From positions 22,982 through 86,981 of the IMG/VR virus record IMGVR_UViG_3300006100_000011: a DNA stretch of 64,000 bases. One strand, 5' to 3'. Source of the stretch: a virus. A program made the translations under genes and the position numbers. This document shows, one piece after another, positions 1 through 64,000 of this stretch. Below the pieces are notes generated by a model. It made no database searches, had not been told where the DNA came from, and saw nothing but the letters and a program-made list of their open reading frames with translations. Positions within the stretch are counted from its first letter, which is position 1, and every line of letters starts with the position of its first letter.

Positions 1-2
1 AA

Positions 3-1109
3 ATGAAGCAAGTATTTGACAATAACCTTCAGGTTACTGAGAGCATTCGCAGACTTATCAGCGCAATCAAGCCTATGATCAGTGAAGCATCCCCTGCACA
101 GAAGGCTAAGTTCGTTCAACTGTTGAGCGAGGCTAAATCTATCTTGACGGAAGGAGAGGTAGTTCCCTTTAAAAGGAAGCAGTCACAATACGACAAGTAC
201 GCAGATGCATTCTCTAAACAACACAATGATGAGCATAGACATGGTGTAGGATGGATTGAATGTCCGTATTGCGGAGATGAAAACTGTGATTATGATTGTG
301 ATGGAAGTCAAGCAGATGGTCAACTAGACGAATACAACGTTCGTAAGACTAAGAAGTTCATTCAAAGAGCGCACGATAAAGAACAAGGTCAGATGTATGG
401 TTCAATGCCATATTCATCACACCCTAAGGCTGTAGCTGCAATTGGTAAGAAGTTCTTTGGTCCCAAGTTTACCCCAGATGCAGTTAAGGTAGCATTACTT
501 CACGATGTTCTTGAAGATACACCTTATACTCCAGAACAACTTGCCAAGAAGGGCTTTAGTCCAGAAGTTATTGAAGCTGTACAATTATTAACCAAAGACA
601 AGTCATTGTCCTATGCTGACAATATTCGCAAGATTATTAATAGCAAAAACCCATTAGCAATGATGGTTAAGTATTGCGACAACTACATGAACTATACAGG
701 CGACAAATCACATTGGAGTCCTGAAAGAGCAGCAGCATCACAGAAAAAGTATCTAGCAAGTTTGAATATGCTTGGTGATGTGCTTGGTATTAAGAAGCAT
801 GTCGGTGATGAAGAAATGATAAGTGAAGCAGCCGGTACTGTTTATTCTGCTAGTATGGCATCTATCATTGAAGACCTAGGCAATGGTTATTTCCTAGGTG
901 ATGACAGCTATGATGACGATGAAGGATTCACTAAAGAAGGCTATTCAGTTTATCATCTTGAAGGACCTGATCAATATAGATTAGTTGGTCATGTTCAGAT
1001 GAGTCCATATCGCAATGAACCGGGTGCAATTGAAGCAAGTATTCAAAAGCTAATCACTACTGATCAAAACAATGTATCCGAAAATATGGATTATTTAGAA
1101 GAAAAATAA
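3..1109 (+). CDS. HD-domain, RelA/SpoT hydrolase-like protein
   Basis: Likely a metal-dependent phosphohydrolase resembling the (p)ppGpp-hydrolase half of RelA/SpoT enzymes. Around residues 138-180 it shows the RSH-type pattern YSSHPKAVA followed by LLHDVLEDT (the His-Asp metal pair), and further on a CDNYMNY segment in the place of the conserved Asp-Asn motif. No synthetase or TGS/ACT domain follows, so it would only degrade. The N-terminal region has a Cys-rich patch (WIECPYCGDENCDYDCDG) and a possible head-protease site (SILTE, about residue 50). The C-terminal 100 residues are acidic and unassigned. The ATG lies two bases into the window; an upstream start cannot be excluded. Family call is by motif; substrate is inferred. 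Confidence 0.65.
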   Translation: MKQVFDNNLQVTESIRRLISAIKPMISEASPAQKAKFVQLLSEAKSILTEGEVVPFKRKQSQYDKYADAFSKQHNDEHRHGVGWIECPYCGDENCDYDCDGSQADGQLDEYNVRKTKKFIQRAHDKEQGQMYGSMPYSSHPKAVAAIGKKFFGPKFTPDAVKVALLHDVLEDTPYTPEQLAKKGFSPEVIEAVQLLTKDKSLSYADNIRKIINSKNPLAMMVKYCDNYMNYTGDKSHWSPERAAASQKKYLASLNMLGDVLGIKKHVGDEEMISEAAGTVYSASMASIIEDLGNGYFLGDDSYDDDEGFTKEGYSVYHLEGPDQYRLVGHVQMSPYRNEPGAIEASIQKLITTDQNNVSENMDYLEEK

Positions 1110-1117
1110 TTCCATAG

Positions 1118-1161
1118 CCTCTTCTCGTTGTAAATATCTTTATAGTTTACAACGAAAGAGG
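1118..1161 (+). promoter_or_regulatory. RBS-masking hairpin with embedded late promoter
   Basis: A 16-bp stem with one bulged base (arms 1118-1134 and 1146-1161, 11-base loop) buries the AGAGG ribosome-binding site of the glycosyltransferase starting at 1167. The upstream arm and loop contain TGTAAATA (1129-1136), like the late-promoter motif elsewhere in the window. A transcript starting about 6 bases after it would lack the upstream arm and leave the RBS free. This matches the logic known for T4 lysozyme and I-TevI genes. Confidence 0.7.
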
Positions 1162-1166
1162 ACCAA

Positions 1167-2078
1167 ATGGCACGTAAACCTACTACTAAGAATACCAAGA
1201 AGAATGTAGCCCCGAACGGCGAAGAACGCACTGTTCCAGTTGAACAGTTGCAGGAAATTGCTGAGCAAGCTGCACAAGAACAGGCCCCGGCTGAGGGTCA
1301 GGTTCAAGTTAACGTTGACTTCCTCCGTACAACTAAGGTGCATATTGCAATGCCTTGCTACGGTGGTATGTTGACTGAATCAACATTTATGTCATTCATC
1401 AAGTGGGCAAATACTGCTCGCCAGTTGGGCATTGACTGGACGCTTGAAACAATGGTAAATGAATCACTTATCAGCAGAGCAAGAAACACTCTGACTGCTA
1501 AGTTCCTAGACATGCCCGATGCAACACACTTGTTCTTCGTTGACGCTGATATCGGTTGGGAGCCCTGGCATTTGCTAGTCCTCTTGAACAGGGACGTTGA
1601 CGTTATCGGTGGTTTGTACCCAATGAAGACTATGCCCATCAAGTGGGTTGTCAACGGGTTTGATGGTGCCGAAGAAGGTCCTGATGGTCTTCAAGAAGTT
1701 TCAAAGGCAGGCACCGGCTTCCTTCTTATGAAGAAGCATGTCTTTGAAAAGATGAACAGTCACCCAGCAGTTAAGCAGTACAAGAACGATATCGGCCTTG
1801 ACCCGAAATATGATCAGCATTTGAAGACATATTTTGATACTGCTGTTCGCCAGAATCGTTACTATTCCGAGGATTGGACATTTTGCGAGAACCATAGAGA
1901 TTTGGGAGGACGTATCTGGGTTGACAAGCGCGTCCTTCTTCGTCACTCTGGTTCCTACGTGTTCTGTCAGGAAAACATGAACTACCTCATTGAGAATATC
2001 GGTCCTATGTACCTTGAACAACAGCTTCAGGCAGGAAAGATTAAGTTAGTTGATGAGAACGGAAACGTAATCAACTAA
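1167..2078 (+). CDS. Glycosyltransferase, GT-A fold (family 2-like)
   Basis: Predicted nucleotide-sugar glycosyltransferase of the type many phages carry near structural genes. After a basic, Gln-rich N-terminus (residues 1-45) it shows VHIAMPCYGGM (first beta strand), a SLISRARN segment, and LFFVDADIGWEP near residue 125, containing the DxD metal/nucleotide motif. A later HSGSYVF segment probably closes the acceptor site. At 303 residues it is a single-domain enzyme. It stands alone between an RBS-masking hairpin and a terminator, so it is its own late transcription unit. Target (virion protein, modified DNA or host glycan) cannot be read from sequence. Confidence 0.75.
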   Translation: MARKPTTKNTKKNVAPNGEERTVPVEQLQEIAEQAAQEQAPAEGQVQVNVDFLRTTKVHIAMPCYGGMLTESTFMSFIKWANTARQLGIDWTLETMVNESLISRARNTLTAKFLDMPDATHLFFVDADIGWEPWHLLVLLNRDVDVIGGLYPMKTMPIKWVVNGFDGAEEGPDGLQEVSKAGTGFLLMKKHVFEKMNSHPAVKQYKNDIGLDPKYDQHLKTYFDTAVRQNRYYSEDWTFCENHRDLGGRIWVDKRVLLRHSGSYVFCQENMNYLIENIGPMYLEQQLQAGKIKLVDENGNVIN

Positions 2079-2084
2079 AAACTA

Positions 2085-2119
2085 GGAGGGGAGAGACAAT
2101 AATCTCCCCTTCCTTTTTA
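2085..2119 (+). terminator. Rho-independent terminator
   Basis: Stem AGGGGAGA (2087-2094) pairs with TCTCCCCT (2103-2110) across an 8-base loop and is followed by TCCTTTTT. It sits 6 bases after the glycosyltransferase stop and ends that unit before the homing endonuclease. Confidence 0.8.
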
Positions 2120-2152
2120 TGAGTAGTAGTTTTCGTAAAAGGTTCTAGGAGT

Positions 2153-2160
2153 GATAAATA
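2153..2160 (+). promoter_or_regulatory. Late promoter (GATAAATA)
   Basis: T4-late-type motif 20 bases before the HNH endonuclease ATG; an AAAGGAG ribosome site follows at 2168-2174, just after the expected start of transcription. Confidence 0.6.
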
Positions 2161-2180
2161 GATTATCAAAGGAGATTGCA

Positions 2181-2918
2181 ATGTACCTGGAAAACAACTT
2201 TACTGAACAATACTATGATATTGTCAATCATGCTATTACAAGAGTTCCGCAATCTGCTTCTAGGAGAGAAGCAAAGACCATACTAACTTATACCGAACGT
2301 CATCACATAATACCTAAATCAATGGGAGGCACCGACGAGAAATCTAACTTAGTGTGGTTAACTGCGGAGGAACACTTAAGAGTTCATTTGCTATTACCTA
2401 AAATGGTCAGTGAAGAAAAGAACATTAGGAAGATGACACTAGCTGCTGTGCGAATGGCTAATCCGCAAAGTAAAACACAACAAAGAATAATAGGAGATAA
2501 CCTAATTCCCGAAATAGCTGCGATACGTGCGGAAGCAGCTATTCTACATAGCAAGTATATGAGCGAAAAACACAAAGGTAAAAATAATCCCTTCTACGGT
2601 CGTAAACACACTGATGAAACTAAAGAAATACAACGGGCGGCGTCTGCTAATAGAGTGATGACAGAACAGATGCACACCAACTATAGTAATGGTAGAAAAA
2701 CTTTTTATAAAAACAATCCGGATAAAAAGCCGTTGGGGAAAAATAATCCTAGATATGTAGATACTGTATATCTTTGGGAAAACATTAATACCGGAGAACA
2801 ACTAACTGCTACTAGATTAGAGATGACCTCAACGTATCCGGAACTAAAAAGCAATATCAGCCAAGTTATTAATGGAAAATATAGTCATGCTAAAGGATGG
2901 AGAATAGTCAGCGGCTGA
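2181..2918 (+). CDS. HNH homing endonuclease
   Basis: Free-standing homing endonuclease. The N-terminal third has an HNH core (YTERHHIIPKSMGGTDEKSN, then NLVWLTAEEHLRVH). The middle has a NUMOD3-type DNA-binding segment (NNPFYGRKHTDETK), and the C-terminus has a NUMOD1-like helix-turn-helix (ISQVINGKYSHAKGWRIV). I chose the ATG at 2181 over the in-frame GTG at 2151 because it has an AAAGGAG site 6 bases upstream and the GTG lies inside the late promoter. It is inserted after the glycosyltransferase terminator with its own promoter, a typical mobile-gene arrangement. Confidence 0.9.
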   Translation: MYLENNFTEQYYDIVNHAITRVPQSASRREAKTILTYTERHHIIPKSMGGTDEKSNLVWLTAEEHLRVHLLLPKMVSEEKNIRKMTLAAVRMANPQSKTQQRIIGDNLIPEIAAIRAEAAILHSKYMSEKHKGKNNPFYGRKHTDETKEIQRAASANRVMTEQMHTNYSNGRKTFYKNNPDKKPLGKNNPRYVDTVYLWENINTGEQLTATRLEMTSTYPELKSNISQVINGKYSHAKGWRIVSG

Positions 2919-2940
2919 TAAATACTATATCACTATATAG
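2917..2940 (+). promoter_or_regulatory. Late promoter (GATAAATA) with small hairpin
   Basis: GATAAATA at 2917-2924, overlapping the stop of the HNH gene, drives the virion-type gene at 2950. A 6-bp inverted repeat (CTATAT/ATATAG, 2925-2940) follows directly. Confidence 0.6.
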
Positions 2941-2949
2941 GATTACCCC

Positions 2950-3786
2950 ATGAAGATCAATGAATTCATCAACGAAAGTACGACTGCTGGCGCTATTGCT
3001 ACTGTAGCTACACCAATGACCACTCAAAAGCGCAGTGGAGTTGGTAAGGGAGTTTATGGCAACGAGAAGCCAGGTACATTACTTACAGGTAAAAAGACAA
3101 GTAAGAAGTATGCCAACTCTGTCAATGAAAGCAAGATGAAAGAACTTGCTATTGATATTAGAGACATGGATAATGGCAACTTCCAAAAGAAGTATCGTAC
3201 TAGTAAAGAACAGATGATCGCTTCACTAGGTACTCCTCCTTCATTGCGTCCAAAGTCAAAGAATGAAGTTAATGAAGCTGACTTACAAGAAGACGATTTG
3301 ATTCTTGTTCCAGGTCAAGGTCATAGACTAAAGACCGGCTTTCATGCGTTTGACCCAGATAAAGCAGAGCATGAGGGTGAGACATTAAAGAATAGTCTTA
3401 GAACAATTGCACGTAATGCCAAAGAACTTCATACTAGATTAGAAAATAGTGATCAGTTTCCTGAATGGGTTAGTGAAAAGATTGGCACTATTAAGAGTAT
3501 GATGACTAATGTAACTGAATATCTTATCAGTAAGCAAGAGTATAGTGAATCGGCAGGTGTTATTGCAGGTGGCGGCGTTGGTGAAAGTCAAGAACATTTT
3601 GACCATGAAATTAGCATGGCTAAGGGTGAAATGCGTAGTGCAGCCAAAGCTGCAAAGAGAATCTATCAAATGCTTGATCAGCGTGACGAACTAATGGCAT
3701 GGCAGCAAAGCTATATCACATTAGCAAGTGACTACTTAGATAGCGTTGCTGATAGTATGGAAGAAGAGGCTAAAGGAAATGCGTGA
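2950..3786 (+). CDS. Unknown late protein with CTS-like N-terminus
   Basis: No known domain recognised. The first residues, MKINEFINES, resemble the T4 capsid-targeting sequence (MKTYQEFIAEA) and include an INE protease site. Residues 10-60 are Gly/Lys-rich, then the protein becomes helical and charged, with likely coiled-coil segments at about 130-170 and 215-270. It has its own late promoter and is followed by an 8-base overlap with the Cys-rich gene at 3779. A role as an internal head or core protein is inferred from the signal and context only. Confidence 0.6.
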   Translation: MKINEFINESTTAGAIATVATPMTTQKRSGVGKGVYGNEKPGTLLTGKKTSKKYANSVNESKMKELAIDIRDMDNGNFQKKYRTSKEQMIASLGTPPSLRPKSKNEVNEADLQEDDLILVPGQGHRLKTGFHAFDPDKAEHEGETLKNSLRTIARNAKELHTRLENSDQFPEWVSEKIGTIKSMMTNVTEYLISKQEYSESAGVIAGGGVGESQEHFDHEISMAKGEMRSAAKAAKRIYQMLDQRDELMAWQQSYITLASDYLDSVADSMEEEAKGNA

Positions 3787-4207
3787 TCTTATCAATCTCT
3801 TAGAAGCAGTTGAAAAAGGTTGCCCCCGTGCCACACACGATATTAACTTAAATCTTAAGAATCGTCAAATTGCTATTGACGAATATATGTATGGTCCTGC
3901 GAATCCAAATAAGCCTGGGTCATACTGGAAAGATATGAGCAACGTTTTTAAAGTAGACGAAGCAACCGCAAAGTCTATGATGTGCGGAAACTGTGCTGCA
4001 TTTGATGTTAGTGACAGTATGCGCGATTGCATTAGTAAAGGCATCAAAGGTGATGAAGAAAATATTGACAGTAATGCTACAATCAATCTTAGTGATTTAG
4101 GTTATTGTAATTTCTTACACTTCAAGTGCGCAGGCAGCCGCAGTTGCAAAGCATGGGTAACAGGCGGCCCTATTACTGAAAAAGATAAAAACAAGAAGGC
4201 TGATTAA
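3779..4207 (+). CDS. Cys-rich phage protein, possible Fe-S or Zn binder
   Basis: The 142-residue protein starts MRDLINLLEAVEKG, another short helix ending in an LLE site. Its second half has clustered cysteines: MMCGNCAAFD (about residue 68), a Cys near 84, GYCNF, and KCAGSRSCKAW near the C-terminus. The CxxC...C...CxxW layout recalls high-potential iron-sulfur proteins, but Zn binding is equally possible. The ATG at 3779 follows a TAAAGGA site and overlaps the previous stop; an upstream in-frame start at 3746 lies inside the previous gene without an RBS. I recognise the overall pattern (YGPANP, CGNCAAF, GGPIT) as recurrent in T4-like phages. Confidence 0.65.
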   Translation: MRDLINLLEAVEKGCPRATHDINLNLKNRQIAIDEYMYGPANPNKPGSYWKDMSNVFKVDEATAKSMMCGNCAAFDVSDSMRDCISKGIKGDEENIDSNATINLSDLGYCNFLHFKCAGSRSCKAWVTGGPITEKDKNKKAD

Positions 4208-4208
4208 T

Positions 4209-7064
4209 ATGAGTTCTATCATGAAGGGTATCGTTGACGAAGGGGAAAACGTAGCTGTAATCTACATTGACGGTAAGGCAGCAACCAAATACGCAAGAGC
4301 GCATGAAGCAGAAGAAGATGCAAAGCGTATGCGTACTAAGTTCCCTAACAAGAAGATTGAAGTCAAGCAAGAAATGAGAGAAGATGTCCAGCTTGACGAA
4401 AACCTTCATAAATGGTTCAAAGAAAAGTGGGTACGTTTTGGACCTGATGGTAAGATTCGCGGTGCTTGTGCTAGAGGTAGCGATAGTGAAGGTAAGCCAA
4501 AGTGCCTACCGCAAAGCAAAGCTCACTCTATTGGCAAAAAGGGTCGCAAGTATGCTGCTAGTAAAAAGCGCAGAGAAGATCCAAACCCAGATCGTCATGG
4601 CCCAGCACACAATGTTGCTACAAAGAAAAAGACCAATGAAGAAATGATGGATGAGAATTGCTGGAAGGGTTATCATAAAGAAGGTAACAAGAAGATGTTC
4701 GGCAAGACTGTTCCCAACTGTGTAAAGAACGAAGACCAAGAGTTGGACGAAAAGTGGAGCGCAAAGTATAAGCGCAGTATTGATTGCTCACATCCAAAAG
4801 GCTTCAGTCAAAAAGCACATTGTGCCGGACGCAAAAAGAATGAAGACATTCAAGAAACACAGCAATGCCCAGAATGCGGCGGAGCAATGTATCATGAATC
4901 AATGCTTAATGAAAAGCAAGATGCCTGCTATTATAAAGTTAAGAGTCGCTATAAGGTTTGGCCAAGTGCATATGCTAGCGGTGCATTAGTTCAGTGTCGC
5001 AAGAAAGGTGCTAAGAATTGGGGAACCAAGAGCGAGAGCGTAGAAGAAGCCGCTAATCCTGCACAACAGGCCGCTATCGCTATCAATATGAAAAAGCATC
5101 ATAAGAAGCCAAAGAATGAGGCAAAAGGCACACCTGGTGGTGTAGAAATGTTTAGAACACCTGCAATGGTCAATGCTACTATGCAGCAAAGTCTATACAA
5201 AAAGGATTTGGATCCTATTAAGAGAGCAGAAAACCTTGCAAAACAGAAAGCATATCGTGATGCTAATCCAAAAGAACCGGTGCAAAACATTCACATAGGC
5301 GCAGGCGCATATCCTATCTCTGTACTTCAAAATTGGATGGATAATAAAGATATTAACAGCGTTATGCAGTTTGCAATCAATAAGTTTGGCAATAAACAAT
5401 CCAAGGAATTTAAAGCTGAATTAGCCTCGGATCCTAAGTTCAAAGAAGCATTTGTTAATCTACTGGATGTCGGCGCGGGCAACTTAGCTGCTAGAAATGC
5501 ATATATGGCAAAACGAGGTGTTAAAACTCCGGACACTGATTATAGAACGGCGGAACAAACACAAGCCGGATATGATGCAGTTAACAGAATAAATGATATA
5601 TTACTCTCTTATTACAAAAAGTATGGGGTTGATAAAACTGGGCGCAGAGTGCCACCGGGATACAACTATAACTTAGAAGAGGGCGTAATCGTAGGACACG
5701 ATGCTAAAGATCCAGAAGTTGCTATTCTCGGTGGTGCTGGAACAATGAGTCTATCACGATTAAAGAAGAAAGCGCACGGTGAAGCTACTGCATTAGCAAA
5801 TGACATTAGTAAAGGTTCATTCAAAGCAGCAGCCTACAATATCAAGCAACTCGCTAACACACTTAACACTATCGCAGCAGCCGAAGAAGAAATGGCAAAG
5901 AGATATTTCGTTGAAGCAATGGATTGGCAACAAGGAAACAATAACGTTCAACACGACCATACTTTTTTTGAAGCAATGGAATATTTAAAGCATATTTATC
6001 CTATTGTAAAGCAGTATTTGATTCGTAGAGCAGAGGTAGGATTCCGTGCAGTAAAAAGCCTAGATTATCTATCTAGTGCTGACCCAATGAAGCATTTAGA
6101 TGATAAGCAATTCCTAAAAAGCATGTCTAACATGAAAAATGTTGATGCGGTTATTAAATATCTCAATTTAAATAGACTATCAATAATGAGCGGTAGTAAA
6201 CAAGTTTCTGCTAGCATTGGTTATACATGGACCACTTTCTTAAGCCCGAAAAAGGATTTTGGAGTAATATACTATCAGGATCGCGGTATGGGGCAGGATA
6301 TGATTGTCATTGGTGCCAAAGATAACGCTACACATAGAAAAGTTTATGATGTATTTGTTGATGCTGGCGTAATTGTAGGCAGAGAGAAAAAAATAAAAGA
6401 ACCTGAATTGCCTAAGGGTATGAGAGTGTCCGGTGCAGCTTCTCGTGATGACGCATATAACCGTGCAATGAATAAGTTCTTAGGCAATAATGATGATGAC
6501 GGGGTTAACGAAGACTATACTGGAGAGTTTGCAGCAGAAAAGACTCCTGCAGTTAATCCATATGGTGGGTTAAAGGATCGTAAGTTTAGAGGTGCTATCA
6601 GTGAAGGTATTGCATTGAGTGAAATGCCAGACACTTCAGGTGCAGTTGGTGTTCAGCCAGGCGGTTGGAGAACTTATAAATCAAAAAGTGCCGGCGTAAG
6701 CGAAAGTAGATATACCGATGACATCATGACATTCGCAAAGGATTTAAATAGTGAAATGCGTAGAGAACGCTATGATTGGGAATATGTTGATCTAGGCGAT
6801 TTAGAAGAAGCGATTGATGACGCCAGCGAACAACTCAGTATGTTTGCACATAGCAATATGTGCGATGCGTTCCGTGAATATGATCTAGAGGATCAAATCA
6901 AACTCATCAAGGCATTCAACAAGAAAGCAGTAAAGAACGAAGACACTTCATACGCAGGTGGCATGGGTCAAGGTCACTCAGGTGAATCTTATCGCAAGTT
7001 TACTCCAAAGAGTGCCGGCACTTTCAAAAAAGAATCAGCCATTATGAAGGGCCTTAAGAGGTAA
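4209..7064 (+). CDS. Modular basic phage protein (DUF5872-like modules)
   Basis: A 951-residue mosaic. Residues about 65-140 hold a DUF5872-like basic module (WFKEKWVRFGPDGKIRG, then PQSKAHSIGKKGRKYA). After it come CWKGYHKEGNKKMFGKT (about 150), IDCSHPKGFSQKAHC (about 191), a CPECGG zinc-ribbon half and ACYYKVKSRYKVWPSAYA (about 237). These small Lys/Arg/Cys modules are separated by acidic linkers with QLDE and ELDE, which fit T4-type head-protease sites. The middle and C-terminal two thirds are not recognised. It follows the Cys-rich gene after one base. Best guess: an internal head or DNA-condensing protein processed into pieces. Function is unproven. Confidence 0.6.
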   Translation: MSSIMKGIVDEGENVAVIYIDGKAATKYARAHEAEEDAKRMRTKFPNKKIEVKQEMREDVQLDENLHKWFKEKWVRFGPDGKIRGACARGSDSEGKPKCLPQSKAHSIGKKGRKYAASKKRREDPNPDRHGPAHNVATKKKTNEEMMDENCWKGYHKEGNKKMFGKTVPNCVKNEDQELDEKWSAKYKRSIDCSHPKGFSQKAHCAGRKKNEDIQETQQCPECGGAMYHESMLNEKQDACYYKVKSRYKVWPSAYASGALVQCRKKGAKNWGTKSESVEEAANPAQQAAIAINMKKHHKKPKNEAKGTPGGVEMFRTPAMVNATMQQSLYKKDLDPIKRAENLAKQKAYRDANPKEPVQNIHIGAGAYPISVLQNWMDNKDINSVMQFAINKFGNKQSKEFKAELASDPKFKEAFVNLLDVGAGNLAARNAYMAKRGVKTPDTDYRTAEQTQAGYDAVNRINDILLSYYKKYGVDKTGRRVPPGYNYNLEEGVIVGHDAKDPEVAILGGAGTMSLSRLKKKAHGEATALANDISKGSFKAAAYNIKQLANTLNTIAAAEEEMAKRYFVEAMDWQQGNNNVQHDHTFFEAMEYLKHIYPIVKQYLIRRAEVGFRAVKSLDYLSSADPMKHLDDKQFLKSMSNMKNVDAVIKYLNLNRLSIMSGSKQVSASIGYTWTTFLSPKKDFGVIYYQDRGMGQDMIVIGAKDNATHRKVYDVFVDAGVIVGREKKIKEPELPKGMRVSGAASRDDAYNRAMNKFLGNNDDDGVNEDYTGEFAAEKTPAVNPYGGLKDRKFRGAISEGIALSEMPDTSGAVGVQPGGWRTYKSKSAGVSESRYTDDIMTFAKDLNSEMRRERYDWEYVDLGDLEEAIDDASEQLSMFAHSNMCDAFREYDLEDQIKLIKAFNKKAVKNEDTSYAGGMGQGHSGESYRKFTPKSAGTFKKESAIMKGLKR

Positions 7065-7069
7065 TAAGA

Positions 7070-9025
7070 ATGACCTCTGATTTAGCAAAGTTAATGGAAT
7101 ATATTGATATGCTACAGTCAGAGGAAGTTCCTGAACCAATTGAGGAAATAGTAGAAGAAAACAAAGTGCATCCACTATTACAAGCAATGCAAGAACTTCG
7201 TGAAGAAGGTATAGTTGAATCTGTTGATCCTGGCACAATCTTCAATCAAGTGAAAGATATTCACAGAGAGTTTAGCGACATTGAAGAAGGTGACTTGCCT
7301 GATCGTATTTATTGGTTTGATGAATATAAGAAAAGTGAACTACCACTATCAAAGATTAACTTAGATGAGTTCTATGTTGATGAAGATTTAGTAGAAGACT
7401 ATATTGAATATATCAAAGACTCACCCAAAACAATGCCACCTATTGTTTATGACCCCATTGCAGGTTCAGTGATTGATGGTATGCATCGTGCTAATGCTTA
7501 TGCTCGTTTAGGGTATGAGACGATCCCTGCTTATGTTGGCTTAACGAAGTCAAGCAGCTACGGTGAGCGCGAACCAGATAACATTGATGAGACAGTTGAA
7601 GAACCAGTCATTGAAGCAAGCCCCGATACATTAGAGGGTAGCTTCACTCCAGACTTAGTTGAGAGTAAGACATGGTTAGCTAAATTGTTAGCTAAGGGTC
7701 TAAAGGGCAAGAATGCTGGTACTATCTATGTATTAGGTAGCTGGTATGGCAACATGGGTATCTTCTTACAGCAAGCTGGTGTAAACTTTAAGAAACTAGT
7801 ATTAGTTGAACCAGACGAAGAAAAGTTAATGCGTAGTAAAGACTTATTACAGCAACTAAATGATGACGGTAAACTCATATTAATTCATCAAAATGCAGAA
7901 GATATTGTATATGAAAAGCCATGCGTAGTAATTAATACTAGCTGCAATGAAACAGGTCCAGTATTCTTAGCAAAACTTCCTGATAATGTATTATGTTGTT
8001 TACAGGCTCGTAATAATGTTGACAATGTATTATTAGATACAGATAGTTTAGAAGAATTTGTTGAATATTTCCCATTAAACAAAACTTATTATACTGGCGA
8101 GAAAGAGTTAGCTGATCCTGAAACAGAATATACTCGTTATATGATCATTGGTCGTAGTGGTAAAAAGCTAAATGAGTCAGCAACAGACAATAAACAGAGA
8201 ATGTCATCGGAACAGACTCTTGACTATTTACGATCAATCATGGGTACTGTTATAGATAGAGACGATTATGATCATTGGCGAAATCGTGTTTTAGATCACG
8301 ATCACTTTGACTTCAAGACCATTCCTACAAATTCAATTTATAATGAACTGCCCGGATTGGAAAAAGACAAGATTGAAAAATACAAAAAGATGGACTTTTC
8401 AAAGGCACCTCCCGTTGTAGTAGACAGTGATGGCTATCTAATAGATGGATATCATAGAGTAAACACAGCAAGGGCACTGGGCGTACCGACTGTCAAGGCC
8501 TGGGTAGGTGTTAAACAAACTAATGAAACAGTAAGCACTGGACTAGGCGGTGGTAGTGCTGGTAACAATGGTGGCTCAATGGTCGGCGGCCCTACTACAT
8601 ATGAGCAAGAATATGGTATGGTAAAGAGTAGAGGTCAACGTAGAATCATGACCATGACTGAGGATACTACTACATTAAGTGATATCTACGATAACAACTA
8701 CCCAGATCATAATGAATTGATTTGGAACTATATCGGCACCAGTGACCTTGATACTCCATTCATGATTCAAACTATTAATCCAAACAAACTAAATCTATGC
8801 TTGACTAGCCAGTATAGAATAGAACATATTGAAGAACTATTTGATATGATGGATGAAGATCAACGAGAAACAGTAGAACATTATGAAAATGATCCTAATC
8901 TCAGTGATCAAATCATTGTAATGAACGATGGTAGAATCATTGACGGCAATCATAGAGCGTTAGCAGCAGTGTTGTCTAATCGTCCAATCAAGTTTGTTGA
9001 CATTGGTGAAGAAGAAGACATATAA
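7070..9025 (+). CDS. Three ParB/sulfiredoxin-like domains plus methyltransferase-like domain
   Basis: Unusual 651-residue architecture. The first ParB-like unit (about 95-165) has the signature VIDGMHRANAYARLG. A Rossmann segment follows (about 200-365; IYVLGSWYGNMGIFL, LVLVEPDEE) resembling SAM methyltransferases but without an obvious catalytic motif. The second ParB-like unit (about 410-485) has LIDGYHRVNTARALGV, and the third (about 565-645) has IIDGNHRALAAVLSN. The DG-x-HR motif in these folds binds a nucleotide phosphate and can give ATPase, kinase or nuclease activity. The N-terminus MTSDLAKLMEY carries an LME site like its neighbours. It lies five bases after the modular protein, in the same late unit. 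Confidence 0.65.
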   Translation: MTSDLAKLMEYIDMLQSEEVPEPIEEIVEENKVHPLLQAMQELREEGIVESVDPGTIFNQVKDIHREFSDIEEGDLPDRIYWFDEYKKSELPLSKINLDEFYVDEDLVEDYIEYIKDSPKTMPPIVYDPIAGSVIDGMHRANAYARLGYETIPAYVGLTKSSSYGEREPDNIDETVEEPVIEASPDTLEGSFTPDLVESKTWLAKLLAKGLKGKNAGTIYVLGSWYGNMGIFLQQAGVNFKKLVLVEPDEEKLMRSKDLLQQLNDDGKLILIHQNAEDIVYEKPCVVINTSCNETGPVFLAKLPDNVLCCLQARNNVDNVLLDTDSLEEFVEYFPLNKTYYTGEKELADPETEYTRYMIIGRSGKKLNESATDNKQRMSSEQTLDYLRSIMGTVIDRDDYDHWRNRVLDHDHFDFKTIPTNSIYNELPGLEKDKIEKYKKMDFSKAPPVVVDSDGYLIDGYHRVNTARALGVPTVKAWVGVKQTNETVSTGLGGGSAGNNGGSMVGGPTTYEQEYGMVKSRGQRRIMTMTEDTTTLSDIYDNNYPDHNELIWNYIGTSDLDTPFMIQTINPNKLNLCLTSQYRIEHIEELFDMMDEDQRETVEHYENDPNLSDQIIVMNDGRIIDGNHRALAAVLSNRPIKFVDIGEEEDI

Positions 9026-9026
9026 G

Positions 9027-9048
9027 CATAAATAGTCTATAGGACTAT
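9027..9048 (+). promoter_or_regulatory. Late promoter (CATAAATA)
   Basis: CATAAATA at 9027-9034 directly after the preceding stop, with a small ATAGTC/GACTAT inverted repeat (9032-9048). It drives dps and probably the two large genes after it. Confidence 0.55.
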
Positions 9049-9052
9049 AATC

Positions 9053-9496
9053 ATGCTACCAGAAACACTTAAAACACTTTTGGCTTCAGCCTACACGCTT
9101 TCTATCAAGGCTCAACAGTTTCATTGGAACGTTGAAGGCCCTGACTTCCCCCAGTATCACGAGTTTCTAGGCAACTTCTATGAAGAAGTTTATGGAAACA
9201 CTATTGATAGACTAGCGGAAACTATTCGCCAGTTAGATGAATATGCTCCTGGCAGTCTCACTCGCTTTGCTGAGTTGTCACAAATCTCAGACCAGACTAA
9301 AGTTCCTCGTGCTGAATTGATGATGCAGGAACTATATCATGATAACGCTACGATTCTTGCTATGTACAAGCAAGCGTTTCATGTAGCTAATGATGCAGAT
9401 GAACAGGGCATTGCGAACTTCATTGCAGAGCGCATTGATGCTCACGCCAAGCATAATTGGATGTTGAGAAGTATTCTTAAAACTCAGAGAGCATAA
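9053..9496 (+). CDS. dps: Dps-like ferritin-fold protein
   Basis: 147-residue four-helix Dps/ferritin protein. The Dps signature is clear: QQFHWNVEGPDFPQYHEFLG (about 21-40), then DRLAE. His24, His36, Asp52 and Glu56 fit the ferroxidase ligands, though spacing between the second His and the Asp is one residue longer than in E. coli Dps. In bacteria Dps stores iron, removes peroxide and protects DNA. In a late phage unit it could protect or compact the genome. It overlaps the next ATG by one base. Confidence 0.85.
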   Translation: MLPETLKTLLASAYTLSIKAQQFHWNVEGPDFPQYHEFLGNFYEEVYGNTIDRLAETIRQLDEYAPGSLTRFAELSQISDQTKVPRAELMMQELYHDNATILAMYKQAFHVANDADEQGIANFIAERIDAHAKHNWMLRSILKTQRA

Positions 9497-12426
9497 TGAG
9501 AGCAAAACATTTTCTTGAACTATATGAGGCTCAGCAAGAGTTATTTGAAGTTGAAATGAGTCCTTCAAATCTCAAGAAGTTGGCCGCTGGTGTTCCTGGT
9601 GCCAAAGTTGGCATAGAGTTTGAAATGGTCGTCCCTGATGTTGAAATTGATGATGAAGATAGATATGACGAGCCAGAAGAAGATTATAGCCATGATCCAC
9701 GTCCCGATGATATTGATGACATCGTTCGTTTCTTTGGTGGTGAAGACGAGTATGTTGGACAACAGAATAGTGATCGTGAAGTAGAACGACTAGGCGAAGA
9801 ACTTACTGAAAAGTTTCATGAATGGCAAACTGAGCAGATTGACAATGATTGGAATGGTCCAGATGGTAAAGGCTTCTTTAGAGACTGGTGTCACAATAAC
9901 ATAAGTGATGAAGACGTTGCCGAGCATGTAGGCAAAGGAGAAGACTTATTCGGAGAAACAGTTCCCGACAAAGAAGATTGGGAAAAGTTTATTGAAGATG
10001 AATGGGACGAACAGGGCGATAATTATAATAGAGCCTATGAAGAATATATTGAAACTAAACGAGACGAAGGTGACTTTAGCGAAAGAGACTTTTTGCACGA
10101 CATTGGCATTGATGAGATGTCGGATGTTATGAGACGAGTTAACGCAAATATTTCGTGGCCATATTACACTGCGCCGGAATCTAGTTATGGTGGTGGTGAA
10201 GCCATTGAATCTATCGGTGATGATTTTAGTGAGGCAATTGGCAAAAAAGTTTATTCAAGCAGTGATTATCACGGCGCACGTAGAGCACCGGATGCATACT
10301 CATTAGAAACTGATAGTAGTATTAATCATAGATCAGGTGAAGCTGGATTAGAGTTTATCAGTCCTCCCATGCCTGTTGATGAAATGATTGAAGACTTAAA
10401 GAAAGTTAAAGAATGGGCTGATGACCGCGGAGCATATACTAATAATTCAACTGGTCTGCACATTAACGTTAGTGTTCCTAACTATAGTCGTGATGACCTT
10501 GACTATGTAAAGTTAGCTATATTACTTGGCGACAAGTATGTATTAGATAAGTTTGGACGTATTGGCAATACATATGCTAAATCAGCACTTGACATTATTA
10601 AAGAAAGAGCTAATAGTCCAGCAGATGTTGATAGACTATTAAAGCAATTAAAAGGCAATATGGAAACTATTGCTAGTAAATTAATTCACAGTGGTCGCAC
10701 TAACAAGTATACTAGTATTAATACTAAAGATAGCTACGTAGAATTCCGTAGTGCAGGTGGCGATTGGCTTGACAAAAACTTTGATAAGATTGAAGATACA
10801 TTATTGAGATTCGTAGTAGCACTTGATGCTGCCTGCGATCCAAAGAAGTATAAGAAAGAATACTTAAAGGGTTTGTATAAGTTGCTCAAGCCTAAGGATC
10901 CAAAGAGCGATATGAGCTATCTTGCTCGTTATATGGCTGGGGAAATCACTCGCTCAGAATATGCTAAGCAGCTTGAAAAAACTCGCACCGAACGTTTTAA
11001 AGACCAAGGTATTAGAATCCTTCACCCAGATGATGTTGAAGAAAACGATTGGGTAGTAGAATATAACGATGGTAAGAAAGAAAATACCATTTATATTGCA
11101 AACACTGATACAGTTCCTGATGAGTCATCCGCATTTAAGGCCGCACAAAAGTTCAAGCCAAATTGGTTTAGACCAGACACGATTGAATATATCACTGTAA
11201 AGCCATTTAAGTTTGACCCTTCATTAGATGATCTTAAACTATATCGTGCTGACTATGGTCATGGGCTTACCAGCGTTGTTGCAGAAAACGAAGAAGAAGC
11301 AAGAGATTATGTACTAGCAATGAATCCGGAATATTTTGCAGCACATCCCAATACTGAAATCACGTTGACTGACGAACATGCTAGTAAGCGTCAAATTAAT
11401 CAGATGATTGAATGGCAAACTAATAAAGTTCGTGAGGGTCTAGAATGGTCACAGCGTCCAAAGATTTGGCGTGTTAGAGTAGTTGATGGATCAAATGGTT
11501 ATCAACGCTACTTCTTTATAGCTGCAACTACAAGAGATAACGCAATTAATGTAGCGAATAAACTTGAAGGTGAAGACGTAGAAGGTATGCAAGGGTTTGA
11601 TATGTATATAGATCAAAACTATCCTGATGAGGACACATATCAAGAATATGAAAAAGCGCAAGAAGATTTAATTCAACAACGTGAACAAGAAAGACAGCGA
11701 GATAGAGAAACTACTGAGTTCAATAAAGCCGGCGAAGATGAAACTATTGACATTAGTAATCTAAAGACATATCGTTTAAGCAATTACAATGGTTATGCAT
11801 ATTTTGTTGCTGAAAATGGTGCTGAGGCTGTTGAAATAGCTATGAAATTAGAACCTGATAAGTTTGTTCGTCCAGAAGATATTACGGTACAAGATCAATC
11901 AGGTTTAGTATCTACCAGCCAGCCTTCGTTAATGCGTAGTATGTATAAGAGTCAGCAAGAAAAGTTAGCCCGTCTTGAGCAGTCTACTCAACCTGAGCAG
12001 TATAGCGTTTATGACACAAGCAATGGCCGCGGCGACAATATCTTTATTGCAGCAAGAACACCAGTTGAAGCGCATACAATCGCTGCTAGACTATACCCTG
12101 ATATCTTCAATGATGAAATAAGAACAGAGAGATATGGTGCCGCTACGCAAATGGATGCTAATAGATTATTGCGACAGCAAGCCGCAAGAGAGCAGGCATT
12201 AAGACAATCTAATCCACAATTTAGCGGATCATTTGGATCTCCAGAGCCTGCATTTAGTGAACCATCATCTACTAGACAGTCTTGGAGAGTTCAAAATGTA
12301 GACTCCGGAGAAGCTCGCTATTTCCCGGCTATTGATATGCAGGATGCTATTAACACAGCAAGACGAGAATATCCTGCAATGTTCCCACGATCTGCGGGAT
12401 TGTATGCTACACGAGCAAGTAACTAA
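9496..12426 (+). CDS. Amidoligase-like enzyme with six C-terminal repeats
   Basis: 976 residues. Residues about 35-430 match the glutamine-synthetase-like amidoligase fold: VGIEFEMVVP near 37, GLEFISPPMP near 284, STGLHINVSVPN near 318 and VEFRSAGGDW near 413. A very acidic insertion (55-200) separates the first two motifs. Such enzymes make amide or peptide-like bonds using ATP. The C-terminus has six degenerate repeats starting at about 518, 580, 657, 756, 836 and 929, each a beta hairpin, then an (A/N)-rich helix and a (M/F)xP-type turn. The start MRAKHFLELYEAQQELFE is CTS-like with LYE and LFE sites. Likely virion-associated; substrate unknown. Confidence 0.65.
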   Translation: MRAKHFLELYEAQQELFEVEMSPSNLKKLAAGVPGAKVGIEFEMVVPDVEIDDEDRYDEPEEDYSHDPRPDDIDDIVRFFGGEDEYVGQQNSDREVERLGEELTEKFHEWQTEQIDNDWNGPDGKGFFRDWCHNNISDEDVAEHVGKGEDLFGETVPDKEDWEKFIEDEWDEQGDNYNRAYEEYIETKRDEGDFSERDFLHDIGIDEMSDVMRRVNANISWPYYTAPESSYGGGEAIESIGDDFSEAIGKKVYSSSDYHGARRAPDAYSLETDSSINHRSGEAGLEFISPPMPVDEMIEDLKKVKEWADDRGAYTNNSTGLHINVSVPNYSRDDLDYVKLAILLGDKYVLDKFGRIGNTYAKSALDIIKERANSPADVDRLLKQLKGNMETIASKLIHSGRTNKYTSINTKDSYVEFRSAGGDWLDKNFDKIEDTLLRFVVALDAACDPKKYKKEYLKGLYKLLKPKDPKSDMSYLARYMAGEITRSEYAKQLEKTRTERFKDQGIRILHPDDVEENDWVVEYNDGKKENTIYIANTDTVPDESSAFKAAQKFKPNWFRPDTIEYITVKPFKFDPSLDDLKLYRADYGHGLTSVVAENEEEARDYVLAMNPEYFAAHPNTEITLTDEHASKRQINQMIEWQTNKVREGLEWSQRPKIWRVRVVDGSNGYQRYFFIAATTRDNAINVANKLEGEDVEGMQGFDMYIDQNYPDEDTYQEYEKAQEDLIQQREQERQRDRETTEFNKAGEDETIDISNLKTYRLSNYNGYAYFVAENGAEAVEIAMKLEPDKFVRPEDITVQDQSGLVSTSQPSLMRSMYKSQQEKLARLEQSTQPEQYSVYDTSNGRGDNIFIAARTPVEAHTIAARLYPDIFNDEIRTERYGAATQMDANRLLRQQAAREQALRQSNPQFSGSFGSPEPAFSEPSSTRQSWRVQNVDSGEARYFPAIDMQDAINTARREYPAMFPRSAGLYATRASN

Positions 12427-13616
12427 TGAGAGCTAATGAATTCATAACCAGTCAACAGTTGGATGAAGACTGGAAGAAAACTCTAGGCACAGTAGGCGCG
12501 GCTGGTGCATTAGCATTAGGTGCTCATTCTCTTATGAAGCCAAAAAATGACTTTCAGCCTGTTACTAGAATTGATTTGTCCGCACCAAAACCACTAGCTG
12601 CTAATGTATTGCATCAAGTTAAAGCAATCATGAATAAGCCCGCTGCAAAGATATTAAAAAATGCTGCTATTAAAGCAGGGTTGAAGGGTGCAGAGTTGCA
12701 ACAGTTCATGGCACAATGCGCCCACGAAACTCAGAACTTTTCTTCATTGAAAGAGTTCGGCGGCTCATTAGACTTTAGAAAATATGATCCAAAATATGCA
12801 CCAAAGAAAGCAGCAATACTAGGAAATACTAATCCCGGTGATGGTGTCAAATATCATGGGCGCGGATTTATTCAATTAACTGGTCGTGAAAACTACAAGA
12901 AAGCAGGCACTGCATTAGGACTTCCATTAGAGAAACATCCTGAGTTAGTTGAGAAGCCTAATGTAGCAGCTAAGGTTGCATTATGGTTTTGGCAGCATCG
13001 TGTATCACCTAAGGTAAATGACTTCACTGACACAGAACAGGCTACTAAACATATCAACTCTGGTCTTCATGGATTAGCCGACAGAGATAAAAAGTTTCAA
13101 GCACTACATCAACTAGCATATGTTAGAGAAGATGAGTTAGACGAATACAAAGCTGATAACGATATAAACGGTAAGGGACTTGGCACCACTGGTTATAACA
13201 GTAACGTAGACTATCGTGGATTAAGAGTATTGATGAAGCCAAGTGACTTCTTATCACTTGCTGCACATCTTCCAAGTCCAACAAGCGTTGATTATATCGT
13301 ACAGCACATGGAAAAGGGTGGAAGTTTAGGTTCTCCATTCTTGATCATTGACATTCCTGAAAAATACTTTGATGGTGACTTCACTGGCTTGAACTATGCA
13401 CAAGTTGTAGGGCATGAAGGTCGCAATCGTATGCTCGCTATTCAGAAAGTAGAAGGTGATGAGCCATGTGAAGTTCATATCTTTGGTTACGGAGAAATCA
13501 GAGCCAGACACTTTACACCGGAAATCATTGAGCAACTAGAGGTTGCAATGCGTAACCAAGATGGCAAGCTAGTGTTTGCTAAGCCTGGCCAATTATTATT
13601 TGAGCCAATGGCATAA
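12426..13616 (+). CDS. GH19-like endolysin fused to ParB-like domain
   Basis: 396 residues. After a CTS-like start (MRANEFITSQQLDE) and a hydrophobic stretch (about 18-38), residues about 55-230 form a glycoside hydrolase 19/lysozyme-like domain: FMAQCAHETQNFSSLKEF with the catalytic Glu, and YHGRGFIQLTGRENYKKAG. This cuts peptidoglycan or chitin-like chains. The last 150 residues are different, with AQVVGHEGRNRMLAIQ, a ParB/sulfiredoxin-like phosphate-binding motif. The ATG overlaps the stop of the amidoligase gene. The LDE site would release the enzyme if it is packaged and matured in the head. It may act at entry rather than at lysis. Confidence 0.75.
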   Translation: MRANEFITSQQLDEDWKKTLGTVGAAGALALGAHSLMKPKNDFQPVTRIDLSAPKPLAANVLHQVKAIMNKPAAKILKNAAIKAGLKGAELQQFMAQCAHETQNFSSLKEFGGSLDFRKYDPKYAPKKAAILGNTNPGDGVKYHGRGFIQLTGRENYKKAGTALGLPLEKHPELVEKPNVAAKVALWFWQHRVSPKVNDFTDTEQATKHINSGLHGLADRDKKFQALHQLAYVREDELDEYKADNDINGKGLGTTGYNSNVDYRGLRVLMKPSDFLSLAAHLPSPTSVDYIVQHMEKGGSLGSPFLIIDIPEKYFDGDFTGLNYAQVVGHEGRNRMLAIQKVEGDEPCEVHIFGYGEIRARHFTPEIIEQLEVAMRNQDGKLVFAKPGQLLFEPMA

Positions 13617-13622
13617 AAAAGG

Positions 13623-13651
13623 TTGACAACGGTACACACCAATGATATAGT
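13623..13651 (+). promoter_or_regulatory. Early-type promoter (TTGACA-17-TATAGT)
   Basis: TTGACA at 13623-13628 and TATAGT at 13646-13651 with exactly 17 bp between them, just after the endolysin stop. Confidence 0.6.
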
Positions 13652-13667
13652 GATATTTGTCAGCAGT

Positions 13668-13675
13668 GATAAATA
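13668..13675 (+). promoter_or_regulatory. Late promoter (GATAAATA)
   Basis: GATAAATA 27 bases before the ATG at 13703, in tandem with the early-type promoter at 13623; an AAAAAGGG ribosome site follows. Confidence 0.6.
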
Positions 13676-13702
13676 CTCTATCAAAACAAAAAGGGTTATA
13701 AA

Positions 13703-14032
13703 ATGAAGATTAACGAACTGCTCATGGAATCGTTTGATGACGAAGAAGAACTTGACATCGTAGACGATCCGGATACTGATAAGGTTCCTCACATCGTAAT
13801 GCAGTTCAAGAAGGCTCTTGACAACGGTGGTCGTTCGCCTGTTATCTTCAAGGACGGTGATAAGGTGAGCATCCCTGTTGCTGTTATGGCTGACTTCCTA
13901 AACGGCTATGATTCAATGAAGCCGTTTGAGCGTGAAGAATTGCAGAAGGTTGCAACTCAGAGCCTAGAACACTTCAAGGAAGCACTTCGTACTATGAAGC
14001 GTAACACTATGCATAAGAGTATCTACCGTTAA
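13703..14032 (+). CDS. Unknown small late protein with CTS-like start
   Basis: 109 residues, no family recognised. It starts MKINELLMES, with an LME site, like the proteins at 2950 and 12426. An acidic segment (10-27) is followed by a mixed alpha/beta region and a basic C-terminus (TMKRNTMHKSIYR). Both an early-type and a late promoter precede it, so it may be made throughout infection. An internal head protein is the simplest inference. Confidence 0.6.
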   Translation: MKINELLMESFDDEEELDIVDDPDTDKVPHIVMQFKKALDNGGRSPVIFKDGDKVSIPVAVMADFLNGYDSMKPFEREELQKVATQSLEHFKEALRTMKRNTMHKSIYR

Positions 14033-14076
14033 TTTGACCTACGTCAAAACCGTGTAGTTATTTTTACTCCCATATT

Positions 14077-14115
14077 GCTAAATACATATGAAGCCCGTAG
14101 TTAATCTACGGGTTT
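14077..14115 (+). promoter_or_regulatory. Late promoter followed by 5'-end hairpin
   Basis: GCTAAATA at 14077-14084. A 10-bp stem (AAGCCCGTAG/CTACGGGTTT, 14091-14115, 5-base loop, one G-T pair) starts about six bases later, where transcription should begin, so the mRNA would carry a 5'-terminal stem-loop. The next gene starts at 14139. Confidence 0.6.
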
Positions 14116-14138
14116 CCTATAATACAATAGGAGTACGA

Positions 14139-14420
14139 ATGGGAGAGTTCTTTAATTTAGTAGCCCAGGTTGGCTTTCCAATCGCTGCTGCATGTGGCGC
14201 TGGTTACTTCGTATTCCTTACATTGAAGTTTATTCTTGCGGGTGTGTCTGGTAGCGTATCAGGCATGAAAGGGATCATTTCTTCTCTTGACAATCGTGTT
14301 AAGACAATGAACCATGATGTCATTCGAATTGATACAGTAGTTAGTAATGCTCTTGGCCTAAAACCAGACGTAGATCGCATTGCTCGTGCTGATGGTAAGA
14401 CGGATGCAAGGAGAGACTAA
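14139..14420 (+). CDS. Small membrane protein, paralogue of the 14573 product
   Basis: 93 residues: an N-terminal membrane segment (about 6-34, VAQVGFPIAAACGAGYFVFL) then a soluble helical part with heptad-like spacing (SLDNRVKTMNHDVIRIDTVV). The ATG at 14139 has an AGGAG site; the in-frame ATG at 14088 lies within the 5' hairpin. The N-terminal GFPI-AA-G-GY pattern and the coil are shared with the 14573 product, so the two arose by duplication. A holin- or spanin-like role is possible but unsupported by motif. Confidence 0.6.
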   Translation: MGEFFNLVAQVGFPIAAACGAGYFVFLTLKFILAGVSGSVSGMKGIISSLDNRVKTMNHDVIRIDTVVSNALGLKPDVDRIARADGKTDARRD

Positions 14421-14572
14421 TGCTTATTGTAGAATGTTGGCTAGACGTTCATAATAATGGAAGCATCACGATAGATGAAGATGCGTCCAGACATTTGAAG
14501 GTTGAGGAAGGAGACGAGTTTGTTGCGTTTATACGTGATGAACGTGTGATATTGGTAAAGAAGAAGAAATAA
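14420..14572 (+). CDS. AbrB/MazE-like swapped-hairpin small protein
   Basis: 50 residues between two paralogous membrane-protein genes, overlapping the first stop by one base and abutting the next ATG. The pattern GSITIDEDASRHLKVEEGDE, then VAFIRDERVILVKKKK, fits the AbrB/SpoVT swapped-hairpin DNA-binding fold seen in transition-state regulators and MazE antitoxins. It may be a small transcription regulator for this block. Family call is by pattern on a short sequence. Confidence 0.55.
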   Translation: MLIVECWLDVHNNGSITIDEDASRHLKVEEGDEFVAFIRDERVILVKKKK

Positions 14573-14881
14573 ATGGGCAGTGGATTAGCAGACTTAATCA
14601 ACAAATATGGATTCCCCATCATTGCTGCTGGCGGCATGGGATACCTCATATATTATGTATGGGAGTGGGCAACCAAAGAAGTTAAGCCTGTTCTCAGTGA
14701 AGCTAATACCACGTTGATTGCTCTAATTGATCGCATTAGAATGCTAGACAATGACTTGATTCGTTTAAATCAAAAAGTGAACACCGTATTGCACTTGCGC
14801 GGTAAGACTATTGAGCATGAACGTGTTGAAGCAGAACATATTATCAACCAGCCAAAGAAAGCAGAAGAACATAAGAAATAA
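14573..14881 (+). CDS. Small membrane protein with coiled coil
   Basis: 102 residues. A membrane segment (about 12-32, GFPIIAAGGMGYLIYYVW) is followed by a coiled coil (LIDRIRMLDNDLIRLNQKVN) and a charged His/Glu/Lys tail. It is a paralogue of the 14139 product. Position immediately before csgF suggests a membrane helper for that block or a lysis accessory; neither is shown by sequence. Confidence 0.6.
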   Translation: MGSGLADLINKYGFPIIAAGGMGYLIYYVWEWATKEVKPVLSEANTTLIALIDRIRMLDNDLIRLNQKVNTVLHLRGKTIEHERVEAEHIINQPKKAEEHKK

Positions 14882-14897
14882 TACTAGGGAGAGAATA

Positions 14898-15344
14898 ATG
14901 ATAAGAAAAATAATGATATTACTTTCTCTATGTGCAAGTAGTACAGCATATGCAGATCCAATAGTACAGCAATTCAAAGACCCATCCTTTAGTGGCTATG
15001 GCTGGTCTACTCATGTCCTACAAGTTGAAGCAGCAATGGAAGCACATAAAGCATCAAACGATAATGCTATTGCTACTGCTCAAGCAAATGCTGTATCAGC
15101 CGCTGCAAATACTCCATTAGCAAAGTTCATCAATCTATTCACTAGCCAAGTATATGCACAACTTGCTACACAGTTGTCTAATAATCTATTTCAAACAGGT
15201 GGCTCGGCTACTACTGGCACATTTAACTTAGATGGTAACACTATTAGCTATGTGAAAACAGGAACTAATGTTCAACTTACTGTAATAGACAAGACGGGTA
15301 ATCAAACTGTAGTAACAGTTCCGATTGCTACGTTTGCGTTTTAA
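14898..15344 (+). CDS. csgF: CsgF-like curli assembly factor
   Basis: 148 residues. A signal peptide (about 1-19, ending STAYA) is followed by QQFKDPSFSGYG, matching the CsgF N-terminus that plugs the CsgG pore (FxNPxFGG in bacteria). A helical central part (TPLAKFINLFTSQVYAQL) and a C-terminal beta part (TFNLDGNTISYVKTGTNVQL, then VTVPIATF) resemble CsgF. In bacteria CsgF sits on the CsgG channel and anchors the first curli subunit. The ATG at 14898 follows TAGGGAGAG; the ORF extends upstream but only this start gives a signal peptide. Next gene is csgG, as in curli operons. Confidence 0.85.
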   Translation: MIRKIMILLSLCASSTAYADPIVQQFKDPSFSGYGWSTHVLQVEAAMEAHKASNDNAIATAQANAVSAAANTPLAKFINLFTSQVYAQLATQLSNNLFQTGGSATTGTFNLDGNTISYVKTGTNVQLTVIDKTGNQTVVTVPIATFAF

Positions 15345-15354
15345 GGAGTAAGTT

Positions 15355-16182
15355 ATGAAGAAACTTATTCTATTATTAGCTGCTACCACGATGCTTACAG
15401 GGTGTGTTGGTGCAATACATCCTAGACTAAACCAAGACAACGAATTATTACGCTCTAAGCCAAAAGTAGTTACTTTTGCTAATAAAAAAGTGTTCGATTC
15501 TATTCCTGAATTAGATGGGCCACCAATTCCTATTGCAGTATATGCATTCACAGATAAGACTGGACAAAGAAAGCCATCATCAACTACAGCGTCATTTAGT
15601 AGCGCAGTAACACAAGGCGGTGAGGCTTATCTAATCAAGACATTGGGTGATGCGGCAGGCGGCAAATGGTTTAAACCAGTTGAACGTGTTGGCATTGATA
15701 GTCTCATTAAAGAACGTCAATTGATTCGTCAAATGCGTGAACAAGAATTCGGTGAAAAGGCTGAACCTCTGCCGCCATTAATGGTTGCAGGCCTTATCAT
15801 TGAAGGTGGTATTATTGATTACAATAGTAACACTAAAACAGGAGGTAATGGTGTTCGTTACTTAGGAATAGGTCCGAACACTCAGTACAGTGAAGATATG
15901 GTCGTCATCAGTATGCGACTTGTATCAACACAAACCGGTGAAGTGCTAGATAGTGTTACTGTAACCAAGACAGTACTATCAACATCTGAAGGGATCACTG
16001 CTTTTAAGTTCTTTGATTTAGGAACACAAGCATTTGAACTTGACGGGCAGCAAACAGCAAACGAACCGGGAAGTTATGCTATACGCAGTGCCATAGAACT
16101 CGGTGTAGCAGAACTAATTAAAAGTGGTGAAAAGAAAGGACTTTGGCACTATAAAACCACTATTACTAAAGCAACAAAATAA
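15355..16182 (+). CDS. csgG: CsgG-like curli secretion channel lipoprotein
   Basis: 275 residues. The lipoprotein signal peptide ends in LTGC (Cys17). The mature part has CsgG features: IPIAVYAFTDKTGQRK, GGEAYLIKTLGDA, WFKPVERVGIDSLIKERQ, a GLIIEGGIIDYNSN membrane-strand region, VVISMRLVSTQTGEVLDSV and a C-terminal helix. CsgG forms a nonameric outer-membrane pore exporting curli subunits. AGGAG at the normal distance. It is preceded by csgF and followed by a curlin-like gene 11 bases on. Length is about that of bacterial CsgG. Confidence 0.9.
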   Translation: MKKLILLLAATTMLTGCVGAIHPRLNQDNELLRSKPKVVTFANKKVFDSIPELDGPPIPIAVYAFTDKTGQRKPSSTTASFSSAVTQGGEAYLIKTLGDAAGGKWFKPVERVGIDSLIKERQLIRQMREQEFGEKAEPLPPLMVAGLIIEGGIIDYNSNTKTGGNGVRYLGIGPNTQYSEDMVVISMRLVSTQTGEVLDSVTVTKTVLSTSEGITAFKFFDLGTQAFELDGQQTANEPGSYAIRSAIELGVAELIKSGEKKGLWHYKTTITKATK

Positions 16183-16193
16183 GGATTATAACG

Positions 16194-16988
16194 ATGAAAA
16201 TAATAATGAAAGCACTAATTCTTGGTTCGTTGTTGGTATCGGGCACTGCATTTGCTCAGCAAGCAAGCACTCCTACTACAGCAGTTCTTCCTACTGCGCC
16301 GACTCCTCCTGCTATTGTAACTACTTCACCGAACGAAGTTGAAGCAGCAGCAGTGGCAACAACTAACAAAGTATACATCAATCAGTCAGGCGGTAGTGTG
16401 AATGTCAACATTCAACAGACTGGCACTGCTGATATAGTCGGCACATTAGCTGATCCTATCTATCTACGTGGTGATAGCAACGCTGTTACTGTTATTCAAA
16501 CTGGTAACAGCAACACACTATTAATGGGTATTGTCGGTGATACTGGCGCAGGAACAGGCACCAATTCTACTATTAGACAGATTGGAAACAACAACAGTGC
16601 TGATATTCGTTGCGGAACTTATCAGAATGATGCAAATTGTAATGGATTGAATCTAAATGACAAGTTTGTTGGTAACAACAATACTCTTGCATTCCACGGC
16701 GCAGCAGCAAACATTACACAAACAATTGATACTAACGGCAACAATAATGCAATTACTGTTACTGTCACTGCTCCTAATTCTTCACAGAACTTGTATTTCA
16801 CTGGTGATAGCAACACTATCAATGTAACACAAACTGATACGGCCGGCACATACGGGCACAGTTTATGGGCCAACTTCACTGGAAGCAACAACACGGTAAC
16901 AACGCAGCAGTATGGTGCGTCAGAAACTGTTGTTCACATTCAAAGTGTAGGGTCTAATGGCGTTTACAATATCAAAACTGGTCACTAA
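16194..16988 (+). CDS. Secreted curlin-like (CsgA/CsgB type) repeat protein
   Basis: 264 residues with signal peptide (ending GTAFA). After a Pro/Thr-rich linker (20-55) come Asn/Gln/Thr/Gly-rich repeats built on the curlin core: VNVNIQQTGTADI, DSNAVTVIQTGNSNT, NSTIRQIGNNNSADI, NTINVTQTD, NTVTTQQYG. These fit the (S/N)-x5-Q-x-G-x-(N/S)-x-(A/I) strand-loop-strand of amyloid subunits. Repeats are less regular than in CsgA and are interrupted by a segment with two Cys. Inferred role: extracellular amyloid exported through the neighbouring CsgG/CsgF. The coding region overlaps the next gene by 32 bases. Confidence 0.75.
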   Translation: MKIIMKALILGSLLVSGTAFAQQASTPTTAVLPTAPTPPAIVTTSPNEVEAAAVATTNKVYINQSGGSVNVNIQQTGTADIVGTLADPIYLRGDSNAVTVIQTGNSNTLLMGIVGDTGAGTGTNSTIRQIGNNNSADIRCGTYQNDANCNGLNLNDKFVGNNNTLAFHGAAANITQTIDTNGNNNAITVTVTAPNSSQNLYFTGDSNTINVTQTDTAGTYGHSLWANFTGSNNTVTTQQYGASETVVHIQSVGSNGVYNIKTGH

Positions 16989-18120
16989 GACTCTTGGAAT
17001 CCTATTGCTTGCTTTAGCCTCACCCGCTTTAGCAAGCATAGGTTCCATAACAGAGGCAAAAGGCGGAGGGCAGATCAGAAGAGGGCCCAGTGCTATGCCT
17101 GCTGGTAGAGGTGCCGGCATTGAAAAGATGGATACTGTCTCTACTAATAGTCAAGGCAAGTTCAAGATAGTGTTTGTTGACGCTACTACAGTCAACATTA
17201 CTGAAAATAGTAGACTTGTCATTGACGCCTTTGTGTTTGATAATAACAATAAAGCTAAAGGAAAATTAGGACTTAAGGTAGCATTAGGCACTGTGCGCTA
17301 TGCATCAGGTGCTCTCGCTCACGGTAATCCAAAAGGTGTAAACATTCGCACACCAACTGCTACTATTGCTGTTCGTGGTACAGACTTTGTTATGAGTGTT
17401 GATGAAGCTGGCCGCTCAACAGTTGTTCTGGTTCCAAGTTGCTTTGACGATAAAGATATTACCAAAACAAACTTTGATTGTCCAGCTGGCGCAATTGATG
17501 TTATAACGGCATCAGGTGTTGTGTCAATGACTAAGCCATTCCAAGCAACTGTTGTAGAGAATGCATTTGCTCCCCCAAGTCCGCCGGTCATCGTTAATCC
17601 AGCAATGAAAGCACTTAACAATACGATTCAGATTGCTCCACTAGCTACAGATGATGGGCAGAGCTTGCTTAAGGTAGCAAGAGAGGCAGTAAAAAAGTTT
17701 GTTAACCCTTCTAAAGCTGCATCAGATGATAACAAGGACCCTAACTCCGGAACAGGAGACAACGTTGAACAAGTTGCAATAGCTATTCAACCAAGACAGG
17801 CTACGCAAGCTGAGATTGAACAGGTCTATGAGGACATTAATGGTGCGTTACCTAAACAAACCATATACACAAACGTTTCACCCACGTATAGAAAGAAAAT
17901 TCAAGAGGGTTGGGTCTATGCAAGAATATCTGATGATAAAAATCAGATAGTAGGAGTTTGGGTCCCTAAAGATTCAGAAGTACAAGTCGTATCATCACAG
18001 AATGGCATCGTTGACGCATATAACTTTATGGATCACAAATGGACTACATCAGGTACAGGTAGACCCCAAGGTACTATCACTGTTATACAGAACGGTGCTC
18101 CACCGGACATGAACAAATGA
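16957..18120 (+). CDS. Secreted FecR-domain protein
   Basis: 387 residues with a signal peptide (about 1-26, ending ASPALA). Residues about 30-175 are a FecR beta domain: GSITEAKGGGQIRRG, MDTVSTNSQGKFKIVFVDAT, and VNIRTPTATIAVRGTDFVM, the strongly conserved FecR core. The C-terminal half is not recognised but has a YxNVSPTYRKKIQEGWVY segment. In bacteria such proteins often sit next to CHASE2-cyclase genes, as here. The start lies inside the curlin-like gene, a 32-base overlap, implying coupled translation. Confidence 0.8.
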   Translation: MAFTISKLVTKTLGILLLALASPALASIGSITEAKGGGQIRRGPSAMPAGRGAGIEKMDTVSTNSQGKFKIVFVDATTVNITENSRLVIDAFVFDNNNKAKGKLGLKVALGTVRYASGALAHGNPKGVNIRTPTATIAVRGTDFVMSVDEAGRSTVVLVPSCFDDKDITKTNFDCPAGAIDVITASGVVSMTKPFQATVVENAFAPPSPPVIVNPAMKALNNTIQIAPLATDDGQSLLKVAREAVKKFVNPSKAASDDNKDPNSGTGDNVEQVAIAIQPRQATQAEIEQVYEDINGALPKQTIYTNVSPTYRKKIQEGWVYARISDDKNQIVGVWVPKDSEVQVVSSQNGIVDAYNFMDHKWTTSGTGRPQGTITVIQNGAPPDMNK

Positions 18121-19304
18121 GAAAGTTAATTGCTCTCTTTATGTTATTGTGGTCGTCAATGGCCTATGCCACTACGTTTGCTGATCTAAAGTTTGGTGCC
18201 GCACAATTCAGCGATACACAATGGAATGTCAGTGCTTGTTTATATACGAATACTTGTCAAATCTATAGCCTCAGTGGTATAGGAACAAGTTGGAATACTG
18301 GATCACCATATCATCTTTCATCAACTCAGTATATACAGTTCTCACCGAGCGGCAATCCAAGTTACCCCTGGACGATGAAAGTCTATAATAGCAATGGAAC
18401 ACTTGTCGCTAATCTAGGCAATGGCAAATTAACTGTGCAGGGATTAGGTACCGATAGCTCAGGTCACCATTTCTTCTTCTTCACTAACGCTAACTATAAC
18501 GGTACTGTATTCAGCACTGACTATGGTTTTCCCAACAACAATGGATTCAGCTTTACTGGTACATTGAATCCTACAACTACACAGACTGATAGTTTTGCTA
18601 GTAGTGGTTCAACTACTCCACTAAATGCAGGTCAAACATATACTTCTGCTCCTACCTACCCTCTAGCAACTATTACGTCAACCGAACAAACTAAGATCAA
18701 CCAGACAACAACTATTGGTTACAATTCAGTCTATATCAGTCAATCAGGTGGCGATAATACAAATGTCACTGTCACTCAGACGGGAGACTTCAATGCTGTA
18801 CGAGGAGTTAATGGTACTCAATCTTTCACTATCACAGGTGGATCAAATGCGTTGAATGTCACACAGGGTAGTCAGACTATATCAGGGTATCATAACCTAG
18901 TTGAAGGTTCTATTAATGGAACAGGGAACAATTTGACGATAAATCAGCAGGGTACCGCAAATTATGAACAAGCATTGATCAGTGGTAACGCAAATGTTAT
19001 TAGCAACCAGTTATCAGGTGGTAATAAAAGTTTGTTTGAGAATGTATCTAACAATAATAACACCATAAACACTTCTCAGGTAGGTACTGGCAATCACTTT
19101 CTAGAACTAAACATACCAACGAGCGGAAACAATGTATCTGTCACACAATCGGGCGCAGCACAGAAAATGTTCTCTTTAACGCTAAATAATAATAACATCG
19201 GCGTAACTGTAACTCAAGATAACGCAACTACTAGTGATAGTGCTGCTATGTCTATCACTTGCACTTCCGGCCCATGTACTGGATACACATACACGAAACA
19301 CTAA
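18117..19304 (+). CDS. Second curlin-like repeat protein
   Basis: 395 residues with signal peptide (ending SMAYA). The N-terminal 180 residues are a separate beta-rich domain (aromatic, Gly/Ser/Thr-rich). From about 205 come curlin-type repeats: SVYISQSGGDNTNVTVTQTG, NALNVTQGSQ, NNLTINQQGTAN, NTINTSQVGTGNH, NNVSVTQSGAAQ, IGVTVTQDNA. Two Cys lie near the C-terminus (CTSGPCTG). The non-repeat head suggests a nucleator or tip subunit like CsgB rather than the main fibre. The ATG overlaps the FecR gene stop by four bases. Confidence 0.75.
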   Translation: MRKLIALFMLLWSSMAYATTFADLKFGAAQFSDTQWNVSACLYTNTCQIYSLSGIGTSWNTGSPYHLSSTQYIQFSPSGNPSYPWTMKVYNSNGTLVANLGNGKLTVQGLGTDSSGHHFFFFTNANYNGTVFSTDYGFPNNNGFSFTGTLNPTTTQTDSFASSGSTTPLNAGQTYTSAPTYPLATITSTEQTKINQTTTIGYNSVYISQSGGDNTNVTVTQTGDFNAVRGVNGTQSFTITGGSNALNVTQGSQTISGYHNLVEGSINGTGNNLTINQQGTANYEQALISGNANVISNQLSGGNKSLFENVSNNNNTINTSQVGTGNHFLELNIPTSGNNVSVTQSGAAQKMFSLTLNNNNIGVTVTQDNATTSDSAAMSITCTSGPCTGYTYTKH

Positions 19305-19314
19305 AGGATAGTTT

Positions 19315-21369
19315 ATGAATAAGTTAAAGAAAGTTTTATTGAGTCCCTGGCTAGCATTATTTACAGTAGGATTACTTCTTGTTGTTAAGTTAAGCAATCC
19401 ATATATGGTTGACGCAATGAAACTTAAGTTCTATGACTATTTGATGCTAGGTAAGCCAGTACATTCGGAACAGATTGTAGTTGCAAATATCGGGGAGAAA
19501 GCGATTGAGAAATATGGGCAGTATCCTTTTCCAAGGGAAGTTTATGCTAAGATTATTACTGATATTTATGGCAGAGGTGCTGGTCTTGTCGGCAGTACTA
19601 TTCTTATGCCTGAATCTGATCGCTTTGGCACCGACCACGTACTAGTAGATACACTAAAGAAGTATCCGGTTGTACTTAGTCAGACTGTAACGTCGGATTG
19701 CTCTGCATCAAGGAAAGACCAAACGATTCGTCGGACTGGAGTTGCTGTGATTGGGGACGGGCAACCATCCGAGTTCTTACCTCAATATCCATGTGTCTTA
19801 TCCAATATCTCAAGTTTTCAAGATGCTGCCGTAGGGGTAGGTATAACTTCAACTCTTCCTGAATCTGATGGTGTTGTTCGTCGTGTACCCCTGCTTGCCC
19901 AATCAAAAGGCGAATTTTATCCTGCGTTTGGGCTTGAGTTAATTCGAGTTGCGTCAGGAGATCCTTCATACCAAGCGAAGGTAAATCAGACAGGTGTTGA
20001 GGCATTACGTGTTCCTTCTTTCAATACTATTAAAACTGATGAATATGGTCGCGTTTTTACGAACCCGAATTACGTATTCTCATCGTTTGAAGTAGGCGAG
20101 AATATTCCTCGTCTCGATGGTAAGATCGTTCTACTCGGTGTGACTGCGAATGGCGTTGTAAATCCCGTAGCAACTCCAAATGGTGCCCAAATGCCGCATC
20201 AGCTTCAGGCCAGTCTTCTTCAGACGTTGATAAATGGGGATTCAGTGTCAATTCCGAATTGGGTAAGTCTGGTTGATCTTGCTGCATTCTTCATCCTTTC
20301 ACTTGCAATCATCATTCTATCAAGAGTACGCTACTCTATAGTTTGGATACTTATATTACTAGCAGGCTATGTATACGCACCATATTATCTATATGCACAC
20401 AACAAGATTCTAGTTGACATTTCATTCAACGTTGTTGCAGCAGTGCTTATTTATATGCATATCTATACTGCAAAGTTTATTAGTGAGTTCCTTCAAAAGC
20501 AACAGATTAAGAAACAGTTTGGTACTTACTTGTCACCTGATCTTGTCGCACAATTGCAGCGTCAACCTGACCTACTACAACTAGGCGGCACCGAACAAGA
20601 ACTATCAATTATGTTCACCGACGTTCGTGGATTCACTACAATTAGTGAACACTATGGTAAAGATGTTCAAGGCTTGACAAAGATCATGAACCGCTATATG
20701 ACTGCTATGACTAAGGCAATTTTAGAAAACAAGGGTACGCTTGATAAGTATATCGGTGATGCTCAAATGGCTTTCTGGAACGCACCATTGAACAATGAGC
20801 AACATGCATTGGACTCAGTAAGAACTGCGTTCCAAATGCTTAAATCGTTAGAGGACTTCAATGCAGAAATTAAAGAAGAAGGCATACCAGCTTTTGGAAT
20901 GGGTCTCGGTATTAATACTGATACCGTTGTTGTTGGCAATATGGGTAGTGATCAGCGTTTTGACTATACTTGCCTCGGTGACGGAGTTAATTTGGCGTCT
21001 CGTCTCGAAGGTCAAAGCAAACCATATGGCGTCAAAATCATCATTGGACCAAAGACCGCCGAGTATGTACGACATACATACCAAGTCATTGAACTTGACT
21101 TACTTGCAGTCAAGGGAAAGACAGAACCTGTAAAAATCTACACTGTTCTTGAGAGTTTTTATGAAGAAGATGAGAAAGCTCATATTCGCTTCCTAGATTA
21201 TTATCGTAAGGGTGAGTGGGAAACAGCAGAAACTTTTGCTCATAACTTAAAGAAATCTTGGAATGGTGAATTAGATAAGTACTATGATGCAATGATTGAA
21301 AGAATTGAAGAATACAAGGCTAACCCACCAAGTAACTGGGACGGCGTGTATAGAGCAACTTCTAAATAA
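19315..21369 (+). CDS. CHASE2 sensor - class III adenylate cyclase
   Basis: 684 residues. An N-terminal membrane helix (about 12-28), a periplasmic CHASE2 domain (about 30-310), three membrane helices (about 320-390), then a class III cyclase (about 425-600). The catalytic domain has both metal aspartates (MFTDVRGFT and YIGDAQMAFW), the Lys in LDKYIGD and Thr in FDYTCLGDG that specify ATP, and the transition-state Asn/Arg in GVNLASRLEG. So it should make cAMP. A charged tail of about 70 residues follows. It lies 10 bases after the second curlin gene. Phage-encoded membrane cyclases are rare; this one looks intact. Confidence 0.9.
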   Translation: MNKLKKVLLSPWLALFTVGLLLVVKLSNPYMVDAMKLKFYDYLMLGKPVHSEQIVVANIGEKAIEKYGQYPFPREVYAKIITDIYGRGAGLVGSTILMPESDRFGTDHVLVDTLKKYPVVLSQTVTSDCSASRKDQTIRRTGVAVIGDGQPSEFLPQYPCVLSNISSFQDAAVGVGITSTLPESDGVVRRVPLLAQSKGEFYPAFGLELIRVASGDPSYQAKVNQTGVEALRVPSFNTIKTDEYGRVFTNPNYVFSSFEVGENIPRLDGKIVLLGVTANGVVNPVATPNGAQMPHQLQASLLQTLINGDSVSIPNWVSLVDLAAFFILSLAIIILSRVRYSIVWILILLAGYVYAPYYLYAHNKILVDISFNVVAAVLIYMHIYTAKFISEFLQKQQIKKQFGTYLSPDLVAQLQRQPDLLQLGGTEQELSIMFTDVRGFTTISEHYGKDVQGLTKIMNRYMTAMTKAILENKGTLDKYIGDAQMAFWNAPLNNEQHALDSVRTAFQMLKSLEDFNAEIKEEGIPAFGMGLGINTDTVVVGNMGSDQRFDYTCLGDGVNLASRLEGQSKPYGVKIIIGPKTAEYVRHTYQVIELDLLAVKGKTEPVKIYTVLESFYEEDEKAHIRFLDYYRKGEWETAETFAHNLKKSWNGELDKYYDAMIERIEEYKANPPSNWDGVYRATSK

Positions 21370-21396
21370 GTAGGGTTGCTAAAAAGGAGAAGTAAA

Positions 21397-21606
21397 ATGA
21401 AGAAACTACTACTAGCAACTGCTGTTCTAATGGGAGCAACATCTGCATGTGCGTCTACCCCAGCCCCTAAGGGACATTGGGTACAGGGTGCAAACAAGAT
21501 GGCAATTTTTGTTCCAGCTAAGAATGAAGCAAACTGCAAGCTAACTGGCCCAAGTTGGACTCCTGGTCCACGTGGCGTGTTTGGCTATCATTATAATTGC
21601 AAGTAA
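21397..21606 (+). CDS. Small secreted protein
   Basis: 69 residues with signal peptide (MKKLLLATAVLMGATSACAS; the Cys could also serve as a poor lipobox). The mature 50 residues contain KGHWVQGANKMAIFVP and two Cys. No family recognised. The ATG follows an AAGGAG site; it is the last gene before the porin promoter and may be part of the secreted block. Confidence 0.6.
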   Translation: MKKLLLATAVLMGATSACASTPAPKGHWVQGANKMAIFVPAKNEANCKLTGPSWTPGPRGVFGYHYNCK

Positions 21607-21640
21607 TTGCCCAAATAAATTGCAGTTAATGCAATAATAC

Positions 21641-21678
21641 TGTAAATAGTATAGAAGACTCATGCATACTGCATGTCT
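21641..21678 (+). promoter_or_regulatory. Late promoter followed by 5'-end hairpin
   Basis: TGTAAATA at 21641-21648, then a 9-bp stem with a 2-base bulge (AGA-CATGCA/TGCATG-TCT, 21656-21678) beginning about where the transcript should start. It precedes the porin gene. Confidence 0.55.
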
Positions 21679-21699
21679 CTATCATATAAAGGATATACT

Positions 21700-22422
21700 A
21701 TGATTTTTAAGAAGACTATTCTCGCAGTAGTTGCTGCTCTTGGATTCGCTTCCGCTGCACACGCTACTGATCTTTCCGGCAATATCACTGTTTCGTCAGA
21801 CTATCGTTATCGCGGCGTCAGCCAAACTAACGTAGGACCTGAAGTATCGGGTAACCTTGACGTTACTGATAAGAGCGGTCTATATGCAGGCACGTTCTTT
21901 AGTAACGTTTCTAGTGAATATTACACCGGTGGGGCTGGTTACGAAGAAGATTTTTACGTTGGATACAAGCATGAAGTTGCTAAGGGTCTTACTCTTGACG
22001 TAGGTTCTTACACTGACACTTACTTCCATGCTAAGAACGGTAATGTTTCGTATACTACTAGTGAAGCATATCTTGCTGCTACATATGGTCCAGTTACTGT
22101 AAAGGGTAGCCACTCTTTCACTAACTACTTTGGTATTCCAAATACCCATGGCACTCATTATGTAACTGCTGATGTTTCTCAGCCAGTTGGTCCAGTTACT
22201 TTGATCGCACACTATGGTCATACGTTCACTGCACACCACAATAACTACGACTATAATGACATTAACTTCGGCGCTAGCTATAATCTCCCTAAGGGATTCA
22301 CTGTTACTGGTCTTTACTATGTCAACACCAATGAAGGTGCAGGCATGAAGGCATACAACAGTGTTAATGGTCATGGACTTTATGGAAATAACTTTGTTGT
22401 TTCTTTGAAGAAGAACTTCTAA
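21700..22422 (+). CDS. TorF-type outer-membrane porin
   Basis: 240 residues with signal peptide (ending AHA). The mature start TDLSGNITVSSDYRYRGVSQ is the hallmark of the TorF/Gcw_chp putative porin family. Alternating beta strands follow and the protein ends in an aromatic residue (VVSLKKNF), as needed for BAM-dependent insertion. The ATG at 21700 has AAAGGAT upstream. It has its own late promoter and terminator, so it is expressed as a single late gene. Possible roles: changing outer-membrane permeability or masking the phage receptor. Likely acquired from a proteobacterial host. Confidence 0.85.
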   Translation: MIFKKTILAVVAALGFASAAHATDLSGNITVSSDYRYRGVSQTNVGPEVSGNLDVTDKSGLYAGTFFSNVSSEYYTGGAGYEEDFYVGYKHEVAKGLTLDVGSYTDTYFHAKNGNVSYTTSEAYLAATYGPVTVKGSHSFTNYFGIPNTHGTHYVTADVSQPVGPVTLIAHYGHTFTAHHNNYDYNDINFGASYNLPKGFTVTGLYYVNTNEGAGMKAYNSVNGHGLYGNNFVVSLKKNF

Positions 22423-22446
22423 GTAACACTTAATAGTCACTTTACT

Positions 22447-22481
22447 AACGGCGGGGAGTAAAATCCTCGCCGTTATTTTTT
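22447..22481 (+). terminator. Rho-independent terminator
   Basis: An 11-bp stem (AACGGCGGGGA/TCCTCGCCGTT, one G-T pair) with a 6-base loop, followed by ATTTTTT. It ends the porin transcript and lies directly against the next late promoter. Confidence 0.85.
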
Positions 22482-22482
22482 G

Positions 22483-22490
22483 TCTAAATA
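22483..22490 (+). promoter_or_regulatory. Late promoter, leaderless type (TCTAAATA)
   Basis: The motif ends five bases before the ATG at 22496, so the predicted transcript begins at or within the start codon. No ribosome-binding site is present. Confidence 0.55.
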
Positions 22491-22495
22491 TATCT

Positions 22496-23044
22496 ATGAA
22501 GATAGGCCTTAGTAAATCTGTAATCACCCAAGATGGTGTGACTTATGATGCCATTGAGCAGGGATGGTACAATACCATTCGTGGGCATAGCCTATTTGTC
22601 GTCCCCAACACAATGAATCAAGACTTCAATGCAATGGCCAATGACCTAGACTCATTGATTATCACTGCTGGAAATGACAACGCAACAAGACGTAACGTTG
22701 AAATAGAACTAGCTAACAAGATGCTTGAACGTGGCAAACCTGTCGTGGGTATTGCGAGAGGTGCCTTTTTAGCTGCGGAAATGATCGGTGGCACAGTTGA
22801 ACCGATTAATAATCACAATGGATTGGATCATCCCATCTTCTATCATAGAGAAGTACGCGAAGTTAACAGCAATCATGGCTACTGCATCAAAAGTCTACCT
22901 GATAGTGCAAACATTCTTTGCTTAGATTACTTGGGTAATCCAGAAGCGTTTATCAATGGTAACATCGCAGGCATTGTTTGGAATCCAGAAAGGATGAAGG
23001 AACCTTGGATTCCGCCTGAAATCGCATATATGCTCCGCATTTGA
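22496..23044 (+). CDS. Glutamine amidotransferase (class I) fold, catalytic residues lost
   Basis: 182 residues resembling the peptidase C26/PuuD branch of class I glutamine amidotransferases: LIITAGNDN, KPVVGIARGAFLAAEMIGG, EVNSNHGY and GIVWNPERM. In active members the nucleophile elbow reads GxCRG and the His-Glu pair reads WHPE. Here the Cys is Ala and the His is Asn, so both catalytic residues are missing. It probably acts as a binding protein. The gene starts five bases after a TAAATA promoter without an RBS. Confidence 0.75.
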   Translation: MKIGLSKSVITQDGVTYDAIEQGWYNTIRGHSLFVVPNTMNQDFNAMANDLDSLIITAGNDNATRRNVEIELANKMLERGKPVVGIARGAFLAAEMIGGTVEPINNHNGLDHPIFYHREVREVNSNHGYCIKSLPDSANILCLDYLGNPEAFINGNIAGIVWNPERMKEPWIPPEIAYMLRI

Positions 23045-23050
23045 TAAATA
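23043..23050 (+). promoter_or_regulatory. Late promoter, leaderless type (GATAAATA)
   Basis: Overlaps the stop of the previous gene and ends five bases before the ATG at 23056; no ribosome-binding site lies between. Confidence 0.6.
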
Positions 23051-23055
23051 TATTG

Positions 23056-23634
23056 ATGCGAGCTAAACAATTCATTATAGAATCCCCTGTTGACGAACTG
23101 GCTGAGAAGTTACCTTCTCTAGCCAAGCACGACTATGACACCATAGATAAGTTGATGCGTAAGATTGCTGAAAAGCACAAGATCACAGGTAAAGCATTGC
23201 ATGATCTATTTGTCAAAAAGTACAAGAAAACACCTGATACTTGGGTTAAGGGCAAGCTAGATGAATCTGATAAAGATAATCTTGACCTTGATGCAGAAGT
23301 ACAAAAGTTTGCCGAGTGGGCAATGCGTAGAGTACACTTAGAGAATCCAATCAAGATTGACTTAAGCTATGACACTAAGGATGCCCAAGACAATCATCAC
23401 ACTGGTCGTCATATTGAGGGTGATCCTACTATCTGGGTATATGCAAAGAATCGCAATCTTGTAGATATCCTTCGCACAGTATTTCACGAAATCGTACACT
23501 GCCGTCAAAGCGAACTAGGCATGATCAAGCCAGGTGATAGCTATCCTGGCTCACCTATAGAAGCAATGGCTGATATGCTTGCTGGGAAATATATTAAGAT
23601 TTACGGCGAAAAGCATCACTATATCTTTCAATAA
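23056..23634 (+). CDS. HExxH zinc metallopeptidase-like protein with CTS-like start
   Basis: 192 residues. The C-terminal half carries TVFHEIVHCRQSELG (HExxH zinc site) and a downstream IEAMADMLAGKY with a candidate third ligand Glu, as in small phage and bacterial gluzincin-like peptidases. The N-terminus MRAKQFIIESPVDE has an IIE head-protease site, and residues 20-65 form a Lys-rich helical segment. The ATG at 23056 follows the TAAATA motif by five bases. Inference: a protease packaged in the head and delivered with DNA; a maturation role is an alternative. Confidence 0.7.
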   Translation: MRAKQFIIESPVDELAEKLPSLAKHDYDTIDKLMRKIAEKHKITGKALHDLFVKKYKKTPDTWVKGKLDESDKDNLDLDAEVQKFAEWAMRRVHLENPIKIDLSYDTKDAQDNHHTGRHIEGDPTIWVYAKNRNLVDILRTVFHEIVHCRQSELGMIKPGDSYPGSPIEAMADMLAGKYIKIYGEKHHYIFQ

Positions 23635-23649
23635 CGGTTACCAATATAG

Positions 23650-23677
23650 TTGAATTCTCTGCGTAGTCTGTTATAAT
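23650..23677 (+). promoter_or_regulatory. Early-type promoter (TTGAAT-16-TATAAT)
   Basis: TTGAAT 23650-23655 and a perfect TATAAT at 23672-23677; AGAAGGAG follows before the ATG at 23700. Probably drives the polymerase operon. Confidence 0.6.
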
Positions 23678-23699
23678 AACTAGACTAGAAGGAGAAAAC

Positions 23700-23957
23700 A
23701 TGTCACGTACATTTAATCAAGAAGCTAAGGTCAAGTTGACCCAGCTCATCAACGAGGGTATCTCGGTTATTCAAGAAGTCGAAACTCTCAACGAAGGTCT
23801 TAACGATACTGTTAAGGCAATTGCAGAAGAACTTGAAGTCAAGCCCTCGATTCTTAAGAAGGCTATCAAGATTGCTTACAAGCAGCGTCTCAATGAGACG
23901 AATGAAGAAAACGAAGAACTCAACAACATCCTGGAGACCGTTGGTAAGACTAACTGA
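23700..23957 (+). CDS. Small helical protein, possible DsbA-type DNA-binding protein
   Basis: 85 residues, almost all helical, with acidic C-terminus. The layout (KEAIKIAYKQRLNE-like central basic helix after EELEVKPSILKKAIK) loosely recalls T4 DsbA, a small late-promoter DNA-binding protein of 89 residues. Strong AGAAGGAG site; the stop overlaps the polymerase ATG by one base, so the two are co-translated. Identification is weak. Confidence 0.45.
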   Translation: MSRTFNQEAKVKLTQLINEGISVIQEVETLNEGLNDTVKAIAEELEVKPSILKKAIKIAYKQRLNETNEENEELNNILETVGKTN

Positions 23958-26665
23958 TGTCATACGTTGATGCTGTCCTAGATTCCAATGCAGATAAAAT
24001 CTACGTAGTAGAGCGTACTCCCGAGGGTAAACGCGCCTATAGAGAATATAGTACGAACTATGTTTTCTATCACGAAGACCCGAAGGGTAAGTATCGCTCT
24101 ATCTATGGAGATAATGTATCTCGTTTCTCTACTCGTAAGAAACAAGAGTTTGAGAAGGAGAAGAGGATCCATCGCGGCAAGAGGTTGTTTGAAAGCGATG
24201 TTAACGTAGTATTCAGATGTTTGTCTGACAACTATCTTAAGGTTGAACCTCCCAAACTGCACACTTGCTTCTTCGATATTGAAGTGGACTTTGACCCGGA
24301 GAAGGGTTATAGTCCAACCAGTGATCCATTCAACTCAGTAACAGCAATCACTTGTTATCTGGATTGGCTTGAGCAACTTGTTACGCTAGTCATTCCTCCG
24401 AAGCATATGACCGATGAGACTGCACAGGAATTGACTAAGGACTTTCCAAACTGTTTTCTGTTTCGCTCTGAAATTGAAATGTTTGAGACGTTCTTTGATC
24501 TAATTGAGGATGCAGACGTTGTTACTGGTTGGAACTCAGAAGGGTATGACGTTCCCTATTGCGTGAATCGCGTTAAGCGAATCATGACTAAGGACGATAC
24601 TCGCAAGTTCTGTCTGCTTGGTCAGATGCCTAAGCCTCGTACTTATGAACGCTTTGGTAAGGAAGAGCAGACTTACGACTTTGTTGGTCGTATTCATATG
24701 GACTATCTGCAACTCTACAAGAAGTACAACTACGAATCTCGCCATAGCTATTCACTAGACGCAATCGGTGAGTATGAACTAGGTGAACGTAAGACTCCAT
24801 ATGAAGGATCGCTTGATCAGCTTTACAACAAGGACTTCAAGAAGTTCGTAGAGTATAACCGGCAGGATACTATGCTGGTGTTCAAGATTCACAACAAGCT
24901 AAAGTTTCTTGATCTAGCAAATGCGCTAGCTCACGAAAACACCGTACTGCTGCCGACGGTGATGGGTTCGGTGGCAATGATTGAAATGGCAATTTATAAT
25001 GAAGCACATGAACGAGGATTCATCGTTCCTGACAAAAAGCGTCAGGATAGTTACGGTGAAGGACAACAAGCTGCCGGAGCTTATGTTGCTGTTCCCAAGA
25101 AGGGGATTCACGAATGGGTCGGAGCAGTTGACATCAACAGTCTCTACCCCTCAGCAATCCGGGCACTCAACATGGCCCCAGAAACAATCGTGGGACAGGT
25201 TCGACAAACCCTCACAGACCAATACATGCACGAAAAAAGCATCGCCCTCGCAAAACAAAAGCGAAAGAAAAAGAACGGAGACGATGCTGACGCAGTTACT
25301 GGAGCGATTCTTTGGGAAGGGCTCTTCGGATCGCTAGAATATACTGCTATTATGAACCAAGAGCGCGGGACAATGCTCACTGTTGACTATGAAGATGGTC
25401 GCAGTGTAGAAATGTCTGCTGCTGAGATTTGGAAGATGATCTTTGATAGTAGTCGCCCGTGGATTCTATCTGCGAACGGCACCATCTTCACTTATGAACA
25501 AGAAGGCATCATTCCAGGTCTATTGAGTCGCTGGTATTCAGAACGTAAGAGTATTCAGAAAGAAGCAAAGGCTGCGTATGGCACTGATATGTTTGAGTAT
25601 TACGACAAGCGACAGCTAGTCCGTAAGATTTTGCTTAACTCAGCATATGGCGCACTTCTAAACGAACACTGTAGATTCTACGATAAGCGTATTGGTCAAT
25701 CAGTTACGTTGAGTGGTCGTCAAGTCGTTAAGCACATGATGAGCCAGATCAATGAAACTATCGCAGAAAAGTATCAACACGACGGTGATGCGATTGTGTA
25801 TGGCGATACTGACAGTTGCTACTTCACTGCATATCCGATCTTGAAGGATCAGATTGATTCAGGCGAACTTACATGGACTAAGGAAACTTGCATTGACTTG
25901 TATGACCAAATTGCAGAGTTGACTAACGCTAGCTTCCCTGCTTTCATGGAACGTGCATTTCACTGCCCTCGTAAGAACGGCGAAGTGATTAAAGCTGGGC
26001 GTGAACTTATCGGTGATCGCACCCTCTTTATCACTAAGAAGCGGTATGCAATCAACATCTTTGACTTAGAAGGCAAGCGTCAAGATATTGACGGCAAGAT
26101 GGGTAAGATCAAGGCTATGGGTCTTGATCTTAAAAGAGCAGATACTCCCAAGTATGTTCAAGAATTCCTAATGGAAGTTCTTAAGATGGTACTAGGTGGT
26201 TCTACTAGAGAGGAAGTTGTAGCTAAAATTCGTGAATTCAAGAAGTGGCTGAGTGAGCAAGATAGTTGGACTAAGGGTTCTCCTAAGAGTGTCAACAATC
26301 TAACTAATCACACTATCAAGTTTGAAAAGACTGGTAAGTGTGCGGTTGGTCATGCAAGAGCAGCTATTAACTACAACTATTTACGTAAGATGAACGGTGA
26401 CCAGTATAGTCAAAAGATTGTAGACGGCATGAAGGTTATCGTTTGCTCATTGAAGGATAATCCACTGGGCTTTACTAATGTGGCATATCCAACAGATGAA
26501 CTTCGTCTTCCGCAATGGTTCCTTGATCTTCCCTTTGATGATCTTGACATGGAACGCAAGCTAGTTGACGAGAAGATTGACAACTTGCTAGGCGTTCTTG
26601 ACTGGGACATTCGCAGCGATACCAATACTAATAGCACATTTGATGACTTGTTTAGTTTCGGATAA
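23957..26665 (+). CDS. 43: Family B DNA polymerase (T4 gp43 type)
   Basis: 902 residues, full length for gp43. Exonuclease motifs: FFDIEVDFD (about 104), GWNSEGYDVPYCVNRV, and YNRQDTMLV. Polymerase motifs: A, DINSLYPSAIRALN (about 392); B, RKILLNSAYGALLN; C, YGDTDSCYF (about 614) with both catalytic aspartates; then a KKRYAI segment. All key residues are present. The C-terminal NTNSTFDDLFSFG resembles the clamp-binding tail of gp43 (ends in DxLFxF), fitting the nearby clamp gene. Replicates the phage genome. Confidence 0.97.
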   Translation: MSYVDAVLDSNADKIYVVERTPEGKRAYREYSTNYVFYHEDPKGKYRSIYGDNVSRFSTRKKQEFEKEKRIHRGKRLFESDVNVVFRCLSDNYLKVEPPKLHTCFFDIEVDFDPEKGYSPTSDPFNSVTAITCYLDWLEQLVTLVIPPKHMTDETAQELTKDFPNCFLFRSEIEMFETFFDLIEDADVVTGWNSEGYDVPYCVNRVKRIMTKDDTRKFCLLGQMPKPRTYERFGKEEQTYDFVGRIHMDYLQLYKKYNYESRHSYSLDAIGEYELGERKTPYEGSLDQLYNKDFKKFVEYNRQDTMLVFKIHNKLKFLDLANALAHENTVLLPTVMGSVAMIEMAIYNEAHERGFIVPDKKRQDSYGEGQQAAGAYVAVPKKGIHEWVGAVDINSLYPSAIRALNMAPETIVGQVRQTLTDQYMHEKSIALAKQKRKKKNGDDADAVTGAILWEGLFGSLEYTAIMNQERGTMLTVDYEDGRSVEMSAAEIWKMIFDSSRPWILSANGTIFTYEQEGIIPGLLSRWYSERKSIQKEAKAAYGTDMFEYYDKRQLVRKILLNSAYGALLNEHCRFYDKRIGQSVTLSGRQVVKHMMSQINETIAEKYQHDGDAIVYGDTDSCYFTAYPILKDQIDSGELTWTKETCIDLYDQIAELTNASFPAFMERAFHCPRKNGEVIKAGRELIGDRTLFITKKRYAINIFDLEGKRQDIDGKMGKIKAMGLDLKRADTPKYVQEFLMEVLKMVLGGSTREEVVAKIREFKKWLSEQDSWTKGSPKSVNNLTNHTIKFEKTGKCAVGHARAAINYNYLRKMNGDQYSQKIVDGMKVIVCSLKDNPLGFTNVAYPTDELRLPQWFLDLPFDDLDMERKLVDEKIDNLLGVLDWDIRSDTNTNSTFDDLFSFG

Positions 26666-26673
26666 ACAACTAA

Positions 26674-26702
26674 TTGACTTTTGCAAAGTATTCCACTATA
26701 AT
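26674..26702 (+). promoter_or_regulatory. Early-type promoter (TTGACT-17-TATAAT)
   Basis: TTGACT 26674-26679, 17 bp, perfect TATAAT 26697-26702. A CCTAAATA (26717-26724) close downstream may add a late start. Feeds the small gene at 26741 and the clamp. Confidence 0.6.
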
Positions 26703-26740
26703 ACACACAATACAAACCTAAATATCATAAAGGATGAAAC

Positions 26741-26935
26741 ATGAATATTGATTTTGAAAAGTTCGACACCGAAGAAAAGATTGCGTGTCTTCGCAGTGAC
26801 CTAGATGAGATTATGCGTCATTTAGATATGCGTAGCTATTACGTTAGCAAGGCTGAAATGGCGGAACGCATCGCAGAAACTGAGGCTGACCGGAAGCGTC
26901 GGGCCCGACGCGCCGAAATTATTGCAAGTTTATAA
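26741..26935 (+). CDS. Small charged helical protein
   Basis: 64 residues between polymerase and clamp genes. No family recognised. It is helical, with an acidic N-terminal half (TEEKIACLRSDLDEIMRHLD) and a basic stretch (DRKRRARRAEI) near the end that could contact nucleic acid. AAAGGATG site upstream. Context suggests a replication accessory or regulator. Confidence 0.55.
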   Translation: MNIDFEKFDTEEKIACLRSDLDEIMRHLDMRSYYVSKAEMAERIAETEADRKRRARRAEIIASL

Positions 26936-26945
26936 AGGAAAAACA

Positions 26946-27680
26946 ATGAAAGACTACCTATTGGACTTAATTCAGCACACTCAGGGTTTGGGTGTTGTTG
27001 ACCTCGTAAAGATTGATGGCACTGATACTGAAACTAAGGTTTCTGCTTATGCTGATGATCGCTCAGTTGTCGTTACTGGCGTTCTTAACGCTCCGATTTC
27101 TCAATTTAAGGGCGTATTCGGTATGCCTAACTTGACTAAGCTCAAGACTATTCTTAGCTTTGATGACTTGTACGATGATAAGGCTATCATCAACGTCACT
27201 ACTAAGGACGTTGATGGAACTCAGATTCCAAGTGCTATTCACTTTGAAACTGCAACGGGCGACTTCGTTAACGACTATCGCTTGATGGCTAAGAACATTG
27301 TTGAAGACAAGGTTAAGACTGTTTCGTTTCGTGGTACTACTTGGGACGTAGAGTTTACTCCTACTGTTGATGGTATTCAGCGTCTTAAGAAGCAGGCTCA
27401 GGCTAACAGCGAAGAAATCACTTTCACTACTAAGACTGACAATGGTGATCTTAAGATTTACTTTGGTGATCCCTCAACTCACTCAGGCAACTTTGTCTTC
27501 CAGCCGAGTGTAAGTGGTACGTTGAACAAGCCTTGGAACTGGCCTGTCAAGGTCTTTCTCGCAATCATGGATCTTCCGGGTGAGAAGACTGTTCGCTTCG
27601 CTGATGCAGGCGCTGCTGAAATCGTTGTTGATAGCGGTTTCGCTACTTGGACTTATTTGCTTCCCGCACAGGCTAAGTAA
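26946..27680 (+). CDS. 45: Sliding clamp (T4 gp45 type)
   Basis: 244 residues, slightly longer than T4 gp45. The central APISQFKGVFGMPNLTKLKT and NDYRLMAKNIVEDKVK segments and beta-rich halves resemble gp45 of T4-like phages. The ring keeps the polymerase on DNA and, in T4, also activates late transcription together with gp33/gp55, relevant here because TAAATA promoters are abundant. The ATG at 26946 has TAAAGGA; an in-frame start at 26922 lies inside the previous gene. One-base overlap with the next gene. Confidence 0.8.
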   Translation: MKDYLLDLIQHTQGLGVVDLVKIDGTDTETKVSAYADDRSVVVTGVLNAPISQFKGVFGMPNLTKLKTILSFDDLYDDKAIINVTTKDVDGTQIPSAIHFETATGDFVNDYRLMAKNIVEDKVKTVSFRGTTWDVEFTPTVDGIQRLKKQAQANSEEITFTTKTDNGDLKIYFGDPSTHSGNFVFQPSVSGTLNKPWNWPVKVFLAIMDLPGEKTVRFADAGAAEIVVDSGFATWTYLLPAQAK

Positions 27681-28033
27681 TGCTTAAGACTATCAACGGT
27701 TCTGGTAGATATATGATGGTCAACGGTGGAATGCCTGCGACCACATATATTAACAACAGTTCAGGACTGGGCGCTGGAAACATTAGATGGAACGCCAGCA
27801 CTCAATCTATGGAAGTCTATGATGGTTATACCTGGATGCAGATTAACACTAGCCATGCTAGTGTTGGTCTAACTCCTGATGCTGAATCTGCACTTTCTTG
27901 GGCTATCAAGAAGCAATATGAAGAAGCAGAACTTGAAAGGCTGGCTAAGTCTAACCCTACCATCGCTGATCTTGTGGAACAGAAAAAGAACCTTGACCAC
28001 AAAATAAAGATGGTCCAAACATTAGTAAAATAG
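27680..28033 (+). CDS. Unknown protein with C-terminal coiled coil
   Basis: 117 residues. N-terminal beta-rich half (GSGRYMMVNGGMPATTYINN, then IRWNASTQSMEVYDGYTWMQ, as in tail- and fibre-type hairpins) and a C-terminal coiled coil (EEAELERLAKSN, KKNLDHKIKMVQTLV). No known family. Overlaps the clamp stop by one base. Could be a structural or assembly protein. Confidence 0.55.
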   Translation: MLKTINGSGRYMMVNGGMPATTYINNSSGLGAGNIRWNASTQSMEVYDGYTWMQINTSHASVGLTPDAESALSWAIKKQYEEAELERLAKSNPTIADLVEQKKNLDHKIKMVQTLVK

Positions 28034-28042
28034 GATCCTACA

Positions 28043-29602
28043 TTGGAACAAATTAATCTCTCCGCAGCACATAACCCAGATTGGGCGTTGTTTCTGCCAG
28101 CAGTCTCGTCTTTCTTCATTGCCGGCTTAGGCAAGCAGCGTGAAGGTGAAAACTATTTTGACCCAGCGAGAATCCCTGCGGCCTTCAACGGTGATGTTGA
28201 GAAGTTAAACTTCCTTAATGAGAAGGAAGGATTGTATACGTACAAGTGGGGACTATATTCTGCGGGTCACGCGAATCTGGATATTACTAAGGATGACAAT
28301 AACGAATCTATCATCCGCAAGAGAGATAGACAGAATACTTTTCTGCTAGGAGACTCGGGCGGGTTCCAGATTCTTAAATGTCAGTGGCCCGCAGATTGGA
28401 AAGACCCCAACTGCCCCCGCGCAATGAAGAAGCGTCAACAAGTTCTTACTTGGATGGATGAGTACATGGACTATGGCATGTGTCTTGATATTCCATCACA
28501 GTCACTAACAACTTATCACATTAAGGATAAGAAGACTGGCAAATCTGCACATGGTATCAGCACGATCCAAGAAGCAATTACTGCTACTCATATCAATAAC
28601 GAATACTTCATCCAAAATCGTGATGGTCGCTGCAAGTTCTTAAACGTACTACAGGGTCGCAATCATAAGCAGTCAGATGACTGGTATGAAGAAATGAAGA
28701 AGTATTGCGATACTAGCATCTACGGTGATCGTGCATTCAATGGCTGGGCGTTCGGTGGTCAGAATAAGATTGACATTCACTTGATGCTAAAGCGTTTGGT
28801 TGGCATCATTCACGATGGCTTTCTTGAAGAAGGCAAGCATGATCTAATTCACTGTCTTGGTACTAGTATCATGGAATATGCTGTTCTCTTTACCGATATT
28901 CAAAGAGCAGTTCGTAAGCATCATAATCCAAAGTTCCAAATTACATTTGACTGTGCTAGCCCGTTCTTTGCTGCTGCTAAGGGTCTTGCTTATAACAATA
29001 ACACGTTTGAACATGACACTAAGTGGACTTATGCAATGGAAAAGACTGCGGAAGCTAAGAAGTATTCAACTGATACCCGCAAGTTCAGTGATGGTGTCTT
29101 AGCTGATAATATTCACAAAGTCTTCACTGACAGTCCAGTTACCGATCTAATGGTCATGAAAGACCTTTGCTATCGTGGTAAGGGCTTTCTTGGTCAGCAT
29201 GGTAAGGAAACAAAGACTAGCTGGGACACTCTTAGCTATACATTGATTCAGGCTCACAATGTCTATCAGCATATGTCTGCTGTCCAAGAAGCAAATCGTA
29301 GATATGAACAGGGAATCAAACCAAAGATGGTTATGGATCCTCTTGGTCATCTTAACTTTGCTGACATTGTTGATGAGATTTTCTCATTGAAGGATCGTGA
29401 AAAGAGTCTTGCAATGATTGATCAGTACAGCAAGTTTTGGATGCAGATGAAGGCTGGTCAAGGATTCAGTGGCAAGAAAACTATGAACGCACATACTATG
29501 TTTGACCAGTTGTTTAGCATTGATGAACCGGTCAATGATGATCCTGAAATTGATGAAATCATTGAGGATAGTGATGATGCAATGGCAGAAGTTCTTGATT
29601 GA
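28043..29602 (+). CDS. dpdA: DpdA-like DNA 7-deazaguanine transglycosylase (TGT fold)
   Basis: 519 residues. The TGT barrel signatures are visible: NTFLLGDSGGFQILK with the catalytic Asp, MDYGMCLDIPSQSL with the nucleophile-region Asp, and GWAFGGQNKIDIHLMLKRL. The usual C-x-C-x2-C zinc site of tRNA enzymes is not visible, though an AHNVYQHM segment aligns with its His. Phage DpdA proteins swap guanine in DNA for a 7-deazaguanine and shield it from restriction. FolE, QueD and QueE at 32.5-39 kb support this over a tRNA role. The start is TTG (weak AGGAT site); the last 40 residues are acidic. Confidence 0.75.
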   Translation: MEQINLSAAHNPDWALFLPAVSSFFIAGLGKQREGENYFDPARIPAAFNGDVEKLNFLNEKEGLYTYKWGLYSAGHANLDITKDDNNESIIRKRDRQNTFLLGDSGGFQILKCQWPADWKDPNCPRAMKKRQQVLTWMDEYMDYGMCLDIPSQSLTTYHIKDKKTGKSAHGISTIQEAITATHINNEYFIQNRDGRCKFLNVLQGRNHKQSDDWYEEMKKYCDTSIYGDRAFNGWAFGGQNKIDIHLMLKRLVGIIHDGFLEEGKHDLIHCLGTSIMEYAVLFTDIQRAVRKHHNPKFQITFDCASPFFAAAKGLAYNNNTFEHDTKWTYAMEKTAEAKKYSTDTRKFSDGVLADNIHKVFTDSPVTDLMVMKDLCYRGKGFLGQHGKETKTSWDTLSYTLIQAHNVYQHMSAVQEANRRYEQGIKPKMVMDPLGHLNFADIVDEIFSLKDREKSLAMIDQYSKFWMQMKAGQGFSGKKTMNAHTMFDQLFSIDEPVNDDPEIDEIIEDSDDAMAEVLD

Positions 29603-29649
29603 CCAAAACATTTGCGTTTATAACAACAAAGTGATAAAGTAAAAACATA

Positions 29650-30111
29650 ATGACTATTGAAACATATATCTTGCAGACTCAGGCTGATACTCGCAATAGA
29701 ATCAATAACGCTGCAAAGCGTATGATTTGGGTTACGTTTCAGCGTGAAGGCATTCACATGTATCCCGGTGCAGACACCGACAAGAGCTTGGCAACTGGCG
29801 ACGAATATGACGTTAGTTTCCTAGGATACCCGCATCGTCACATCTTTCATTTCAAGGTGGCGATTCAGGTAACACACAATGACCGTGACATTGAGTTTAT
29901 TCAGTTCAAACGATGGCTAGAGAATAGCTTTAAGGATGGAGTGATGCAGCTTGATCATAAGTCTTGTGAAATGATTTGTGATGATCTATATCAGTTTATC
30001 GCAAGTCGCTACCCCAACCGTGACATTGAAATCACTGTCAGTGAAGATGGTGAGAACGGTGCCACAATTTACTACAACACAACTAAACCTTATCAATCAC
30101 TAACCATTTAA
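29650..30111 (+). CDS. QueD/PTPS-like T-fold protein
   Basis: 153 residues. The order of motifs matches 6-pyruvoyl-tetrahydropterin synthase/QueD: FLGYPHRHIFHFKVAIQV (His pair for Zn), DIEFIQFKRWLEN, a VMQLDHKSCEMI (LDH) and a final DIEITVSEDGENGATIYY (catalytic Glu strand). It differs strongly from the better QueD at 36681. It lies 47 bases after the DpdA-like gene. It may work in 7-deazaguanine synthesis or have diverged to bind another pterin or base. Confidence 0.55.
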   Translation: MTIETYILQTQADTRNRINNAAKRMIWVTFQREGIHMYPGADTDKSLATGDEYDVSFLGYPHRHIFHFKVAIQVTHNDRDIEFIQFKRWLENSFKDGVMQLDHKSCEMICDDLYQFIASRYPNRDIEITVSEDGENGATIYYNTTKPYQSLTI

Positions 30112-30121
30112 GGAAAATAAA

Positions 30122-30349
30122 ATGGCAAAGAATACCACTAAGTCTAACGCTCGGGTCAATCAGATTTTTGAAGACCTTGACAAGTATCGCAACTTCTGCC
30201 GTGACTACGGTTATCGTTTTGACGAAGCCGAACTTTACAATAGCAGAAGCTATGTTTATCGTCAGTTCCAGAAGTTTGTCATTGGCAAGCCAGTGAAGAA
30301 TCAGTGGGAAATTGACTTGGCTCGTTTCAAGGAACAGGGCCGAGGCTAA
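30122..30349 (+). CDS. Conserved-type small phage protein
   Basis: 75 residues, basic N-terminus then aromatic-rich helices (YRNFCRDYGYRFDEAELY, RSYVYRQFQKFVIGKPVKNQ). I recognise the pattern from T4-like phages but know no function. AAGGA site; follows the T-fold gene after 10 bases and precedes the glycosyltransferase. Confidence 0.6.
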   Translation: MAKNTTKSNARVNQIFEDLDKYRNFCRDYGYRFDEAELYNSRSYVYRQFQKFVIGKPVKNQWEIDLARFKEQGRG

Positions 30350-30370
30350 TATAATACAGAACGGGGACAT

Positions 30371-31549
30371 ATGAGAAAACTATTCTACATGGGCTTAGAA
30401 GCCTATAACGCAAGGTACACTCTACAGCTTACAGAGTGGAACAAGCGCGTCTTTGATCGGCGCGGGATTGATGTCGTGTATGTCCCCGGTCTGACTCTTG
30501 ATAATAGCCAAAAGATTGTAACTGGTCAGGTGCTTGATGCACATGGTCGTTCATACTTTGGCATGAGTCAAATGATGAACCTTGTTAAGATGATGCAGCA
30601 AGGTGAGGTAACGAGCGAAGACGTAATCTACTTTGAAGATATGTTCCAGCCGGGCTTTGAATCATTGCCCTATATCATTGACCAGCTTCCCGAAGATAAG
30701 CAGCCGAAAATCTTTGTGCGCTGCCTTGCACAGACAATTGACCCCGATGACTTTGTTCATGTGTGGGGAATGGATCGCTGGATGAGAGCATATGAACAGA
30801 TGGTATGCTCTAGTGTATCAGGTGTTCTCGCAACTAACGAAGAAATGGTTGCACACATGAAGGTTGCAGGATGGGACGTTCCTATCTACAATATTTCAGG
30901 TCTTGCATTCGGTAAGGATGAAGTGACTGAAAGAGTAGACAACTATATTACTCCATTTAGTTCACGTAGATTGCGTGTTGTATTCAGTGCCCGTTGGGAT
31001 CAAGAGAAGCAACCTGACTTCTACATGGACTTGATTGATGTATGGCATGAACGCTATCCTAGCAAGGATGTTGAGTTTGTTGTTTGCAGCGGCGGTGAAC
31101 TAAAGAGCAACAACGATAGCTACATGGCTCGCACTCGCAAGATGGTCGAAGATGGCAAGTTAATCATCTATGATAATCTTGACAAGAACAAGTATTACGA
31201 GATTGTCAACAACAGTCGCGTAGTGTTCAACTGTGCATTGCAAGATTGGGTATCTAATACTGTAAGTGAAGCTGATGCACTCGGTTGCAATGTTCTATAC
31301 CCTGCGTATCGTAGCTTCCCCGAAACATTTGCAAATGACCATGAGCGTATGTATATCCCTTGGTCTATTGATGATGCTATTGCTAAGCTAGATGTATTGT
31401 TGAAGAAGCCGCATCCTAATATGGGCAACATCAGCGATTGGACTGATGGCACTATTGATCGTATCTGTGACATTCTTGAAGGCAAGGGTCAGAAGTATCT
31501 GCGCGACAGTGCTGACTACAGAAAACATACTCGTGAAGCGAAGTATTGA
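30371..31549 (+). CDS. Glycosyltransferase, GT-B fold
   Basis: 392 residues. N-terminal Rossmann half begins FYMGLEAYNARYTLQLTEWN; the C-terminal half has RLRVVFSARWDQEKQPDFYM (the GT-B R/K-x-x-x-K type donor site) and NNSRVVFNCALQDWVSNTVSEADALGC split over a typical E-x7-E region. It probably moves a sugar from a nucleotide donor, perhaps to modified DNA in the way T4 glucosyltransferases do, or to a protein. GGGGA site. Its stop overlaps the next start. Confidence 0.75.
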   Translation: MRKLFYMGLEAYNARYTLQLTEWNKRVFDRRGIDVVYVPGLTLDNSQKIVTGQVLDAHGRSYFGMSQMMNLVKMMQQGEVTSEDVIYFEDMFQPGFESLPYIIDQLPEDKQPKIFVRCLAQTIDPDDFVHVWGMDRWMRAYEQMVCSSVSGVLATNEEMVAHMKVAGWDVPIYNISGLAFGKDEVTERVDNYITPFSSRRLRVVFSARWDQEKQPDFYMDLIDVWHERYPSKDVEFVVCSGGELKSNNDSYMARTRKMVEDGKLIIYDNLDKNKYYEIVNNSRVVFNCALQDWVSNTVSEADALGCNVLYPAYRSFPETFANDHERMYIPWSIDDAIAKLDVLLKKPHPNMGNISDWTDGTIDRICDILEGKGQKYLRDSADYRKHTREAKY

Positions 31550-31800
31550 TGCATATCAATACGATAGATGAACAGGTTCAGCATATTATGTTGAAGTATC
31601 TATATGATGTTGCTGATGATTTTACCTGTATGCGATTAATGATGGAACTGCTTCCGATTGTCGGCGAAAGAGCAGGTTTGTTGGTATTAGCAGAATCCAA
31701 GACTGACTCGCTTGAGGTATCATTTACCAACAACACAACCGGATTGCTCAATAAGTTTATCCTAGCAAACGGGCAGGTGAAGGACAAAACTAAAGAATAA
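31549..31800 (+). CDS. Unknown small protein
   Basis: 83 residues, ATG overlapping the glycosyltransferase TGA. Helical N-terminal half (IDEQVQHIMLKYLYDVADDF) and a short beta part (SLEVSFTNNTTGLLNKFILA). No family recognised. Confidence 0.5.
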   Translation: MHINTIDEQVQHIMLKYLYDVADDFTCMRLMMELLPIVGERAGLLVLAESKTDSLEVSFTNNTTGLLNKFILANGQVKDKTKE

Positions 31801-31814
31801 AAGTACATATCTAA

Positions 31815-31862
31815 GATAAATAATGTTGTTACAGGCGGTAACAACATTGAAGCATATGCTTC
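31815..31862 (+). promoter_or_regulatory. Late promoter with two adjacent hairpins
   Basis: GATAAATA at 31815-31822. A perfect 11-bp stem (31822-31832/31838-31848, 5-base loop) follows, then a 14-base perfect palindrome GAAGCATATGCTTC (31849-31862). A third weak AGCAT/ATGCT pair (31868-31872/31882-31886) lies next to the endonuclease RBS at 31889. No U-tract, so not a simple terminator; probably controls the GIY-YIG endonuclease. Confidence 0.55.
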
Positions 31863-31898
31863 CGTTGAGCATTAACGATAGATGCTTTGGAGAGAGAT

Positions 31899-32576
31899 AT
31901 GTATAAACTATACAAAATAACCAATTCGGTTAATAACAAGCTATATATCGGTATAACTAAACTGAAGATTGAGCAACGATGGTCTCAACATGTAAAAGAT
32001 TCCGAAAATCCTGAATATCCCCTGCACCGAGCGATAAAGAAATACGGAGCGGATAGTTTTGCGGTTGAACTACTAGAAGAATCGGATGATCGGAACTATA
32101 TCAGTGAGTTAGAAGAACCCACTATTCAAAAATACAACAGCAGAAAAGATGGATACAACGTTGCTAAAGGGGGTTACGGAGGGGACCTCGGTCCAGAAGC
32201 CAATCGGAAACGAAGCACTACCTTATTAAATCGTCCCGAAGATGTTAAAAAGCACTATTCTGATATGCAGCGCAGCCGGCGGCTAGGTAAAACCAAAGAC
32301 AATGATCAAGGTAGGAAGGCCCAATCCGAAAAGATAAAAGGCAACGCCTTTGCTCAAGGGCTAACACATTCGCTCGAAACCAAACAAATAATAAGCGAAG
32401 CTAATAAGGGTCCAAAGTCCCAAAAGACTAGACAAAAGATGAGCGAAAGTGCTATACTTAATAATAACGGAGCAAGATTTGAGAGACACAACAGTTGTTG
32501 TCTCTGTTGCCGCCGAGAGTTTAATAAGGGCAACCTAGTACAACATTTAAGAAGGATGAATAAGAATGAGCTTTAA
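31899..32576 (+). CDS. GIY-YIG homing endonuclease
   Basis: 225 residues. N-terminal GIY-YIG domain: MYKLYKITNSVNNKLYIGIT, RWSQHVKDSENPEYPLHRAI, and Glu in ELEEPTIQKYN. The middle is basic with NUMOD3-like pieces (SEANKGPKSQKTRQKMSES), and the C-terminus has a CCLCCRREF zinc-finger-like patch. The ATG at 31899 follows TTGGAGAG. It overlaps the folE start by 11 bases and has its own late promoter, typical of a mobile endonuclease next to its target gene. Confidence 0.9.
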   Translation: MYKLYKITNSVNNKLYIGITKLKIEQRWSQHVKDSENPEYPLHRAIKKYGADSFAVELLEESDDRNYISELEEPTIQKYNSRKDGYNVAKGGYGGDLGPEANRKRSTTLLNRPEDVKKHYSDMQRSRRLGKTKDNDQGRKAQSEKIKGNAFAQGLTHSLETKQIISEANKGPKSQKTRQKMSESAILNNNGARFERHNSCCLCCRREFNKGNLVQHLRRMNKNEL

Positions 32577-33243
32577 TAAGAGTAAGTGTGATCCGGCGTT
32601 AGGTCAACAAGTTCACGAATATCTCGTAAAGATGGGAGTTGAAACACCGACAGTTGACAATGGACTGAGCCGTACTGATAAGATTGAAATCATTGAGCGT
32701 AAGTTTAAGGATATTATGGAGACTCTCGGGCTTGACCTAACTGATGATAGCTTAGAGGAAACCCCGAAGCGGGTCGCTAAAATGTATGTAGGAGAAATCT
32801 TTTGGGGACTTGACTATGAAGCATTCCCCAAGTGTACAACTGTTGCGAACAAGATGGGCTATGATGAAATGGTCGTTGAACGCAACGTGAATGTACAAAG
32901 TAATTGTGAACATCATTTTGTAATCATTGACGGTCTTGCTACTGTTGCTTATGTTCCCAACGAAAAGGTTCTTGGTCTCTCAAAGATCAATCGTATCGTT
33001 GAGTACTTTGCAAAGCGTCCTCAGATTCAAGAGCGACTAACTGAGCAGGTATTCCACACTCTTTGCTATATCCTTGAAACTGACAATGTTGCAGTTATGA
33101 TTGATGCACAGCACTATTGCGTTAAGAGTCGCGGTGTTGAAGATACTGGTTCGTCAACTGTGACTTGTAAGCTCGGTGGTGGATTCAAGACTGATCCTGC
33201 AGCAAGAGCAGAGTTTCTTAGCATCGCACGAATGGGCAAGTGA
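32566..33243 (+). CDS. folE: GTP cyclohydrolase I
   Basis: 225 residues. Converts GTP to dihydroneopterin triphosphate, first step to 7-deazaguanines. Conserved blocks: ETPKRVAKMYVGEIFWGL, NVQSNCEHHFVIIDGLATVA (Zn Cys and catalytic His), YVPNEKVLGLSKINRIVEYF, RPQIQERLTEQ, and AQHYCVKSRGVEDTGSST with the second Zn Cys. Length and residues indicate a working enzyme. Works with QueD and QueE downstream. The start overlaps the homing endonuclease; RBS AAGGATGAATAAGAATG lies inside it. Confidence 0.95.
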   Translation: MSFNKSKCDPALGQQVHEYLVKMGVETPTVDNGLSRTDKIEIIERKFKDIMETLGLDLTDDSLEETPKRVAKMYVGEIFWGLDYEAFPKCTTVANKMGYDEMVVERNVNVQSNCEHHFVIIDGLATVAYVPNEKVLGLSKINRIVEYFAKRPQIQERLTEQVFHTLCYILETDNVAVMIDAQHYCVKSRGVEDTGSSTVTCKLGGGFKTDPAARAEFLSIARMGK

Positions 33244-33497
33244 AATACAAGTTTATCGTGACTCCTGAGGAACTTCTTAACAAAGTAGGTCCGGTTAATT
33301 GGGTTAATTGGTTTAGAGAGCCTAGTGGCTCAGAGGAGACTAACCGATACCGATGGGCTATGGAACAAATGCAGTCGCACTTCCCGGGAAAGTATGATTT
33401 AGAAGAAGCATACGATCCCGTGTCAATGACATTCAAGTATCGCTTGAAGTTCCTCACAGAAGCAGATGAAATGTGGTTTAAACTTAAATATGAATGA
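33240..33497 (+). CDS. Small paralogous protein, WF-L-(R/K)-(W/Y) family member A
   Basis: 85 residues, GTG start overlapping the folE stop. Contains two Trp-rich patches (VNWVNWFREP) and ends KYRLKFLTEADEMWFKLKYE. The C-terminal F-x2-E-x-D-x-x-W-F pattern recurs in the products at 33490, 33964 and 51523 and, weakly, 62534. No known function. Confidence 0.6.
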   Translation: MKYKFIVTPEELLNKVGPVNWVNWFREPSGSEETNRYRWAMEQMQSHFPGKYDLEEAYDPVSMTFKYRLKFLTEADEMWFKLKYE

Positions 33498-33678
33498 CGA
33501 TATCATTCATACCTACAAGATTCAAATTAAGATCAATCCCAATTCGGTTAATTTGAGTCAGCAATGGTTGAATGAAAACTGTAAGGGCACGTGGTCTATC
33601 GGAAAGAACATAGATAGCTACGACCTGCACTTTGAGTACGAGGAAGACGCTCTGTTAACTTGGTGGAAATGGGGATGA
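33490..33678 (+). CDS. Small paralogous protein, family member B
   Basis: 62 residues; ATG overlaps the previous stop. Ends YDLHFEYEEDALLTWWKWG, a variant of the shared C-terminal motif; a Trp-rich centre (LSQQWLNENCKGTWSIG). Its stop overlaps the next start in ATGA. Confidence 0.55.
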   Translation: MNDDIIHTYKIQIKINPNSVNLSQQWLNENCKGTWSIGKNIDSYDLHFEYEEDALLTWWKWG

Positions 33679-34001
33679 CTGACAAATATCTTAAAATTAT
33701 CGAAGCCATGCGTAAACAAACCGAAGAACGTATGCAGTGGCCTGTTGAAAAACTGCGAGAATGGATTCGTCAGGTACATGGTCCTGAAATGCGGGAACTT
33801 GTAGGTGAAGAAGCAGAGCAAATGCTCATTGTTCTTAAATTAGTGGGACATTACTCTGATTCCAATAATCAAAGAACTCATACCTATTTCTACGAACATG
33901 CCGGCAAAGAATACAGAGTAACATATGGAATAGGGGGCGAACCCTTAGTAGAGGAAGTGGTTTATGATATCTGCCCAGATAACAATCAAAGCAGTAGATG
34001 A
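33675..34001 (+). CDS. Unknown protein
   Basis: 108 residues. Charged helical first half (YLKIIEAMRKQTEERMQWPV, EKLREWIRQVHGPEM) and a beta-rich second half (THTYFYEHAGKEYRVTYGIG). No family recognised. Overlaps neighbours on both sides, within the small-gene run after folE. Confidence 0.5.
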   Translation: MTDKYLKIIEAMRKQTEERMQWPVEKLREWIRQVHGPEMRELVGEEAEQMLIVLKLVGHYSDSNNQRTHTYFYEHAGKEYRVTYGIGGEPLVEEVVYDICPDNNQSSR

Positions 34002-34170
34002 TGTTATTCCTATTATTGACTGGTGTGAAAAGAATATCGGTACTAAAGCTCCCTTTAAGGATTGCGTAGACACCGAAAGACCGTGGGTATGGGATGCCGC
34101 TTATGGTACAATGACATATTATTTTGCTAACGAAGGAGATGCAAGTTGGTTCGCATTGAGGTGGCTTTAA
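33964..34170 (+). CDS. Small paralogous protein, family member C
   Basis: 68 residues, starting inside the preceding gene (38-base overlap). Ends MTYYFANEGDASWFALRWL, the clearest form of the shared C-terminal motif. N-terminal half is a beta strand plus helix (QITIKAVDDVIPIIDWCEKN). Confidence 0.55.
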   Translation: MISAQITIKAVDDVIPIIDWCEKNIGTKAPFKDCVDTERPWVWDAAYGTMTYYFANEGDASWFALRWL

Positions 34171-34200
34171 CAAACTTTTGATATAAAACACGCAGGCGGT

Positions 34201-34208
34201 GATAAATA
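34201..34208 (+). promoter_or_regulatory. Late promoter (GATAAATA)
   Basis: Lies 20 bases before the ATG of the endonuclease-like gene at 34229; a GAGGAG ribosome site lies between. Confidence 0.6.
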
Positions 34209-34228
34209 CTTTATACGAGGAGTCACCG

Positions 34229-34948
34229 ATGAGCAAGCGATTAACCAAAGACGAGTTTGTTAGTAGAGCAGTTGAAGTACATCAAGGCAAATATACTTAT
34301 GATAATGTAGAATATAAGGCTATGCTAGAAAAGGTAAGCATCACTTGTCCTATTCATGGTGATTGGATGCAGAAGCCGGCTGATCATTTAGGAAAACACG
34401 GATGCCCGAAATGTAAAGCTGACAAGGCCGGGGGCAAGTGGGATGACATTAAAGTTCTGTTTGAACAAGTTCATGGTTCCTATTATTCATACGATGAATC
34501 TACCTTTACTAGAATATCTGTGAAGATGAAGATGTTTTGCCCTGATCACGGTGAGTTTTGGCAGAAGCCAGAGCTTCATAAAAACGGTTCCGGGTGCAAA
34601 CTATGCACTGCGAGTAGTGGTCCTGGAAAGTATTGTGAATCTGTGTTTGCTAAGAAACCCGAACTCAAAGAAACTCCCGGAGTTTTATACTTTATAGAAC
34701 TAAATGATACCGATGGTACTAAGTTCTATAAAGTAGGAATCACTATGAATATGCGTACTAGGTATTATGACTTTATTACTCGCAATGGAGGCAGGATTTG
34801 TTGGACTAAAGAATCTAATCTGTATGATTGTTTCCAACAAGAACAAGCTATTCTTAAAGAATACGCAGACTTTAGTTATTATCCGGAACTAGCAATGGCA
34901 GGTAAAACAGAATGTTTATCAAAGGAGATTGAATATGATATTCAATAA
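34229..34948 (+). CDS. DUF723 zinc-repeat + GIY-YIG (T5orf172-like) endonuclease
   Basis: 239 residues. Two DUF723-type repeats, each with paired Cys/His (SITCPIHGDWMQKPADHLGK, then CPKCK; and MFCPDHGEFWQKPELHKNG, then CKLC). They are followed by a GIY-YIG-like domain (GVLYFIELNDTDGTKFYKVG). This layout is found in mobile phage endonucleases. I chose the ATG at 34229 over the GTG at 34199, which lies in the promoter. It overlaps the next gene by 14 bases, as if inserted upstream of it. Confidence 0.75.
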   Translation: MSKRLTKDEFVSRAVEVHQGKYTYDNVEYKAMLEKVSITCPIHGDWMQKPADHLGKHGCPKCKADKAGGKWDDIKVLFEQVHGSYYSYDESTFTRISVKMKMFCPDHGEFWQKPELHKNGSGCKLCTASSGPGKYCESVFAKKPELKETPGVLYFIELNDTDGTKFYKVGITMNMRTRYYDFITRNGGRICWTKESNLYDCFQQEQAILKEYADFSYYPELAMAGKTECLSKEIEYDIQ

Positions 34949-35393
34949 GATTAAAGAACTTAAAGAGCAAGGAAAGCGGATAGGGATAACATTTAGCGCA
35001 TGGGACCTACTTCATGCCGGACACATCGCCATGCTTGCCGAAGCCAAAAATCACTGTGACTATCTGATTGCCGGGCTACAGACTGATCCAACCATTGATC
35101 GCCCAGATACAAAGAACAAGCCTGTCCAGTCAATCGTTGAACGTCAAATCCAACTTAGTGCATGTCGCTTTGTTGACGAGATTGTGGTTTACGAAACGGA
35201 AAAAGATTTGGTAGATTTACTCTTGACATTGCCCCTAGATTGTCGTATATTGGGTGTAGAGTATGAAACTACAGACTTTACTGGTCGCAAAGAATGTGAG
35301 CATCGTAATATTGAGTTAATCTTTAACAGCCGCGATCATAGCTTTAGTTCAAGTATTCTTCGTAAACGTGTAGCACAAGCAGAAGGAAAGTAA
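34935..35393 (+). CDS. Cytidylyltransferase-like nucleotidyltransferase
   Basis: 152 residues. The HxGH superfamily motif is clear: RIGITFSAWDLLHAGHIAML. A DYLIAGLQTDP strand, a VERQIQLSACRFVDEIVVY region and a C-terminal SSSILRKRV complete a single cytidylyltransferase domain like that of glycerol-3-phosphate cytidylyltransferase. It would join a nucleotide to a phosphorylated compound, perhaps making a sugar- or alcohol-CDP for surface or DNA modification. AAAGGAG site. The substrate cannot be assigned. Confidence 0.75.
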   Translation: MIFNKIKELKEQGKRIGITFSAWDLLHAGHIAMLAEAKNHCDYLIAGLQTDPTIDRPDTKNKPVQSIVERQIQLSACRFVDEIVVYETEKDLVDLLLTLPLDCRILGVEYETTDFTGRKECEHRNIELIFNSRDHSFSSSILRKRVAQAEGK

Positions 35394-35394
35394 C

Positions 35395-35610
35395 ATGGAA
35401 CCTAAGGACCCTAACAAGAAGTTTAATGACCTATTCAAGAACCTGAACTTTTCGTTCACCGTTCCTGTCGGATTCTATAACTTCAATCAGAAGCATGAAA
35501 CTCCTGAGGAAATGATTGCTCGTCTGGACGAGGTTGATGCAGTTGTTGATGCTATGGATAGCTATCCAACTGCAAAGAAAATGCTTGACAAACTGTATGG
35601 AAAGTTGTAA
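35395..35610 (+). CDS. Unknown small protein
   Basis: 71 residues, acidic C-terminal helices (EEMIARLDEVDAVVDAMDSY). No family recognised. Starts one base after the nucleotidyltransferase stop, and overlaps the Smr-like gene by 14 bases. Confidence 0.5.
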   Translation: MEPKDPNKKFNDLFKNLNFSFTVPVGFYNFNQKHETPEEMIARLDEVDAVVDAMDSYPTAKKMLDKLYGKL

Positions 35611-35815
35611 GTTAGACTTACACGGCGTTAAGCATCAAGATGTTGATGCGTTAGTGGAGAACTTTGTTCTGATGAATCAGAACAGTTTTCCACTCACCGT
35701 CATTTGTGGCAACAGCGTAAAAATGGTTAAACTAACCGAACAAGTACTAAATAGGATTGGATGCGAATACAAGATGTATCGCTTCGGTGTAATTACAATA
35801 GGAAGATTTAAATAA
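35597..35815 (+). CDS. Small Smr-like domain protein
   Basis: 72 residues. Starts MESCKLDLHGVKHQDVDALV: the LDLHG motif with following helix is the hallmark of Smr domains (nicking nuclease in MutS2 and RNA cleavage in others). FPLTVICGNSVKMVKLTEQV matches the second strand and helix, but the usual TGxG motif is degenerate. The ATG at 35597 is within the preceding gene. A short single-domain version; activity uncertain. Confidence 0.6.
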   Translation: MESCKLDLHGVKHQDVDALVENFVLMNQNSFPLTVICGNSVKMVKLTEQVLNRIGCEYKMYRFGVITIGRFK

Positions 35816-36048
35816 TGGTTAACCGCGATAAAGATTGGTGGGTAAAGAGAGCCGCAAATGAGCCGGATGATGCTAATGTCGGGGCTGGCTGCGAACCTCC
35901 TTATGAAGCAGTTCCAGCATCACGAGCAGGAATGGTTTTACTAAGCATTCGTGCTAAGTTTGCCTGGGTGTGGAGAATAGGTTTGATTAAAAGAACAACA
36001 GCGTTTCGTTGGGAAATGGACCGCTTTTTGGGGCAGTGGAGCAAATAA
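35815..36048 (+). CDS. Unknown small Trp-rich protein
   Basis: 77 residues, ATG overlapping the Smr-like stop. Trp-rich and basic (KDWWVKRAA; FAWVWRIGLIKRTTAFRWEM). No family recognised. Its stop precedes a promoter region. Confidence 0.5.
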   Translation: MVNRDKDWWVKRAANEPDDANVGAGCEPPYEAVPASRAGMVLLSIRAKFAWVWRIGLIKRTTAFRWEMDRFLGQWSK

Positions 36049-36107
36049 TGCTTCACTTAGCCTTACACCTGTCACCGTGAACTACACACTTTTATTTATC
36101 TTTTTGA

Positions 36108-36136
36108 TTGACAAACTATCCTAAATAGTATATAGT
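36108..36136 (+). promoter_or_regulatory. Early-type promoter (TTGACA-17-TATAGT)
   Basis: TTGACA 36108-36113, 17 bp, TATAGT 36131-36136, in the 113-base gap before the gene at 36162; a TAGGAG site follows. Confidence 0.65.
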
Positions 36137-36161
36137 AAGACTTTAATATAGGAGAATACAG

Positions 36162-36620
36162 ATGGCCCTCATGCTGTCATATGGCATGAACACTAACATT
36201 GCACAGATGGCTTCGCGCTGTCCTAATGCCATTAGTATTGGCCGTGTTGATATCCCCAACTATCGTCTCGTATTCCGAGGTGTTGCGGATATTGAAGAAA
36301 GCTATGGCGATACGTTACAGTGTGTTCTTTGGGACATCACTGAGAATTGTGAAAAGGCGCTGGATATCCTTGAGGGCTTCCCAGACTTTTATGGCAAGGA
36401 ATATATTGACGTAACTTTTGGGAAAAAGACGTATACCGCAATGATCTATAAGATGATCGGTAGTGATCTTGGTTACTCTATCCCGAGCAGTTACTATCAA
36501 GAAATGCTAGAAGACGGTTATGCTGATCATGGTCTAGATGTACAGCAAATCTATGAAGCAGAAGGTTTTTGTGAAGTAGAAGATACACTAGACTGGATTA
36601 ACCGTCGCTATGCGTACTAA
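36162..36620 (+). CDS. Gamma-glutamylcyclotransferase-like (AIG2/GGACT fold)
   Basis: 152 residues. Start LSYGMNTNIAQMASRCPNAI is the YGxN-type substrate loop, followed by IPNYRLVFRGVADIEES and a VLWDITENCEKALDILEGFP (catalytic Glu region) and YIDVTFG strand. These enzymes release 5-oxoproline from gamma-glutamyl compounds such as glutathione or glutamyl-amines. In a phage it may remove a protein or peptide cross-link or alter host redox; no partner is evident. First gene of an early-type operon with queD/queE. Confidence 0.75.
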   Translation: MALMLSYGMNTNIAQMASRCPNAISIGRVDIPNYRLVFRGVADIEESYGDTLQCVLWDITENCEKALDILEGFPDFYGKEYIDVTFGKKTYTAMIYKMIGSDLGYSIPSSYYQEMLEDGYADHGLDVQQIYEAEGFCEVEDTLDWINRRYAY

Positions 36621-36680
36621 AGTGGTCTTTGATACTCACCCCACTATAAACATTCTGCGTGTCATCTAAGGAGAAAAAGA

Positions 36681-37223
36681 ATGTCTTTTATTGATGATGC
36701 AACTAAGAAATATAAGTTAGAAACACGACCGCAGATGTCGTACAAGTATACCAGCACTAAGGAGTGGCATGACGCATTCCCGTGTGCATATCGTCAGTGG
36801 CGAGCCGATAGCCACTGTAATCAGATTCATGGTTACAGTTTCACTATCAAGGTATACTTTGGTGCCGACACGTTAGACGCACGTAATTGGTGTGCAGACT
36901 ACGGCGGCTTGAAGGACCTTAAGGGTATTCTTGAGGATCAGTTTGATCATACCCTTCTTGTAGCAGAAGACGATCCGGATATGGATGTGTTCAAATTGTT
37001 GCAAGAACGTGGTATGGCTAAGTTGACTATCATCCCTGCAACTGGGTGTGAAGCACTTGCCGACATGATCTATAACTTCATCAACGGTGTTTACATTCCA
37101 GACCATTGGGGTGCAGGTGAAGCCGATCGTCTTTGGTGCTATCGCGTTGAAGTTCGTGAAACACAGAGCAACATGGCTTTCCGTGAAGGTCATCGTGAAT
37201 GGCATGAGGATTTGCTGGGATGA
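36681..37223 (+). CDS. queD: QueD, 6-carboxy-tetrahydropterin synthase
   Basis: 180 residues. Second step from GTP to 7-deazaguanine. Motifs: WHDAFPCAYRQW, HCNQIHGYSFTIKVYF (Zn His pair and catalytic Cys), WCADYGGLKDLKGILEDQFDH split over the FDH (catalytic Asp-His) element, and CYRVEVRETQSN with the substrate Glu. AAGGAG site. It acts between FolE (32.6 kb) and QueE (38.1 kb). Confidence 0.9.
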   Translation: MSFIDDATKKYKLETRPQMSYKYTSTKEWHDAFPCAYRQWRADSHCNQIHGYSFTIKVYFGADTLDARNWCADYGGLKDLKGILEDQFDHTLLVAEDDPDMDVFKLLQERGMAKLTIIPATGCEALADMIYNFINGVYIPDHWGAGEADRLWCYRVEVRETQSNMAFREGHREWHEDLLG

Positions 37224-37393
37224 TTGAATGTTCTTGTGAAGAGGTTTGCTTTCGCTGGGGCAAAAATAGTGATGGATCAGGTGGATTCTTCTGTCCACGC
37301 AACCCATATGATGATACTAAATGCAAGCAGCTTCTTTACGGAAACATGAGGCCGACCATCATGCACAAGGATACAGTAGATAATGACAAATAA
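37220..37393 (+). CDS. Small Cys-rich protein
   Basis: 57 residues; overlaps queD and the phosphoribosyltransferase gene. Start MIECSCEEVCFRWGKN, then FFCPRNPY and KCKQLL: five Cys with spacing that could bind Zn. No family recognised. Confidence 0.5.
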   Translation: MIECSCEEVCFRWGKNSDGSGGFFCPRNPYDDTKCKQLLYGNMRPTIMHKDTVDNDK

Positions 37394-37877
37394 AGTATAC
37401 TACACCGATGAACAGATTGACACATTGGTTCATAATATCATGCGTCAAATGATCAAGGATCATTGGGTGCCTGATTATGTTGTTGGACTGACTCGTGGGG
37501 GCCTAGTCCCTGCACTTAAGATTAGTCATTATCTCGACATTCCTATGGAGACACTTAAGGTCAGTCTTCGTGACGGTGGCGAATCTGAATCTAACTGCTG
37601 GATGGCAGAAGACGCCTACAATGGTAAGAACATTCTAATCGTTGATGATATCAATGATACTGGTGCAACACTCAACTGGATCAAGAATGATTGGGCATGT
37701 AGCGCATTCAAACATGATCCTAAGTGGGACGGTATTTGGAATGAAAGTGTTCGCTTCGCTACATTAGTTGACAATGACGTAAGCCTAGTTGAAGTTAACT
37801 ATATCGGTGAGAGTATCAATAAGGCAGAAAACCCAGTTTGGGTCGTCTTCCCCTGGGAAGAATGGTGGAAAAGGTAG
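37383..37877 (+). CDS. Phosphoribosyltransferase (type I)
   Basis: 164 residues. The PRPP loop NILIVDDINDTGATLNW and the upstream DYVVGLTRGGLVPALKISHY identify a type I phosphoribosyltransferase, closest by eye to hypoxanthine/xanthine-guanine enzymes. It makes a nucleotide from a base and PRPP. Its place between queD and queE suggests salvage of guanine or handling of a 7-deazapurine base, which is inference. C-terminal WVVFPWEEWW. Confidence 0.8.
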   Translation: MTNKVYYTDEQIDTLVHNIMRQMIKDHWVPDYVVGLTRGGLVPALKISHYLDIPMETLKVSLRDGGESESNCWMAEDAYNGKNILIVDDINDTGATLNWIKNDWACSAFKHDPKWDGIWNESVRFATLVDNDVSLVEVNYIGESINKAENPVWVVFPWEEWWKR

Positions 37878-37906
37878 TTGACAATGTTTACATTTCAGCT
37901 TATAAT
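37878..37906 (+). promoter_or_regulatory. Early-type promoter (TTGACA-17-TATAAT)
   Basis: TTGACA 37878-37883, 17 bp, TATAAT 37901-37906. It lies inside the first codons of the small gene at 37884, so it would serve queE (38092) and the genes after it. Confidence 0.5.
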
Positions 37907-38114
37907 TATAACTGTACTATGTGCTGCCGGGTCCTTTATATTGTACAAAAACTGGATGCATGAAATCAATTCAGGCAATAAACCGCAGTGCGTAACAAAG
38001 GGCGACATGTATTGTAATCATGTAGGTTGGTGTGATGCAGAAATCGCACTGTACCCAGATGAATATGAAATAGAAATGAAAAGATTAAAGAATGACAAAA
38101 ATCAAGATCAGTGA
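37884..38114 (+). CDS. Membrane-anchored small protein
   Basis: 76 residues. N-terminal membrane helix (about 3-22, LIIITVLCAAGSFILY) then a soluble part with CVTKGDMYCNHVGWCDAEIA, three Cys. No family recognised. Overlaps queE by 23 bases. Confidence 0.55.
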   Translation: MFTFQLIIITVLCAAGSFILYKNWMHEINSGNKPQCVTKGDMYCNHVGWCDAEIALYPDEYEIEMKRLKNDKNQDQ

Positions 38115-38952
38115 ACTATTTTACTCAATTCAGGGTGAAGGTCGTTATATGGGTGTACCGAGCGTGTTCTTACGCACGTTCGGTTGTAATTTTAAATGCA
38201 GTGGGTTCGGTATGCCCAAGGGAGAACTATCAAGTGAGCGAGAACAAATCAATCCCGAAGATTACAAGGAATATGGCGAACTTCCGCTCGTCACTACGGG
38301 ATGCGACTCGTATGCATCCTGGGATCCTCGCTTTAAGCATCTTTCTCCCGTTAGGGATATTGATTCCATTGTCAATAGTATTATGGAACTCCTTCCGTTT
38401 GGGGAATGGCGAGACGAACACCTCGTCATCACAGGAGGAGAACCACTCCTAGGTTGGCAACGTGCTTTTCCTGAACTACTGAGTCATCCTAAGATGCAGG
38501 GTCTTAAAGAGATTACTTTTGAGACCAATGGTACTCAGGAGCTATCCCCTGCTGTTGCTGATTATCTTGAGGCTTGGGCATGGCATGATGATCGTCCGCA
38601 CCCCGGCTTTGAGCGAGAAATTACTTTCAGCGTCAGTGCTAAGTTGAGTTGTTCAGGTGAGTCTCGTGAAGACGCAATCAAGCCTGAGGTTGTTGCAAGC
38701 TATCAAAATGTAGGTCACGTTTATCTCAAGTTTGTTGTTGCAACAGAAGATGATATTAATGAAGCACTTGAAACTGTCAAGATTTATCGTGATGCAGGAT
38801 TTAAGGGTGATGTTTATCTGATGCCAGTTGGTGGTGTTGAAAGCGTCTATGCTCTCAACAACAAGAATGTTGCATTGGCTGCAATGAAGCATGGTCTTCG
38901 TTATTCGGACAGGCTCCAGGTGCCACTTTTCAAAAACCAATGGGCAACTTAA
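38092..38952 (+). CDS. queE: QueE, 7-carboxy-7-deazaguanine synthase (radical SAM)
   Basis: 286 residues. Start ISELFYSIQGEGRYMGVPSV is typical QueE. The cluster motif is split: Cys32 and Cys36 (FGCNFKC), then an insertion, and Cys71 in GCDSYASW, giving CX3CX34C instead of CX3CX2C. LVITGGEPLLGWQ, ITFETNGTQ and YLMPVGGV are in place. It makes 7-carboxy-7-deazaguanine. The insertion also appears, to my recollection, in other T4-like phages. Part of the deazaguanine set with folE, queD and the DpdA-like gene. Confidence 0.9.
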   Translation: MTKIKISELFYSIQGEGRYMGVPSVFLRTFGCNFKCSGFGMPKGELSSEREQINPEDYKEYGELPLVTTGCDSYASWDPRFKHLSPVRDIDSIVNSIMELLPFGEWRDEHLVITGGEPLLGWQRAFPELLSHPKMQGLKEITFETNGTQELSPAVADYLEAWAWHDDRPHPGFEREITFSVSAKLSCSGESREDAIKPEVVASYQNVGHVYLKFVVATEDDINEALETVKIYRDAGFKGDVYLMPVGGVESVYALNNKNVALAAMKHGLRYSDRLQVPLFKNQWAT

Positions 38953-40280
38953 TGAAACGTATCGGATTCCTAGTTAGTTCACAGACATTGATTCCACATG
39001 GTGGTATCGGTCAGTTCACAAAGAGTTTTTGTGACTTGATGAACACACATGGAATATATGTAGATATTATCACAGATAAGAGTCCTCAGGGTGTAGCTGA
39101 TGAGTTTATCAAAGAACTCAAAGCAAATATCATCTACCCTAGCAATCCAATGCGCTATACCGATCATAGTGCTATCTTTATGTATGAGGATAGTTACTGC
39201 TATGAGCGTATGGCTAACTTTCGTGACGCTACGATCAAGGCATTAACTACGAATATTTACGATGCATTTGTGTGCAATACCTATGAAACTATTCAGGTAA
39301 TCTCTACGCTTGGATTGTCAGATTATATTCAGACTATTGCATACACTCATCTAGAAAGTCAAATCTTCAAAAATACTAAGAATCCATTTCTTGACAGTGT
39401 AAACGAAATGATGCGTTTACAATTAAAGATGGATAACATCACTATCGGCACACAAAGTACGTTCAATAAATTGCATTTTGACAATGCGGTTCATCTTCCT
39501 ATTCCCCTTCCCGAAAAAGGCTTGTTACAAGAATATGACAAGCCTCGCGAGGGAGTATTGTTTATTGGACGTTGGGAAGAAGGTAAGAATCCTGAACTCT
39601 ATCTTGACTTGATTGAACAGACTAAGCTACCTGCTCGTGTAATGACAAGTGCTAATGGTGCTAAGAAGTTTGAAGAACGATTGAAGAAGATCGGAGTTGA
39701 CTACAAGATTGCTGTCAGTGTCATTGGAGAAGAGAAGGTAGACTTCATCACAAGCTGCCGTGTAGCATTCAACCCTAGCACTGTAGAAAGCTATGGCATT
39801 GCATTTCTTGAACAGATGATTCAGCTACCTACGTTTGCGCTTGAGAATCAACGCTGGACGCAGAACTTCCCCAGCACACAGTTCTTCACTACCAGTAAAA
39901 AGCATATGGTTGAGGATATCAAGTTTGTCTATGAGAGATATCCTACGGCAAAAGACTGGTATACTGCATATGTTTCAGTGAATCATTTCAAGATTCATGA
40001 GGATGCAGCGTTTCATAAGTGGAATCATTGTTTCAATGAGTTTGAATCTAAGAAATCAAACAACAATACAGCTAAGATTTGTAATGAAACCACTGTTAAA
40101 TATAGTGACTTTATCAAAAGTTTGAAGCGCAACATTATCTGTATTGACGATGTTAGGTCTGTGTTGTCTAATAAACATAAGTTTAGAATCATCTACACTG
40201 ACAAGGAAACTTGGCTGACTAAGGATCCTACATTTGAACCCGTAGAAGAAGTAACTGGAATGGGATTGTTTGACTTTTGA
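38952..40280 (+). CDS. Glycosyltransferase, GT-B fold
   Basis: 442 residues. Starts MKRIGFLVSSQTLIPHGGIG, the N-terminal Gly-rich loop of GT4-like enzymes. The C-terminal half has GVLFIGRWEEGKNPELYLDL (donor-site Arg and Lys) and NPSTVESYGIAFLEQM (E-x7-E). The ATG at 38952 overlaps the queE stop; M is five codons into the longer frame. Second GT-B protein of the window. Proximity to queE suggests sugar transfer to DNA, but other targets are possible. Confidence 0.75.
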   Translation: MKRIGFLVSSQTLIPHGGIGQFTKSFCDLMNTHGIYVDIITDKSPQGVADEFIKELKANIIYPSNPMRYTDHSAIFMYEDSYCYERMANFRDATIKALTTNIYDAFVCNTYETIQVISTLGLSDYIQTIAYTHLESQIFKNTKNPFLDSVNEMMRLQLKMDNITIGTQSTFNKLHFDNAVHLPIPLPEKGLLQEYDKPREGVLFIGRWEEGKNPELYLDLIEQTKLPARVMTSANGAKKFEERLKKIGVDYKIAVSVIGEEKVDFITSCRVAFNPSTVESYGIAFLEQMIQLPTFALENQRWTQNFPSTQFFTTSKKHMVEDIKFVYERYPTAKDWYTAYVSVNHFKIHEDAAFHKWNHCFNEFESKKSNNNTAKICNETTVKYSDFIKSLKRNIICIDDVRSVLSNKHKFRIIYTDKETWLTKDPTFEPVEEVTGMGLFDF

Positions 40281-40288
40281 GAAAGTGC

Positions 40289-40317
40289 TTGACAATGACT
40301 CAAGATAATGATAGAGT
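40289..40317 (+). promoter_or_regulatory. Early-type promoter (TTGACA-17-TAGAGT)
   Basis: TTGACA 40289-40294, 17 bp, TAGAGT 40312-40317, just before the UV endonuclease ATG at 40325. The -10 is weak. Confidence 0.45.
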
Positions 40318-40324
40318 GGATACT

Positions 40325-41344
40325 ATGACAAACACTATCAAACGCATCGGCTTTGCCTGTAAGTGGGCAGAAATCAATCACAAGGGCGAAATCGTCAGTA
40401 CTGAAGGACTCAATACTGGTGGTACAACCTATGCATGGGCAAAGCGTAATACTCGCAGTAAGGTCGAGGACAAGTTGATTGAGGTTGCTAAACGCAATGT
40501 TCTCAACACTCATGCCCTCGTCAAGAAGGTAGCAACACTACCTCCCGAGTTGCGTATGCTTCGTCTTACCAGCGATATGCTATCGTTCTATACTATGGAC
40601 GAATACAAGGACTTCTGGACTCGTCAGGATGTTCAGGATAGTCTTGCTCGTTGGTTTGCTCCTATCGGCAAGACCGCTCGTGACAACAATGTTCGTATCA
40701 GCTTTCATCCCGATCAGTTCGTGGTTCTCGCTAGTGATCGTGAGGAAGTAGTCAACAAGAGCATTGAGGAATTTGAGTATCACGTTGACATGGCTCGTTG
40801 GATGGGCTATGGTAGTAACTTTCAGGATATCAAGATCAACGTTCATATCTCAGGTCGTCAAGGTCCTGATGGTATCAAGCGTGTAATGTCTCGTCTTAGT
40901 CCCGAGGCACGTAATAGTATTACTATTGAGAATGACGAAATGACATGGGGCATTGATGCAAGTCTTGAGCTTGTTGATACTTGCCCATTGGTCTTGGACA
41001 TTCATCATCACTGGGTAAAGACTGGTGAATACATTGAACCCAATGATGATCGTATCAAGCGTTTCATTGATAGCTGGCGGGGTGTTCGTCCTACTATTCA
41101 TTACAGTGTTTCTCGTGAGGACATTCTTACTAATCACTGTAAGAACACTCGACCCCATATTGATACTCTACTAGAAAGCGGTCATAAGAAGCAGCATCTT
41201 CGCGCACATAGTGATTACTACTGGAATACTGCTGTCAATGACTGGGCAATGACCCACAACGATTGGGCCGATATCATGTGCGAGAGTAAGGCTAAGAATC
41301 TTGCCAGCTTCATGCTATATGATACATATATTAAGAAAGGTTAA
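40325..41344 (+). CDS. uvdE: UV damage endonuclease (UvdE/UvsE type)
   Basis: 339 residues. TIM-barrel repair enzyme that nicks 5' of UV photoproducts. Visible family blocks: KRIGFACKW at the start, RMLRLTSDMLSFYT, RISFHPDQFVVL, INVHISGRQGPDGIKR, ITIENDEMTW (metal Glu/Asp), LVLDIHHHW (metal His), and TIHYSVSRE followed by LRAHSDYYW. All usual metal ligands appear present. I start at the ATG at 40325; the TTG at 40277 would add 16 residues overlapping the previous gene. Confidence 0.9.
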   Translation: MTNTIKRIGFACKWAEINHKGEIVSTEGLNTGGTTYAWAKRNTRSKVEDKLIEVAKRNVLNTHALVKKVATLPPELRMLRLTSDMLSFYTMDEYKDFWTRQDVQDSLARWFAPIGKTARDNNVRISFHPDQFVVLASDREEVVNKSIEEFEYHVDMARWMGYGSNFQDIKINVHISGRQGPDGIKRVMSRLSPEARNSITIENDEMTWGIDASLELVDTCPLVLDIHHHWVKTGEYIEPNDDRIKRFIDSWRGVRPTIHYSVSREDILTNHCKNTRPHIDTLLESGHKKQHLRAHSDYYWNTAVNDWAMTHNDWADIMCESKAKNLASFMLYDTYIKKG

Positions 41345-41346
41345 TT

Positions 41347-41757
41347 ATGTTTGAAAGTATTAAGAAGTGGTTCAGTCCACCCCCTCCTCCAGCGCCCGAA
41401 CCAGAAGTAAAGAAGGCAGCACCCAAGAAGAAAGAGCTTACTCCTAAGGAGAAGGCAACTGCTGCTGGTGAACCCTATATTGCTATCTTGCAGGTAGATT
41501 TGGATCCTAACGATATCAATAACGGCAGCTTTGAGCTTGATTGGAATGACAAGTTTGTTGTCAATCTTGTCAAGCAGGGCTATAAGATTCGTCCTGATGA
41601 TACTGATGCACAGATTGTAGATCGTTGGTTCCAAACTGTCTGTCGCAATATTGCACTTGAAGTGTATGAGCAAGAACAGGCTGACCCTGAAAAGCGTGAT
41701 GATGTCCGCATCATTCAGCAGCGTGATCTGGGTAATGGATTTACCGAAGTAAGCTAA
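41347..41757 (+). CDS. Unknown conserved-type phage protein
   Basis: 136 residues. Starts MFESIKKWFSPPPPPAPEPE, a short amphipathic helix and Pro/Lys-rich linker, then a compact domain with FELDWNDKFVVNLVKQGY and DRWFQTVCRNIALEVYEQEQ. I recognise the pattern from T4-like phages without a function. Lies two bases after uvdE. Confidence 0.6.
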   Translation: MFESIKKWFSPPPPPAPEPEVKKAAPKKKELTPKEKATAAGEPYIAILQVDLDPNDINNGSFELDWNDKFVVNLVKQGYKIRPDDTDAQIVDRWFQTVCRNIALEVYEQEQADPEKRDDVRIIQQRDLGNGFTEVS

Positions 41758-41758
41758 G

Positions 41759-42370
41759 ATGAAGAACGTACTGTCAAATGAAAACATAGACCTTGCTATC
41801 CAATATGCCTTGGGTAATGACAATGTTTTGACAGCGTTGGATCCAAACTATCGCAACTTGTTACTAGCCTACCTAGAAGATATCAATTCGTCTACGCTCA
41901 GAGAAGCAATGATTTTGCGTATGCTAAATTATGTTTCTTATCCTAACAAGCATGGAATGGATGGTTATTGCCCTGTAACAGGAAAGCAAAAAGAAGTTAA
42001 GCCTAAACTAGTTTTTGAAAATCAAAAAGTCAGTTCGAGTGGCAAATTCAATGATATGAGCACCGAACTATTGAACAAAAAGGATGGTAGTGACATTATC
42101 TGTGCTGCCTTCTTTAAGGGTAAGTTTTTGTATGTCGTAGAATTTCCCTATGAATTAGTGAAGCCTGTACTGCAACGTAAAGTGGATTCTGCTGTTGTAG
42201 GTCGTAGGATTCAATCTGACTTTACCTGGAAAGATTATAATAGTGACAGCTTAAAGGTTTGGTATTTCAACGAGACGTTGGCCAAAGATACCAACAGCCT
42301 ATCTAAATTGCATTTTCAAATGCTGAAGGATCGGTTCGACAGTGCAGCAAATCGGCAATTTTCTTCTTGA
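41759..42370 (+). CDS. Unknown protein
   Basis: 203 residues, no family recognised. N-terminal half helical (DLAIQYALGNDNVLTALDP), one CPVTG motif at about residue 74, and a beta-rich second half (IICAAFFKGKFLYVVEFPYE). Starts one base after the previous stop. Its end overlaps the next promoter. Confidence 0.5.
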   Translation: MKNVLSNENIDLAIQYALGNDNVLTALDPNYRNLLLAYLEDINSSTLREAMILRMLNYVSYPNKHGMDGYCPVTGKQKEVKPKLVFENQKVSSSGKFNDMSTELLNKKDGSDIICAAFFKGKFLYVVEFPYELVKPVLQRKVDSAVVGRRIQSDFTWKDYNSDSLKVWYFNETLAKDTNSLSKLHFQMLKDRFDSAANRQFSS

Positions 42371-42395
42371 CAACTGATGCGTTATTGTGTATTAT
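42367..42395 (+). promoter_or_regulatory. Early-type promoter (TTGACA-17-TATTAT)
   Basis: TTGACA 42367-42372 overlapping the preceding stop, 17 bp, TATTAT 42390-42395; drives the gene at 42427. Confidence 0.65.
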
Positions 42396-42426
42396 ATGTA
42401 TATATTAACGGTTGAAGGATACTATT

Positions 42427-43659
42427 ATGTCTAAGAATACTAACTTTCCTTATAATTTTGAATTTGTGACGCCTACTGGAGAAAAGGCGATCCATCTTCT
42501 TAAGCGCAAAAAGGGTGAATACAAAAGCTGTACGGTCGCCGACCGGCTCGAACAGTTGTTTGATCCCAAGAACACAAAATGGCACAACACTATTGCTAAG
42601 TGGAAAGCTGACATTGAAGCCGGGCGGCGGAAGAAGCCAAACCGCAAAAAGCGCGGAAAGCTAGTTATGGTAAAGGTAAAAGATATCGTCATTGATGATG
42701 ATATCCAGCGTGATATGGACCCGGATTGGGTAGCTACTATTGCCAACCCTAATGAATTTGAAGAAGAATTCATGAGTCCGATTTATTGTATGTATGACCC
42801 TAAGAAGAAAAAGTACATTAGCATTAACGCTCAGCACACTATCGTATTAGAGACCGCACTTGCATATCATAATCTTTGGGATGGTTATGAAGGCGATCCT
42901 ATGGAACTTGAAGTTCCTGTTTTTTACTTCCTTGATGAATCTCGTTCGAAGGCCCGAAAGAGCTTTAACATCTACAATGGTCGTATCAAGCCCATCGAAC
43001 CCTATATCAAGCACAAGATGAATGTTCTCGCATATCGCGTTGACGGTGACCGCACGAATAAGGATGCTAAAAAGGCTGCCGATATTCAAACCATCAACGA
43101 AGCACAGGGTTTTGAACCTATTAGCCGCGATGATAAGAAGGCCAAGAAATTCAACTGGGCTATTACGTGTGTTGCAGAAATGATGCAGCATTACGACAGG
43201 CCTGATCGCTGGAAGTTTGTTCTCAATACTCATAAGCGTTACTGGCCTAACCACCAGCTTGATACCTCTGAGGTTGACTTGTATGGATTCATCTATGATT
43301 ACTTCGTTGAATTGAAGTATGATGTTTACAGTAAGGAGTTTGATGAGGGATTTCTGAATCCTTGCATGGCAATCATTTGGAAGTTCTTCACTACTCCAAG
43401 CGGTTTCAAGGCTGATAGTGCTGGAACTCAGGCGCGATTTAATGCTGCAAAGACTGGACTTCCTATTGATAAGGTTAAACTTGACGATAACGGTACCTGC
43501 GTGTATCTCATGAAGTTGTATAAGCACTTCGGAGGTAAGCATGAATTGCCGATGTACGTTAACAATATGCGAGAGTCTCGGATTGGCGATCTTCTTGCGT
43601 TTGTTGATAAGGATAGGACTCTCCTAGTAGAAGAAATGACTAAGTATGGCAAGTCGTAA
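42427..43659 (+). CDS. ParB/sulfiredoxin-like protein
   Basis: 410 residues. Residues about 80-185 look like a ParB/Srx domain: VKVKDIVIDDDIQRDMDPDW, then KYISINAQHTIVLE, with an INAQHT in place of DGxHR. Remaining 220 residues are helical and Lys/Trp/Tyr-rich, with no known domain. An N-terminal basic stretch (RRKKPNRKKRGK) may bind nucleic acid. It has its own early-type promoter. Several phage proteins with this DUF-type layout exist; function unknown. Confidence 0.6.
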   Translation: MSKNTNFPYNFEFVTPTGEKAIHLLKRKKGEYKSCTVADRLEQLFDPKNTKWHNTIAKWKADIEAGRRKKPNRKKRGKLVMVKVKDIVIDDDIQRDMDPDWVATIANPNEFEEEFMSPIYCMYDPKKKKYISINAQHTIVLETALAYHNLWDGYEGDPMELEVPVFYFLDESRSKARKSFNIYNGRIKPIEPYIKHKMNVLAYRVDGDRTNKDAKKAADIQTINEAQGFEPISRDDKKAKKFNWAITCVAEMMQHYDRPDRWKFVLNTHKRYWPNHQLDTSEVDLYGFIYDYFVELKYDVYSKEFDEGFLNPCMAIIWKFFTTPSGFKADSAGTQARFNAAKTGLPIDKVKLDDNGTCVYLMKLYKHFGGKHELPMYVNNMRESRIGDLLAFVDKDRTLLVEEMTKYGKS

Positions 43660-44101
43660 GAAAAAGTTCTTTTATGTCATCTTGACTAATCATTATTTTA
43701 AAGTAGGAGAGCAGTTTAAGCAGCGTCTGGGCTACGGGGTAACCAATGACCCCGTAGGTCGGGCTAGAAAATATAGCAACACTTCCGGTGGTGAACAAGA
43801 ATTTTGCATGGTTTACTACAGCCCTAACTATGAAGTGGAAGAAGTTGAAAAGATCCTTAAGAGGAAGCTGTCTGATGACTGTCACCAAATACATGGAGAA
43901 GATGTAGAGTGGATTAGCCCTTATAGTGACATTGACACCAACTCACTGCTCGGCATGATTGACCAAATCATCAGTGACCTTCGTATCAACGTTATGAAAC
44001 TTAAGGCTGACTATCTGCCATTTAGTCCGGCTTGGCATTCAACCGTAGGCATTGATGCCATCGAAACCAACCTAGACACTTTTTTGGAACTTAAGGCTTG
44101 A
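43646..44101 (+). CDS. GIY-YIG-like (T5orf172/MUG113-type) protein
   Basis: 151 residues. YVILTNHYFKVG, GYGVTNDPVGRARKYSN and EVEEVEKILKRKL resemble the T5orf172/MUG113 branch of the GIY-YIG fold, where R and E are catalytic. Basic N-terminus. Overlaps the preceding gene by 14 bases. It may be a nuclease, but no target or homing context is apparent. Confidence 0.6.
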   Translation: MASRKKKFFYVILTNHYFKVGEQFKQRLGYGVTNDPVGRARKYSNTSGGEQEFCMVYYSPNYEVEEVEKILKRKLSDDCHQIHGEDVEWISPYSDIDTNSLLGMIDQIISDLRINVMKLKADYLPFSPAWHSTVGIDAIETNLDTFLELKA

Positions 44102-44126
44102 CAACTGCTAATATATCGTGTAAAGT
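44098..44126 (+). promoter_or_regulatory. Early-type promoter (TTGACA-17-TAAAGT)
   Basis: TTGACA 44098-44103 overlapping the preceding stop, 17 bp, TAAAGT 44121-44126; drives the nuclease gene at 44155. Confidence 0.6.
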
Positions 44127-44154
44127 GTATGTATATTAACAGAGAAAGTACCAC

Positions 44155-45159
44155 ATGAAATACGCACTGATTGACACTGCTAACACTTTCTTCCGCGCTC
44201 GGCACGTTGCTAGTCGCAATGCTGATACGTGGGAGAAGATTGGCATGGCTATTCACCTTACGTTGTCATCCGTCAATCAGACCGTGCGTATGTTCGGCAT
44301 TGATCATGTAGTCTTTATGCTTGAGGGTCGCTCTTGGCGTAAGGAAGTTTATCCTCGCTATAAGGCTCATCGCAAGGTTGACGATGCTTCTATGACAGAG
44401 GCAGAAGTAGAAGAAAACAAGATGTTCTGGGAGACTTACGAAGTCTTCACTACCTATCTGCGTGAAAAGACTAACTGTTCTGTGTTGCGTCATCCCAATG
44501 CAGAAGCAGATGACCTCATTGCTCGTTTCATTGCACTGCATCCTGACGATGAACACTATATCATTTCAAGCGATACTGACTTTGTGCAGTTGATTGCAGA
44601 GAATGTTCATCAGTATAATGGTGTTGCTGGTCAACTTATAAAGCTGGATGGTTACTACAATGATCGTGGTAAGCCTGTCAAGGACAAGAAGACTGGCGAA
44701 CACAAACTTCTTGAGGACCCCCAATATCTGTTGTTCAAGAAGATCATTCGCGGTGATGCTACTGACAATATTTTCAGTGCTTATCCCGGTGTTCGTGAAA
44801 AGGGTTCTAAGAATACTGTAGGCATTCGTGAGGCGTTTGAAGACCGTGAGAAGCAGGGCTTCAAGTGGAACAACATGATGCTACAGCGTTGGACTGATCA
44901 TGACGGTGAGGAACATCGTGTTCGTGATGACTATGAACGCAACCGTACATTGATTGATCTTACTGCACAGCCCGATCATATCAAGGAAGCAGTTGATAGT
45001 ATCATTAAGCAAGATGTACGCACTACTGCTACTCCTAGCGTAGGTCTGCATTTCATGAAGTTTTGTGGTAAGTATGAACTCACTCGTATCTCTGATCAGG
45101 GTGAAGCATACGCAAAGTGGCTCAACAATCCATATAAGGGAATTCTCAATGCCGATTGA
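44155..45159 (+). CDS. FEN1-like 5' nuclease / RNase H
   Basis: 334 residues. 5'-3' nuclease of the T4 RNase H/T5 exonuclease type, which removes RNA primers. Motifs: MKYALIDTANTFFRARH (metal Asp), PRYKAHRK (arch residues), NAEADDLIARFIAL and IISSDTDFVQL (metal acids), and KKIIRGDATDNIF (third Asp set, before the helix-hairpin-helix-type region). All the acidic residues are present. Overlaps the following gene by 11 bases. Confidence 0.9.
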   Translation: MKYALIDTANTFFRARHVASRNADTWEKIGMAIHLTLSSVNQTVRMFGIDHVVFMLEGRSWRKEVYPRYKAHRKVDDASMTEAEVEENKMFWETYEVFTTYLREKTNCSVLRHPNAEADDLIARFIALHPDDEHYIISSDTDFVQLIAENVHQYNGVAGQLIKLDGYYNDRGKPVKDKKTGEHKLLEDPQYLLFKKIIRGDATDNIFSAYPGVREKGSKNTVGIREAFEDREKQGFKWNNMMLQRWTDHDGEEHRVRDDYERNRTLIDLTAQPDHIKEAVDSIIKQDVRTTATPSVGLHFMKFCGKYELTRISDQGEAYAKWLNNPYKGILNAD

Positions 45160-45451
45160 TCCTGTTCTACTCTGTAAAGATTGCAAGTTTAGCAAGATGA
45201 ACGTAGCGAATCGTATCTTTACGCTAGGTGGTTTGGTAGGTACTGAAAGTTTTATGTACAAATGTACTAAGAACGTCAAGCCGGCGCGTGACGTAATTGA
45301 CCCGGTAATTGGTCCTGAACATATCAAAGCCGAAATGAACTACTGCGAAACTGAGCGTAAGCACGGTGACTGCGGACCTACTGGAAAATACTGGTTGCCA
45401 AAGCACAAGAAAGACCTGTTTAAGGCACTGACAAAGGATTACAATGACTGA
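45149..45451 (+). CDS. Small Cys-containing protein, likely Zn-binding
   Basis: 100 residues. Starts MPIDPVLLCKDCKFSKMN with CxxC, then YKCTKN, MNYCETE and HGDCGPTGKYW, so four Cys sites. Ends basic. Only the ATG at 45149 avoids overlapping most of the nuclease gene. No known function. Confidence 0.55.
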   Translation: MPIDPVLLCKDCKFSKMNVANRIFTLGGLVGTESFMYKCTKNVKPARDVIDPVIGPEHIKAEMNYCETERKHGDCGPTGKYWLPKHKKDLFKALTKDYND

Positions 45452-45902
45452 ATTAGTCGCAAAGCCAATCGTTAAGAACCAATTTTGGATCGTCACTGAT
45501 GGTGATAAAAAGGTTGGTAACATTGAAGCTAACAATGCGGGATATGGGGTGCAGATTAACGGCACCTTCCTGCAGTTCAACAATACAGAAGAACTAAAGA
45601 AAAAGACCAAGATCAAGTTTGAACCACTCAAGACTGACAAGACACCAGTGAAATTGCCCTATTCAGAGTATCCCACTCCCAAGCGCATCTATAACTCGGT
45701 CTTTGATGTTCAGCGTGGACTTCATCTGTTTACTACCAGCAATAAGTCCAAGTGTCTACATGCTGCTGGCTGGTTTGTACTTGATCAAAATGGTACTCCG
45801 GGCGTAGTATTCTGTCCCAAATATATCTTCATTCAGCGGTATCCCTACTCGGGACCTTATAAAACTGAATCGGAGGCAAATGCTAAGATAAATACAGTGT
45901 AA
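45444..45902 (+). CDS. Unknown conserved-type phage protein
   Basis: 152 residues, beta-rich. Segments NQFWIVTDGDKKVGNIEANN, GYGVQINGTFLQF and PGVVFCPKYIFIQRYPYSGP. The pattern feels common to T4-like phages but I know no function. Overlaps the previous stop by 8 bases. Confidence 0.55.
   Translation: MTELVAKPIVKNQFWIVTDGDKKVGNIEANNAGYGVQINGTFLQFNNTEELKKKTKIKFEPLKTDKTPVKLPYSEYPTPKRIYNSVFDVQRGLHLFTTSNKSKCLHAAGWFVLDQNGTPGVVFCPKYIFIQRYPYSGPYKTESEANAKINTV
45887..45894 (+). promoter_or_regulatory. Late promoter (GATAAATA)
   Basis: Within the end of the preceding gene; 8 bases from the ATG at 45902 and 14 from a second in-frame ATG at 45908, so the start may be leaderless or near-leaderless. Confidence 0.45.
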
Positions 45903-46114
45903 TGACTATGCATATTAACAGATTTCTGGACAAGATGGCAGTAATGGACTCCAAACAAAACAAGGATGTCGTATTACCCATCAGTGACGCCAGAGGCTTG
46001 CGTGATGACATTACCAGACTTTTATCTGACTTGTATGAACTACAGAAGCAGAAAGATACTGATGGCACTAAGGAAGTCATTCAGGTCGAGATTAAAGGCG
46101 GTACATTTAAATGA
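45902..46114 (+). CDS. Unknown small protein
   Basis: 70 residues with an amphipathic coil (ARGLRDDITRLLSDLYELQK). The start may be 45902 or 45908. Overlaps the next gene by four bases. No family recognised. Confidence 0.5.
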   Translation: MTMHINRFLDKMAVMDSKQNKDVVLPISDARGLRDDITRLLSDLYELQKQKDTDGTKEVIQVEIKGGTFK

Positions 46115-46422
46115 GCAGAACGCAACCCAACATTCTCTTAGAGTATGTTGACAAGAAGACATATAAGTGTGATCAAATTGTGGAAGCCGCAGGTATCTGG
46201 GCCGTGTTCTATGATGATCAGCCTATTAACCTTAAGTCATCGCATCATCTAACAAACGACATTGCACCCAAGTACAAGAAGACCAGTTTCAGTAATCCTG
46301 GTCATGCTCGTAACCTTTGCCGTAAGTTGAATGCACAGTTCAAGACTGATAAGTTTACAGTTGTGTTTATGAACACCGGGAGAACAGTGTACCCCGATGA
46401 TCTATCCCAAGACCAAAACTGA
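46111..46422 (+). CDS. Unknown small protein
   Basis: 103 residues, compact alpha/beta (AAGIWAVFYDDQPINLKSSH; PGHARNLCRKLNAQFKTDKF; TVVFMNTG). No family recognised. Overlaps the following gene by 26 bases. Confidence 0.5.
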   Translation: MSRTQPNILLEYVDKKTYKCDQIVEAAGIWAVFYDDQPINLKSSHHLTNDIAPKYKKTSFSNPGHARNLCRKLNAQFKTDKFTVVFMNTGRTVYPDDLSQDQN

Positions 46423-46813
46423 AATCATTCAACTGATTCTTGCCGAGACTAAGGAGGATCCTGATTTTCCTTGGAAAGATATGCCTGCCGATAAGATAAT
46501 ATCCGATTGGTTTATTACTGGTCGTAGCGGCTCTGGTTTACGACTCACTGATGCAGGCATGACTGCTTTTAGTAAAGCAAACATTGCTCATTACGACTTT
46601 GATTTCAATCCTCCCAAGAATGCTAACAACCAAGTTAGCTGGGCCAAGTATACTTTAAATCTTGACAAAAAGGTAAAATGCCCTTACTATGTCGGCATTA
46701 AATTAGTTGACAAAGGCAAGAAACAACCGTATATTAGAGTATATGATCACAGAATAGCAATGATGATGACCTTATATGGGGACTTTGAAAGCTACCTAGA
46801 ATCTATTAAATAA
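46397..46813 (+). CDS. Unknown conserved-type phage protein
   Basis: 138 residues. ISDWFITGRSGSGLRLTDAG (winged-helix-like start), then KCPYYVGIKLVDKGKKQPYI and a C-terminal RIAMMMTLYGDFESYLESI. Seen in T4-like phages by pattern; function unknown. Confidence 0.55.
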   Translation: MIYPKTKTEIIQLILAETKEDPDFPWKDMPADKIISDWFITGRSGSGLRLTDAGMTAFSKANIAHYDFDFNPPKNANNQVSWAKYTLNLDKKVKCPYYVGIKLVDKGKKQPYIRVYDHRIAMMMTLYGDFESYLESIK

Positions 46814-46838
46814 CTATAGTTTTTGTTCGCAGTTGCAG

Positions 46839-46868
46839 CATAAATATAGTTCGTAGTCTTTTGACTAC
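46839..46868 (+). promoter_or_regulatory. Late promoter followed by 5'-end hairpin
   Basis: CATAAATA 46839-46846, then a 6-bp stem (GTAGTC/GACTAC, 4-base TTTT loop, 46853-46868) starting about where transcription should begin. It drives the EF-hand gene. Confidence 0.6.
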
Positions 46869-46889
46869 ACTTACACACAGGAGAAAATT

Positions 46890-47141
46890 ATGAAGACTAT
46901 CGCACTAAGCCTTTTAGCGGCTATCGCTATTTCAAACCCAGCTTACGCACTTTCTTGGAAAGACAAGATGTTTGCACAGCTTGACACCGACCACAGTGGT
47001 GAACTTTCATACGGCGAATTGGTCGCCGCTGGTTGCAGAACCGATCTAAAGTATTTCAAGATTGCTGACGAAGATCATAGTGGTGGTCTTAGTAAGTTAG
47101 AATATTTTGAGAACCGTGAAATTCTCGGTCGCTGCAAGTAA
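46890..47141 (+). CDS. Secreted EF-hand protein
   Basis: 83 residues with a signal peptide (about 1-20, ending AYA). Two EF-hand loops follow: DTDHSGELSYGE (about 33-44) and DEDHSGGLSKLE (about 61-72); both have Asp/Asp/Ser/Glu at the metal positions. One Cys lies between the loops and one near the C-terminus. A periplasmic Ca2+ binder made late. It could buffer calcium during lysis or bind a peptidoglycan or outer-membrane partner. Confidence 0.8.
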   Translation: MKTIALSLLAAIAISNPAYALSWKDKMFAQLDTDHSGELSYGELVAAGCRTDLKYFKIADEDHSGGLSKLEYFENREILGRCK

Positions 47142-47152
47142 GGATAGCTGAT

Positions 47153-47425
47153 ATGATCAAGACTTTTATGGACACTACCATTGACGCTATCCAGTCAACT
47201 AAGAAGATTGCAATTGATGCACTCGTTAAGCACGAGGTTCTTGCTAAATCTCTTAACGATTTCGTGGATACTCAAACCGAGTATACTAGAAAAGCAGTTG
47301 ATGCTAGCCTAGAAGCTGGTACCAACGTGTACAATGTCATTACAGATAAGGCATTTTACACTGAAACACTAAAGACTATGCAGGAAACTGCAAAGTCATT
47401 TTACACACAGAGGAAAGGAAATTAA
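47153..47425 (+). CDS. Phasin-like helical protein
   Basis: 90 residues, entirely amphipathic helix. MIKTFMDTTIDAIQSTKKIA and SLNDFVDTQTEYTRKAVDAS fit the phasin family, which coats polyhydroxyalkanoate granules. Similarity is by composition and heptad pattern, so weak. It follows the EF-hand gene after 11 bases. If real, the host makes PHA; alternatively an amphipathic membrane-active helix. Confidence 0.4.
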   Translation: MIKTFMDTTIDAIQSTKKIAIDALVKHEVLAKSLNDFVDTQTEYTRKAVDASLEAGTNVYNVITDKAFYTETLKTMQETAKSFYTQRKGN

Positions 47426-47426
47426 T

Positions 47427-47552
47427 ATGAGTAAGTTTGCAGGAACCGTCTTTGACCCAGCTACTCCAGCTATCACTAGAGTCAGTCGTGTCGGAGCGGC
47501 AGCAGTTGTTTCAACCTGCGCTATGCTATTTTACATGCTTTTAACACTATAA
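47427..47552 (+). CDS. Small membrane protein
   Basis: 41 residues with GGAAATTAAT upstream; a C-terminal membrane segment (VGAAAVVSTCAMLFYMLLTL). Follows the phasin-like gene. No known function; a small holin-like or regulatory role is possible. Confidence 0.55.
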   Translation: MSKFAGTVFDPATPAITRVSRVGAAAVVSTCAMLFYMLLTL

Positions 47553-47617
47553 TGTGGCCCTATACAAATGATGAATGGGAATTCGTTTCCATTACTAATA
47601 AAAACTGAGGAAGTAAT

Positions 47618-47884
47618 ATGAGTGAGAATAAGGTTCCGGGTCTTCCCGAAATTAAGTTCAATAAGAACGGATACGAGATTCGTTCTGACATTTTAGGCCT
47701 TGCTGAAAAGCTATGCCTTGAGGAATACAAGGCCAAGTTTATGGGTTGGGAACTCACCGCACATAAGCTAGAAACTGGACAACTTGTAACCACTGTAGCT
47801 GCGCCAGAGTTTCCTGGACTTGAAAAGGTCCTAGAAACCGCACAGAAGATGTATGATTTCGTAAATAACTCAACGAAAAAGTAA
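47618..47884 (+). CDS. Unknown small protein
   Basis: 88 residues with GAGGAAG site. GYEIRSDILGLAEKLCLEEY and LVTTVAAPEFPGLEKVLETA. No family recognised. Last gene before the terminator at 47899. Confidence 0.55.
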   Translation: MSENKVPGLPEIKFNKNGYEIRSDILGLAEKLCLEEYKAKFMGWELTAHKLETGQLVTTVAAPEFPGLEKVLETAQKMYDFVNNSTKK

Positions 47885-47898
47885 TCTTCAATGAAAGG

Positions 47899-47926
47899 GT
47901 GCCTGGCTAGTTCAGGCACTTTTTTT
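47899..47926 (+). terminator. Rho-independent terminator
   Basis: Perfect 7-bp stem GTGCCTG/CAGGCAC (47899-47905/47913-47919), 7-base loop, then seven T. It ends the late unit started at 46839. Confidence 0.9.
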
Positions 47927-47938
47927 GGCTATTGAGGC

Positions 47939-47967
47939 TTGACATTGCATTCGTTTTATAGTAGAGT
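47939..47967 (+). promoter_or_regulatory. Early-type promoter (TTGACA-17-TAGAGT)
   Basis: TTGACA 47939-47944 directly after the terminator, 17 bp, weak TAGAGT 47962-47967. Serves a run of small genes from 47974. Confidence 0.5.
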
Positions 47968-47973
47968 GAAAAC

Positions 47974-48126
47974 ATGATGAAGAAAGAAGTGATTCAGTTT
48001 CAGATGTCAAAGCCCAAGTCAAGAGCGCATCATGTGCTTTATGGGGACACTCCCTTTCGTCCTAAGAAGGTTGAATCCAAACTTCGCTACAAGCGCAAAG
48101 ACAAGCACCCTAAGAAGGATTGGTAA
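47974..48126 (+). CDS. Small basic protein
   Basis: 50 residues, strongly basic (RPKKVESKLRYKRKDKHPKK). No AGGAG visible before the ATG. The basic tail suggests nucleic-acid or membrane contact. No family recognised. Confidence 0.5.
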   Translation: MMKKEVIQFQMSKPKSRAHHVLYGDTPFRPKKVESKLRYKRKDKHPKKDW

Positions 48127-48131
48127 GTAAT

Positions 48132-48323
48132 ATGGACCGCGAAGATTTTATCAACTATGTTCTTGACTTCTACAATGCCGACAGTGGAATCTATAAGGAC
48201 GTTGCTGCTACTCGTGCAGAAGTAATTGATGCTACTCGCAAGCTGGAACGCACTTACGAAGATATCTGCTACGATTCAGTTGACCGCGAACGTGTCCGCG
48301 ATTTCATCCTTGAAAGCCGCTAA
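48132..48323 (+). CDS. Unknown small protein
   Basis: 63 residues, acidic and helical (FINYVLDFYNADSGIYKDVA; ATRKLERTYEDICYDS). The ATG at 48132 has a TAAG upstream. No family recognised. Confidence 0.5.
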   Translation: MDREDFINYVLDFYNADSGIYKDVAATRAEVIDATRKLERTYEDICYDSVDRERVRDFILESR

Positions 48324-48324
48324 T

Positions 48325-48483
48325 ATGAACTATAAAGAAATCACATTGCCCGGCGGAACCTTTCATATGTACGATGATCAGCCAAACGTTTGGATCCAGC
48401 AGTTGCAGCCCGGTGAAAAGAATGTGTCTGAAAAGATCATGGATGCATATAATGCAGGCGATGTTAGCAAGAAGAACGTGTGA
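48325..48483 (+). CDS. Unknown small protein
   Basis: 52 residues (KEITLPGGTFHMYDDQPNVW). Starts one base after the previous stop. Its stop overlaps the next ATG. No family recognised. Confidence 0.45.
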   Translation: MNYKEITLPGGTFHMYDDQPNVWIQQLQPGEKNVSEKIMDAYNAGDVSKKNV

Positions 48484-48806
48484 TGCCCTATACTATCTAT
48501 GATGCTATTAAGGATGAAATTGAGTTTCTTAAGACCCTAGAAAAGGTTGAGGAAAACGCAAATCACACTATTACTGCTGCTATTGTGGCACAGCAGCAGT
48601 CTAGTTTGCGCAGGATCCTTCGCCGTGTAGATAGCGGTTATGAATACTCTATGGGCATTGATACTAGTGATGGCAAGCCCTGCATCAAGTTTAATAAGAC
48701 TGACCGAAAGACTCTTGAAGAAGAATATCCAGCACTAAAGAAAGCTGCTGAACAGTATAATCTTATTCATAATCTTGTTGCCAGTGAAGAGGATAATGAC
48801 GAATGA
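48483..48806 (+). CDS. Unknown helical protein
   Basis: 107 residues, mainly helical (DAIKDEIEFLKTLEKVEENA; QQQSSLRRILRRVDSG). ATG overlaps the previous stop. No family recognised. Confidence 0.5.
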   Translation: MPYTIYDAIKDEIEFLKTLEKVEENANHTITAAIVAQQQSSLRRILRRVDSGYEYSMGIDTSDGKPCIKFNKTDRKTLEEEYPALKKAAEQYNLIHNLVASEEDNDE

Positions 48807-49066
48807 ACTTTTATATTTGGATTGCAGTAGCAGTTGTCTCTTATGGCATTTATTGTTATTTGCTAGGCAGAGGTAAGATTGAGTTTCACGATGATAGTGA
48901 TAGTCAGCCAATTACATTCATTATGTTCTTTGCTTGTGTCGCTTGGCCAATCACGCTGACTGCTGCTATGGTGGTTGGTCCTTTTATTCTGCTATACAAG
49001 CTGGGTAACAAGCACAAGCTCATTGATAAAGAAAAGAAGCTGATGTGGGAAAGGTTGAAGGCTTGA
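48803..49066 (+). CDS. Membrane protein, two helices
   Basis: 87 residues. Two membrane helices (about 3-20 and 38-68) separated by an acidic loop (EFHDDSDSQ), with a basic cytoplasmic tail. Overlaps the previous stop by four bases. Unknown role; size and layout fit phage inner-membrane helpers or holins. Confidence 0.55.
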   Translation: MNFYIWIAVAVVSYGIYCYLLGRGKIEFHDDSDSQPITFIMFFACVAWPITLTAAMVVGPFILLYKLGNKHKLIDKEKKLMWERLKA

Positions 49067-49069
49067 TTT

Positions 49070-49195
49070 ATGAATAATAGATATAACGAAACCAATGAAA
49101 ACTTTGGGTGTTTGGTCCTTATATTGACCTTTTCATTCTTATTGTTTGGTCATCCCATCCTAGCCTTTTTAGTGTTTTTGATGCTGTTTGGCTAA
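49070..49195 (+). CDS. Small membrane protein
   Basis: 41 residues with a single long hydrophobic segment (FGCLVLILTFSFLLF, then ILAFLVFLMLF). Three bases after the previous stop. Role unknown. Confidence 0.45.
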   Translation: MNNRYNETNENFGCLVLILTFSFLLFGHPILAFLVFLMLFG

Positions 49196-49201
49196 AAACG
49201 G

Positions 49202-49257
49202 TTGACATGTTTACCCAAAACTGCTATAACAAGATTATAGACAGCGAAAGATAAATA
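49202..49257 (+). promoter_or_regulatory. Tandem early-type and late promoters
   Basis: TTGACA 49202-49207, 17 bp, TATAAC 49225-49230; then GATAAATA at 49250-49257 ending five bases before the ATG at 49263. The early part is nearly identical to the promoter at 49885. Confidence 0.6.
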
Positions 49258-49262
49258 TTGTC

Positions 49263-49454
49263 ATGAAGATTACCGAAGTTACTCAGCCGAGCGAACAGGC
49301 CCTCTTTGAAGCACTTGATGCTGAAAACGATACTGGGATTGCTACCTCTGATCTTGTCAAGATTGTCAAATCCGTTAACGGCCCGTTTAGTGCGCCGATG
49401 TCAGGTGATGAAATGATCGCCCGTCTTGAAGCTGCACTCGGTGAACATGTCTAA
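49263..49454 (+). CDS. Small protein, possible antitoxin or packaged partner
   Basis: 63 residues. MKITEVTQPSEQALFE has a CTS-like start with an LFE site, and the rest is helical (IATSDLVKIVKSVNGPFSAP, MIARLEAALGEHV). It starts directly after a TAAATA motif and overlaps the YafQ-like gene. Antitoxin by context, packaged protein by N-terminus; neither is proven. Confidence 0.5.
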   Translation: MKITEVTQPSEQALFEALDAENDTGIATSDLVKIVKSVNGPFSAPMSGDEMIARLEAALGEHV

Positions 49455-49857
49455 TCCTAACCCTGCTGTTGTCTTTAGCGAAGGTCCTCTTTGGATGGAA
49501 TCAGTTGTGTCTGCTAGAAAGGACACAATAAATATTCTGCAAAAAATCAAAGAGTTCATGGATTACAAATCACAGAATCCACTGGCGTTGTTCGGTGGAA
49601 AGGATACTCCATTAGCTGGGGTATCTGGTAGTCCATATTCAAAGTATCTGCCTAAAGCTAGAAAAGCACATCTTACTCCTGACATCAGCATCATTTATGA
49701 ACTTAGCGGTAAAAACCCAACCACGATTAAGCTGTTAGGAGTATTCACTCATGCTGATCTAGGAACCGGAATGCCAGCTAATAAGAAGCGATCTGAACAG
49801 ATGGCTAAGCGTCTCGCTCGTGAAGACCTTGAAAATTTTTTGAAATCCCTTCTCTAA
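49447..49857 (+). CDS. YafQ/RelE-like toxin fold
   Basis: 136 residues. The YafQ pattern is recognisable: SKYLPKARKAHLTPDISIIYEL followed by IKLLGVFTHADLG (compare the R-x-x-H-x-x-PDWxLIY and TGxHADLF of YafQ). The N-terminal 60 residues form an extra helical region. RelE-superfamily toxins cut mRNA at the ribosome. The ATG at 49447 overlaps the preceding gene by eight bases. Confidence 0.55.
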   Translation: MSNPNPAVVFSEGPLWMESVVSARKDTINILQKIKEFMDYKSQNPLALFGGKDTPLAGVSGSPYSKYLPKARKAHLTPDISIIYELSGKNPTTIKLLGVFTHADLGTGMPANKKRSEQMAKRLAREDLENFLKSLL

Positions 49858-49884
49858 TAAAATAACCTAACTGTATCTTTTTGG

Positions 49885-49913
49885 TTGACACTGTTACCCA
49901 AAACTGCTATAAC
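49885..49913 (+). promoter_or_regulatory. Early-type promoter (TTGACA-17-TATAAC)
   Basis: TTGACA 49885-49890, 17 bp, TATAAC 49908-49913; the spacer and -10 repeat the promoter at 49202 almost exactly. AAGGAG follows before 49939. Confidence 0.7.
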
Positions 49914-49938
49914 GAATGTATAGCAAGGAGATAGTCAC

Positions 49939-50607
49939 ATGGCTCGTTATACTCGCCCCGTCTACAACACTGTTGATGTTTTTGCTGCTGCATGTGCTGC
50001 CCAGCGTATCAACGGTGAATATCTCAAGCAAGATGATGTTACTGTTTATGACGATGATCATGAATATAGCCATAAGGTGAATCGTGTTGCTAACAAGACC
50101 TTGACTCACCAGTTTCTTAAGGGTGATTTTGATATCACTGACGGTGACCGTGAAATGGCTGAAAAGGTTATGACCTATTGTCGCGGTCTTACTTTCAAGT
50201 TGCTTACCAACAAGCGTTTGAGCGACTTTGAAGCAACCATGCTTACTATCGTTGAAAAGTCAACCACCGACAGCAACTATGATATTGCTGTTGTTGCCTC
50301 GCTTCCTGCTTCGTATGAGCGTTCTATTGCTCGTACTGAACAGAATATTCGCCTTCGTGAGACTGAAGGTTTTGTTGGGCAGGTTGGTGATAAGGTTGGA
50401 CTTTCTGTTGAAGTCGTTCGCTGTAATTTCTCCGATCAGTGGGGTACTCATTTTGTGACTACGATTACTCCTGACAACAAGCAGGTGTTTTTTGCATTCC
50501 GCAACTCGCTTGCTGTTGGTGACACTATCACGATTGAGGGTAAGGTAAAGGCCCATCGCAATCAGCGTGAGGATAGCACCCAGCTTAACTATGTTAAGGT
50601 CCTGTAA
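49939..50607 (+). CDS. Conserved-type phage protein with OB-fold-like C-terminus
   Basis: 222 residues. The C-terminal 75 residues (GDKVGLSVEVVRCNFSDQWG, TTITPDNKQVFFAFRN, VGDTITIEGKVKAHRNQ) have the strand order of an OB fold, as in nucleic-acid-binding proteins. The N-terminal 150 residues are helical. It has a strong promoter and RBS, so it is probably abundant. A single-strand-binding or replication/recombination role is inferred. Confidence 0.6.
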   Translation: MARYTRPVYNTVDVFAAACAAQRINGEYLKQDDVTVYDDDHEYSHKVNRVANKTLTHQFLKGDFDITDGDREMAEKVMTYCRGLTFKLLTNKRLSDFEATMLTIVEKSTTDSNYDIAVVASLPASYERSIARTEQNIRLRETEGFVGQVGDKVGLSVEVVRCNFSDQWGTHFVTTITPDNKQVFFAFRNSLAVGDTITIEGKVKAHRNQREDSTQLNYVKVL

Positions 50608-50612
50608 TTGTA

Positions 50613-50822
50613 ATGAACGCTGACAAAGAAAATGTATTCCGCACTTTACGTGAAGAGGAGTTGTTTGTGACTTTTTGGGGGTGCCGTTTTGGATTTCACA
50701 AATGGTTGAAGTATCGTGAGCCTACAAAGGTACACGACTCCTATTACATGTGTACTGTGCAGGAGAGGCGCTGCGGTTCTTGTAACAAGGCTGATAGAAT
50801 TATTTTAGAAAAGACTGTATAA
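50613..50822 (+). CDS. Small zinc-ribbon-like protein
   Basis: 69 residues. FWGCRFGFHKWLKYREPTK and YMCTVQERRCGSCNKADR, with Cys/His arranged like a zinc ribbon. Pattern seen in phages and hosts; function unknown. Confidence 0.55.
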   Translation: MNADKENVFRTLREEELFVTFWGCRFGFHKWLKYREPTKVHDSYYMCTVQERRCGSCNKADRIILEKTV

Positions 50823-50823
50823 A

Positions 50824-51210
50824 ATGACCGATTGGATCAAAGCTATTCAGAGCGTTGGGCGAGGTTTTCGCCCGGGTATGGAAGTCCAAATGATTTCTGC
50901 CGGTACCGGAGTGGGCAAGTCTGTAATCATGGATTTTGAATCCGATGACTTCACTGACTGGGAACATGTTATGCGACCGCATTATGTGGAAACAGCAGTG
51001 TGGGGAGAGGTGGGAGAGGTAGCTTGGTATAAGTTCTCCAGAAAGCCAAAGCTAGCTATTATCTATAGTGCAACCAAAGTGATTCGTCATAACGAAGATG
51101 GTTCGTTTGAATATATCAAGAATCGTACTGGTACTGGTGTTAAGGTACTAGACGCAGAAGAAGAAAAAGAAATGACTTGGATCATTCTTAAAGCAAGGAG
51201 TATGGACTAA
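50824..51210 (+). CDS. Small protein with isolated Walker A motif
   Basis: 128 residues. RGFRPGMEVQMISAGTGVGK and the following Ser make a Walker A (GTGVGKS) like that of DnaB/gp41 helicases, but no Walker B or arginine finger follows and the protein is far too short for a helicase. The C-terminal part is an unassigned beta region. It could bind a nucleotide without hydrolysis, or be a remnant. Overlaps the next ATG by one base. Confidence 0.55.
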   Translation: MTDWIKAIQSVGRGFRPGMEVQMISAGTGVGKSVIMDFESDDFTDWEHVMRPHYVETAVWGEVGEVAWYKFSRKPKLAIIYSATKVIRHNEDGSFEYIKNRTGTGVKVLDAEEEKEMTWIILKARSMD

Positions 51211-51539
51211 TGCAAATCGCAATCGCAGATACAGATGGTCGTGTTCATCTTTGGGGTGATGTCACTAGCATCAACGAAGATGGTTCCATTAACTTTTACG
51301 TACTTAATGGCGCCTGGGATGGTAGGTACCACAATGGACAGGTCTTTGTAGAGTACACTAAGGCACTGTTTCCCGGTATGCTTGTATGGGTCGGTAATGC
51401 TCCCGGCGACTACAACCACGCTATACCTTGGATTCAAGATGAGATTAGCAAGCCAGACTATGTAATGACGCAGCCTGATCAGTATGTTGCTCCTATTAGG
51501 GAAGTTGAAGAAGATGAATGGGATGATATTCCCTTCTGA
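51210..51539 (+). CDS. Unknown beta-rich protein
   Basis: 109 residues, beta-rich (QIAIADTDGRVHLWGDVTSI; KALFPGMLVWVGNAPGDYNH), acidic end. No family recognised. Overlaps the next gene by 17 bases. Confidence 0.5.
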   Translation: MQIAIADTDGRVHLWGDVTSINEDGSINFYVLNGAWDGRYHNGQVFVEYTKALFPGMLVWVGNAPGDYNHAIPWIQDEISKPDYVMTQPDQYVAPIREVEEDEWDDIPF

Positions 51540-51771
51540 CAACTGCTATCTTCCGATCCATAGGATAGAGTATGTTCGTGTTGGTATACAGCGGACATGC
51601 CACACAGAGGTTTGGAGTAACTTTGTCAACTCTCTCCCGGTAACAATTCAGTCTGGTTGGGATAACTTAGCACGAGAGCGTATCAAAGATTGGAACGGTA
51701 CTCTAATCAACGATGTAGTAGTGTTCAATACCGAGCAAGACAAGATGTGGTTTATATTGAGGTGGTCGTAA
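51523..51771 (+). CDS. Small paralogous protein, family member D
   Basis: 82 residues. Ends DVVVFNTEQDKMWFILRWS, matching the C-terminal motif of the 33240-34170 paralogues. RTCHTEVWSNFV carries the aromatic centre. The ATG at 51523 overlaps the previous gene. Ends shortly before the ligase promoter. Confidence 0.5.
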   Translation: MIFPSDNCYLPIHRIEYVRVGIQRTCHTEVWSNFVNSLPVTIQSGWDNLARERIKDWNGTLINDVVVFNTEQDKMWFILRWS

Positions 51772-51780
51772 CCTTTCTTG

Positions 51781-51809
51781 TTGACATTCACCCTACAATA
51801 TAGTATATA
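51781..51809 (+). promoter_or_regulatory. Early-type promoter (TTGACA-17-TATATA)
   Basis: TTGACA 51781-51786, 17 bp, TATATA 51804-51809; first ATG after it is the ligase at 51817, which leaves little leader. Confidence 0.6.
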
Positions 51810-51816
51810 GAAGACT

Positions 51817-53175
51817 ATGAGCGCAAACTTTATCAAACAATTGAACGAGGATAATGGTCGTCTTCACAAAGAAGATGTCCTTAGCCAGGCCCTTACTGCT
51901 GCTAATCTAGGAAGCGATATTGCTATTCGTTTTCTGTGCGGGCTTAAGGCATGTTACAACCCATATGAAACATTTGGTATCAAGCAGATTCCTGATACAG
52001 TTGGTATTGTTGATGCAGAGAATCCGTGGGACGAGTTCTTTGACTTGTTGCAGGCACTTAGTGATCGTCGCTTGACTGGACATGATGCCCGCGATGCGGT
52101 AGCAGAAATGTCGGAACGTTTTGACAGTGATGAATGGAATCTGTTCCTTGCTCCTATCCTTCGGCGTGACATGCGCTGCGGTATTAGCACTACTACTGTC
52201 AACAAGATTGTCAAGAAAACCAACTACGAGATTCCTGTATTCTCGTGTCAGCTTGCTAGCAACTGTGAGGGTCGCCCTGAAATGAAGGGCATCAAGCGAC
52301 TCGAACCCAAGCTCGACGGTGTTCGTGTTCTGTTAGTAGTTACCGTGACTGACAGTGGCACTCACACAACTTGCTACAGTCGCAATGGCAAGGTCTTTGA
52401 GAACTTCAAGCACATTGAAGACCAGATTATTGATAATCTGCTACAGCTTATCTTTGCCCGCAATAGCGTAAGTATTCCTGGTTCTGATATTACTCGTGGC
52501 TTCGTCCTTGATGGTGAAGTTGTTGGCAATAGCTTCCAAGAACTGATGCGTCAGGCTCGTCGTAAAGAGAATGTAGCAGCAGAAGATAGCGTGTTCCACG
52601 TATTTGACATTCTTCCTATCGCTGACTTTGGTCGTGGACACTGGAATGCACAGTTGAGCAAGCGTATCAAGCTACTTGAAGCTATGAAGCCTGCTATCGA
52701 CAAGATGCCTAATGTAGAACTGCTGCCGCACCTTGAAGTTAACCTCGATGAACACGAAGGTCGCAGCAAGTTTGAGCGTTATTGCAGTGACATGGTTGCT
52801 GCTGGGTTTGAAGGCGTGATGATTAAGGACCTCGATAGTCCTTATATCTGCAAGCGTAGCGCCAGCTGGATGAAGTACAAGCCTACGATCACTGTTGATC
52901 TTGAAGTTATCGGTCTTGAAGAAGGTACCGGTCGTAACAAGAACCGTTTGGGCGCACTTGTCTGCAATGGTGTTGATGATGGTAAGGAAATCACTGTCAA
53001 TGCTGGTAGTGGGTTCAGTGATGCAGAGCGTGACAGTCTTTGGGAAGATCGCAACTTGATCGTGGGTCGCACCGTTGAGATTATGGCTGATGCTATCACG
53101 CAGAATCAGGATGGTACTTACAGTCTGCGTTTCCCGCGTTTTGTTCGCTTCCGTGATGATAAGGAGAATGTATAA
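51817..53175 (+). CDS. 30: ATP-dependent DNA ligase (T4 gp30 type)
   Basis: 452 residues. The adenylylation motif is RLEPKLDGVRVLL (Lys about residue 165). Others: CYSRNGKVFENF (motif III), FVLDGEVVG (IIIa-type), GFEGVMIKDL (IV) and SWMKYKP (V). An N-terminal helical domain precedes them and an OB domain follows. It seals nicks in lagging-strand synthesis and repair. The start shows no clear RBS. Overlaps the next gene by one base. Confidence 0.93.
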   Translation: MSANFIKQLNEDNGRLHKEDVLSQALTAANLGSDIAIRFLCGLKACYNPYETFGIKQIPDTVGIVDAENPWDEFFDLLQALSDRRLTGHDARDAVAEMSERFDSDEWNLFLAPILRRDMRCGISTTTVNKIVKKTNYEIPVFSCQLASNCEGRPEMKGIKRLEPKLDGVRVLLVVTVTDSGTHTTCYSRNGKVFENFKHIEDQIIDNLLQLIFARNSVSIPGSDITRGFVLDGEVVGNSFQELMRQARRKENVAAEDSVFHVFDILPIADFGRGHWNAQLSKRIKLLEAMKPAIDKMPNVELLPHLEVNLDEHEGRSKFERYCSDMVAAGFEGVMIKDLDSPYICKRSASWMKYKPTITVDLEVIGLEEGTGRNKNRLGALVCNGVDDGKEITVNAGSGFSDAERDSLWEDRNLIVGRTVEIMADAITQNQDGTYSLRFPRFVRFRDDKENV

Positions 53176-53327
53176 TGGAAGTTAAGTGGTATATGATTGC
53201 AGTTGCAACTATCTTTGGACTTGGTATGGCGGCAGCTACTTATACTGAGTTTCAAAAGTCACAGTGTAAGATTGCTGCTATTCAAGCGCACATGACGCCT
53301 GATCAGATTGAGCAGGTGTGCAAGTGA
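53175..53327 (+). CDS. Small membrane protein
   Basis: 50 residues: a membrane helix (about 5-22, YMIAVATIFGLGMAAATY) then a short soluble tail with two Cys (QCKIAAIQAH; QVCK). ATG overlaps the ligase stop. Confidence 0.55.
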   Translation: MEVKWYMIAVATIFGLGMAAATYTEFQKSQCKIAAIQAHMTPDQIEQVCK

Positions 53328-53503
53328 GTAGTCTTGGAATGATCTTTGAAGAATCGCCACAGCGTTGTGAAATGTGCGGCATTATCGCAGAAACTCGTCC
53401 ATATGGTCTTAATCATGAAGAAATCTGCTTTGATTGCGCCATGAAGGATGAGGCACTTACTGAGATTCGTGCTAAGCAACTGTTGTTCGGGGAAGGAGAA
53501 TAA
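53324..53503 (+). CDS. Small zinc-finger-like protein
   Basis: 59 residues from the GTG at 53324 (ATG 53339 is an alternative). Two CxxC pairs: RCEMCGIIAE and CFDCAMKDE. Likely one zinc site; a transcription or nucleic-acid role is possible. Overlaps the preceding stop by four bases. Confidence 0.55.
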   Translation: MSSLGMIFEESPQRCEMCGIIAETRPYGLNHEEICFDCAMKDEALTEIRAKQLLFGEGE

Positions 53504-53505
53504 TA

Positions 53506-53679
53506 ATGGAAATTCAACCCAAAGATACAAGTCGTGGGCATTTCTATGTCAGCATGGCTAAGAGCATGTTGCGTATCGGTGCAAGTCTTGCATTGATGAT
53601 GATGACAGGGGTGTTTGAAATCGCAGGTTGCTTACTCTTTGCAGCAGAACTGTTGGGAATTCTAGAGGAGCTAGTGTAA
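53506..53679 (+). CDS. Small membrane protein
   Basis: 57 residues with AAGGAG site. Helical hydrophobic span (MLRIGASLALMMMTGVFEIA, then AGCLLFAAELLGI). Role unknown. Confidence 0.5.
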   Translation: MEIQPKDTSRGHFYVSMAKSMLRIGASLALMMMTGVFEIAGCLLFAAELLGILEELV

Positions 53680-53681
53680 TC

Positions 53682-53918
53682 ATGGAAGACGATTATGATG
53701 CACTAAAGGATACTGCTGAATGGGCTGAAAAGTTACTTGGAAAGTCGTATGTGTTTGAAGACGGCGATATGATTGAAGTGATTCAAGTAAAGCGCCGTGA
53801 TACTGGTCCTTGGATCACTTTTCATATCACACAAGGCCCTGGAATCCCTCGCAAGGGAGTTATGATGGCCGAAGAGTTCAACGTTACGTATGGACATTTA
53901 TTTGGTTTAGAAGACTAA
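53682..53918 (+). CDS. Unknown small protein
   Basis: 78 residues. Acidic N-terminal helix (DALKDTAEWAEKLLGKSY) then beta strands (MIEVIQVKRRDTGPWITFHI). No family recognised. Ends at the late promoter of the next gene. Confidence 0.5.
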   Translation: MEDDYDALKDTAEWAEKLLGKSYVFEDGDMIEVIQVKRRDTGPWITFHITQGPGIPRKGVMMAEEFNVTYGHLFGLED

Positions 53919-53921
53919 ATA
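53914..53921 (+). promoter_or_regulatory. Late promoter, leaderless type (ACTAAATA)
   Basis: Overlaps the preceding stop and ends four bases before the ATG at 53926; no ribosome-binding site lies between. Confidence 0.5.
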
Positions 53922-53925
53922 ATAG

Positions 53926-55395
53926 ATGTTCTTACGAAAAGTATTTAGTTTCGCTACACTAACCCTGTTGGTTGCACTTACTCTTAGCAGTATTGCGGCT
54001 TGGTATTCCATTCAGGGGTTAATGGCTATCTTCGCCGCAGCAGTCGTTCCCATTATGATCATGGGCGGATCGCTTGAGTTTGCTAAGGTTGTAACTACAG
54101 TTTGGCTACATAGATATTGGGATCGTGCTGGATGGAAGTTAAAGCTCTATTTGGTTCCTGCTGTTATTGCCCTTGCATTCTTGACAAGCATGGGTATCTT
54201 TGGCTTCTTGTCTAAGGCTCACAGTGATCAAACATTAGTAAGCGGTGATGTTGGCGCTAAGGTAGCAGTCTATGATATGAAGATACAGACTGCTAAAGAA
54301 AACATAGCCGCTAACCGTAAAGCACTTACACAAATGGATAGTCAGGTTGACCAATTATTAGGTCGTACTGCTGATGACAAGGGTGCAAATCGTGCTGTTT
54401 CAGTTCGTAATCAACAGAAAGCAGAGCGCAATCGCCTTCAGAAAGAGATTGAAGCAGACCAGCAAGCTATTGCTAAGTTGAATGATGAAGCTGCTCCTAT
54501 TCGTGCCCAAGTACGTAAGGTTGAAGCAGAAGTTGGACCTATCAAATATATTGCTGCATTGATCTATGGTGATAATCCAGATAGCAATTTATTAGAACGT
54601 GCTGTGCGATGGGTTATCATTCTCATTGTGTTTGTATTTGATCCTCTTGCTCTTACGCTTGTATTAGCTGCACAGAGTAGCTATGAATGGCTTGAAGAAG
54701 ACTTGAATAAGAAGGATGAAGAGGAAGAAACTGTGGAAGAAGTTCACGACAAGTGTGGTACACCTGAATGCTGTGGACAATGTGATACTGCTGTTGATGC
54801 AGACTTTATCGCAAAACTAAATGCAGTTAAGCCCAAGGAGGTTAATGATGATGCCACTTTACTATCAGCAGATGATGCTGGACATGATGAAGATGTGGGA
54901 GAAGAACTACAACAAGCACATCTTTCCGATGCAACTGAGGATGCTGGGGAACTGGAACCGAGTGAAGCAGAACCTGTCAAAGAACCTGAACCAATAGAGA
55001 TAGAAACTGAAGGCGTAACAATTCATCACAATGAAGGTGGTTATGTTCTTTATGAGGGCAAGTCAATGAGCAAGGAAGCATTAAAGGGAATGCGTCCTGA
55101 GTTGTTTGCAAATCCTGACGAAGGACATCATAGTGACACTAGTTTCGGTACAGCTTTCCCTAGATATGCTACTAAGGGCGATGTTTTCGTTAGAGTAGAT
55201 GTATTGCCTAATCGTGTATTCAAGTTTGACGGTGACAAGTGGATTGAAGTTAGCAAGGACCTTTCTAACTCATATATCTATGATGAAGAATATATCCGTT
55301 ATCTTGTAAGTAAGATTGAAACCGGCGAATATGATATTGATCTATTGTCTGATCTTGAAAAAGAACAGATTGAAGAATTTCTAAATCAAAAATAA
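53926..55395 (+). CDS. Large phage membrane protein with coiled coil
   Basis: 489 residues. Three N-terminal membrane helices (about 8-30, 33-55, 80-100). A long coiled coil (about 125-205: KIQTAKENIAANRKALTQMD, AERNRLQKEIEADQQAIAKL), then another membrane segment (about 225-250). The cytoplasmic tail is acidic with a CGTPECCGQC patch (about 275) and a compact C-terminal domain. T4-like phages carry similar proteins. It could be a membrane effector or superinfection factor. Leaderless late start. Confidence 0.55.
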   Translation: MFLRKVFSFATLTLLVALTLSSIAAWYSIQGLMAIFAAAVVPIMIMGGSLEFAKVVTTVWLHRYWDRAGWKLKLYLVPAVIALAFLTSMGIFGFLSKAHSDQTLVSGDVGAKVAVYDMKIQTAKENIAANRKALTQMDSQVDQLLGRTADDKGANRAVSVRNQQKAERNRLQKEIEADQQAIAKLNDEAAPIRAQVRKVEAEVGPIKYIAALIYGDNPDSNLLERAVRWVIILIVFVFDPLALTLVLAAQSSYEWLEEDLNKKDEEEETVEEVHDKCGTPECCGQCDTAVDADFIAKLNAVKPKEVNDDATLLSADDAGHDEDVGEELQQAHLSDATEDAGELEPSEAEPVKEPEPIEIETEGVTIHHNEGGYVLYEGKSMSKEALKGMRPELFANPDEGHHSDTSFGTAFPRYATKGDVFVRVDVLPNRVFKFDGDKWIEVSKDLSNSYIYDEEYIRYLVSKIETGEYDIDLLSDLEKEQIEEFLNQK

Positions 55396-55425
55396 GTTCA
55401 TATAAAAGCTCAGATAAGTAAAACT

Positions 55426-56625
55426 ATGACTGATAAAAAACTACAAGACTGCTCCTTTTGTGGGAAGCACAAAGATGAAGTTGCAAAACTAATCGTAGGA
55501 GATGATGTAGCAATTTGCAGTACTTGCATTGCACTATGCAACGAACTCATGGATGATGACAAGGTTGTAGACATCATTGAAAAGATTGATACTGGTGACT
55601 TTGATGCATATAGCATTAAAGAACATTTGGATCAGTTAGTCATTGGCCAACATAGCGCCAAAGAGATTCTTGCAGTCGCTATCTCAAATCACTATAAGAG
55701 GATTACCAACCCACCTAAGGATTTAGAAATCCAGAAAGGTAACGTGTTGTTGATTGGGCCAACTGGTTCGGGTAAGACATTGCTTGCTAAGTCAGTTGCA
55801 AAGTATCTTAACGTTCCCTTCGTAGTTGCAGATGCTACTAACCTCACCGAAGCTGGTTATGTAGGTGAAGATGCTGAGTCAATGATTGCTATGTTGCTTG
55901 CACTTGCTGACAACGATGTTAAGAAGGCAGAACGCGGTATCGTTTTCATTGACGAAATTGACAAGATTGCTCGTAAGAGTGAAAGCACTAGCATTACCCG
56001 TGACGTTAGTGGCGAAGGCGTACAGCAAGCATTATTGAAGATGGTTGAAGGTACCAAGTGTCGTGTAAGCCCAGTTGGCAAAAGAAAACACCCACAGGGC
56101 GAGACTGTTGAAGTTGACACTAAGAACATCTTGTTCATTGCAGGTGGTGCATTTGTTGGACTTGAGCAGATTATCAAGAATCGTACTCAGGGTTCAAGCA
56201 TTGGATTCGGAGCAGAAGTAAAGAGTAAGACTGAAAAGCAGGATATTACTGATGTATCTCCCGATGATCTTACTCGCTTTGGTATGATCCCCGAATTCAT
56301 TGGTCGTTTCACTACTACGGTTACGTTACAAGAACTTACGCTTGATCAATTGGTAGAAGTGTTGACTGATGTTAAGAACAACTTCATTGACCAGTACAAG
56401 TATCTGTTCGCTATTGATGGTATTGAACTTACATTCACTTGTGATGCTATTAGACGTATTGCACAGAACTGCATTGATCTAAAGACCGGCGCTCGTGGTC
56501 TACATACTGAGATTGAAAGAATCTTGATGCCACATATGTTCCATATTCGTAAGTATAAGGAACAGGATATCAAAGAACTAGTGATTGATGTTGCTCTAAT
56601 TGAGAACCCAAAAGCATTAGTTTAA
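55426..56625 (+). CDS. clpX: ClpX unfoldase
   Basis: 399 residues, complete. N-terminal zinc domain: [12 protein letters not shown] and [15 protein letters not shown]+ parts: [15 protein letters not shown] (Walker A), GYVGEDAE (pore-1 loop), IVFIDEIDK (Walker B), KRKHPQGE (RKH loop), SSIGFGAE (IGF loop docking ClpP), [10 protein letters not shown] (sensor 1 area), [14 protein letters not shown] (sensor 2). The intact IGF loop implies it can pair with a ClpP, phage or host. Acts in the cytoplasm to unfold proteins for degradation. It carries no obvious RBS and follows the membrane-protein gene. Confidence 0.95.
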
Positions 56626-56666
56626 CCAAAATACTAGACGTTTTTACGAAAATATAGTATATAAGT

Positions 56667-56699
56667 ATTGTTGTAGATGCTTTATAGGTCTACAACAAT
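56667..56699 (+). promoter_or_regulatory. Hairpin in the hsp20 leader
   Basis: A perfect 11-bp stem (ATTGTTGTAGA/TCTACAACAAT) with an 11-base loop, after an AT-rich TATAGTATATAAG stretch (56652-56664) that may be a promoter. No U-tract. The Hsp20 ATG is 30 bases downstream with AAAGGAG. Confidence 0.55.
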
Positions 56700-56728
56700 A
56701 GTCTTGCTTAATATAAAGGAGATAAAAC

Positions 56729-57199
56729 ATGACTAATCAACTAACCCTTCGTTCCCTAGACATTCCTGCTATTCACAAGTTTGGTATCGGCTTTGACGGT
56801 ATCTTTGATGAACTGATGCGTGTCAACGCCCAGCAGGCAAACACCAACTATCCCCCATACAATATTGTAAAGCATGATGACGATCACTTCGCCATTGAGC
56901 TTGCCGTTGCGGGGTTCCGTGAGGGTGACATTAGTATTACAGTAGAGAAGAACATTCTTACCATTAAGGGCGAAAAGGTTCAGGACTTAGAAGACGTTGA
57001 TTCTTCTGTATCTGTTCCTAAGCCTGAGTATGTACATCGTGGCATTAGTTCCCGAGACTTTGCTCGTACATTCACTCTTGCCGAACACGTTGAAGTTATC
57101 GGTGCAAATGCAGAGAACGGTATTCTCAAGATTGAATTGGAGCGTCAAGTTCCTGAGGAACAGAAGCCCAAAACGGTTGCAATCACTTACACAAAGTGA
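56729..57199 (+). CDS. Small heat-shock protein (Hsp20/IbpA type)
   Basis: 156 residues. Starts with the IbpA-like pattern and central alpha-crystallin domain: NIVKHDDDHFAIELAVAGFR, SITVEKNILTIKGEK, GISSRDFARTFTLAEHVEV and GILKIELERQVPE. Holds unfolded proteins without ATP. Phage Hsp20 genes are known in T4-like marine phages. Placed between clpX and clpS, so part of a protein-quality set. AAAGGAG site. Confidence 0.93.
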   Translation: MTNQLTLRSLDIPAIHKFGIGFDGIFDELMRVNAQQANTNYPPYNIVKHDDDHFAIELAVAGFREGDISITVEKNILTIKGEKVQDLEDVDSSVSVPKPEYVHRGISSRDFARTFTLAEHVEVIGANAENGILKIELERQVPEEQKPKTVAITYTK

Positions 57200-57242
57200 T
57201 ATAAATAAAATAGTGATTGCGGGTAATAGTGCCCGCAATCAC
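57200..57242 (+). promoter_or_regulatory. Late promoter followed by strong 5'-end hairpin
   Basis: TATAAATA (57200-57207), the exact T4 late consensus. Starting six bases later is an 11-bp perfect stem (GTGATTGCGGG/CCCGCAATCAC, 57213-57242, 8-base loop). It drives clpS. No U-tract, so not a terminator for hsp20 by itself. Confidence 0.75.
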
Positions 57243-57261
57243 ATACTAAAGGAAGTTTATA

Positions 57262-57570
57262 ATGGCAAATGCAGAAGTCGGAACCAAGATCAGGCCAAAC
57301 CTTGCTCTCAAAGAGCCGCCGTTGTTCAAGGTAATCTATATCAATGACGATCATACTTCAATGGAGTTTGTGGTCAGTTCACTGATTGAATATTTCAACT
57401 ACAATCCTGACACTGCCACCCAGATTACAGTTGACGTTCACGAAAACGGAAGCGCAATCGTAGCAGTATTGCCCTATGAGATTGCGGAACAGAAAGGTAT
57501 TGAAGTTACCCTTGATGCTCGTGCCCAGGGCTACCCGCTTCAAGTTAAGGTTGAAGCTGAATCAAATTAA
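57262..57570 (+). CDS. clpS: ClpS adaptor
   Basis: 102 residues, full ClpS domain. FKVIYINDDHTSMEFVVSSL contains the N-degron pocket Asn-Asp-Asp and Met, VDVHENGSAIVAVLPYEIAE the conserved His and the following helix. ClpS normally passes N-end-rule substrates to ClpA; no ClpA was seen here, so it may retarget host ClpA or recruit to another unfoldase. Late promoter TATAAATA. AGGAAG site. Its end overlaps the minus-strand gene. Confidence 0.9.
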   Translation: MANAEVGTKIRPNLALKEPPLFKVIYINDDHTSMEFVVSSLIEYFNYNPDTATQITVDVHENGSAIVAVLPYEIAEQKGIEVTLDARAQGYPLQVKVEAESN

Positions 57571-58260
57571 AATTGTGAGACGCTTGGGCCAGTAGGGCGC
57601 ATTTACTGGCCGAGGGTTGTTCATATAGTTGATATTACCTAAATAAGTATCAACTGGCTTATCGTAGGTGCCAAACAACCAATGCGATACTTTATGTTCG
57701 GTATCCGCATCTAATACATCGCATAATGGTGTTTGGTCCTCGATATAGCCCGGATTCTCTTTAAAATATAGATCAGCATGTGGTACTGCGTTTGATACTA
57801 CAATGATCTTCTTGACATCCAAATGACGCTGTAACTTGGATATTGAAGTGCGAAGATAGTAAGTATCTTCGTGCCTTGCTACAGTTTCAAGTATATTTTC
57901 AATTGTATGATTGTTTCCTACATTGCTCCAGCCATTGATGCCCGTGATAGCCACGCCATCAATAACAGCAACATGCTGGTGCAACATACATACGTTAGGG
58001 ATAGCTTGTGCTATCTCAATAAGTTGCTGTAAACGTTCAGGGATACTATCCGCAGTTTCATATTCAAGCATACCCGGAACATAGAACACACCTTGATATA
58101 TCTTTGAAAGGTGAATCAATGTTTGTGCGATAGTTCTAACATTAGAACTAATGTTGCCAGTGAGTATGCAGTAGAGACTTGTTTGCTTGTTTTCCCAATT
58201 AAAACTGTCATTGGAAGACAGGTTCAAATCACCTAGAATATCAAAACCAATTTCTTGCAT
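57562..58260 (-). CDS. Metallophosphoesterase-like, degenerate
   Basis: 232 residues on the minus strand. The calcineurin-type strand order is visible: DILGDLNLSSNDS, YCILTGNISSN, GVFYVPGMLEYE, CMLHQHVAVIDGVAITGING and KVSHWLFGTYDKP. At the metal motifs (D-x-H, GDxxD/N, GNH-E, GHxH) the ligands are mostly replaced, so it is probably inactive or uses another chemistry. Overlaps the 3' end of clpS by nine bases, convergent. Confidence 0.6.
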   Translation of the reverse strand: MQEIGFDILGDLNLSSNDSFNWENKQTSLYCILTGNISSNVRTIAQTLIHLSKIYQGVFYVPGMLEYETADSIPERLQQLIEIAQAIPNVCMLHQHVAVIDGVAITGINGWSNVGNNHTIENILETVARHEDTYYLRTSISKLQRHLDVKKIIVVSNAVPHADLYFKENPGYIEDQTPLCDVLDADTEHKVSHWLFGTYDKPVDTYLGNINYMNNPRPVNAPYWPKRLTILI

Positions 58261-58536
58261 TTACTTTGCAATTTTGATGTTAGGCTTCTTAGCTCTTGTC
58301 TTCTTGACTTCTGCAACTACAGCTTCTTCTACAGCCTTAGCCTTCTTAGAAACTCTCTTAGCAGCAGCCTTAACCTTAGGTGCTTCTTCTGCCACTACAG
58401 CCTTTACTTTAGTTTCAGCAACTTCAACTTTAGCTTCAACTGCTGCTACTTCTACTTCTGCTTCCTTAACAGTCTTTACGACAGCGGGAGCAAACACATT
58501 CTTGATCATATTGACCAATGTTGAAAGAAACGACAT
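58261..58536 (-). CDS. Ala/Lys/Glu-rich helical protein
   Basis: 91 residues on the minus strand, 38% Ala/Val with Lys and Glu. A short hydrophobic N-terminal segment (FLSTLVNMIKNVFAPAVVK), then low-complexity helix with a basic end (KKTRAKKPNIKIAK). Resembles histone-H1-like or phasin/linker helices. Its ATG is one base beyond the stop of the phosphoesterase-like gene; the two share a late promoter. Confidence 0.5.
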   Translation of the reverse strand: MSFLSTLVNMIKNVFAPAVVKTVKEAEVEVAAVEAKVEVAETKVKAVVAEEAPKVKAAAKRVSKKAKAVEEAVVAEVKKTRAKKPNIKIAK

Positions 58537-58567
58537 AATAATTCTCCTTTATTTGGGTTTCCATTTC

Positions 58568-58575
58568 TATTTATG
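58568..58575 (-). promoter_or_regulatory. Minus-strand late promoter (CATAAATA)
   Basis: Read on the minus strand the motif precedes the start at 58536; an AAAGGAG site lies between. The nearby plus-strand motif at 58595 makes this a divergent late promoter pair. Confidence 0.6.
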
Positions 58576-58594
58576 ACGTTACCCATACCTAATG

Positions 58595-58602
58595 AATAAA
58601 TA
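58595..58602 (+). promoter_or_regulatory. Late promoter, leaderless type (AATAAATA)
   Basis: Ends four bases before the ATG at 58607; no ribosome-binding site. The upstream in-frame ATG at 58592 lies inside the motif and is therefore unlikely to be used. Confidence 0.55.
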
Positions 58603-58606
58603 CTAT

Positions 58607-60163
58607 ATGCGTGATATTTTAGACAAACTTGAGACATTAACGGAAAGCACAGGACTTGCTGGACGTAAACCCGGCGATGTGTTCCGTAATCCAGATGGCG
58701 ACGAAATCACTTTCAACACTATTGATTTCTATCCTGCTGCCGGTGGCACTATAGAACCAGAAAAACTTGATATGATTCTTCGCCAAGCTGAATCCGAAAC
58801 AGGTGGCATTCAATGGATGAATAAGCGTTCTGCCAGAACCGGCGGGTTCGCAATAGCATCATTCTCTACTCCAGATGGTGAAGTATATTTTGGTAGATAC
58901 CTAGAATCAATCAAGCCACAATCTACCGATAACTATGTCCCTAACCAAGTTGGCGACTATCGTTTTGCTGGTAAGGCAGCAGCTAAAGCACAAGCTGGAT
59001 TAACCCCGCAAGACTTGCTCACTAACAAGATTGATCTATCAGCCGAAGATATTGTATCGCAGCTTGCAGAAAGTATGGGCGAAGACAACCCATTGTATAT
59101 AGTAGCATATAAACTTGCAAGTGGTGAGCCACTTCCAATGACTTTTGATGCACCAGAAGGTGTAAGTTTCAGTGCGTTTAGAGATTATTTCTGCGAGATA
59201 CTACAACCCATTGCATTACAAACAGGTCAATACACTGGTAACGCAGGGGAAGCTGCTGAAATCTTCTTGGGCGGTAGCTATCAAGGAACACTAATCTCAT
59301 TTGATGATACAAAGACCGCTGGCCTTAGCGATAGTATCATGACTAATGAAGAAGGCAAATATATCAAAGTTAGCACAAAGGGCGGTAAGGGCGCCACTGC
59401 AAGTACATCAAACCTAGTTAATAGCATTGATGAGTTGGCACAGACTCCAAATGGACAGAAGCTAATGATGAAGTATGCTGACACCATTGAAATGATGAGA
59501 GAAATTCAAAAGCAAGGTCAAGCAGGTGCTCCTCTCTATCTAGGTGTGAAGTATGATATTATTGATGAAGAAGATGCAGACCAGATACGTGATCTAAAAA
59601 AGACTGGTCCGGTACCAATGGACAAGATTAGCTCACTGGGACTAACTGATAACTTAGAGAAACTAGCACACAGTCGTAAGACAGATAATCCAAGTAGTGT
59701 CAATCTTTATTATCACTTGATGGCTGCGGTTGCACACAAGGCAGCAGCAGAGGTCAATGAAAATACTGATTTTAGTAACGCCGCTGCTGACATTCTTAAC
59801 AACGGAGCATTAGTTCAAGTTTATACTAAGGCAAAAGAATCCAGCGGTAAATGGATATTGAATGAGTTTGATACTGAATACCCCGGGAAAAGTACCAAGG
59901 GTGTATACCTGAGTGCAGGCAAAACATATTACAGCACTGGTATTAAGGGCAACTTCACATTCAAGATTGATAGAGGTCAGGGTAAGCCCAAGGATGATGA
60001 AGGAACCAATGAACCTACCGTAAGAGCAAAGCGCATACCAACTGAAAAAGAGTTTACTAAGAAGGCAGCAGATATTGCTTCGGGTAGACAAAAGAACACT
60101 GCATTTGATCGCACCGAAACTGGTGCTGGCGCAGTTGGTAGAGAAAAAAGAACAGTTCGGTAA
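58607..60163 (+). CDS. Late protein with CTS-like start, possible nuclease fold
   Basis: 518 residues. MRDILDKLETLTES is helical and ends with an LTE site, like other late proteins here. The middle has LSDSIMTNEEGKYIKVSTKG, with an acidic residue before a strand and a final Lys, reminiscent of PD-(D/E)xK nucleases; the motif is imperfect. The C-terminus is Lys/Glu-rich (EKEFTKKAADIASGRQKNTA). The layout fits a packaged protein, possibly a nuclease acting on host DNA. No other family recognised. Confidence 0.5.
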   Translation: MRDILDKLETLTESTGLAGRKPGDVFRNPDGDEITFNTIDFYPAAGGTIEPEKLDMILRQAESETGGIQWMNKRSARTGGFAIASFSTPDGEVYFGRYLESIKPQSTDNYVPNQVGDYRFAGKAAAKAQAGLTPQDLLTNKIDLSAEDIVSQLAESMGEDNPLYIVAYKLASGEPLPMTFDAPEGVSFSAFRDYFCEILQPIALQTGQYTGNAGEAAEIFLGGSYQGTLISFDDTKTAGLSDSIMTNEEGKYIKVSTKGGKGATASTSNLVNSIDELAQTPNGQKLMMKYADTIEMMREIQKQGQAGAPLYLGVKYDIIDEEDADQIRDLKKTGPVPMDKISSLGLTDNLEKLAHSRKTDNPSSVNLYYHLMAAVAHKAAAEVNENTDFSNAAADILNNGALVQVYTKAKESSGKWILNEFDTEYPGKSTKGVYLSAGKTYYSTGIKGNFTFKIDRGQGKPKDDEGTNEPTVRAKRIPTEKEFTKKAADIASGRQKNTAFDRTETGAGAVGREKRTVR

Positions 60164-60164
60164 C

Positions 60165-60947
60165 CTAAACTAATTTAGCAAGCCACCCTCCCTTATACGG
60201 TCGGTTGGTCTTAGCCGTAGTGATCAAGTTTGCGTAGGACAATCCATTTTCGGAACAAAACGATTTTAATTCACGACTATACATTTGAAAGACGGAGCTA
60301 TCGGGGCGCATTATTTCGTAGAGCTTTCTTTGGGCAAGATAGAATTTCTCTTTAGCAACCTCAGACCTGGTATTGTTTTTTCGCTGAGCCTCACTCATAT
60401 TAGCCTTTGCTTGTTCTGAACGTTTTCTACCCGTCCTAGCAGCCCTGTGTTTTTCCATTCTCTCGGTATCATGTTTCCAAGTCTGACCTTTGCGTGAATT
60501 TGATATTTTAGCGCGAACCTCAGGCCTCTTTGCTGGGTTTTTATCACCTTTCATGTTTTCACTTAGTTGTAAGTAATATGCTTCGTCTCGGTTTTTATGC
60601 CACACCTCACTCATTTTTTTCTTAGTTTCGTCCGATCGCCGGATACCTAAAGGAGTATACGCATTGGGGGCTATGTTAAACCCTTGGTTGTTGATCCATG
60701 GAAACGGTTGAAGTTGATCAAGGTAGAATTGTTCTCTTTCCTGTAATATCTCTTTGGTTGGGGAGCAGATTTCTATTATCTCAAACTCAAAAGCATCCTT
60801 ACCATATTTTTCTATCGCCTTACCTATAACTTGCTCCTGGCGAGTAGTATGCTCTACCCATCTTCCGTGAATATCAGCCGAACTACCTATGTAGATTCTA
60901 CCGTCTGCCACCAATGTTATCTTATAAACTCCCGAAACTATTGACAT
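60165..60947 (-). CDS. GIY-YIG homing endonuclease (NUMOD3)
   Basis: 260 residues on the minus strand. GIY-YIG: VSGVYKITLVADGRIYIGSS, GRWVEHTTRQ and the Glu in EILQEREQFYLDQL. Then NUMOD3-type repeats (RRSDETKKKMSEVWHKN; GRKRSEQAKANMSEAQRKNN) and a C-terminal HTH (GLSYANLITTAKTNRPYKGG). The ATG at 60947 has AGGAAG; an upstream start at 60980 is less supported. Inserted between the 58607 gene and clpP, transcribed against them. Confidence 0.9.
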   Translation of the reverse strand: MSIVSGVYKITLVADGRIYIGSSADIHGRWVEHTTRQEQVIGKAIEKYGKDAFEFEIIEICSPTKEILQEREQFYLDQLQPFPWINNQGFNIAPNAYTPLGIRRSDETKKKMSEVWHKNRDEAYYLQLSENMKGDKNPAKRPEVRAKISNSRKGQTWKHDTERMEKHRAARTGRKRSEQAKANMSEAQRKNNTRSEVAKEKFYLAQRKLYEIMRPDSSVFQMYSRELKSFCSENGLSYANLITTAKTNRPYKGGWLAKLV

Positions 60948-60975
60948 TTGAAACTTCCTGTTATATACTTCAATT

Positions 60976-61008
60976 CTCAAGACTGTCTTGAGTGTAACAG
61001 TATTTATC
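60976..61008 (-). promoter_or_regulatory. Minus-strand late promoter with 5'-end hairpin
   Basis: GATAAATA on the minus strand at 61001-61008. Its transcript should start near 60995; a perfect 7-bp stem (CTCAAGA/TCTTGAG, 60976-60992) follows. It drives the minus-strand GIY-YIG gene and no other. Confidence 0.65.
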
Positions 61009-61048
61009 TTTTACAACACAATCTTTAAGAAAGCGAGTAATTTATCTT

Positions 61049-61636
61049 ATGTTAGTCCCAATGGTAATTCAGAACACGTCCAAGGGCGAACGGGCGATGG
61101 ACATTCAATCAAGGCTGTTACAGGATCGTGTCATTTTGCTTGAGGGTGAAGTCCACGACCAGATGGCTAATCTTATCGTAGCACAGTTGCTTTATCTTGA
61201 GAGTGAGAATCCTGATGCTGACATTTCACTCTACATCAACAGCCCGGGCGGCAGTGTTACTGCTGGTATGGCGATTTATGATACCATGCAGTTCATCAAG
61301 CCCGACATTACTACTATCGTGATGGGTCAGGCATGTTCAATGGGATCGTTTCTTGCTCAAGCAGGTGCACCCGGCAAGCGTCTTATGCTTCCTTATGCAC
61401 GACACATGATTCACCAGCCCAGTGGTGGCGCTCGTGGTATGGCAAGTGATATTGAGATTTCTTACAAGGAAATCATGCATATCAAGCGTACTCTTACCGA
61501 ACTGTATGTCAAGCATAACAGCAAGGGCAAGACTTACGAGGAGTTTGAGCGTGACATGGATCGTGATACTTTCATGAGTGCCCAAGAAGCTCTTGATTAT
61601 GGATTGATTGATAAGATCGTTACCAAGCGTGACTGA
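61049..61636 (+). CDS. clpP: ClpP protease
   Basis: 195 residues, usual ClpP length. Catalytic triad: Ser in [14 protein letters not shown], His in [14 protein letters not shown], Asp in [18 protein letters not shown]. The early part ([40 protein letters not shown]) includes the oxyanion Gly loop. No obvious RBS at the ATG. Several kilobases from clpX, with other genes in between, but the two could form a phage ClpXP. Confidence 0.95.
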
Positions 61637-61739
61637 TAAAAACTCTTACTGGGATAAGCCTGCCACAAAGGGGGATTATATCCTTGGATTTACAGTCATA
61701 GTGTTAACGATGATCTTAGGATTTACATTTTTATTGTAA
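61629..61739 (+). CDS. Small membrane protein
   Basis: 36 residues, GTG start overlapping the clpP stop. Ends in one membrane helix ([20 protein letters not shown]). Translationally coupled to clpP. Function unknown. Confidence 0.45.
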
Positions 61740-61742
61740 CGT

Positions 61743-61750
61743 AATAAATA
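61743..61750 (+). promoter_or_regulatory. Late promoter (AATAAATA)
   Basis: Lies 23 bases before the ATG at 61774; GGGAGGA between. Confidence 0.55.
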
Positions 61751-61773
61751 CTACTTTAATAGGGAGGATTTTT

Positions 61774-61977
61774 ATGATGAACTCATATCGCACTGTGTAT
61801 AAGCAAGCGTCTCCCGGATCTAGTAAAGAACTAGATTATGTAGTAAACATTTACCACAATGGTAAGTTTAAGTTTGCATATCGTTACGAAGACTGGACCG
61901 AAGACGCTGTATCCAATGAGGTCAGTCTTCTAAGGTCTAGGTTCTCTGACACTAACGGTTTCATAGTCAAGTGGTAA
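61774..61977 (+). CDS. Unknown small protein
   Basis: 67 residues, mixed beta (KELDYVVNIYHNGKFKFAYR) and helix (DAVSNEVSLLRSRFSDTNG). Strong GGGAGGA site and late promoter. No family recognised. Confidence 0.5.
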   Translation: MMNSYRTVYKQASPGSSKELDYVVNIYHNGKFKFAYRYEDWTEDAVSNEVSLLRSRFSDTNGFIVKW

Positions 61978-61984
61978 AAACTGG

Positions 61985-62016
61985 TTGACACTATACATAA
62001 AATAATGTAGTGTCAA
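61985..62016 (+). promoter_or_regulatory. Palindromic early-type promoter region
   Basis: TTGACACTA (61985-61993) and its exact inverse TAGTGTCAA (62008-62016) flank a 14-base AT-rich core. As a promoter, TTGACA-17-TAGTGT has a weak -10. The ATG at 62020 lies immediately after. It may be a bidirectional site or an operator. Confidence 0.5.
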
Positions 62017-62019
62017 CTT

Positions 62020-62541
62020 ATGAACACGATTGTTGAACATCTTAAAGGTCGCCACATTGACCTTAATCTTCATCGTCCCATGATAGATGAAGATGAGCGA
62101 GTGGCGACCTTTTACCTTTACAATCAGAGTGGTTGTATCATCGGGTACCAGCAGTATCGTCCTGATGCTGATAAAATGAAGAACAATCATCCCAAAGAGG
62201 CGCGCTACTTCACGTATCGCAAGCAGCCTACCCTCGCTGTATGGGGCTTAGAATCGCTTCATTTGACCCCTCACGTTGTCTTTCTGACAGAGGGTATCTT
62301 TGACGCTGCACGATTGACAGAGCGCGGATACAGCGCCCTAGCAGCATTGACGAACAACCCTACAAAGGACTTGCGTAACTGGTTGAGTATGCTCAATCGC
62401 AAAGTTGTAGCAGTGTGTGACAACGATGCTGCTGGTCGTAGGCTTGCTAAGTTTGGCGATGTTGCTGTATTTACAGAAGACAAAGACCTTGGTGAAGCTG
62501 ATGATGAGTTTGTTACTGAACTGTTGAAAAAGTATGGCTAA
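62020..62541 (+). CDS. Toprim-domain primase-like protein
   Basis: 173 residues. Residues about 80-165 are a Toprim domain: VVFLTEGIFDAARLTERGYS (catalytic Glu) and VVAVCDNDAAGRRLAKF (DxD). The N-terminal 75 residues have YNQSGCIIGYQQYR, resembling the pre-Toprim part of DnaG-type primases. Zinc-binding domain and most of the primase core are absent, and it is half the length of T4 gp61. It could be a shortened primase or another Toprim nuclease. Overlaps the next gene by eight bases. Confidence 0.7.
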   Translation: MNTIVEHLKGRHIDLNLHRPMIDEDERVATFYLYNQSGCIIGYQQYRPDADKMKNNHPKEARYFTYRKQPTLAVWGLESLHLTPHVVFLTEGIFDAARLTERGYSALAALTNNPTKDLRNWLSMLNRKVVAVCDNDAAGRRLAKFGDVAVFTEDKDLGEADDEFVTELLKKYG

Positions 62542-62749
62542 AACCATTAACTTTGGAAGGCCGCCCGGAGAAACTGACATTGCTTGGTTTGTGAAGAACA
62601 TTGGGCCAAGAACTCATTACACCAAGTTTAGCATTGGTGGTAAAGGCTGGAGATTCACGTATGAGCAAGATAATCCATGGTCTATCAAACATTGGAACTT
62701 GACGGTTGACGATGACAAGATGCTAACATATTATTTGTTGGTTAGGTGA
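62534..62749 (+). CDS. Small paralogous protein, family member E (weak)
   Basis: 71 residues. DIAWFVKNIGPRTHYTKFSI resembles the start of member C (33964), and the end WNLTVDDDKMLTYYLLVR is a diverged form of the shared motif. Overlaps the Toprim gene. Function unknown. Confidence 0.45.
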   Translation: MAKTINFGRPPGETDIAWFVKNIGPRTHYTKFSIGGKGWRFTYEQDNPWSIKHWNLTVDDDKMLTYYLLVR

Positions 62750-62757
62750 TTTTTTGG

Positions 62758-62786
62758 TTGACATTGGTGACCCATTTTGATATAAG
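62758..62786 (+). promoter_or_regulatory. Early-type promoter (TTGACA-17-TATAAG)
   Basis: TTGACA 62758-62763, 17 bp, TATAAG 62781-62786; AAGGAG precedes the ATG at 62810. Confidence 0.65.
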
Positions 62787-62809
62787 AAGATATAGCAAGG
62801 AGACATTGA

Positions 62810-63088
62810 ATGACTAAGTTTGAAACTCTCTCGCACTTCGTTCTGACCCAGGCTGACAACGAGGAACTCAATACCCTCATTGAATATATCAAGATGCGCC
62901 GTCAGCAGATCACCAAGTCCAATGTTCGTTCTATCACGAAGGGTGCAAAGGTCACGTTCACTGACAAGCGTGGTAAGGTTTATAACGGCACTGTAATGGA
63001 TGTCAAGATCAAGAACCTGGTCGTTGAAACGCAGCATGGTCGCTATCGTGTCCCTGCTAGCATGGTCAAGGTTGCTCAGGGAGCGTAA
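62810..63088 (+). CDS. Small protein with KOW/SH3-like C-terminus
   Basis: 92 residues. N-terminal helix (EELNTLIEYIKMRRQQITKS) then a compact beta part (TKGAKVTFTDKRGKVYNGTV, VVETQHGRYRVPASMV) like a KOW or SH3-type barrel, often RNA- or ribosome-binding. Pattern recurrent in T4-like phages. AAGGAG site. Function unknown. Confidence 0.6.
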   Translation: MTKFETLSHFVLTQADNEELNTLIEYIKMRRQQITKSNVRSITKGAKVTFTDKRGKVYNGTVMDVKIKNLVVETQHGRYRVPASMVKVAQGA

Positions 63089-63089
63089 T

Positions 63090-63161
63090 ATGAGTAACTG
63101 GCTTTATCTTGCAGGGAGTGCCTGCTTCGCACTCGGTACTATTCTCAATATGGTGAAGTGA
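63090..63161 (+). CDS. Very small membrane protein
   Basis: 23 residues, one hydrophobic helix (WLYLAGSACFALGTILNMV). Starts one base after the previous stop. Real translation is uncertain. Confidence 0.35.
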   Translation: MSNWLYLAGSACFALGTILNMVK

Positions 63162-63162
63162 T

Positions 63163-63330
63163 ATGCATTACCTTCATTTATTTTTTGTTATTTTGTGTGG
63201 TTCGCTTTGCATTGCAAACATCGGATCCATGGTATATTACTGTCGCAAGTTTCCATTTGTAATTATTCTTAATGGTATTGCTGCTGTCGTTACTGGCATT
63301 GCCACACTGATTAACTATTCCCAGCTTTAA
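63163..63330 (+). CDS. Small membrane protein, two helices
   Basis: 55 residues with two membrane helices (LHLFFVILCGSLCIANIGSM; FVIILNGIAAVVTGIATLI) around a short basic turn. Starts one base after the preceding stop. Function unknown. Confidence 0.5.
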   Translation: MHYLHLFFVILCGSLCIANIGSMVYYCRKFPFVIILNGIAAVVTGIATLINYSQL

Positions 63331-63341
63331 GGAGAAATGAA

Positions 63342-63575
63342 ATGAAAGATATTATCAAGATTGTTTACGAAAACGTTTTTACCTTTAGCACTGCTATGAT
63401 TCTGATTGTAGCAGCGTTTATATTTGCTCTGGTCGTCACGATTGATGCCGAAAATAAGCGTGAAGAACAGAATCGTCTATTGACAGAAGCCTGTTACAAT
63501 CAGGGAATGGTCCCTGTTGATACAGAAGCGGGTAAGCGTTGTGCTACTCCGCAGTCTCTTATTAAGGTGAAGTAA
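63342..63575 (+). CDS. Membrane-anchored small protein
   Basis: 77 residues. One membrane helix (about 14-34, FSTAMILIVAAFIFALVVTI), then a periplasmic-type tail with two Cys (EACYNQGMVPVDTEAGKRCA). AAGGAG site. Tail resembles small lysis accessories but no family match. Confidence 0.55.
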   Translation: MKDIIKIVYENVFTFSTAMILIVAAFIFALVVTIDAENKREEQNRLLTEACYNQGMVPVDTEAGKRCATPQSLIKVK

Positions 63576-63576
63576 G

Positions 63577-63738
63577 ATGTTGGAACGTATTCTGTTTGCA
63601 CTAGCTATGGCTATTGTGTGCGGTATCGGTTTTTATATGCCTGACTATGTTAAGGGAACACTTGACCGAGCCGACATCGCTGTCCCGATGATGGCATTTG
63701 TTGCTTCATTCATCACTATGTATGTTAGAGAGAAGTAA
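63577..63738 (+). CDS. Small membrane protein
   Basis: 53 residues with two hydrophobic segments (ILFALAMAIVCGIGFYM; VPMMAFVASFITMYV). Starts one base after the previous stop. Function unknown. Confidence 0.45.
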   Translation: MLERILFALAMAIVCGIGFYMPDYVKGTLDRADIAVPMMAFVASFITMYVREK

Positions 63739-63753
63739 TATGGCAACACATAA
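63730..63753 (+). repeat. Direct repeat, copy 1
   Basis: 24 bases covering an RBS (GAGAAG) and start codon, identical to 63959-63982; similarity continues loosely to about 63766. Confidence 0.8.
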
Positions 63754-63784
63754 TGTAAGGGTTGGTAATGCATTCTTATATTAG
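63740..63784 (+). pseudogene. Truncated 5' copy of the gene starting at 63969
   Basis: Encodes MATHNVRVGNAFLY then a stop. Its RBS and first codons repeat those of the gene starting at 63969 (MATHKVKSW...) with 24 identical bases and then partial identity. It looks like the remnant of a tandem duplication or of an insertion event. Confidence 0.55.
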
Positions 63785-63947
63785 TATAGGAAACGATAAT
63801 AAGCATTACTGGTGTATTGATTTTACAGACCAAGAACTTAAGATTTGGTATAATAACAAAGAGTTTATGGAGCGGAAGACTAAAGTATATCTTCCTAGCA
63901 AAGAAGAAATTATTGCCGCCTATCCGCACTTAGCAGAAGTATTATAA
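63768..63947 (+). CDS. Unknown small protein between direct repeats
   Basis: 59 residues, aromatic and charged (SYISIGNDNKHYWCIDFTDQ; KVYLPSKEEIIAAYPHLAEV). Lies between the two repeat copies, so it may have arrived together with the duplication. No clear RBS. No family recognised. Confidence 0.5.
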   Translation: MHSYISIGNDNKHYWCIDFTDQELKIWYNNKEFMERKTKVYLPSKEEIIAAYPHLAEVL

Positions 63948-63958
63948 TGTAGATTAGG

Positions 63959-63982
63959 GAGAAGTAATATGGCAACACATAA
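63959..63982 (+). repeat. Direct repeat, copy 2
   Basis: Second copy of the 24-base RBS/start repeat found at 63730-63753. Confidence 0.8.
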
Positions 63983-64000
63983 AGTAAAGAGTTGGACGGC
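63969..64000 (+). CDS. Partial gene running off the window
   Basis: Start MATHKVKSWT, with GAGAAG RBS; continues beyond the window. Its first codons are those of the truncated copy at 63740. Too short to identify. Confidence 0.5.
   Translation, partial: MATHKVKSWT

Follow-up and report, generated by a model that had tools for sequence, protein, structure and literature searches.

Curli genes in phages were reported in 2020, and the published ideas about their use are sibling-cell capture, uptake, masking and lysis. The pelagiphage module, in the available text of PMC9599517 (2022), reads csgF, csgG, csgA/B, FecR, second csgA/B and AC. HTVC008M and, as reported, the HTVC023P-type podophages (PMC9599517, PMC7029224; available parts) carry the same six genes as the locus described here, in the same order and on the same strand, with no csgE; the names deposited for HTVC008M are CsgF, CsgG, "curlin minor subunit CsgB", two hypotheticals and "adenylate/guanylyl cyclase". 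A Methylophilales phage, Melnitz (MZ577096; PMC9004378), has all six genes together with two upstream genes that we call TmA and TmB, again in the order found here; its paper, in the part available, says that csgA and csgB are lacking, and the deposited record MZ577096 names two curlin repeat proteins.

We analyzed a block within a 64,000-nucleotide stretch (hereafter the window; positions 22,982 to 86,981) of the 86,981-base viral record IMGVR_UViG_3300006100_000011. The original prediction named csgF, csgG, two curlin-repeat proteins, a FecR-domain protein and a CHASE2 cyclase, and Pfam and curlin profiles identify each of these parts as predicted; an ORF check of the window finds all six on the + strand at the predicted coordinates, with neighbors overlapping or 10-11 bases apart. 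Its suggestion that a set with subunits and a cyclase was new fails: HTVC008M, Melnitz and the module described in the available text of PMC9599517 rule out a novel gene set. Two further same-strand genes directly upstream (14139-14420 and 14573-14881) had been missed. Judging from the gene content, we consider it probable that the block is a phage type VIII secretion (curli) module as in pelagiphages, by which the infected cell would display adhesive amyloid fibers with exchangeable heads. Its features are the following:

TmA, 14139..14420, + strand: 93 aa; PHROG 18771; a single hydrophobic segment at the N terminus, then a polar tail; csg linkage
Small ORF, 14420..14572, + strand: 50 aa; weakly AbrB/MazE-like (Pfam AbrB-like, E 0.0093, below cut-off)
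TmB, 14573..14881, + strand: 102 aa; relative of TmA; PHROG 18771; constant phage csgG partner
csgF, 14898..15344, + strand: PF10614, 7e-16; type VIII secretion assembly/anchoring factor; signal-peptide-like N terminus
csgG, 15355..16182, + strand: PF03783, 8.1e-50; outer-membrane secretion pore lipoprotein, lipobox LTGC
cur1, 16194..16988, + strand: CsgA/B-like secreted subunit with curlin repeats; prediction all-beta and solenoid-like
FecR-domain protein, 16957..18120, + strand: PF04773, 4.5e-12; signal-peptide-like N terminus
cur2, 18117..19304, + strand: the other curlin-repeat protein; carries a head domain at its N terminus
ND1 (our name for the cur2 head domain), 18171..18656, + strand: mobile among relatives; model of the head unreliable
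CHASE2 class III adenylate cyclase, 19315..21369, + strand: membrane protein; D436, K478, D482, T552, N559, R563

The longest ORF for csgF opens at 14811, and membership of the small ORF (14420..14572) in the module is not supported. For the T4 late promoter motif TATAAATA, the window has 2 matches where 4.09 are expected; one is within the cyclase gene, on the - strand, and the + strand around the block has none. Sigma-70-like sites in 12000-24500 number 34 against 31.9 expected, so that single sites mean little. Nothing here fixes the time of expression, which leaves some room for curlin and cur2 decorating virions or the lysate, not the living cell, and helping free particles attach, a use that the resemblance of cur2 heads to binding modules would also suit. 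We regard this as very improbable, as conservation of a dedicated outer-membrane secretion pore and its anchor alongside the subunits argues for cell-surface display.

We give practically no credence to a chimeric assembly or host fragment as the origin of the block. All eight module proteins are 100% identical in a second assembly (L004; 113,555 bases), the GC content of the block (0.408) is like that of the window (0.414), and the conserved synteny in related phages that had been proposed as a check is present, with csgF, csgG and curlin in this order in 153/160 csgG-seeded viral loci; together these rule it out. The csgG of the window is also present in L005. FecR is next after the ordered trio in 131 of the 160 loci and all six genes are in order in 71, many of these loci being cut by contig ends, and our locus sets overlap, some contigs being counted in more than one; taken singly, csgF precedes csgG in 157/160 and FecR follows in 133/160. 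Comparison of the window with L006, L008 and L009 gives pN/pS of 0.10-0.49 for the module genes, lowest in TmA and TmB (0.10-0.19), the ratios being rough because synonymous sites are near saturation (pS 0.61-0.82). At the sequence level, these values show the module genes to be conserved under selection. Bacterial relatives of csgG came to 6 loci from one genome scan; L164, L165 and L166 show the complete phage gene order and resemble phage contigs that binning has placed in MAGs.

CsgG matches the E. coli CsgG structures at 1.1e-43, and at the positions that we take to form the E. coli narrow ring the residues in the window are smaller (Tyr and Asn are Ser), with Phe kept; HTVC008M and Melnitz CsgG have Leu at the ring Phe position. 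A single-sequence search of the PDB with csgF gave chance-like matches only and no solved CsgF. For cur1 the Pfam Curlin_rpt score is 21.9 bits (cut-off, 20.7), and Curlin_rpt is found in 24/45 cur1 relatives at E 0.01; these 45 proteins share 11 invariant columns, each of them Q, G or N, and among solved structures a profile of 42 cur1 rows hits curlin 8c50 (E=3e-11) and the CsgA of E. coli (8enq; E=0.0047). The curlin assignment from sequence is thus firm once relatives are included, Curlin_rpt being weak on single proteins. The cur1 model (pLDDT 82.7) is all beta; Foldseek finds no solved fold for it at E 0.001, and VIA-align ranks 8c50 first (Z 18.8, rmsd 8.7), level with SufD (Z 18.5, rmsd 2.4).

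These results bear on an explanation in which the pore comes first, CsgG-CsgF being a regulated outer-membrane hole for lysis timing (proposed in the available part of the Melnitz paper, PMC9004378) or nutrient uptake (one option in the pelagimyophage paper), and the fiber genes secondary. The smaller ring residues would fit it, as would the lack of a CsgE gate: consistent with the original prediction, the record (86,981 bases, possibly incomplete) holds no PF10627 match, and this weighs against the display reading. CsgE is present in E. coli; according to the available text of PMC3521004, all Alphaproteobacteria lack it. Two genes also recall lysis, namely a GH19 endolysin-like gene at 12426-13616 and TmB, with its weak holin PHROG match (E 0.0093). 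However, the GH19 type of the window is found in 6, 6 and 0 loci of three 80-locus sets, and TmB is unlike a general lysis gene, as all 29 distinct TmB-bearing contigs >100 kb that were searched whole hold csgG. In addition, a curlin gene lies directly 3' of csgG in 155/160 csgG-seeded viral loci, which, with the invariant Q, G and N columns, a pore alone hardly explains. We therefore consider a pore-first role unlikely and retain display of adhesive fibers as the preferred reading.

The partnership of TmB with csgG extends beyond these contigs. Four further TmB contigs >100 kb (L084, L134, L135 and L161) have csgG in the examined stretch, and in the phage collection TmB is restricted to 6 records, the ones with FecR. 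TmB-seeded scans were limited to the best 80 loci of each; in the first, 63 loci have core curli genes in the examined stretch and 17 do not, 13 of the latter lying on contigs that end within ~1.1 kb of the last module gene. L114, with no curli genes in the examined stretch, has csgG elsewhere on its contig, L096 carries a terminal TmB and 4.2 kb free of curli genes, and csgG was not found on the contigs of L116, L154, L108 and L136. Conversely, both Tm genes are present in 35/38 csgG loci with 9 kb examined on both sides, and the remaining three (L049, L051 and L052) have TmB elsewhere on the contig, that of L049 cut by the contig end. TmB is absent from five shorter csgG contigs (L058, L068, L070, L076 and L079; 16-46 kb), all ending within 10 kb downstream of csgG. 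The gene content of these contigs shows TmB to be linked with csgG, and given this constant linkage a general lysis pair is not supported. A profile that detects TmB in the window's own record found it in 0/300 bacterial genomes of one order, a result that shows little, as a bacterial positive control is nonexistent.

By their position, TmA and TmB are probably the genes published as "histidine kinase", one or two of which precede the module in the available text of PMC9599517; in the window these are short proteins (93 and 102 aa), and Pfam and NCBIfam find no HisKA or HATPase domain in them, which excludes histidine kinases. Neither protein matches a Pfam family at E 0.1; NCBIfam gives nothing for TmA and, for TmB, a single weak and unrelated hit. 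The words adhesin, lectin, transmembrane and jumbo are absent from the main text of PMC9599517.

We further find that cur2 occupies an exchangeable slot. In the window, cur2 scores 14.7 bits for Curlin_rpt, below the Pfam cut-off; its head (residues 19-180) recurs in other cur2 proteins, and the curlin part begins at about residue 200. The head has no Pfam family match and its model is unreliable (mean pLDDT 59.3 for cur2, most of the head <50), so a binding role rests on relatives. Among 62 cur2-position proteins, chosen for diversity from 121 complete ones with 8 short ones left out, Pfam matches at E 0.01 are to F5/8C (13-14), PA14 (6), GLEYA (3) and Curlin_rpt (22). Clustering at 90% identity leaves 71 recognized slot proteins, of which 41 have heads on curlin repeats, 25 are curlin only, 4 have an autotransporter barrel and 1 has heads with no curlin part detected; these counts exclude 99/206 ORFs between fecR and AC that matched no profile, mostly unrelated phage genes with some short repeat proteins. 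The heads are dispensable, as in 28/144 loci the gap between fecR and AC is too small for a slot gene. These architectures show from sequence that heads vary, that the slot can be empty and that a barrel can replace the curlin part. Superinfection exclusion or receptor masking by a fiber coat that keeps competing phages off the infected cell (an option named in the available text of PMC9599517) is compatible with all parts, and variable heads could cover different receptors; F5/8C, PA14 and GLEYA heads nevertheless suit the binding of external sugars no less well, and we judge masking to be a rather unlikely main use. At the sequence level, exchangeable heads, some of them attached to an autotransporter barrel, favor adhesion over a bare pore, and adhesion by the heads is directly testable, head by head.

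The remaining two genes suggest a sensory function. In FecR anti-sigma regulators, a cytoplasmic sigma-binding part precedes the membrane segment; the only hydrophobic stretch of the FecR-domain protein, which is signal-like, starts at residue 13, leaving no room for such an N-terminal part, and none is found. The cyclase matches CHASE2 (3.2e-33) and Guanylate_cyc (2.4e-19) in Pfam, and its catalytic set of D, K, D, T, N and R, which we take to be two metal Asp, the substrate Lys and Thr/Asp, and the transition-state Asn and Arg, is intact. D, K and D are kept in 121/121 distinct proteins, and Asn is Ser in 39. From these residues, a rise of cAMP in infected cells is plausible. In Sinorhizobium (S.) meliloti, the available text of PMC5498481 reports that CyaD1 without CHASE2 makes cAMP constitutively and that the FecR-domain protein SMc02177 is one Clr target; CHASE2 thus restrains the cyclase there, an analogy that we count in favor of our preferred explanation. 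The original prediction held that bacteria carry FecR and CHASE2-cyclase genes together, which is true of some loci but of few, a scarcity that we count against our preferred explanation: a FecR-domain ORF lies within ~1.5 kb in 2 of the 30 best CHASE2 loci listed from the order of the Polaromonas MAG, by a phage FecR profile that may miss distant ones. The MAG's own CHASE2 locus (L250) also has a FecR-domain ORF nearby.

In the mechanism that we propose, the subunits would cross the inner membrane via the host Sec system, and cur1 would exit by the CsgG-CsgF pore to form a curli-type fiber on the infected cell, which cur2 would join by its curlin repeats, displaying an exchangeable binding head. 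The fibers could then glue infected cells or their remains to particles or to cells nearby, a use already proposed as "sibling capture"; against this, no clumping of Melnitz-infected cells was seen under the authors' conditions, in the available part of PMC9004378. The periplasmic FecR-domain protein and the inner-membrane CHASE2 cyclase probably sense the state of the envelope or pore and make cAMP. TmA and TmB may be dedicated membrane partners, perhaps acting in place of the absent CsgE gate or as a link between pore and cyclase, and the pair is a concrete candidate for that part.

A broader reading, to which we give slightly less than an even chance, is that phage curli are a programmable adhesion device: an eight-gene module with the TmA/TmB pair, a cassette slot between fecR and the cyclase, and movement between phages. 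The slot would exchange the heads carried by a curlin stem and occasionally replace the stem itself by an autotransporter barrel, and the module would move between jumbo and smaller T4-type phages like tail-fiber tips, so that the phage would choose what its infected host sticks to.

The module shares with E. coli curli the CsgG and CsgF families, the curlin repeats and the CsgA profile match, and differs from it in having no CsgE and in adding FecR, the cyclase, TmA/TmB and a headed second curlin. Like S. meliloti CyaD1, its cyclase combines CHASE2, membrane segments and the catalytic domain in one protein, but it is encoded inside a phage curli block. Melnitz cur2, read from its sequence, consists of repeats only, whereas that of the window is headed. 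The carrier phage differs from that of the pelagiphage module: the window's DNA polymerase is 80% identical to one in a 360-kb contig, 46-47.5% to those of the nearest jumbo phages and 25.5% to that of HTVC008M. A polymerase search covered 31 records, 6 of them without a match. By its polymerase, the window phage is of a lineage other than the pelagiphages, with jumbo relatives, and the module's distribution indicates that it has crossed between phage lineages; as the system is present in a jumbo-phage lineage, it is not a peculiarity of SAR11/OM43 phages.

The six-gene curli block of the original prediction was confirmed in every part, in its gene families as well as in their order in the window, where the genes lie head to tail and tightly packed on one strand (+). 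We further find two small proteins encoded upstream of csgF, TmA and TmB, that had been missed:

14139-14420, TmA, small protein upstream of csgF
14573-14881, TmB, small protein upstream of csgF
14898-15344, + strand, csgF, CsgF
15355-16182, + strand, csgG, CsgG with lipobox
16194-16988, + strand, cur1, curlin-repeat protein
16957-18120, + strand, fecR, FecR-domain protein
18117-19304, + strand, cur2, second curlin-repeat protein
19315-21369, + strand, cyclase, CHASE2 class III cyclase
23957-26665, DNA polymerase, nearest to jumbo-phage polymerases

Structures of E. coli CsgG align over nearly the whole length of the window CsgG (1.1e-43). Alone, cur1 matches Curlin_rpt weakly (21.9 bits; cut-off 20.7); its sequence assignment as a curlin-repeat protein is firm once relatives are included, with 24 of 45 cur1 proteins matching Curlin_rpt at E 0.01, invariant columns that are all Q, G or N (11/11 in the same 45), and a cur1 profile that retrieves 8c50, a curlin of solved structure (3e-11), as well as CsgA of E. 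coli (0.0047). The predicted cur1 model is all beta (pLDDT 82.7); Foldseek returned zero matches to it at E 0.001, and a second look with VIA-align gave 8c50 in the top row (Z 18.8, rmsd 8.7, 198 residues), tied with SufD (Z 18.5, rmsd 2.4). The cyclase has catalytic residues D436, K478, D482, T552, N559, and R563, the first three conserved in 121/121 distinct proteins, 39 of which have Ser in place of the catalytic Asn.

TmA and TmB are related to each other, each with a single N-terminal hydrophobic segment (of modest score in TmB, 1.09) and a polar tail. Core curli genes are present in 63 of the best 80 loci of a TmB-seeded scan, CsgG in all 29 TmB-bearing contigs of >100 kb (searched whole), and csgG in the retrieved stretch around TmB in four more. 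Among 38 csgG loci flanked on each side by 9 kb or more of sequence, 35 have both Tm genes, and the remaining three have TmB on the same contig, one copy being cut by the contig end; TmB was not found in five shorter csgG contigs, each ending <10 kb downstream of csgG. In three sets of 80 loci, the pair is encoded on the strand opposite csgG in 14, 36, and 0 cases; 13 HTVC-like loci have tmA placed between csgF and csgG. Across the module, pN/pS was lowest for TmA and TmB in the three comparisons made. Judged by position, they are probably the “histidine kinase” genes of PMC9599517; neither has a detectable kinase domain, and both are too short to hold one.

The protein in the slot between fecR and the cyclase ends in curlin repeats containing a pair of cysteines that is conserved in at least 90%, and its N-terminal part, or head, is exchanged among relatives. 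Head families among 62 slot proteins picked for diversity include F5/8C (13-14), PA14 (6), and GLEYA (3), and the window cur2 head (residues 19-180) recurs at differing positions in other loci, including L054, L058, L065, L070, L071, L075, L079, L092, L099, and L152. Clustering recognized proteins only, at 90% identity, gave 71, of which 41 combine heads with curlin repeats, 25 are curlin only, 4 carry an autotransporter barrel (L094, L117, L121, and L151), and 1 is heads only; the slot has no room for any gene in 28/144 loci with both flanking genes. The L121 barrel matches Pfam (1.2e-14) and adjoins an F5/8C domain, and that of L151 was recognized by similarity to L121, Pfam giving no match. 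In both (L121 15471-17819; L151 15833-17956) the barrel occurs with a threonine-rich stalk and the same kinds of head domain, at the cur2 position.

The window polymerase is 47.5% identical to that of Phosso (469 kb) and 46% to that of Atu_ph07 (490 kb), and 25 of 31 records searched with it gave a match. Setting aside L004, a second assembly of the same phage, identity reaches 80% in the contig of L007 (360,683 bases) and 79% in that of L054, and eleven further contigs (212-383 kb) show 53-62%. The gene is split in some of these records; in the contigs of L009, L010, and L086 (G011, G012, and G023) it is in two pieces with 1.1-1.6 kb between them, resembling an insertion of an intein, intron, or homing gene. 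Identity to the window polymerase is 25.5% for HTVC008M and about 26% for the L025 and L040 contigs, whose polymerases share 43-44% identity with that of HTVC008M. The csgG of L025 and L040, however, is 73-74% identical to the window's, that of L054 only 58%, a disagreement with polymerase relatedness which indicates that the curli module has crossed phage lineages. Because the source record is a fragment of 86,981 bases, we only infer that the window's phage is itself jumbo. In our literature search, titles and abstract openings showed no paper on curli in jumbo phages. The contig of L125 (G027, 383,411 bases) has CsgG matches near both ends (2238-2870 and 382836-383402), a pattern that suggests either overlapping termini of a genome that is circular or permuted, or a second copy of the gene.

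Curlins are exported through CsgG/CsgF, after which fibers grow on the cell. The phage curlin would leave by the same route to form a fiber on the infected cell, and the exchanged cur2 heads suggest an adhesive role. The FecR protein has a signal-like N terminus and no cytoplasmic part, so that a reading as an iron-citrate sigma regulator is unsupported; more likely, the protein partners CHASE2 in the periplasm. Bacterial FecR lies near CHASE2 in 2 of the best 30 loci listed, in the order of a Polaromonas MAG; the two are neighbors in that MAG's own locus (L250) and also in L252, whose source MAG contains phage-like contigs. According to PMC5498481, S. meliloti CyaD1 is constitutive once CHASE2 is removed, so by analogy CHASE2 is probably a brake on the cyclase, released by envelope events.

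Shortly downstream of the cyclase lies a Gcw_chp/TorF-family outer-membrane porin gene (21673-22422), followed by a terminator-like hairpin of 12 pairs (22446-22475); the porin has a match at E 1e-5 in only 3 of the first 84 sequences compared. Upstream of the module, 9496-13616 holds genes for an amidoligase-family protein (976 aa) and a GH19 endolysin-like protein. Three MAG contigs labeled Rhodobacteraceae or Flavobacteriaceae (L164, L165, and L166) show the complete gene order seen in phages, TmA/TmB included, and are probably phage sequences that ended up in bacterial MAGs during binning.

Pelagibacter phage HTVC008M and Methylophilales phage Melnitz (MZ577096) have six-gene content and order identical to the window's; the Melnitz cur2 is without a head, unlike that of the window. 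Together with PMC9599517, which describes the module in two families of pelagiphages, including both curlin genes, FecR, and the adenylate cyclase, they refute the predicted novelty of a set with subunits and cyclase. A search of 50,697 phage records found the cyclase at full length, FecR, and TmB only in those of HTVC008M and Melnitz (6 records), with two Acinetobacter-labeled records matching just the cyclase domain. An additional csgG match falls in a 1,499-base record, OR851715.1, where it is unannotated and the Salmonella phage label looks doubtful. PMC7029224 reports csgF/csgG in pelagimyophages, the freshwater genomes of that study lacking them, and proposes sibling capture; PMC9004378 proposes a role in lysis, and PMC9599517 lists several hypotheses. 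PMC9004378 also gives csgA and csgB as absent from Melnitz, yet two products of the block are annotated as curlin repeat proteins in the deposited record, MZ577096. The window module is a further case of an already described system; what it adds to the literature searched is a carrier from a jumbo-phage lineage, the slot for adhesins, and TmA/TmB as non-kinase partners.
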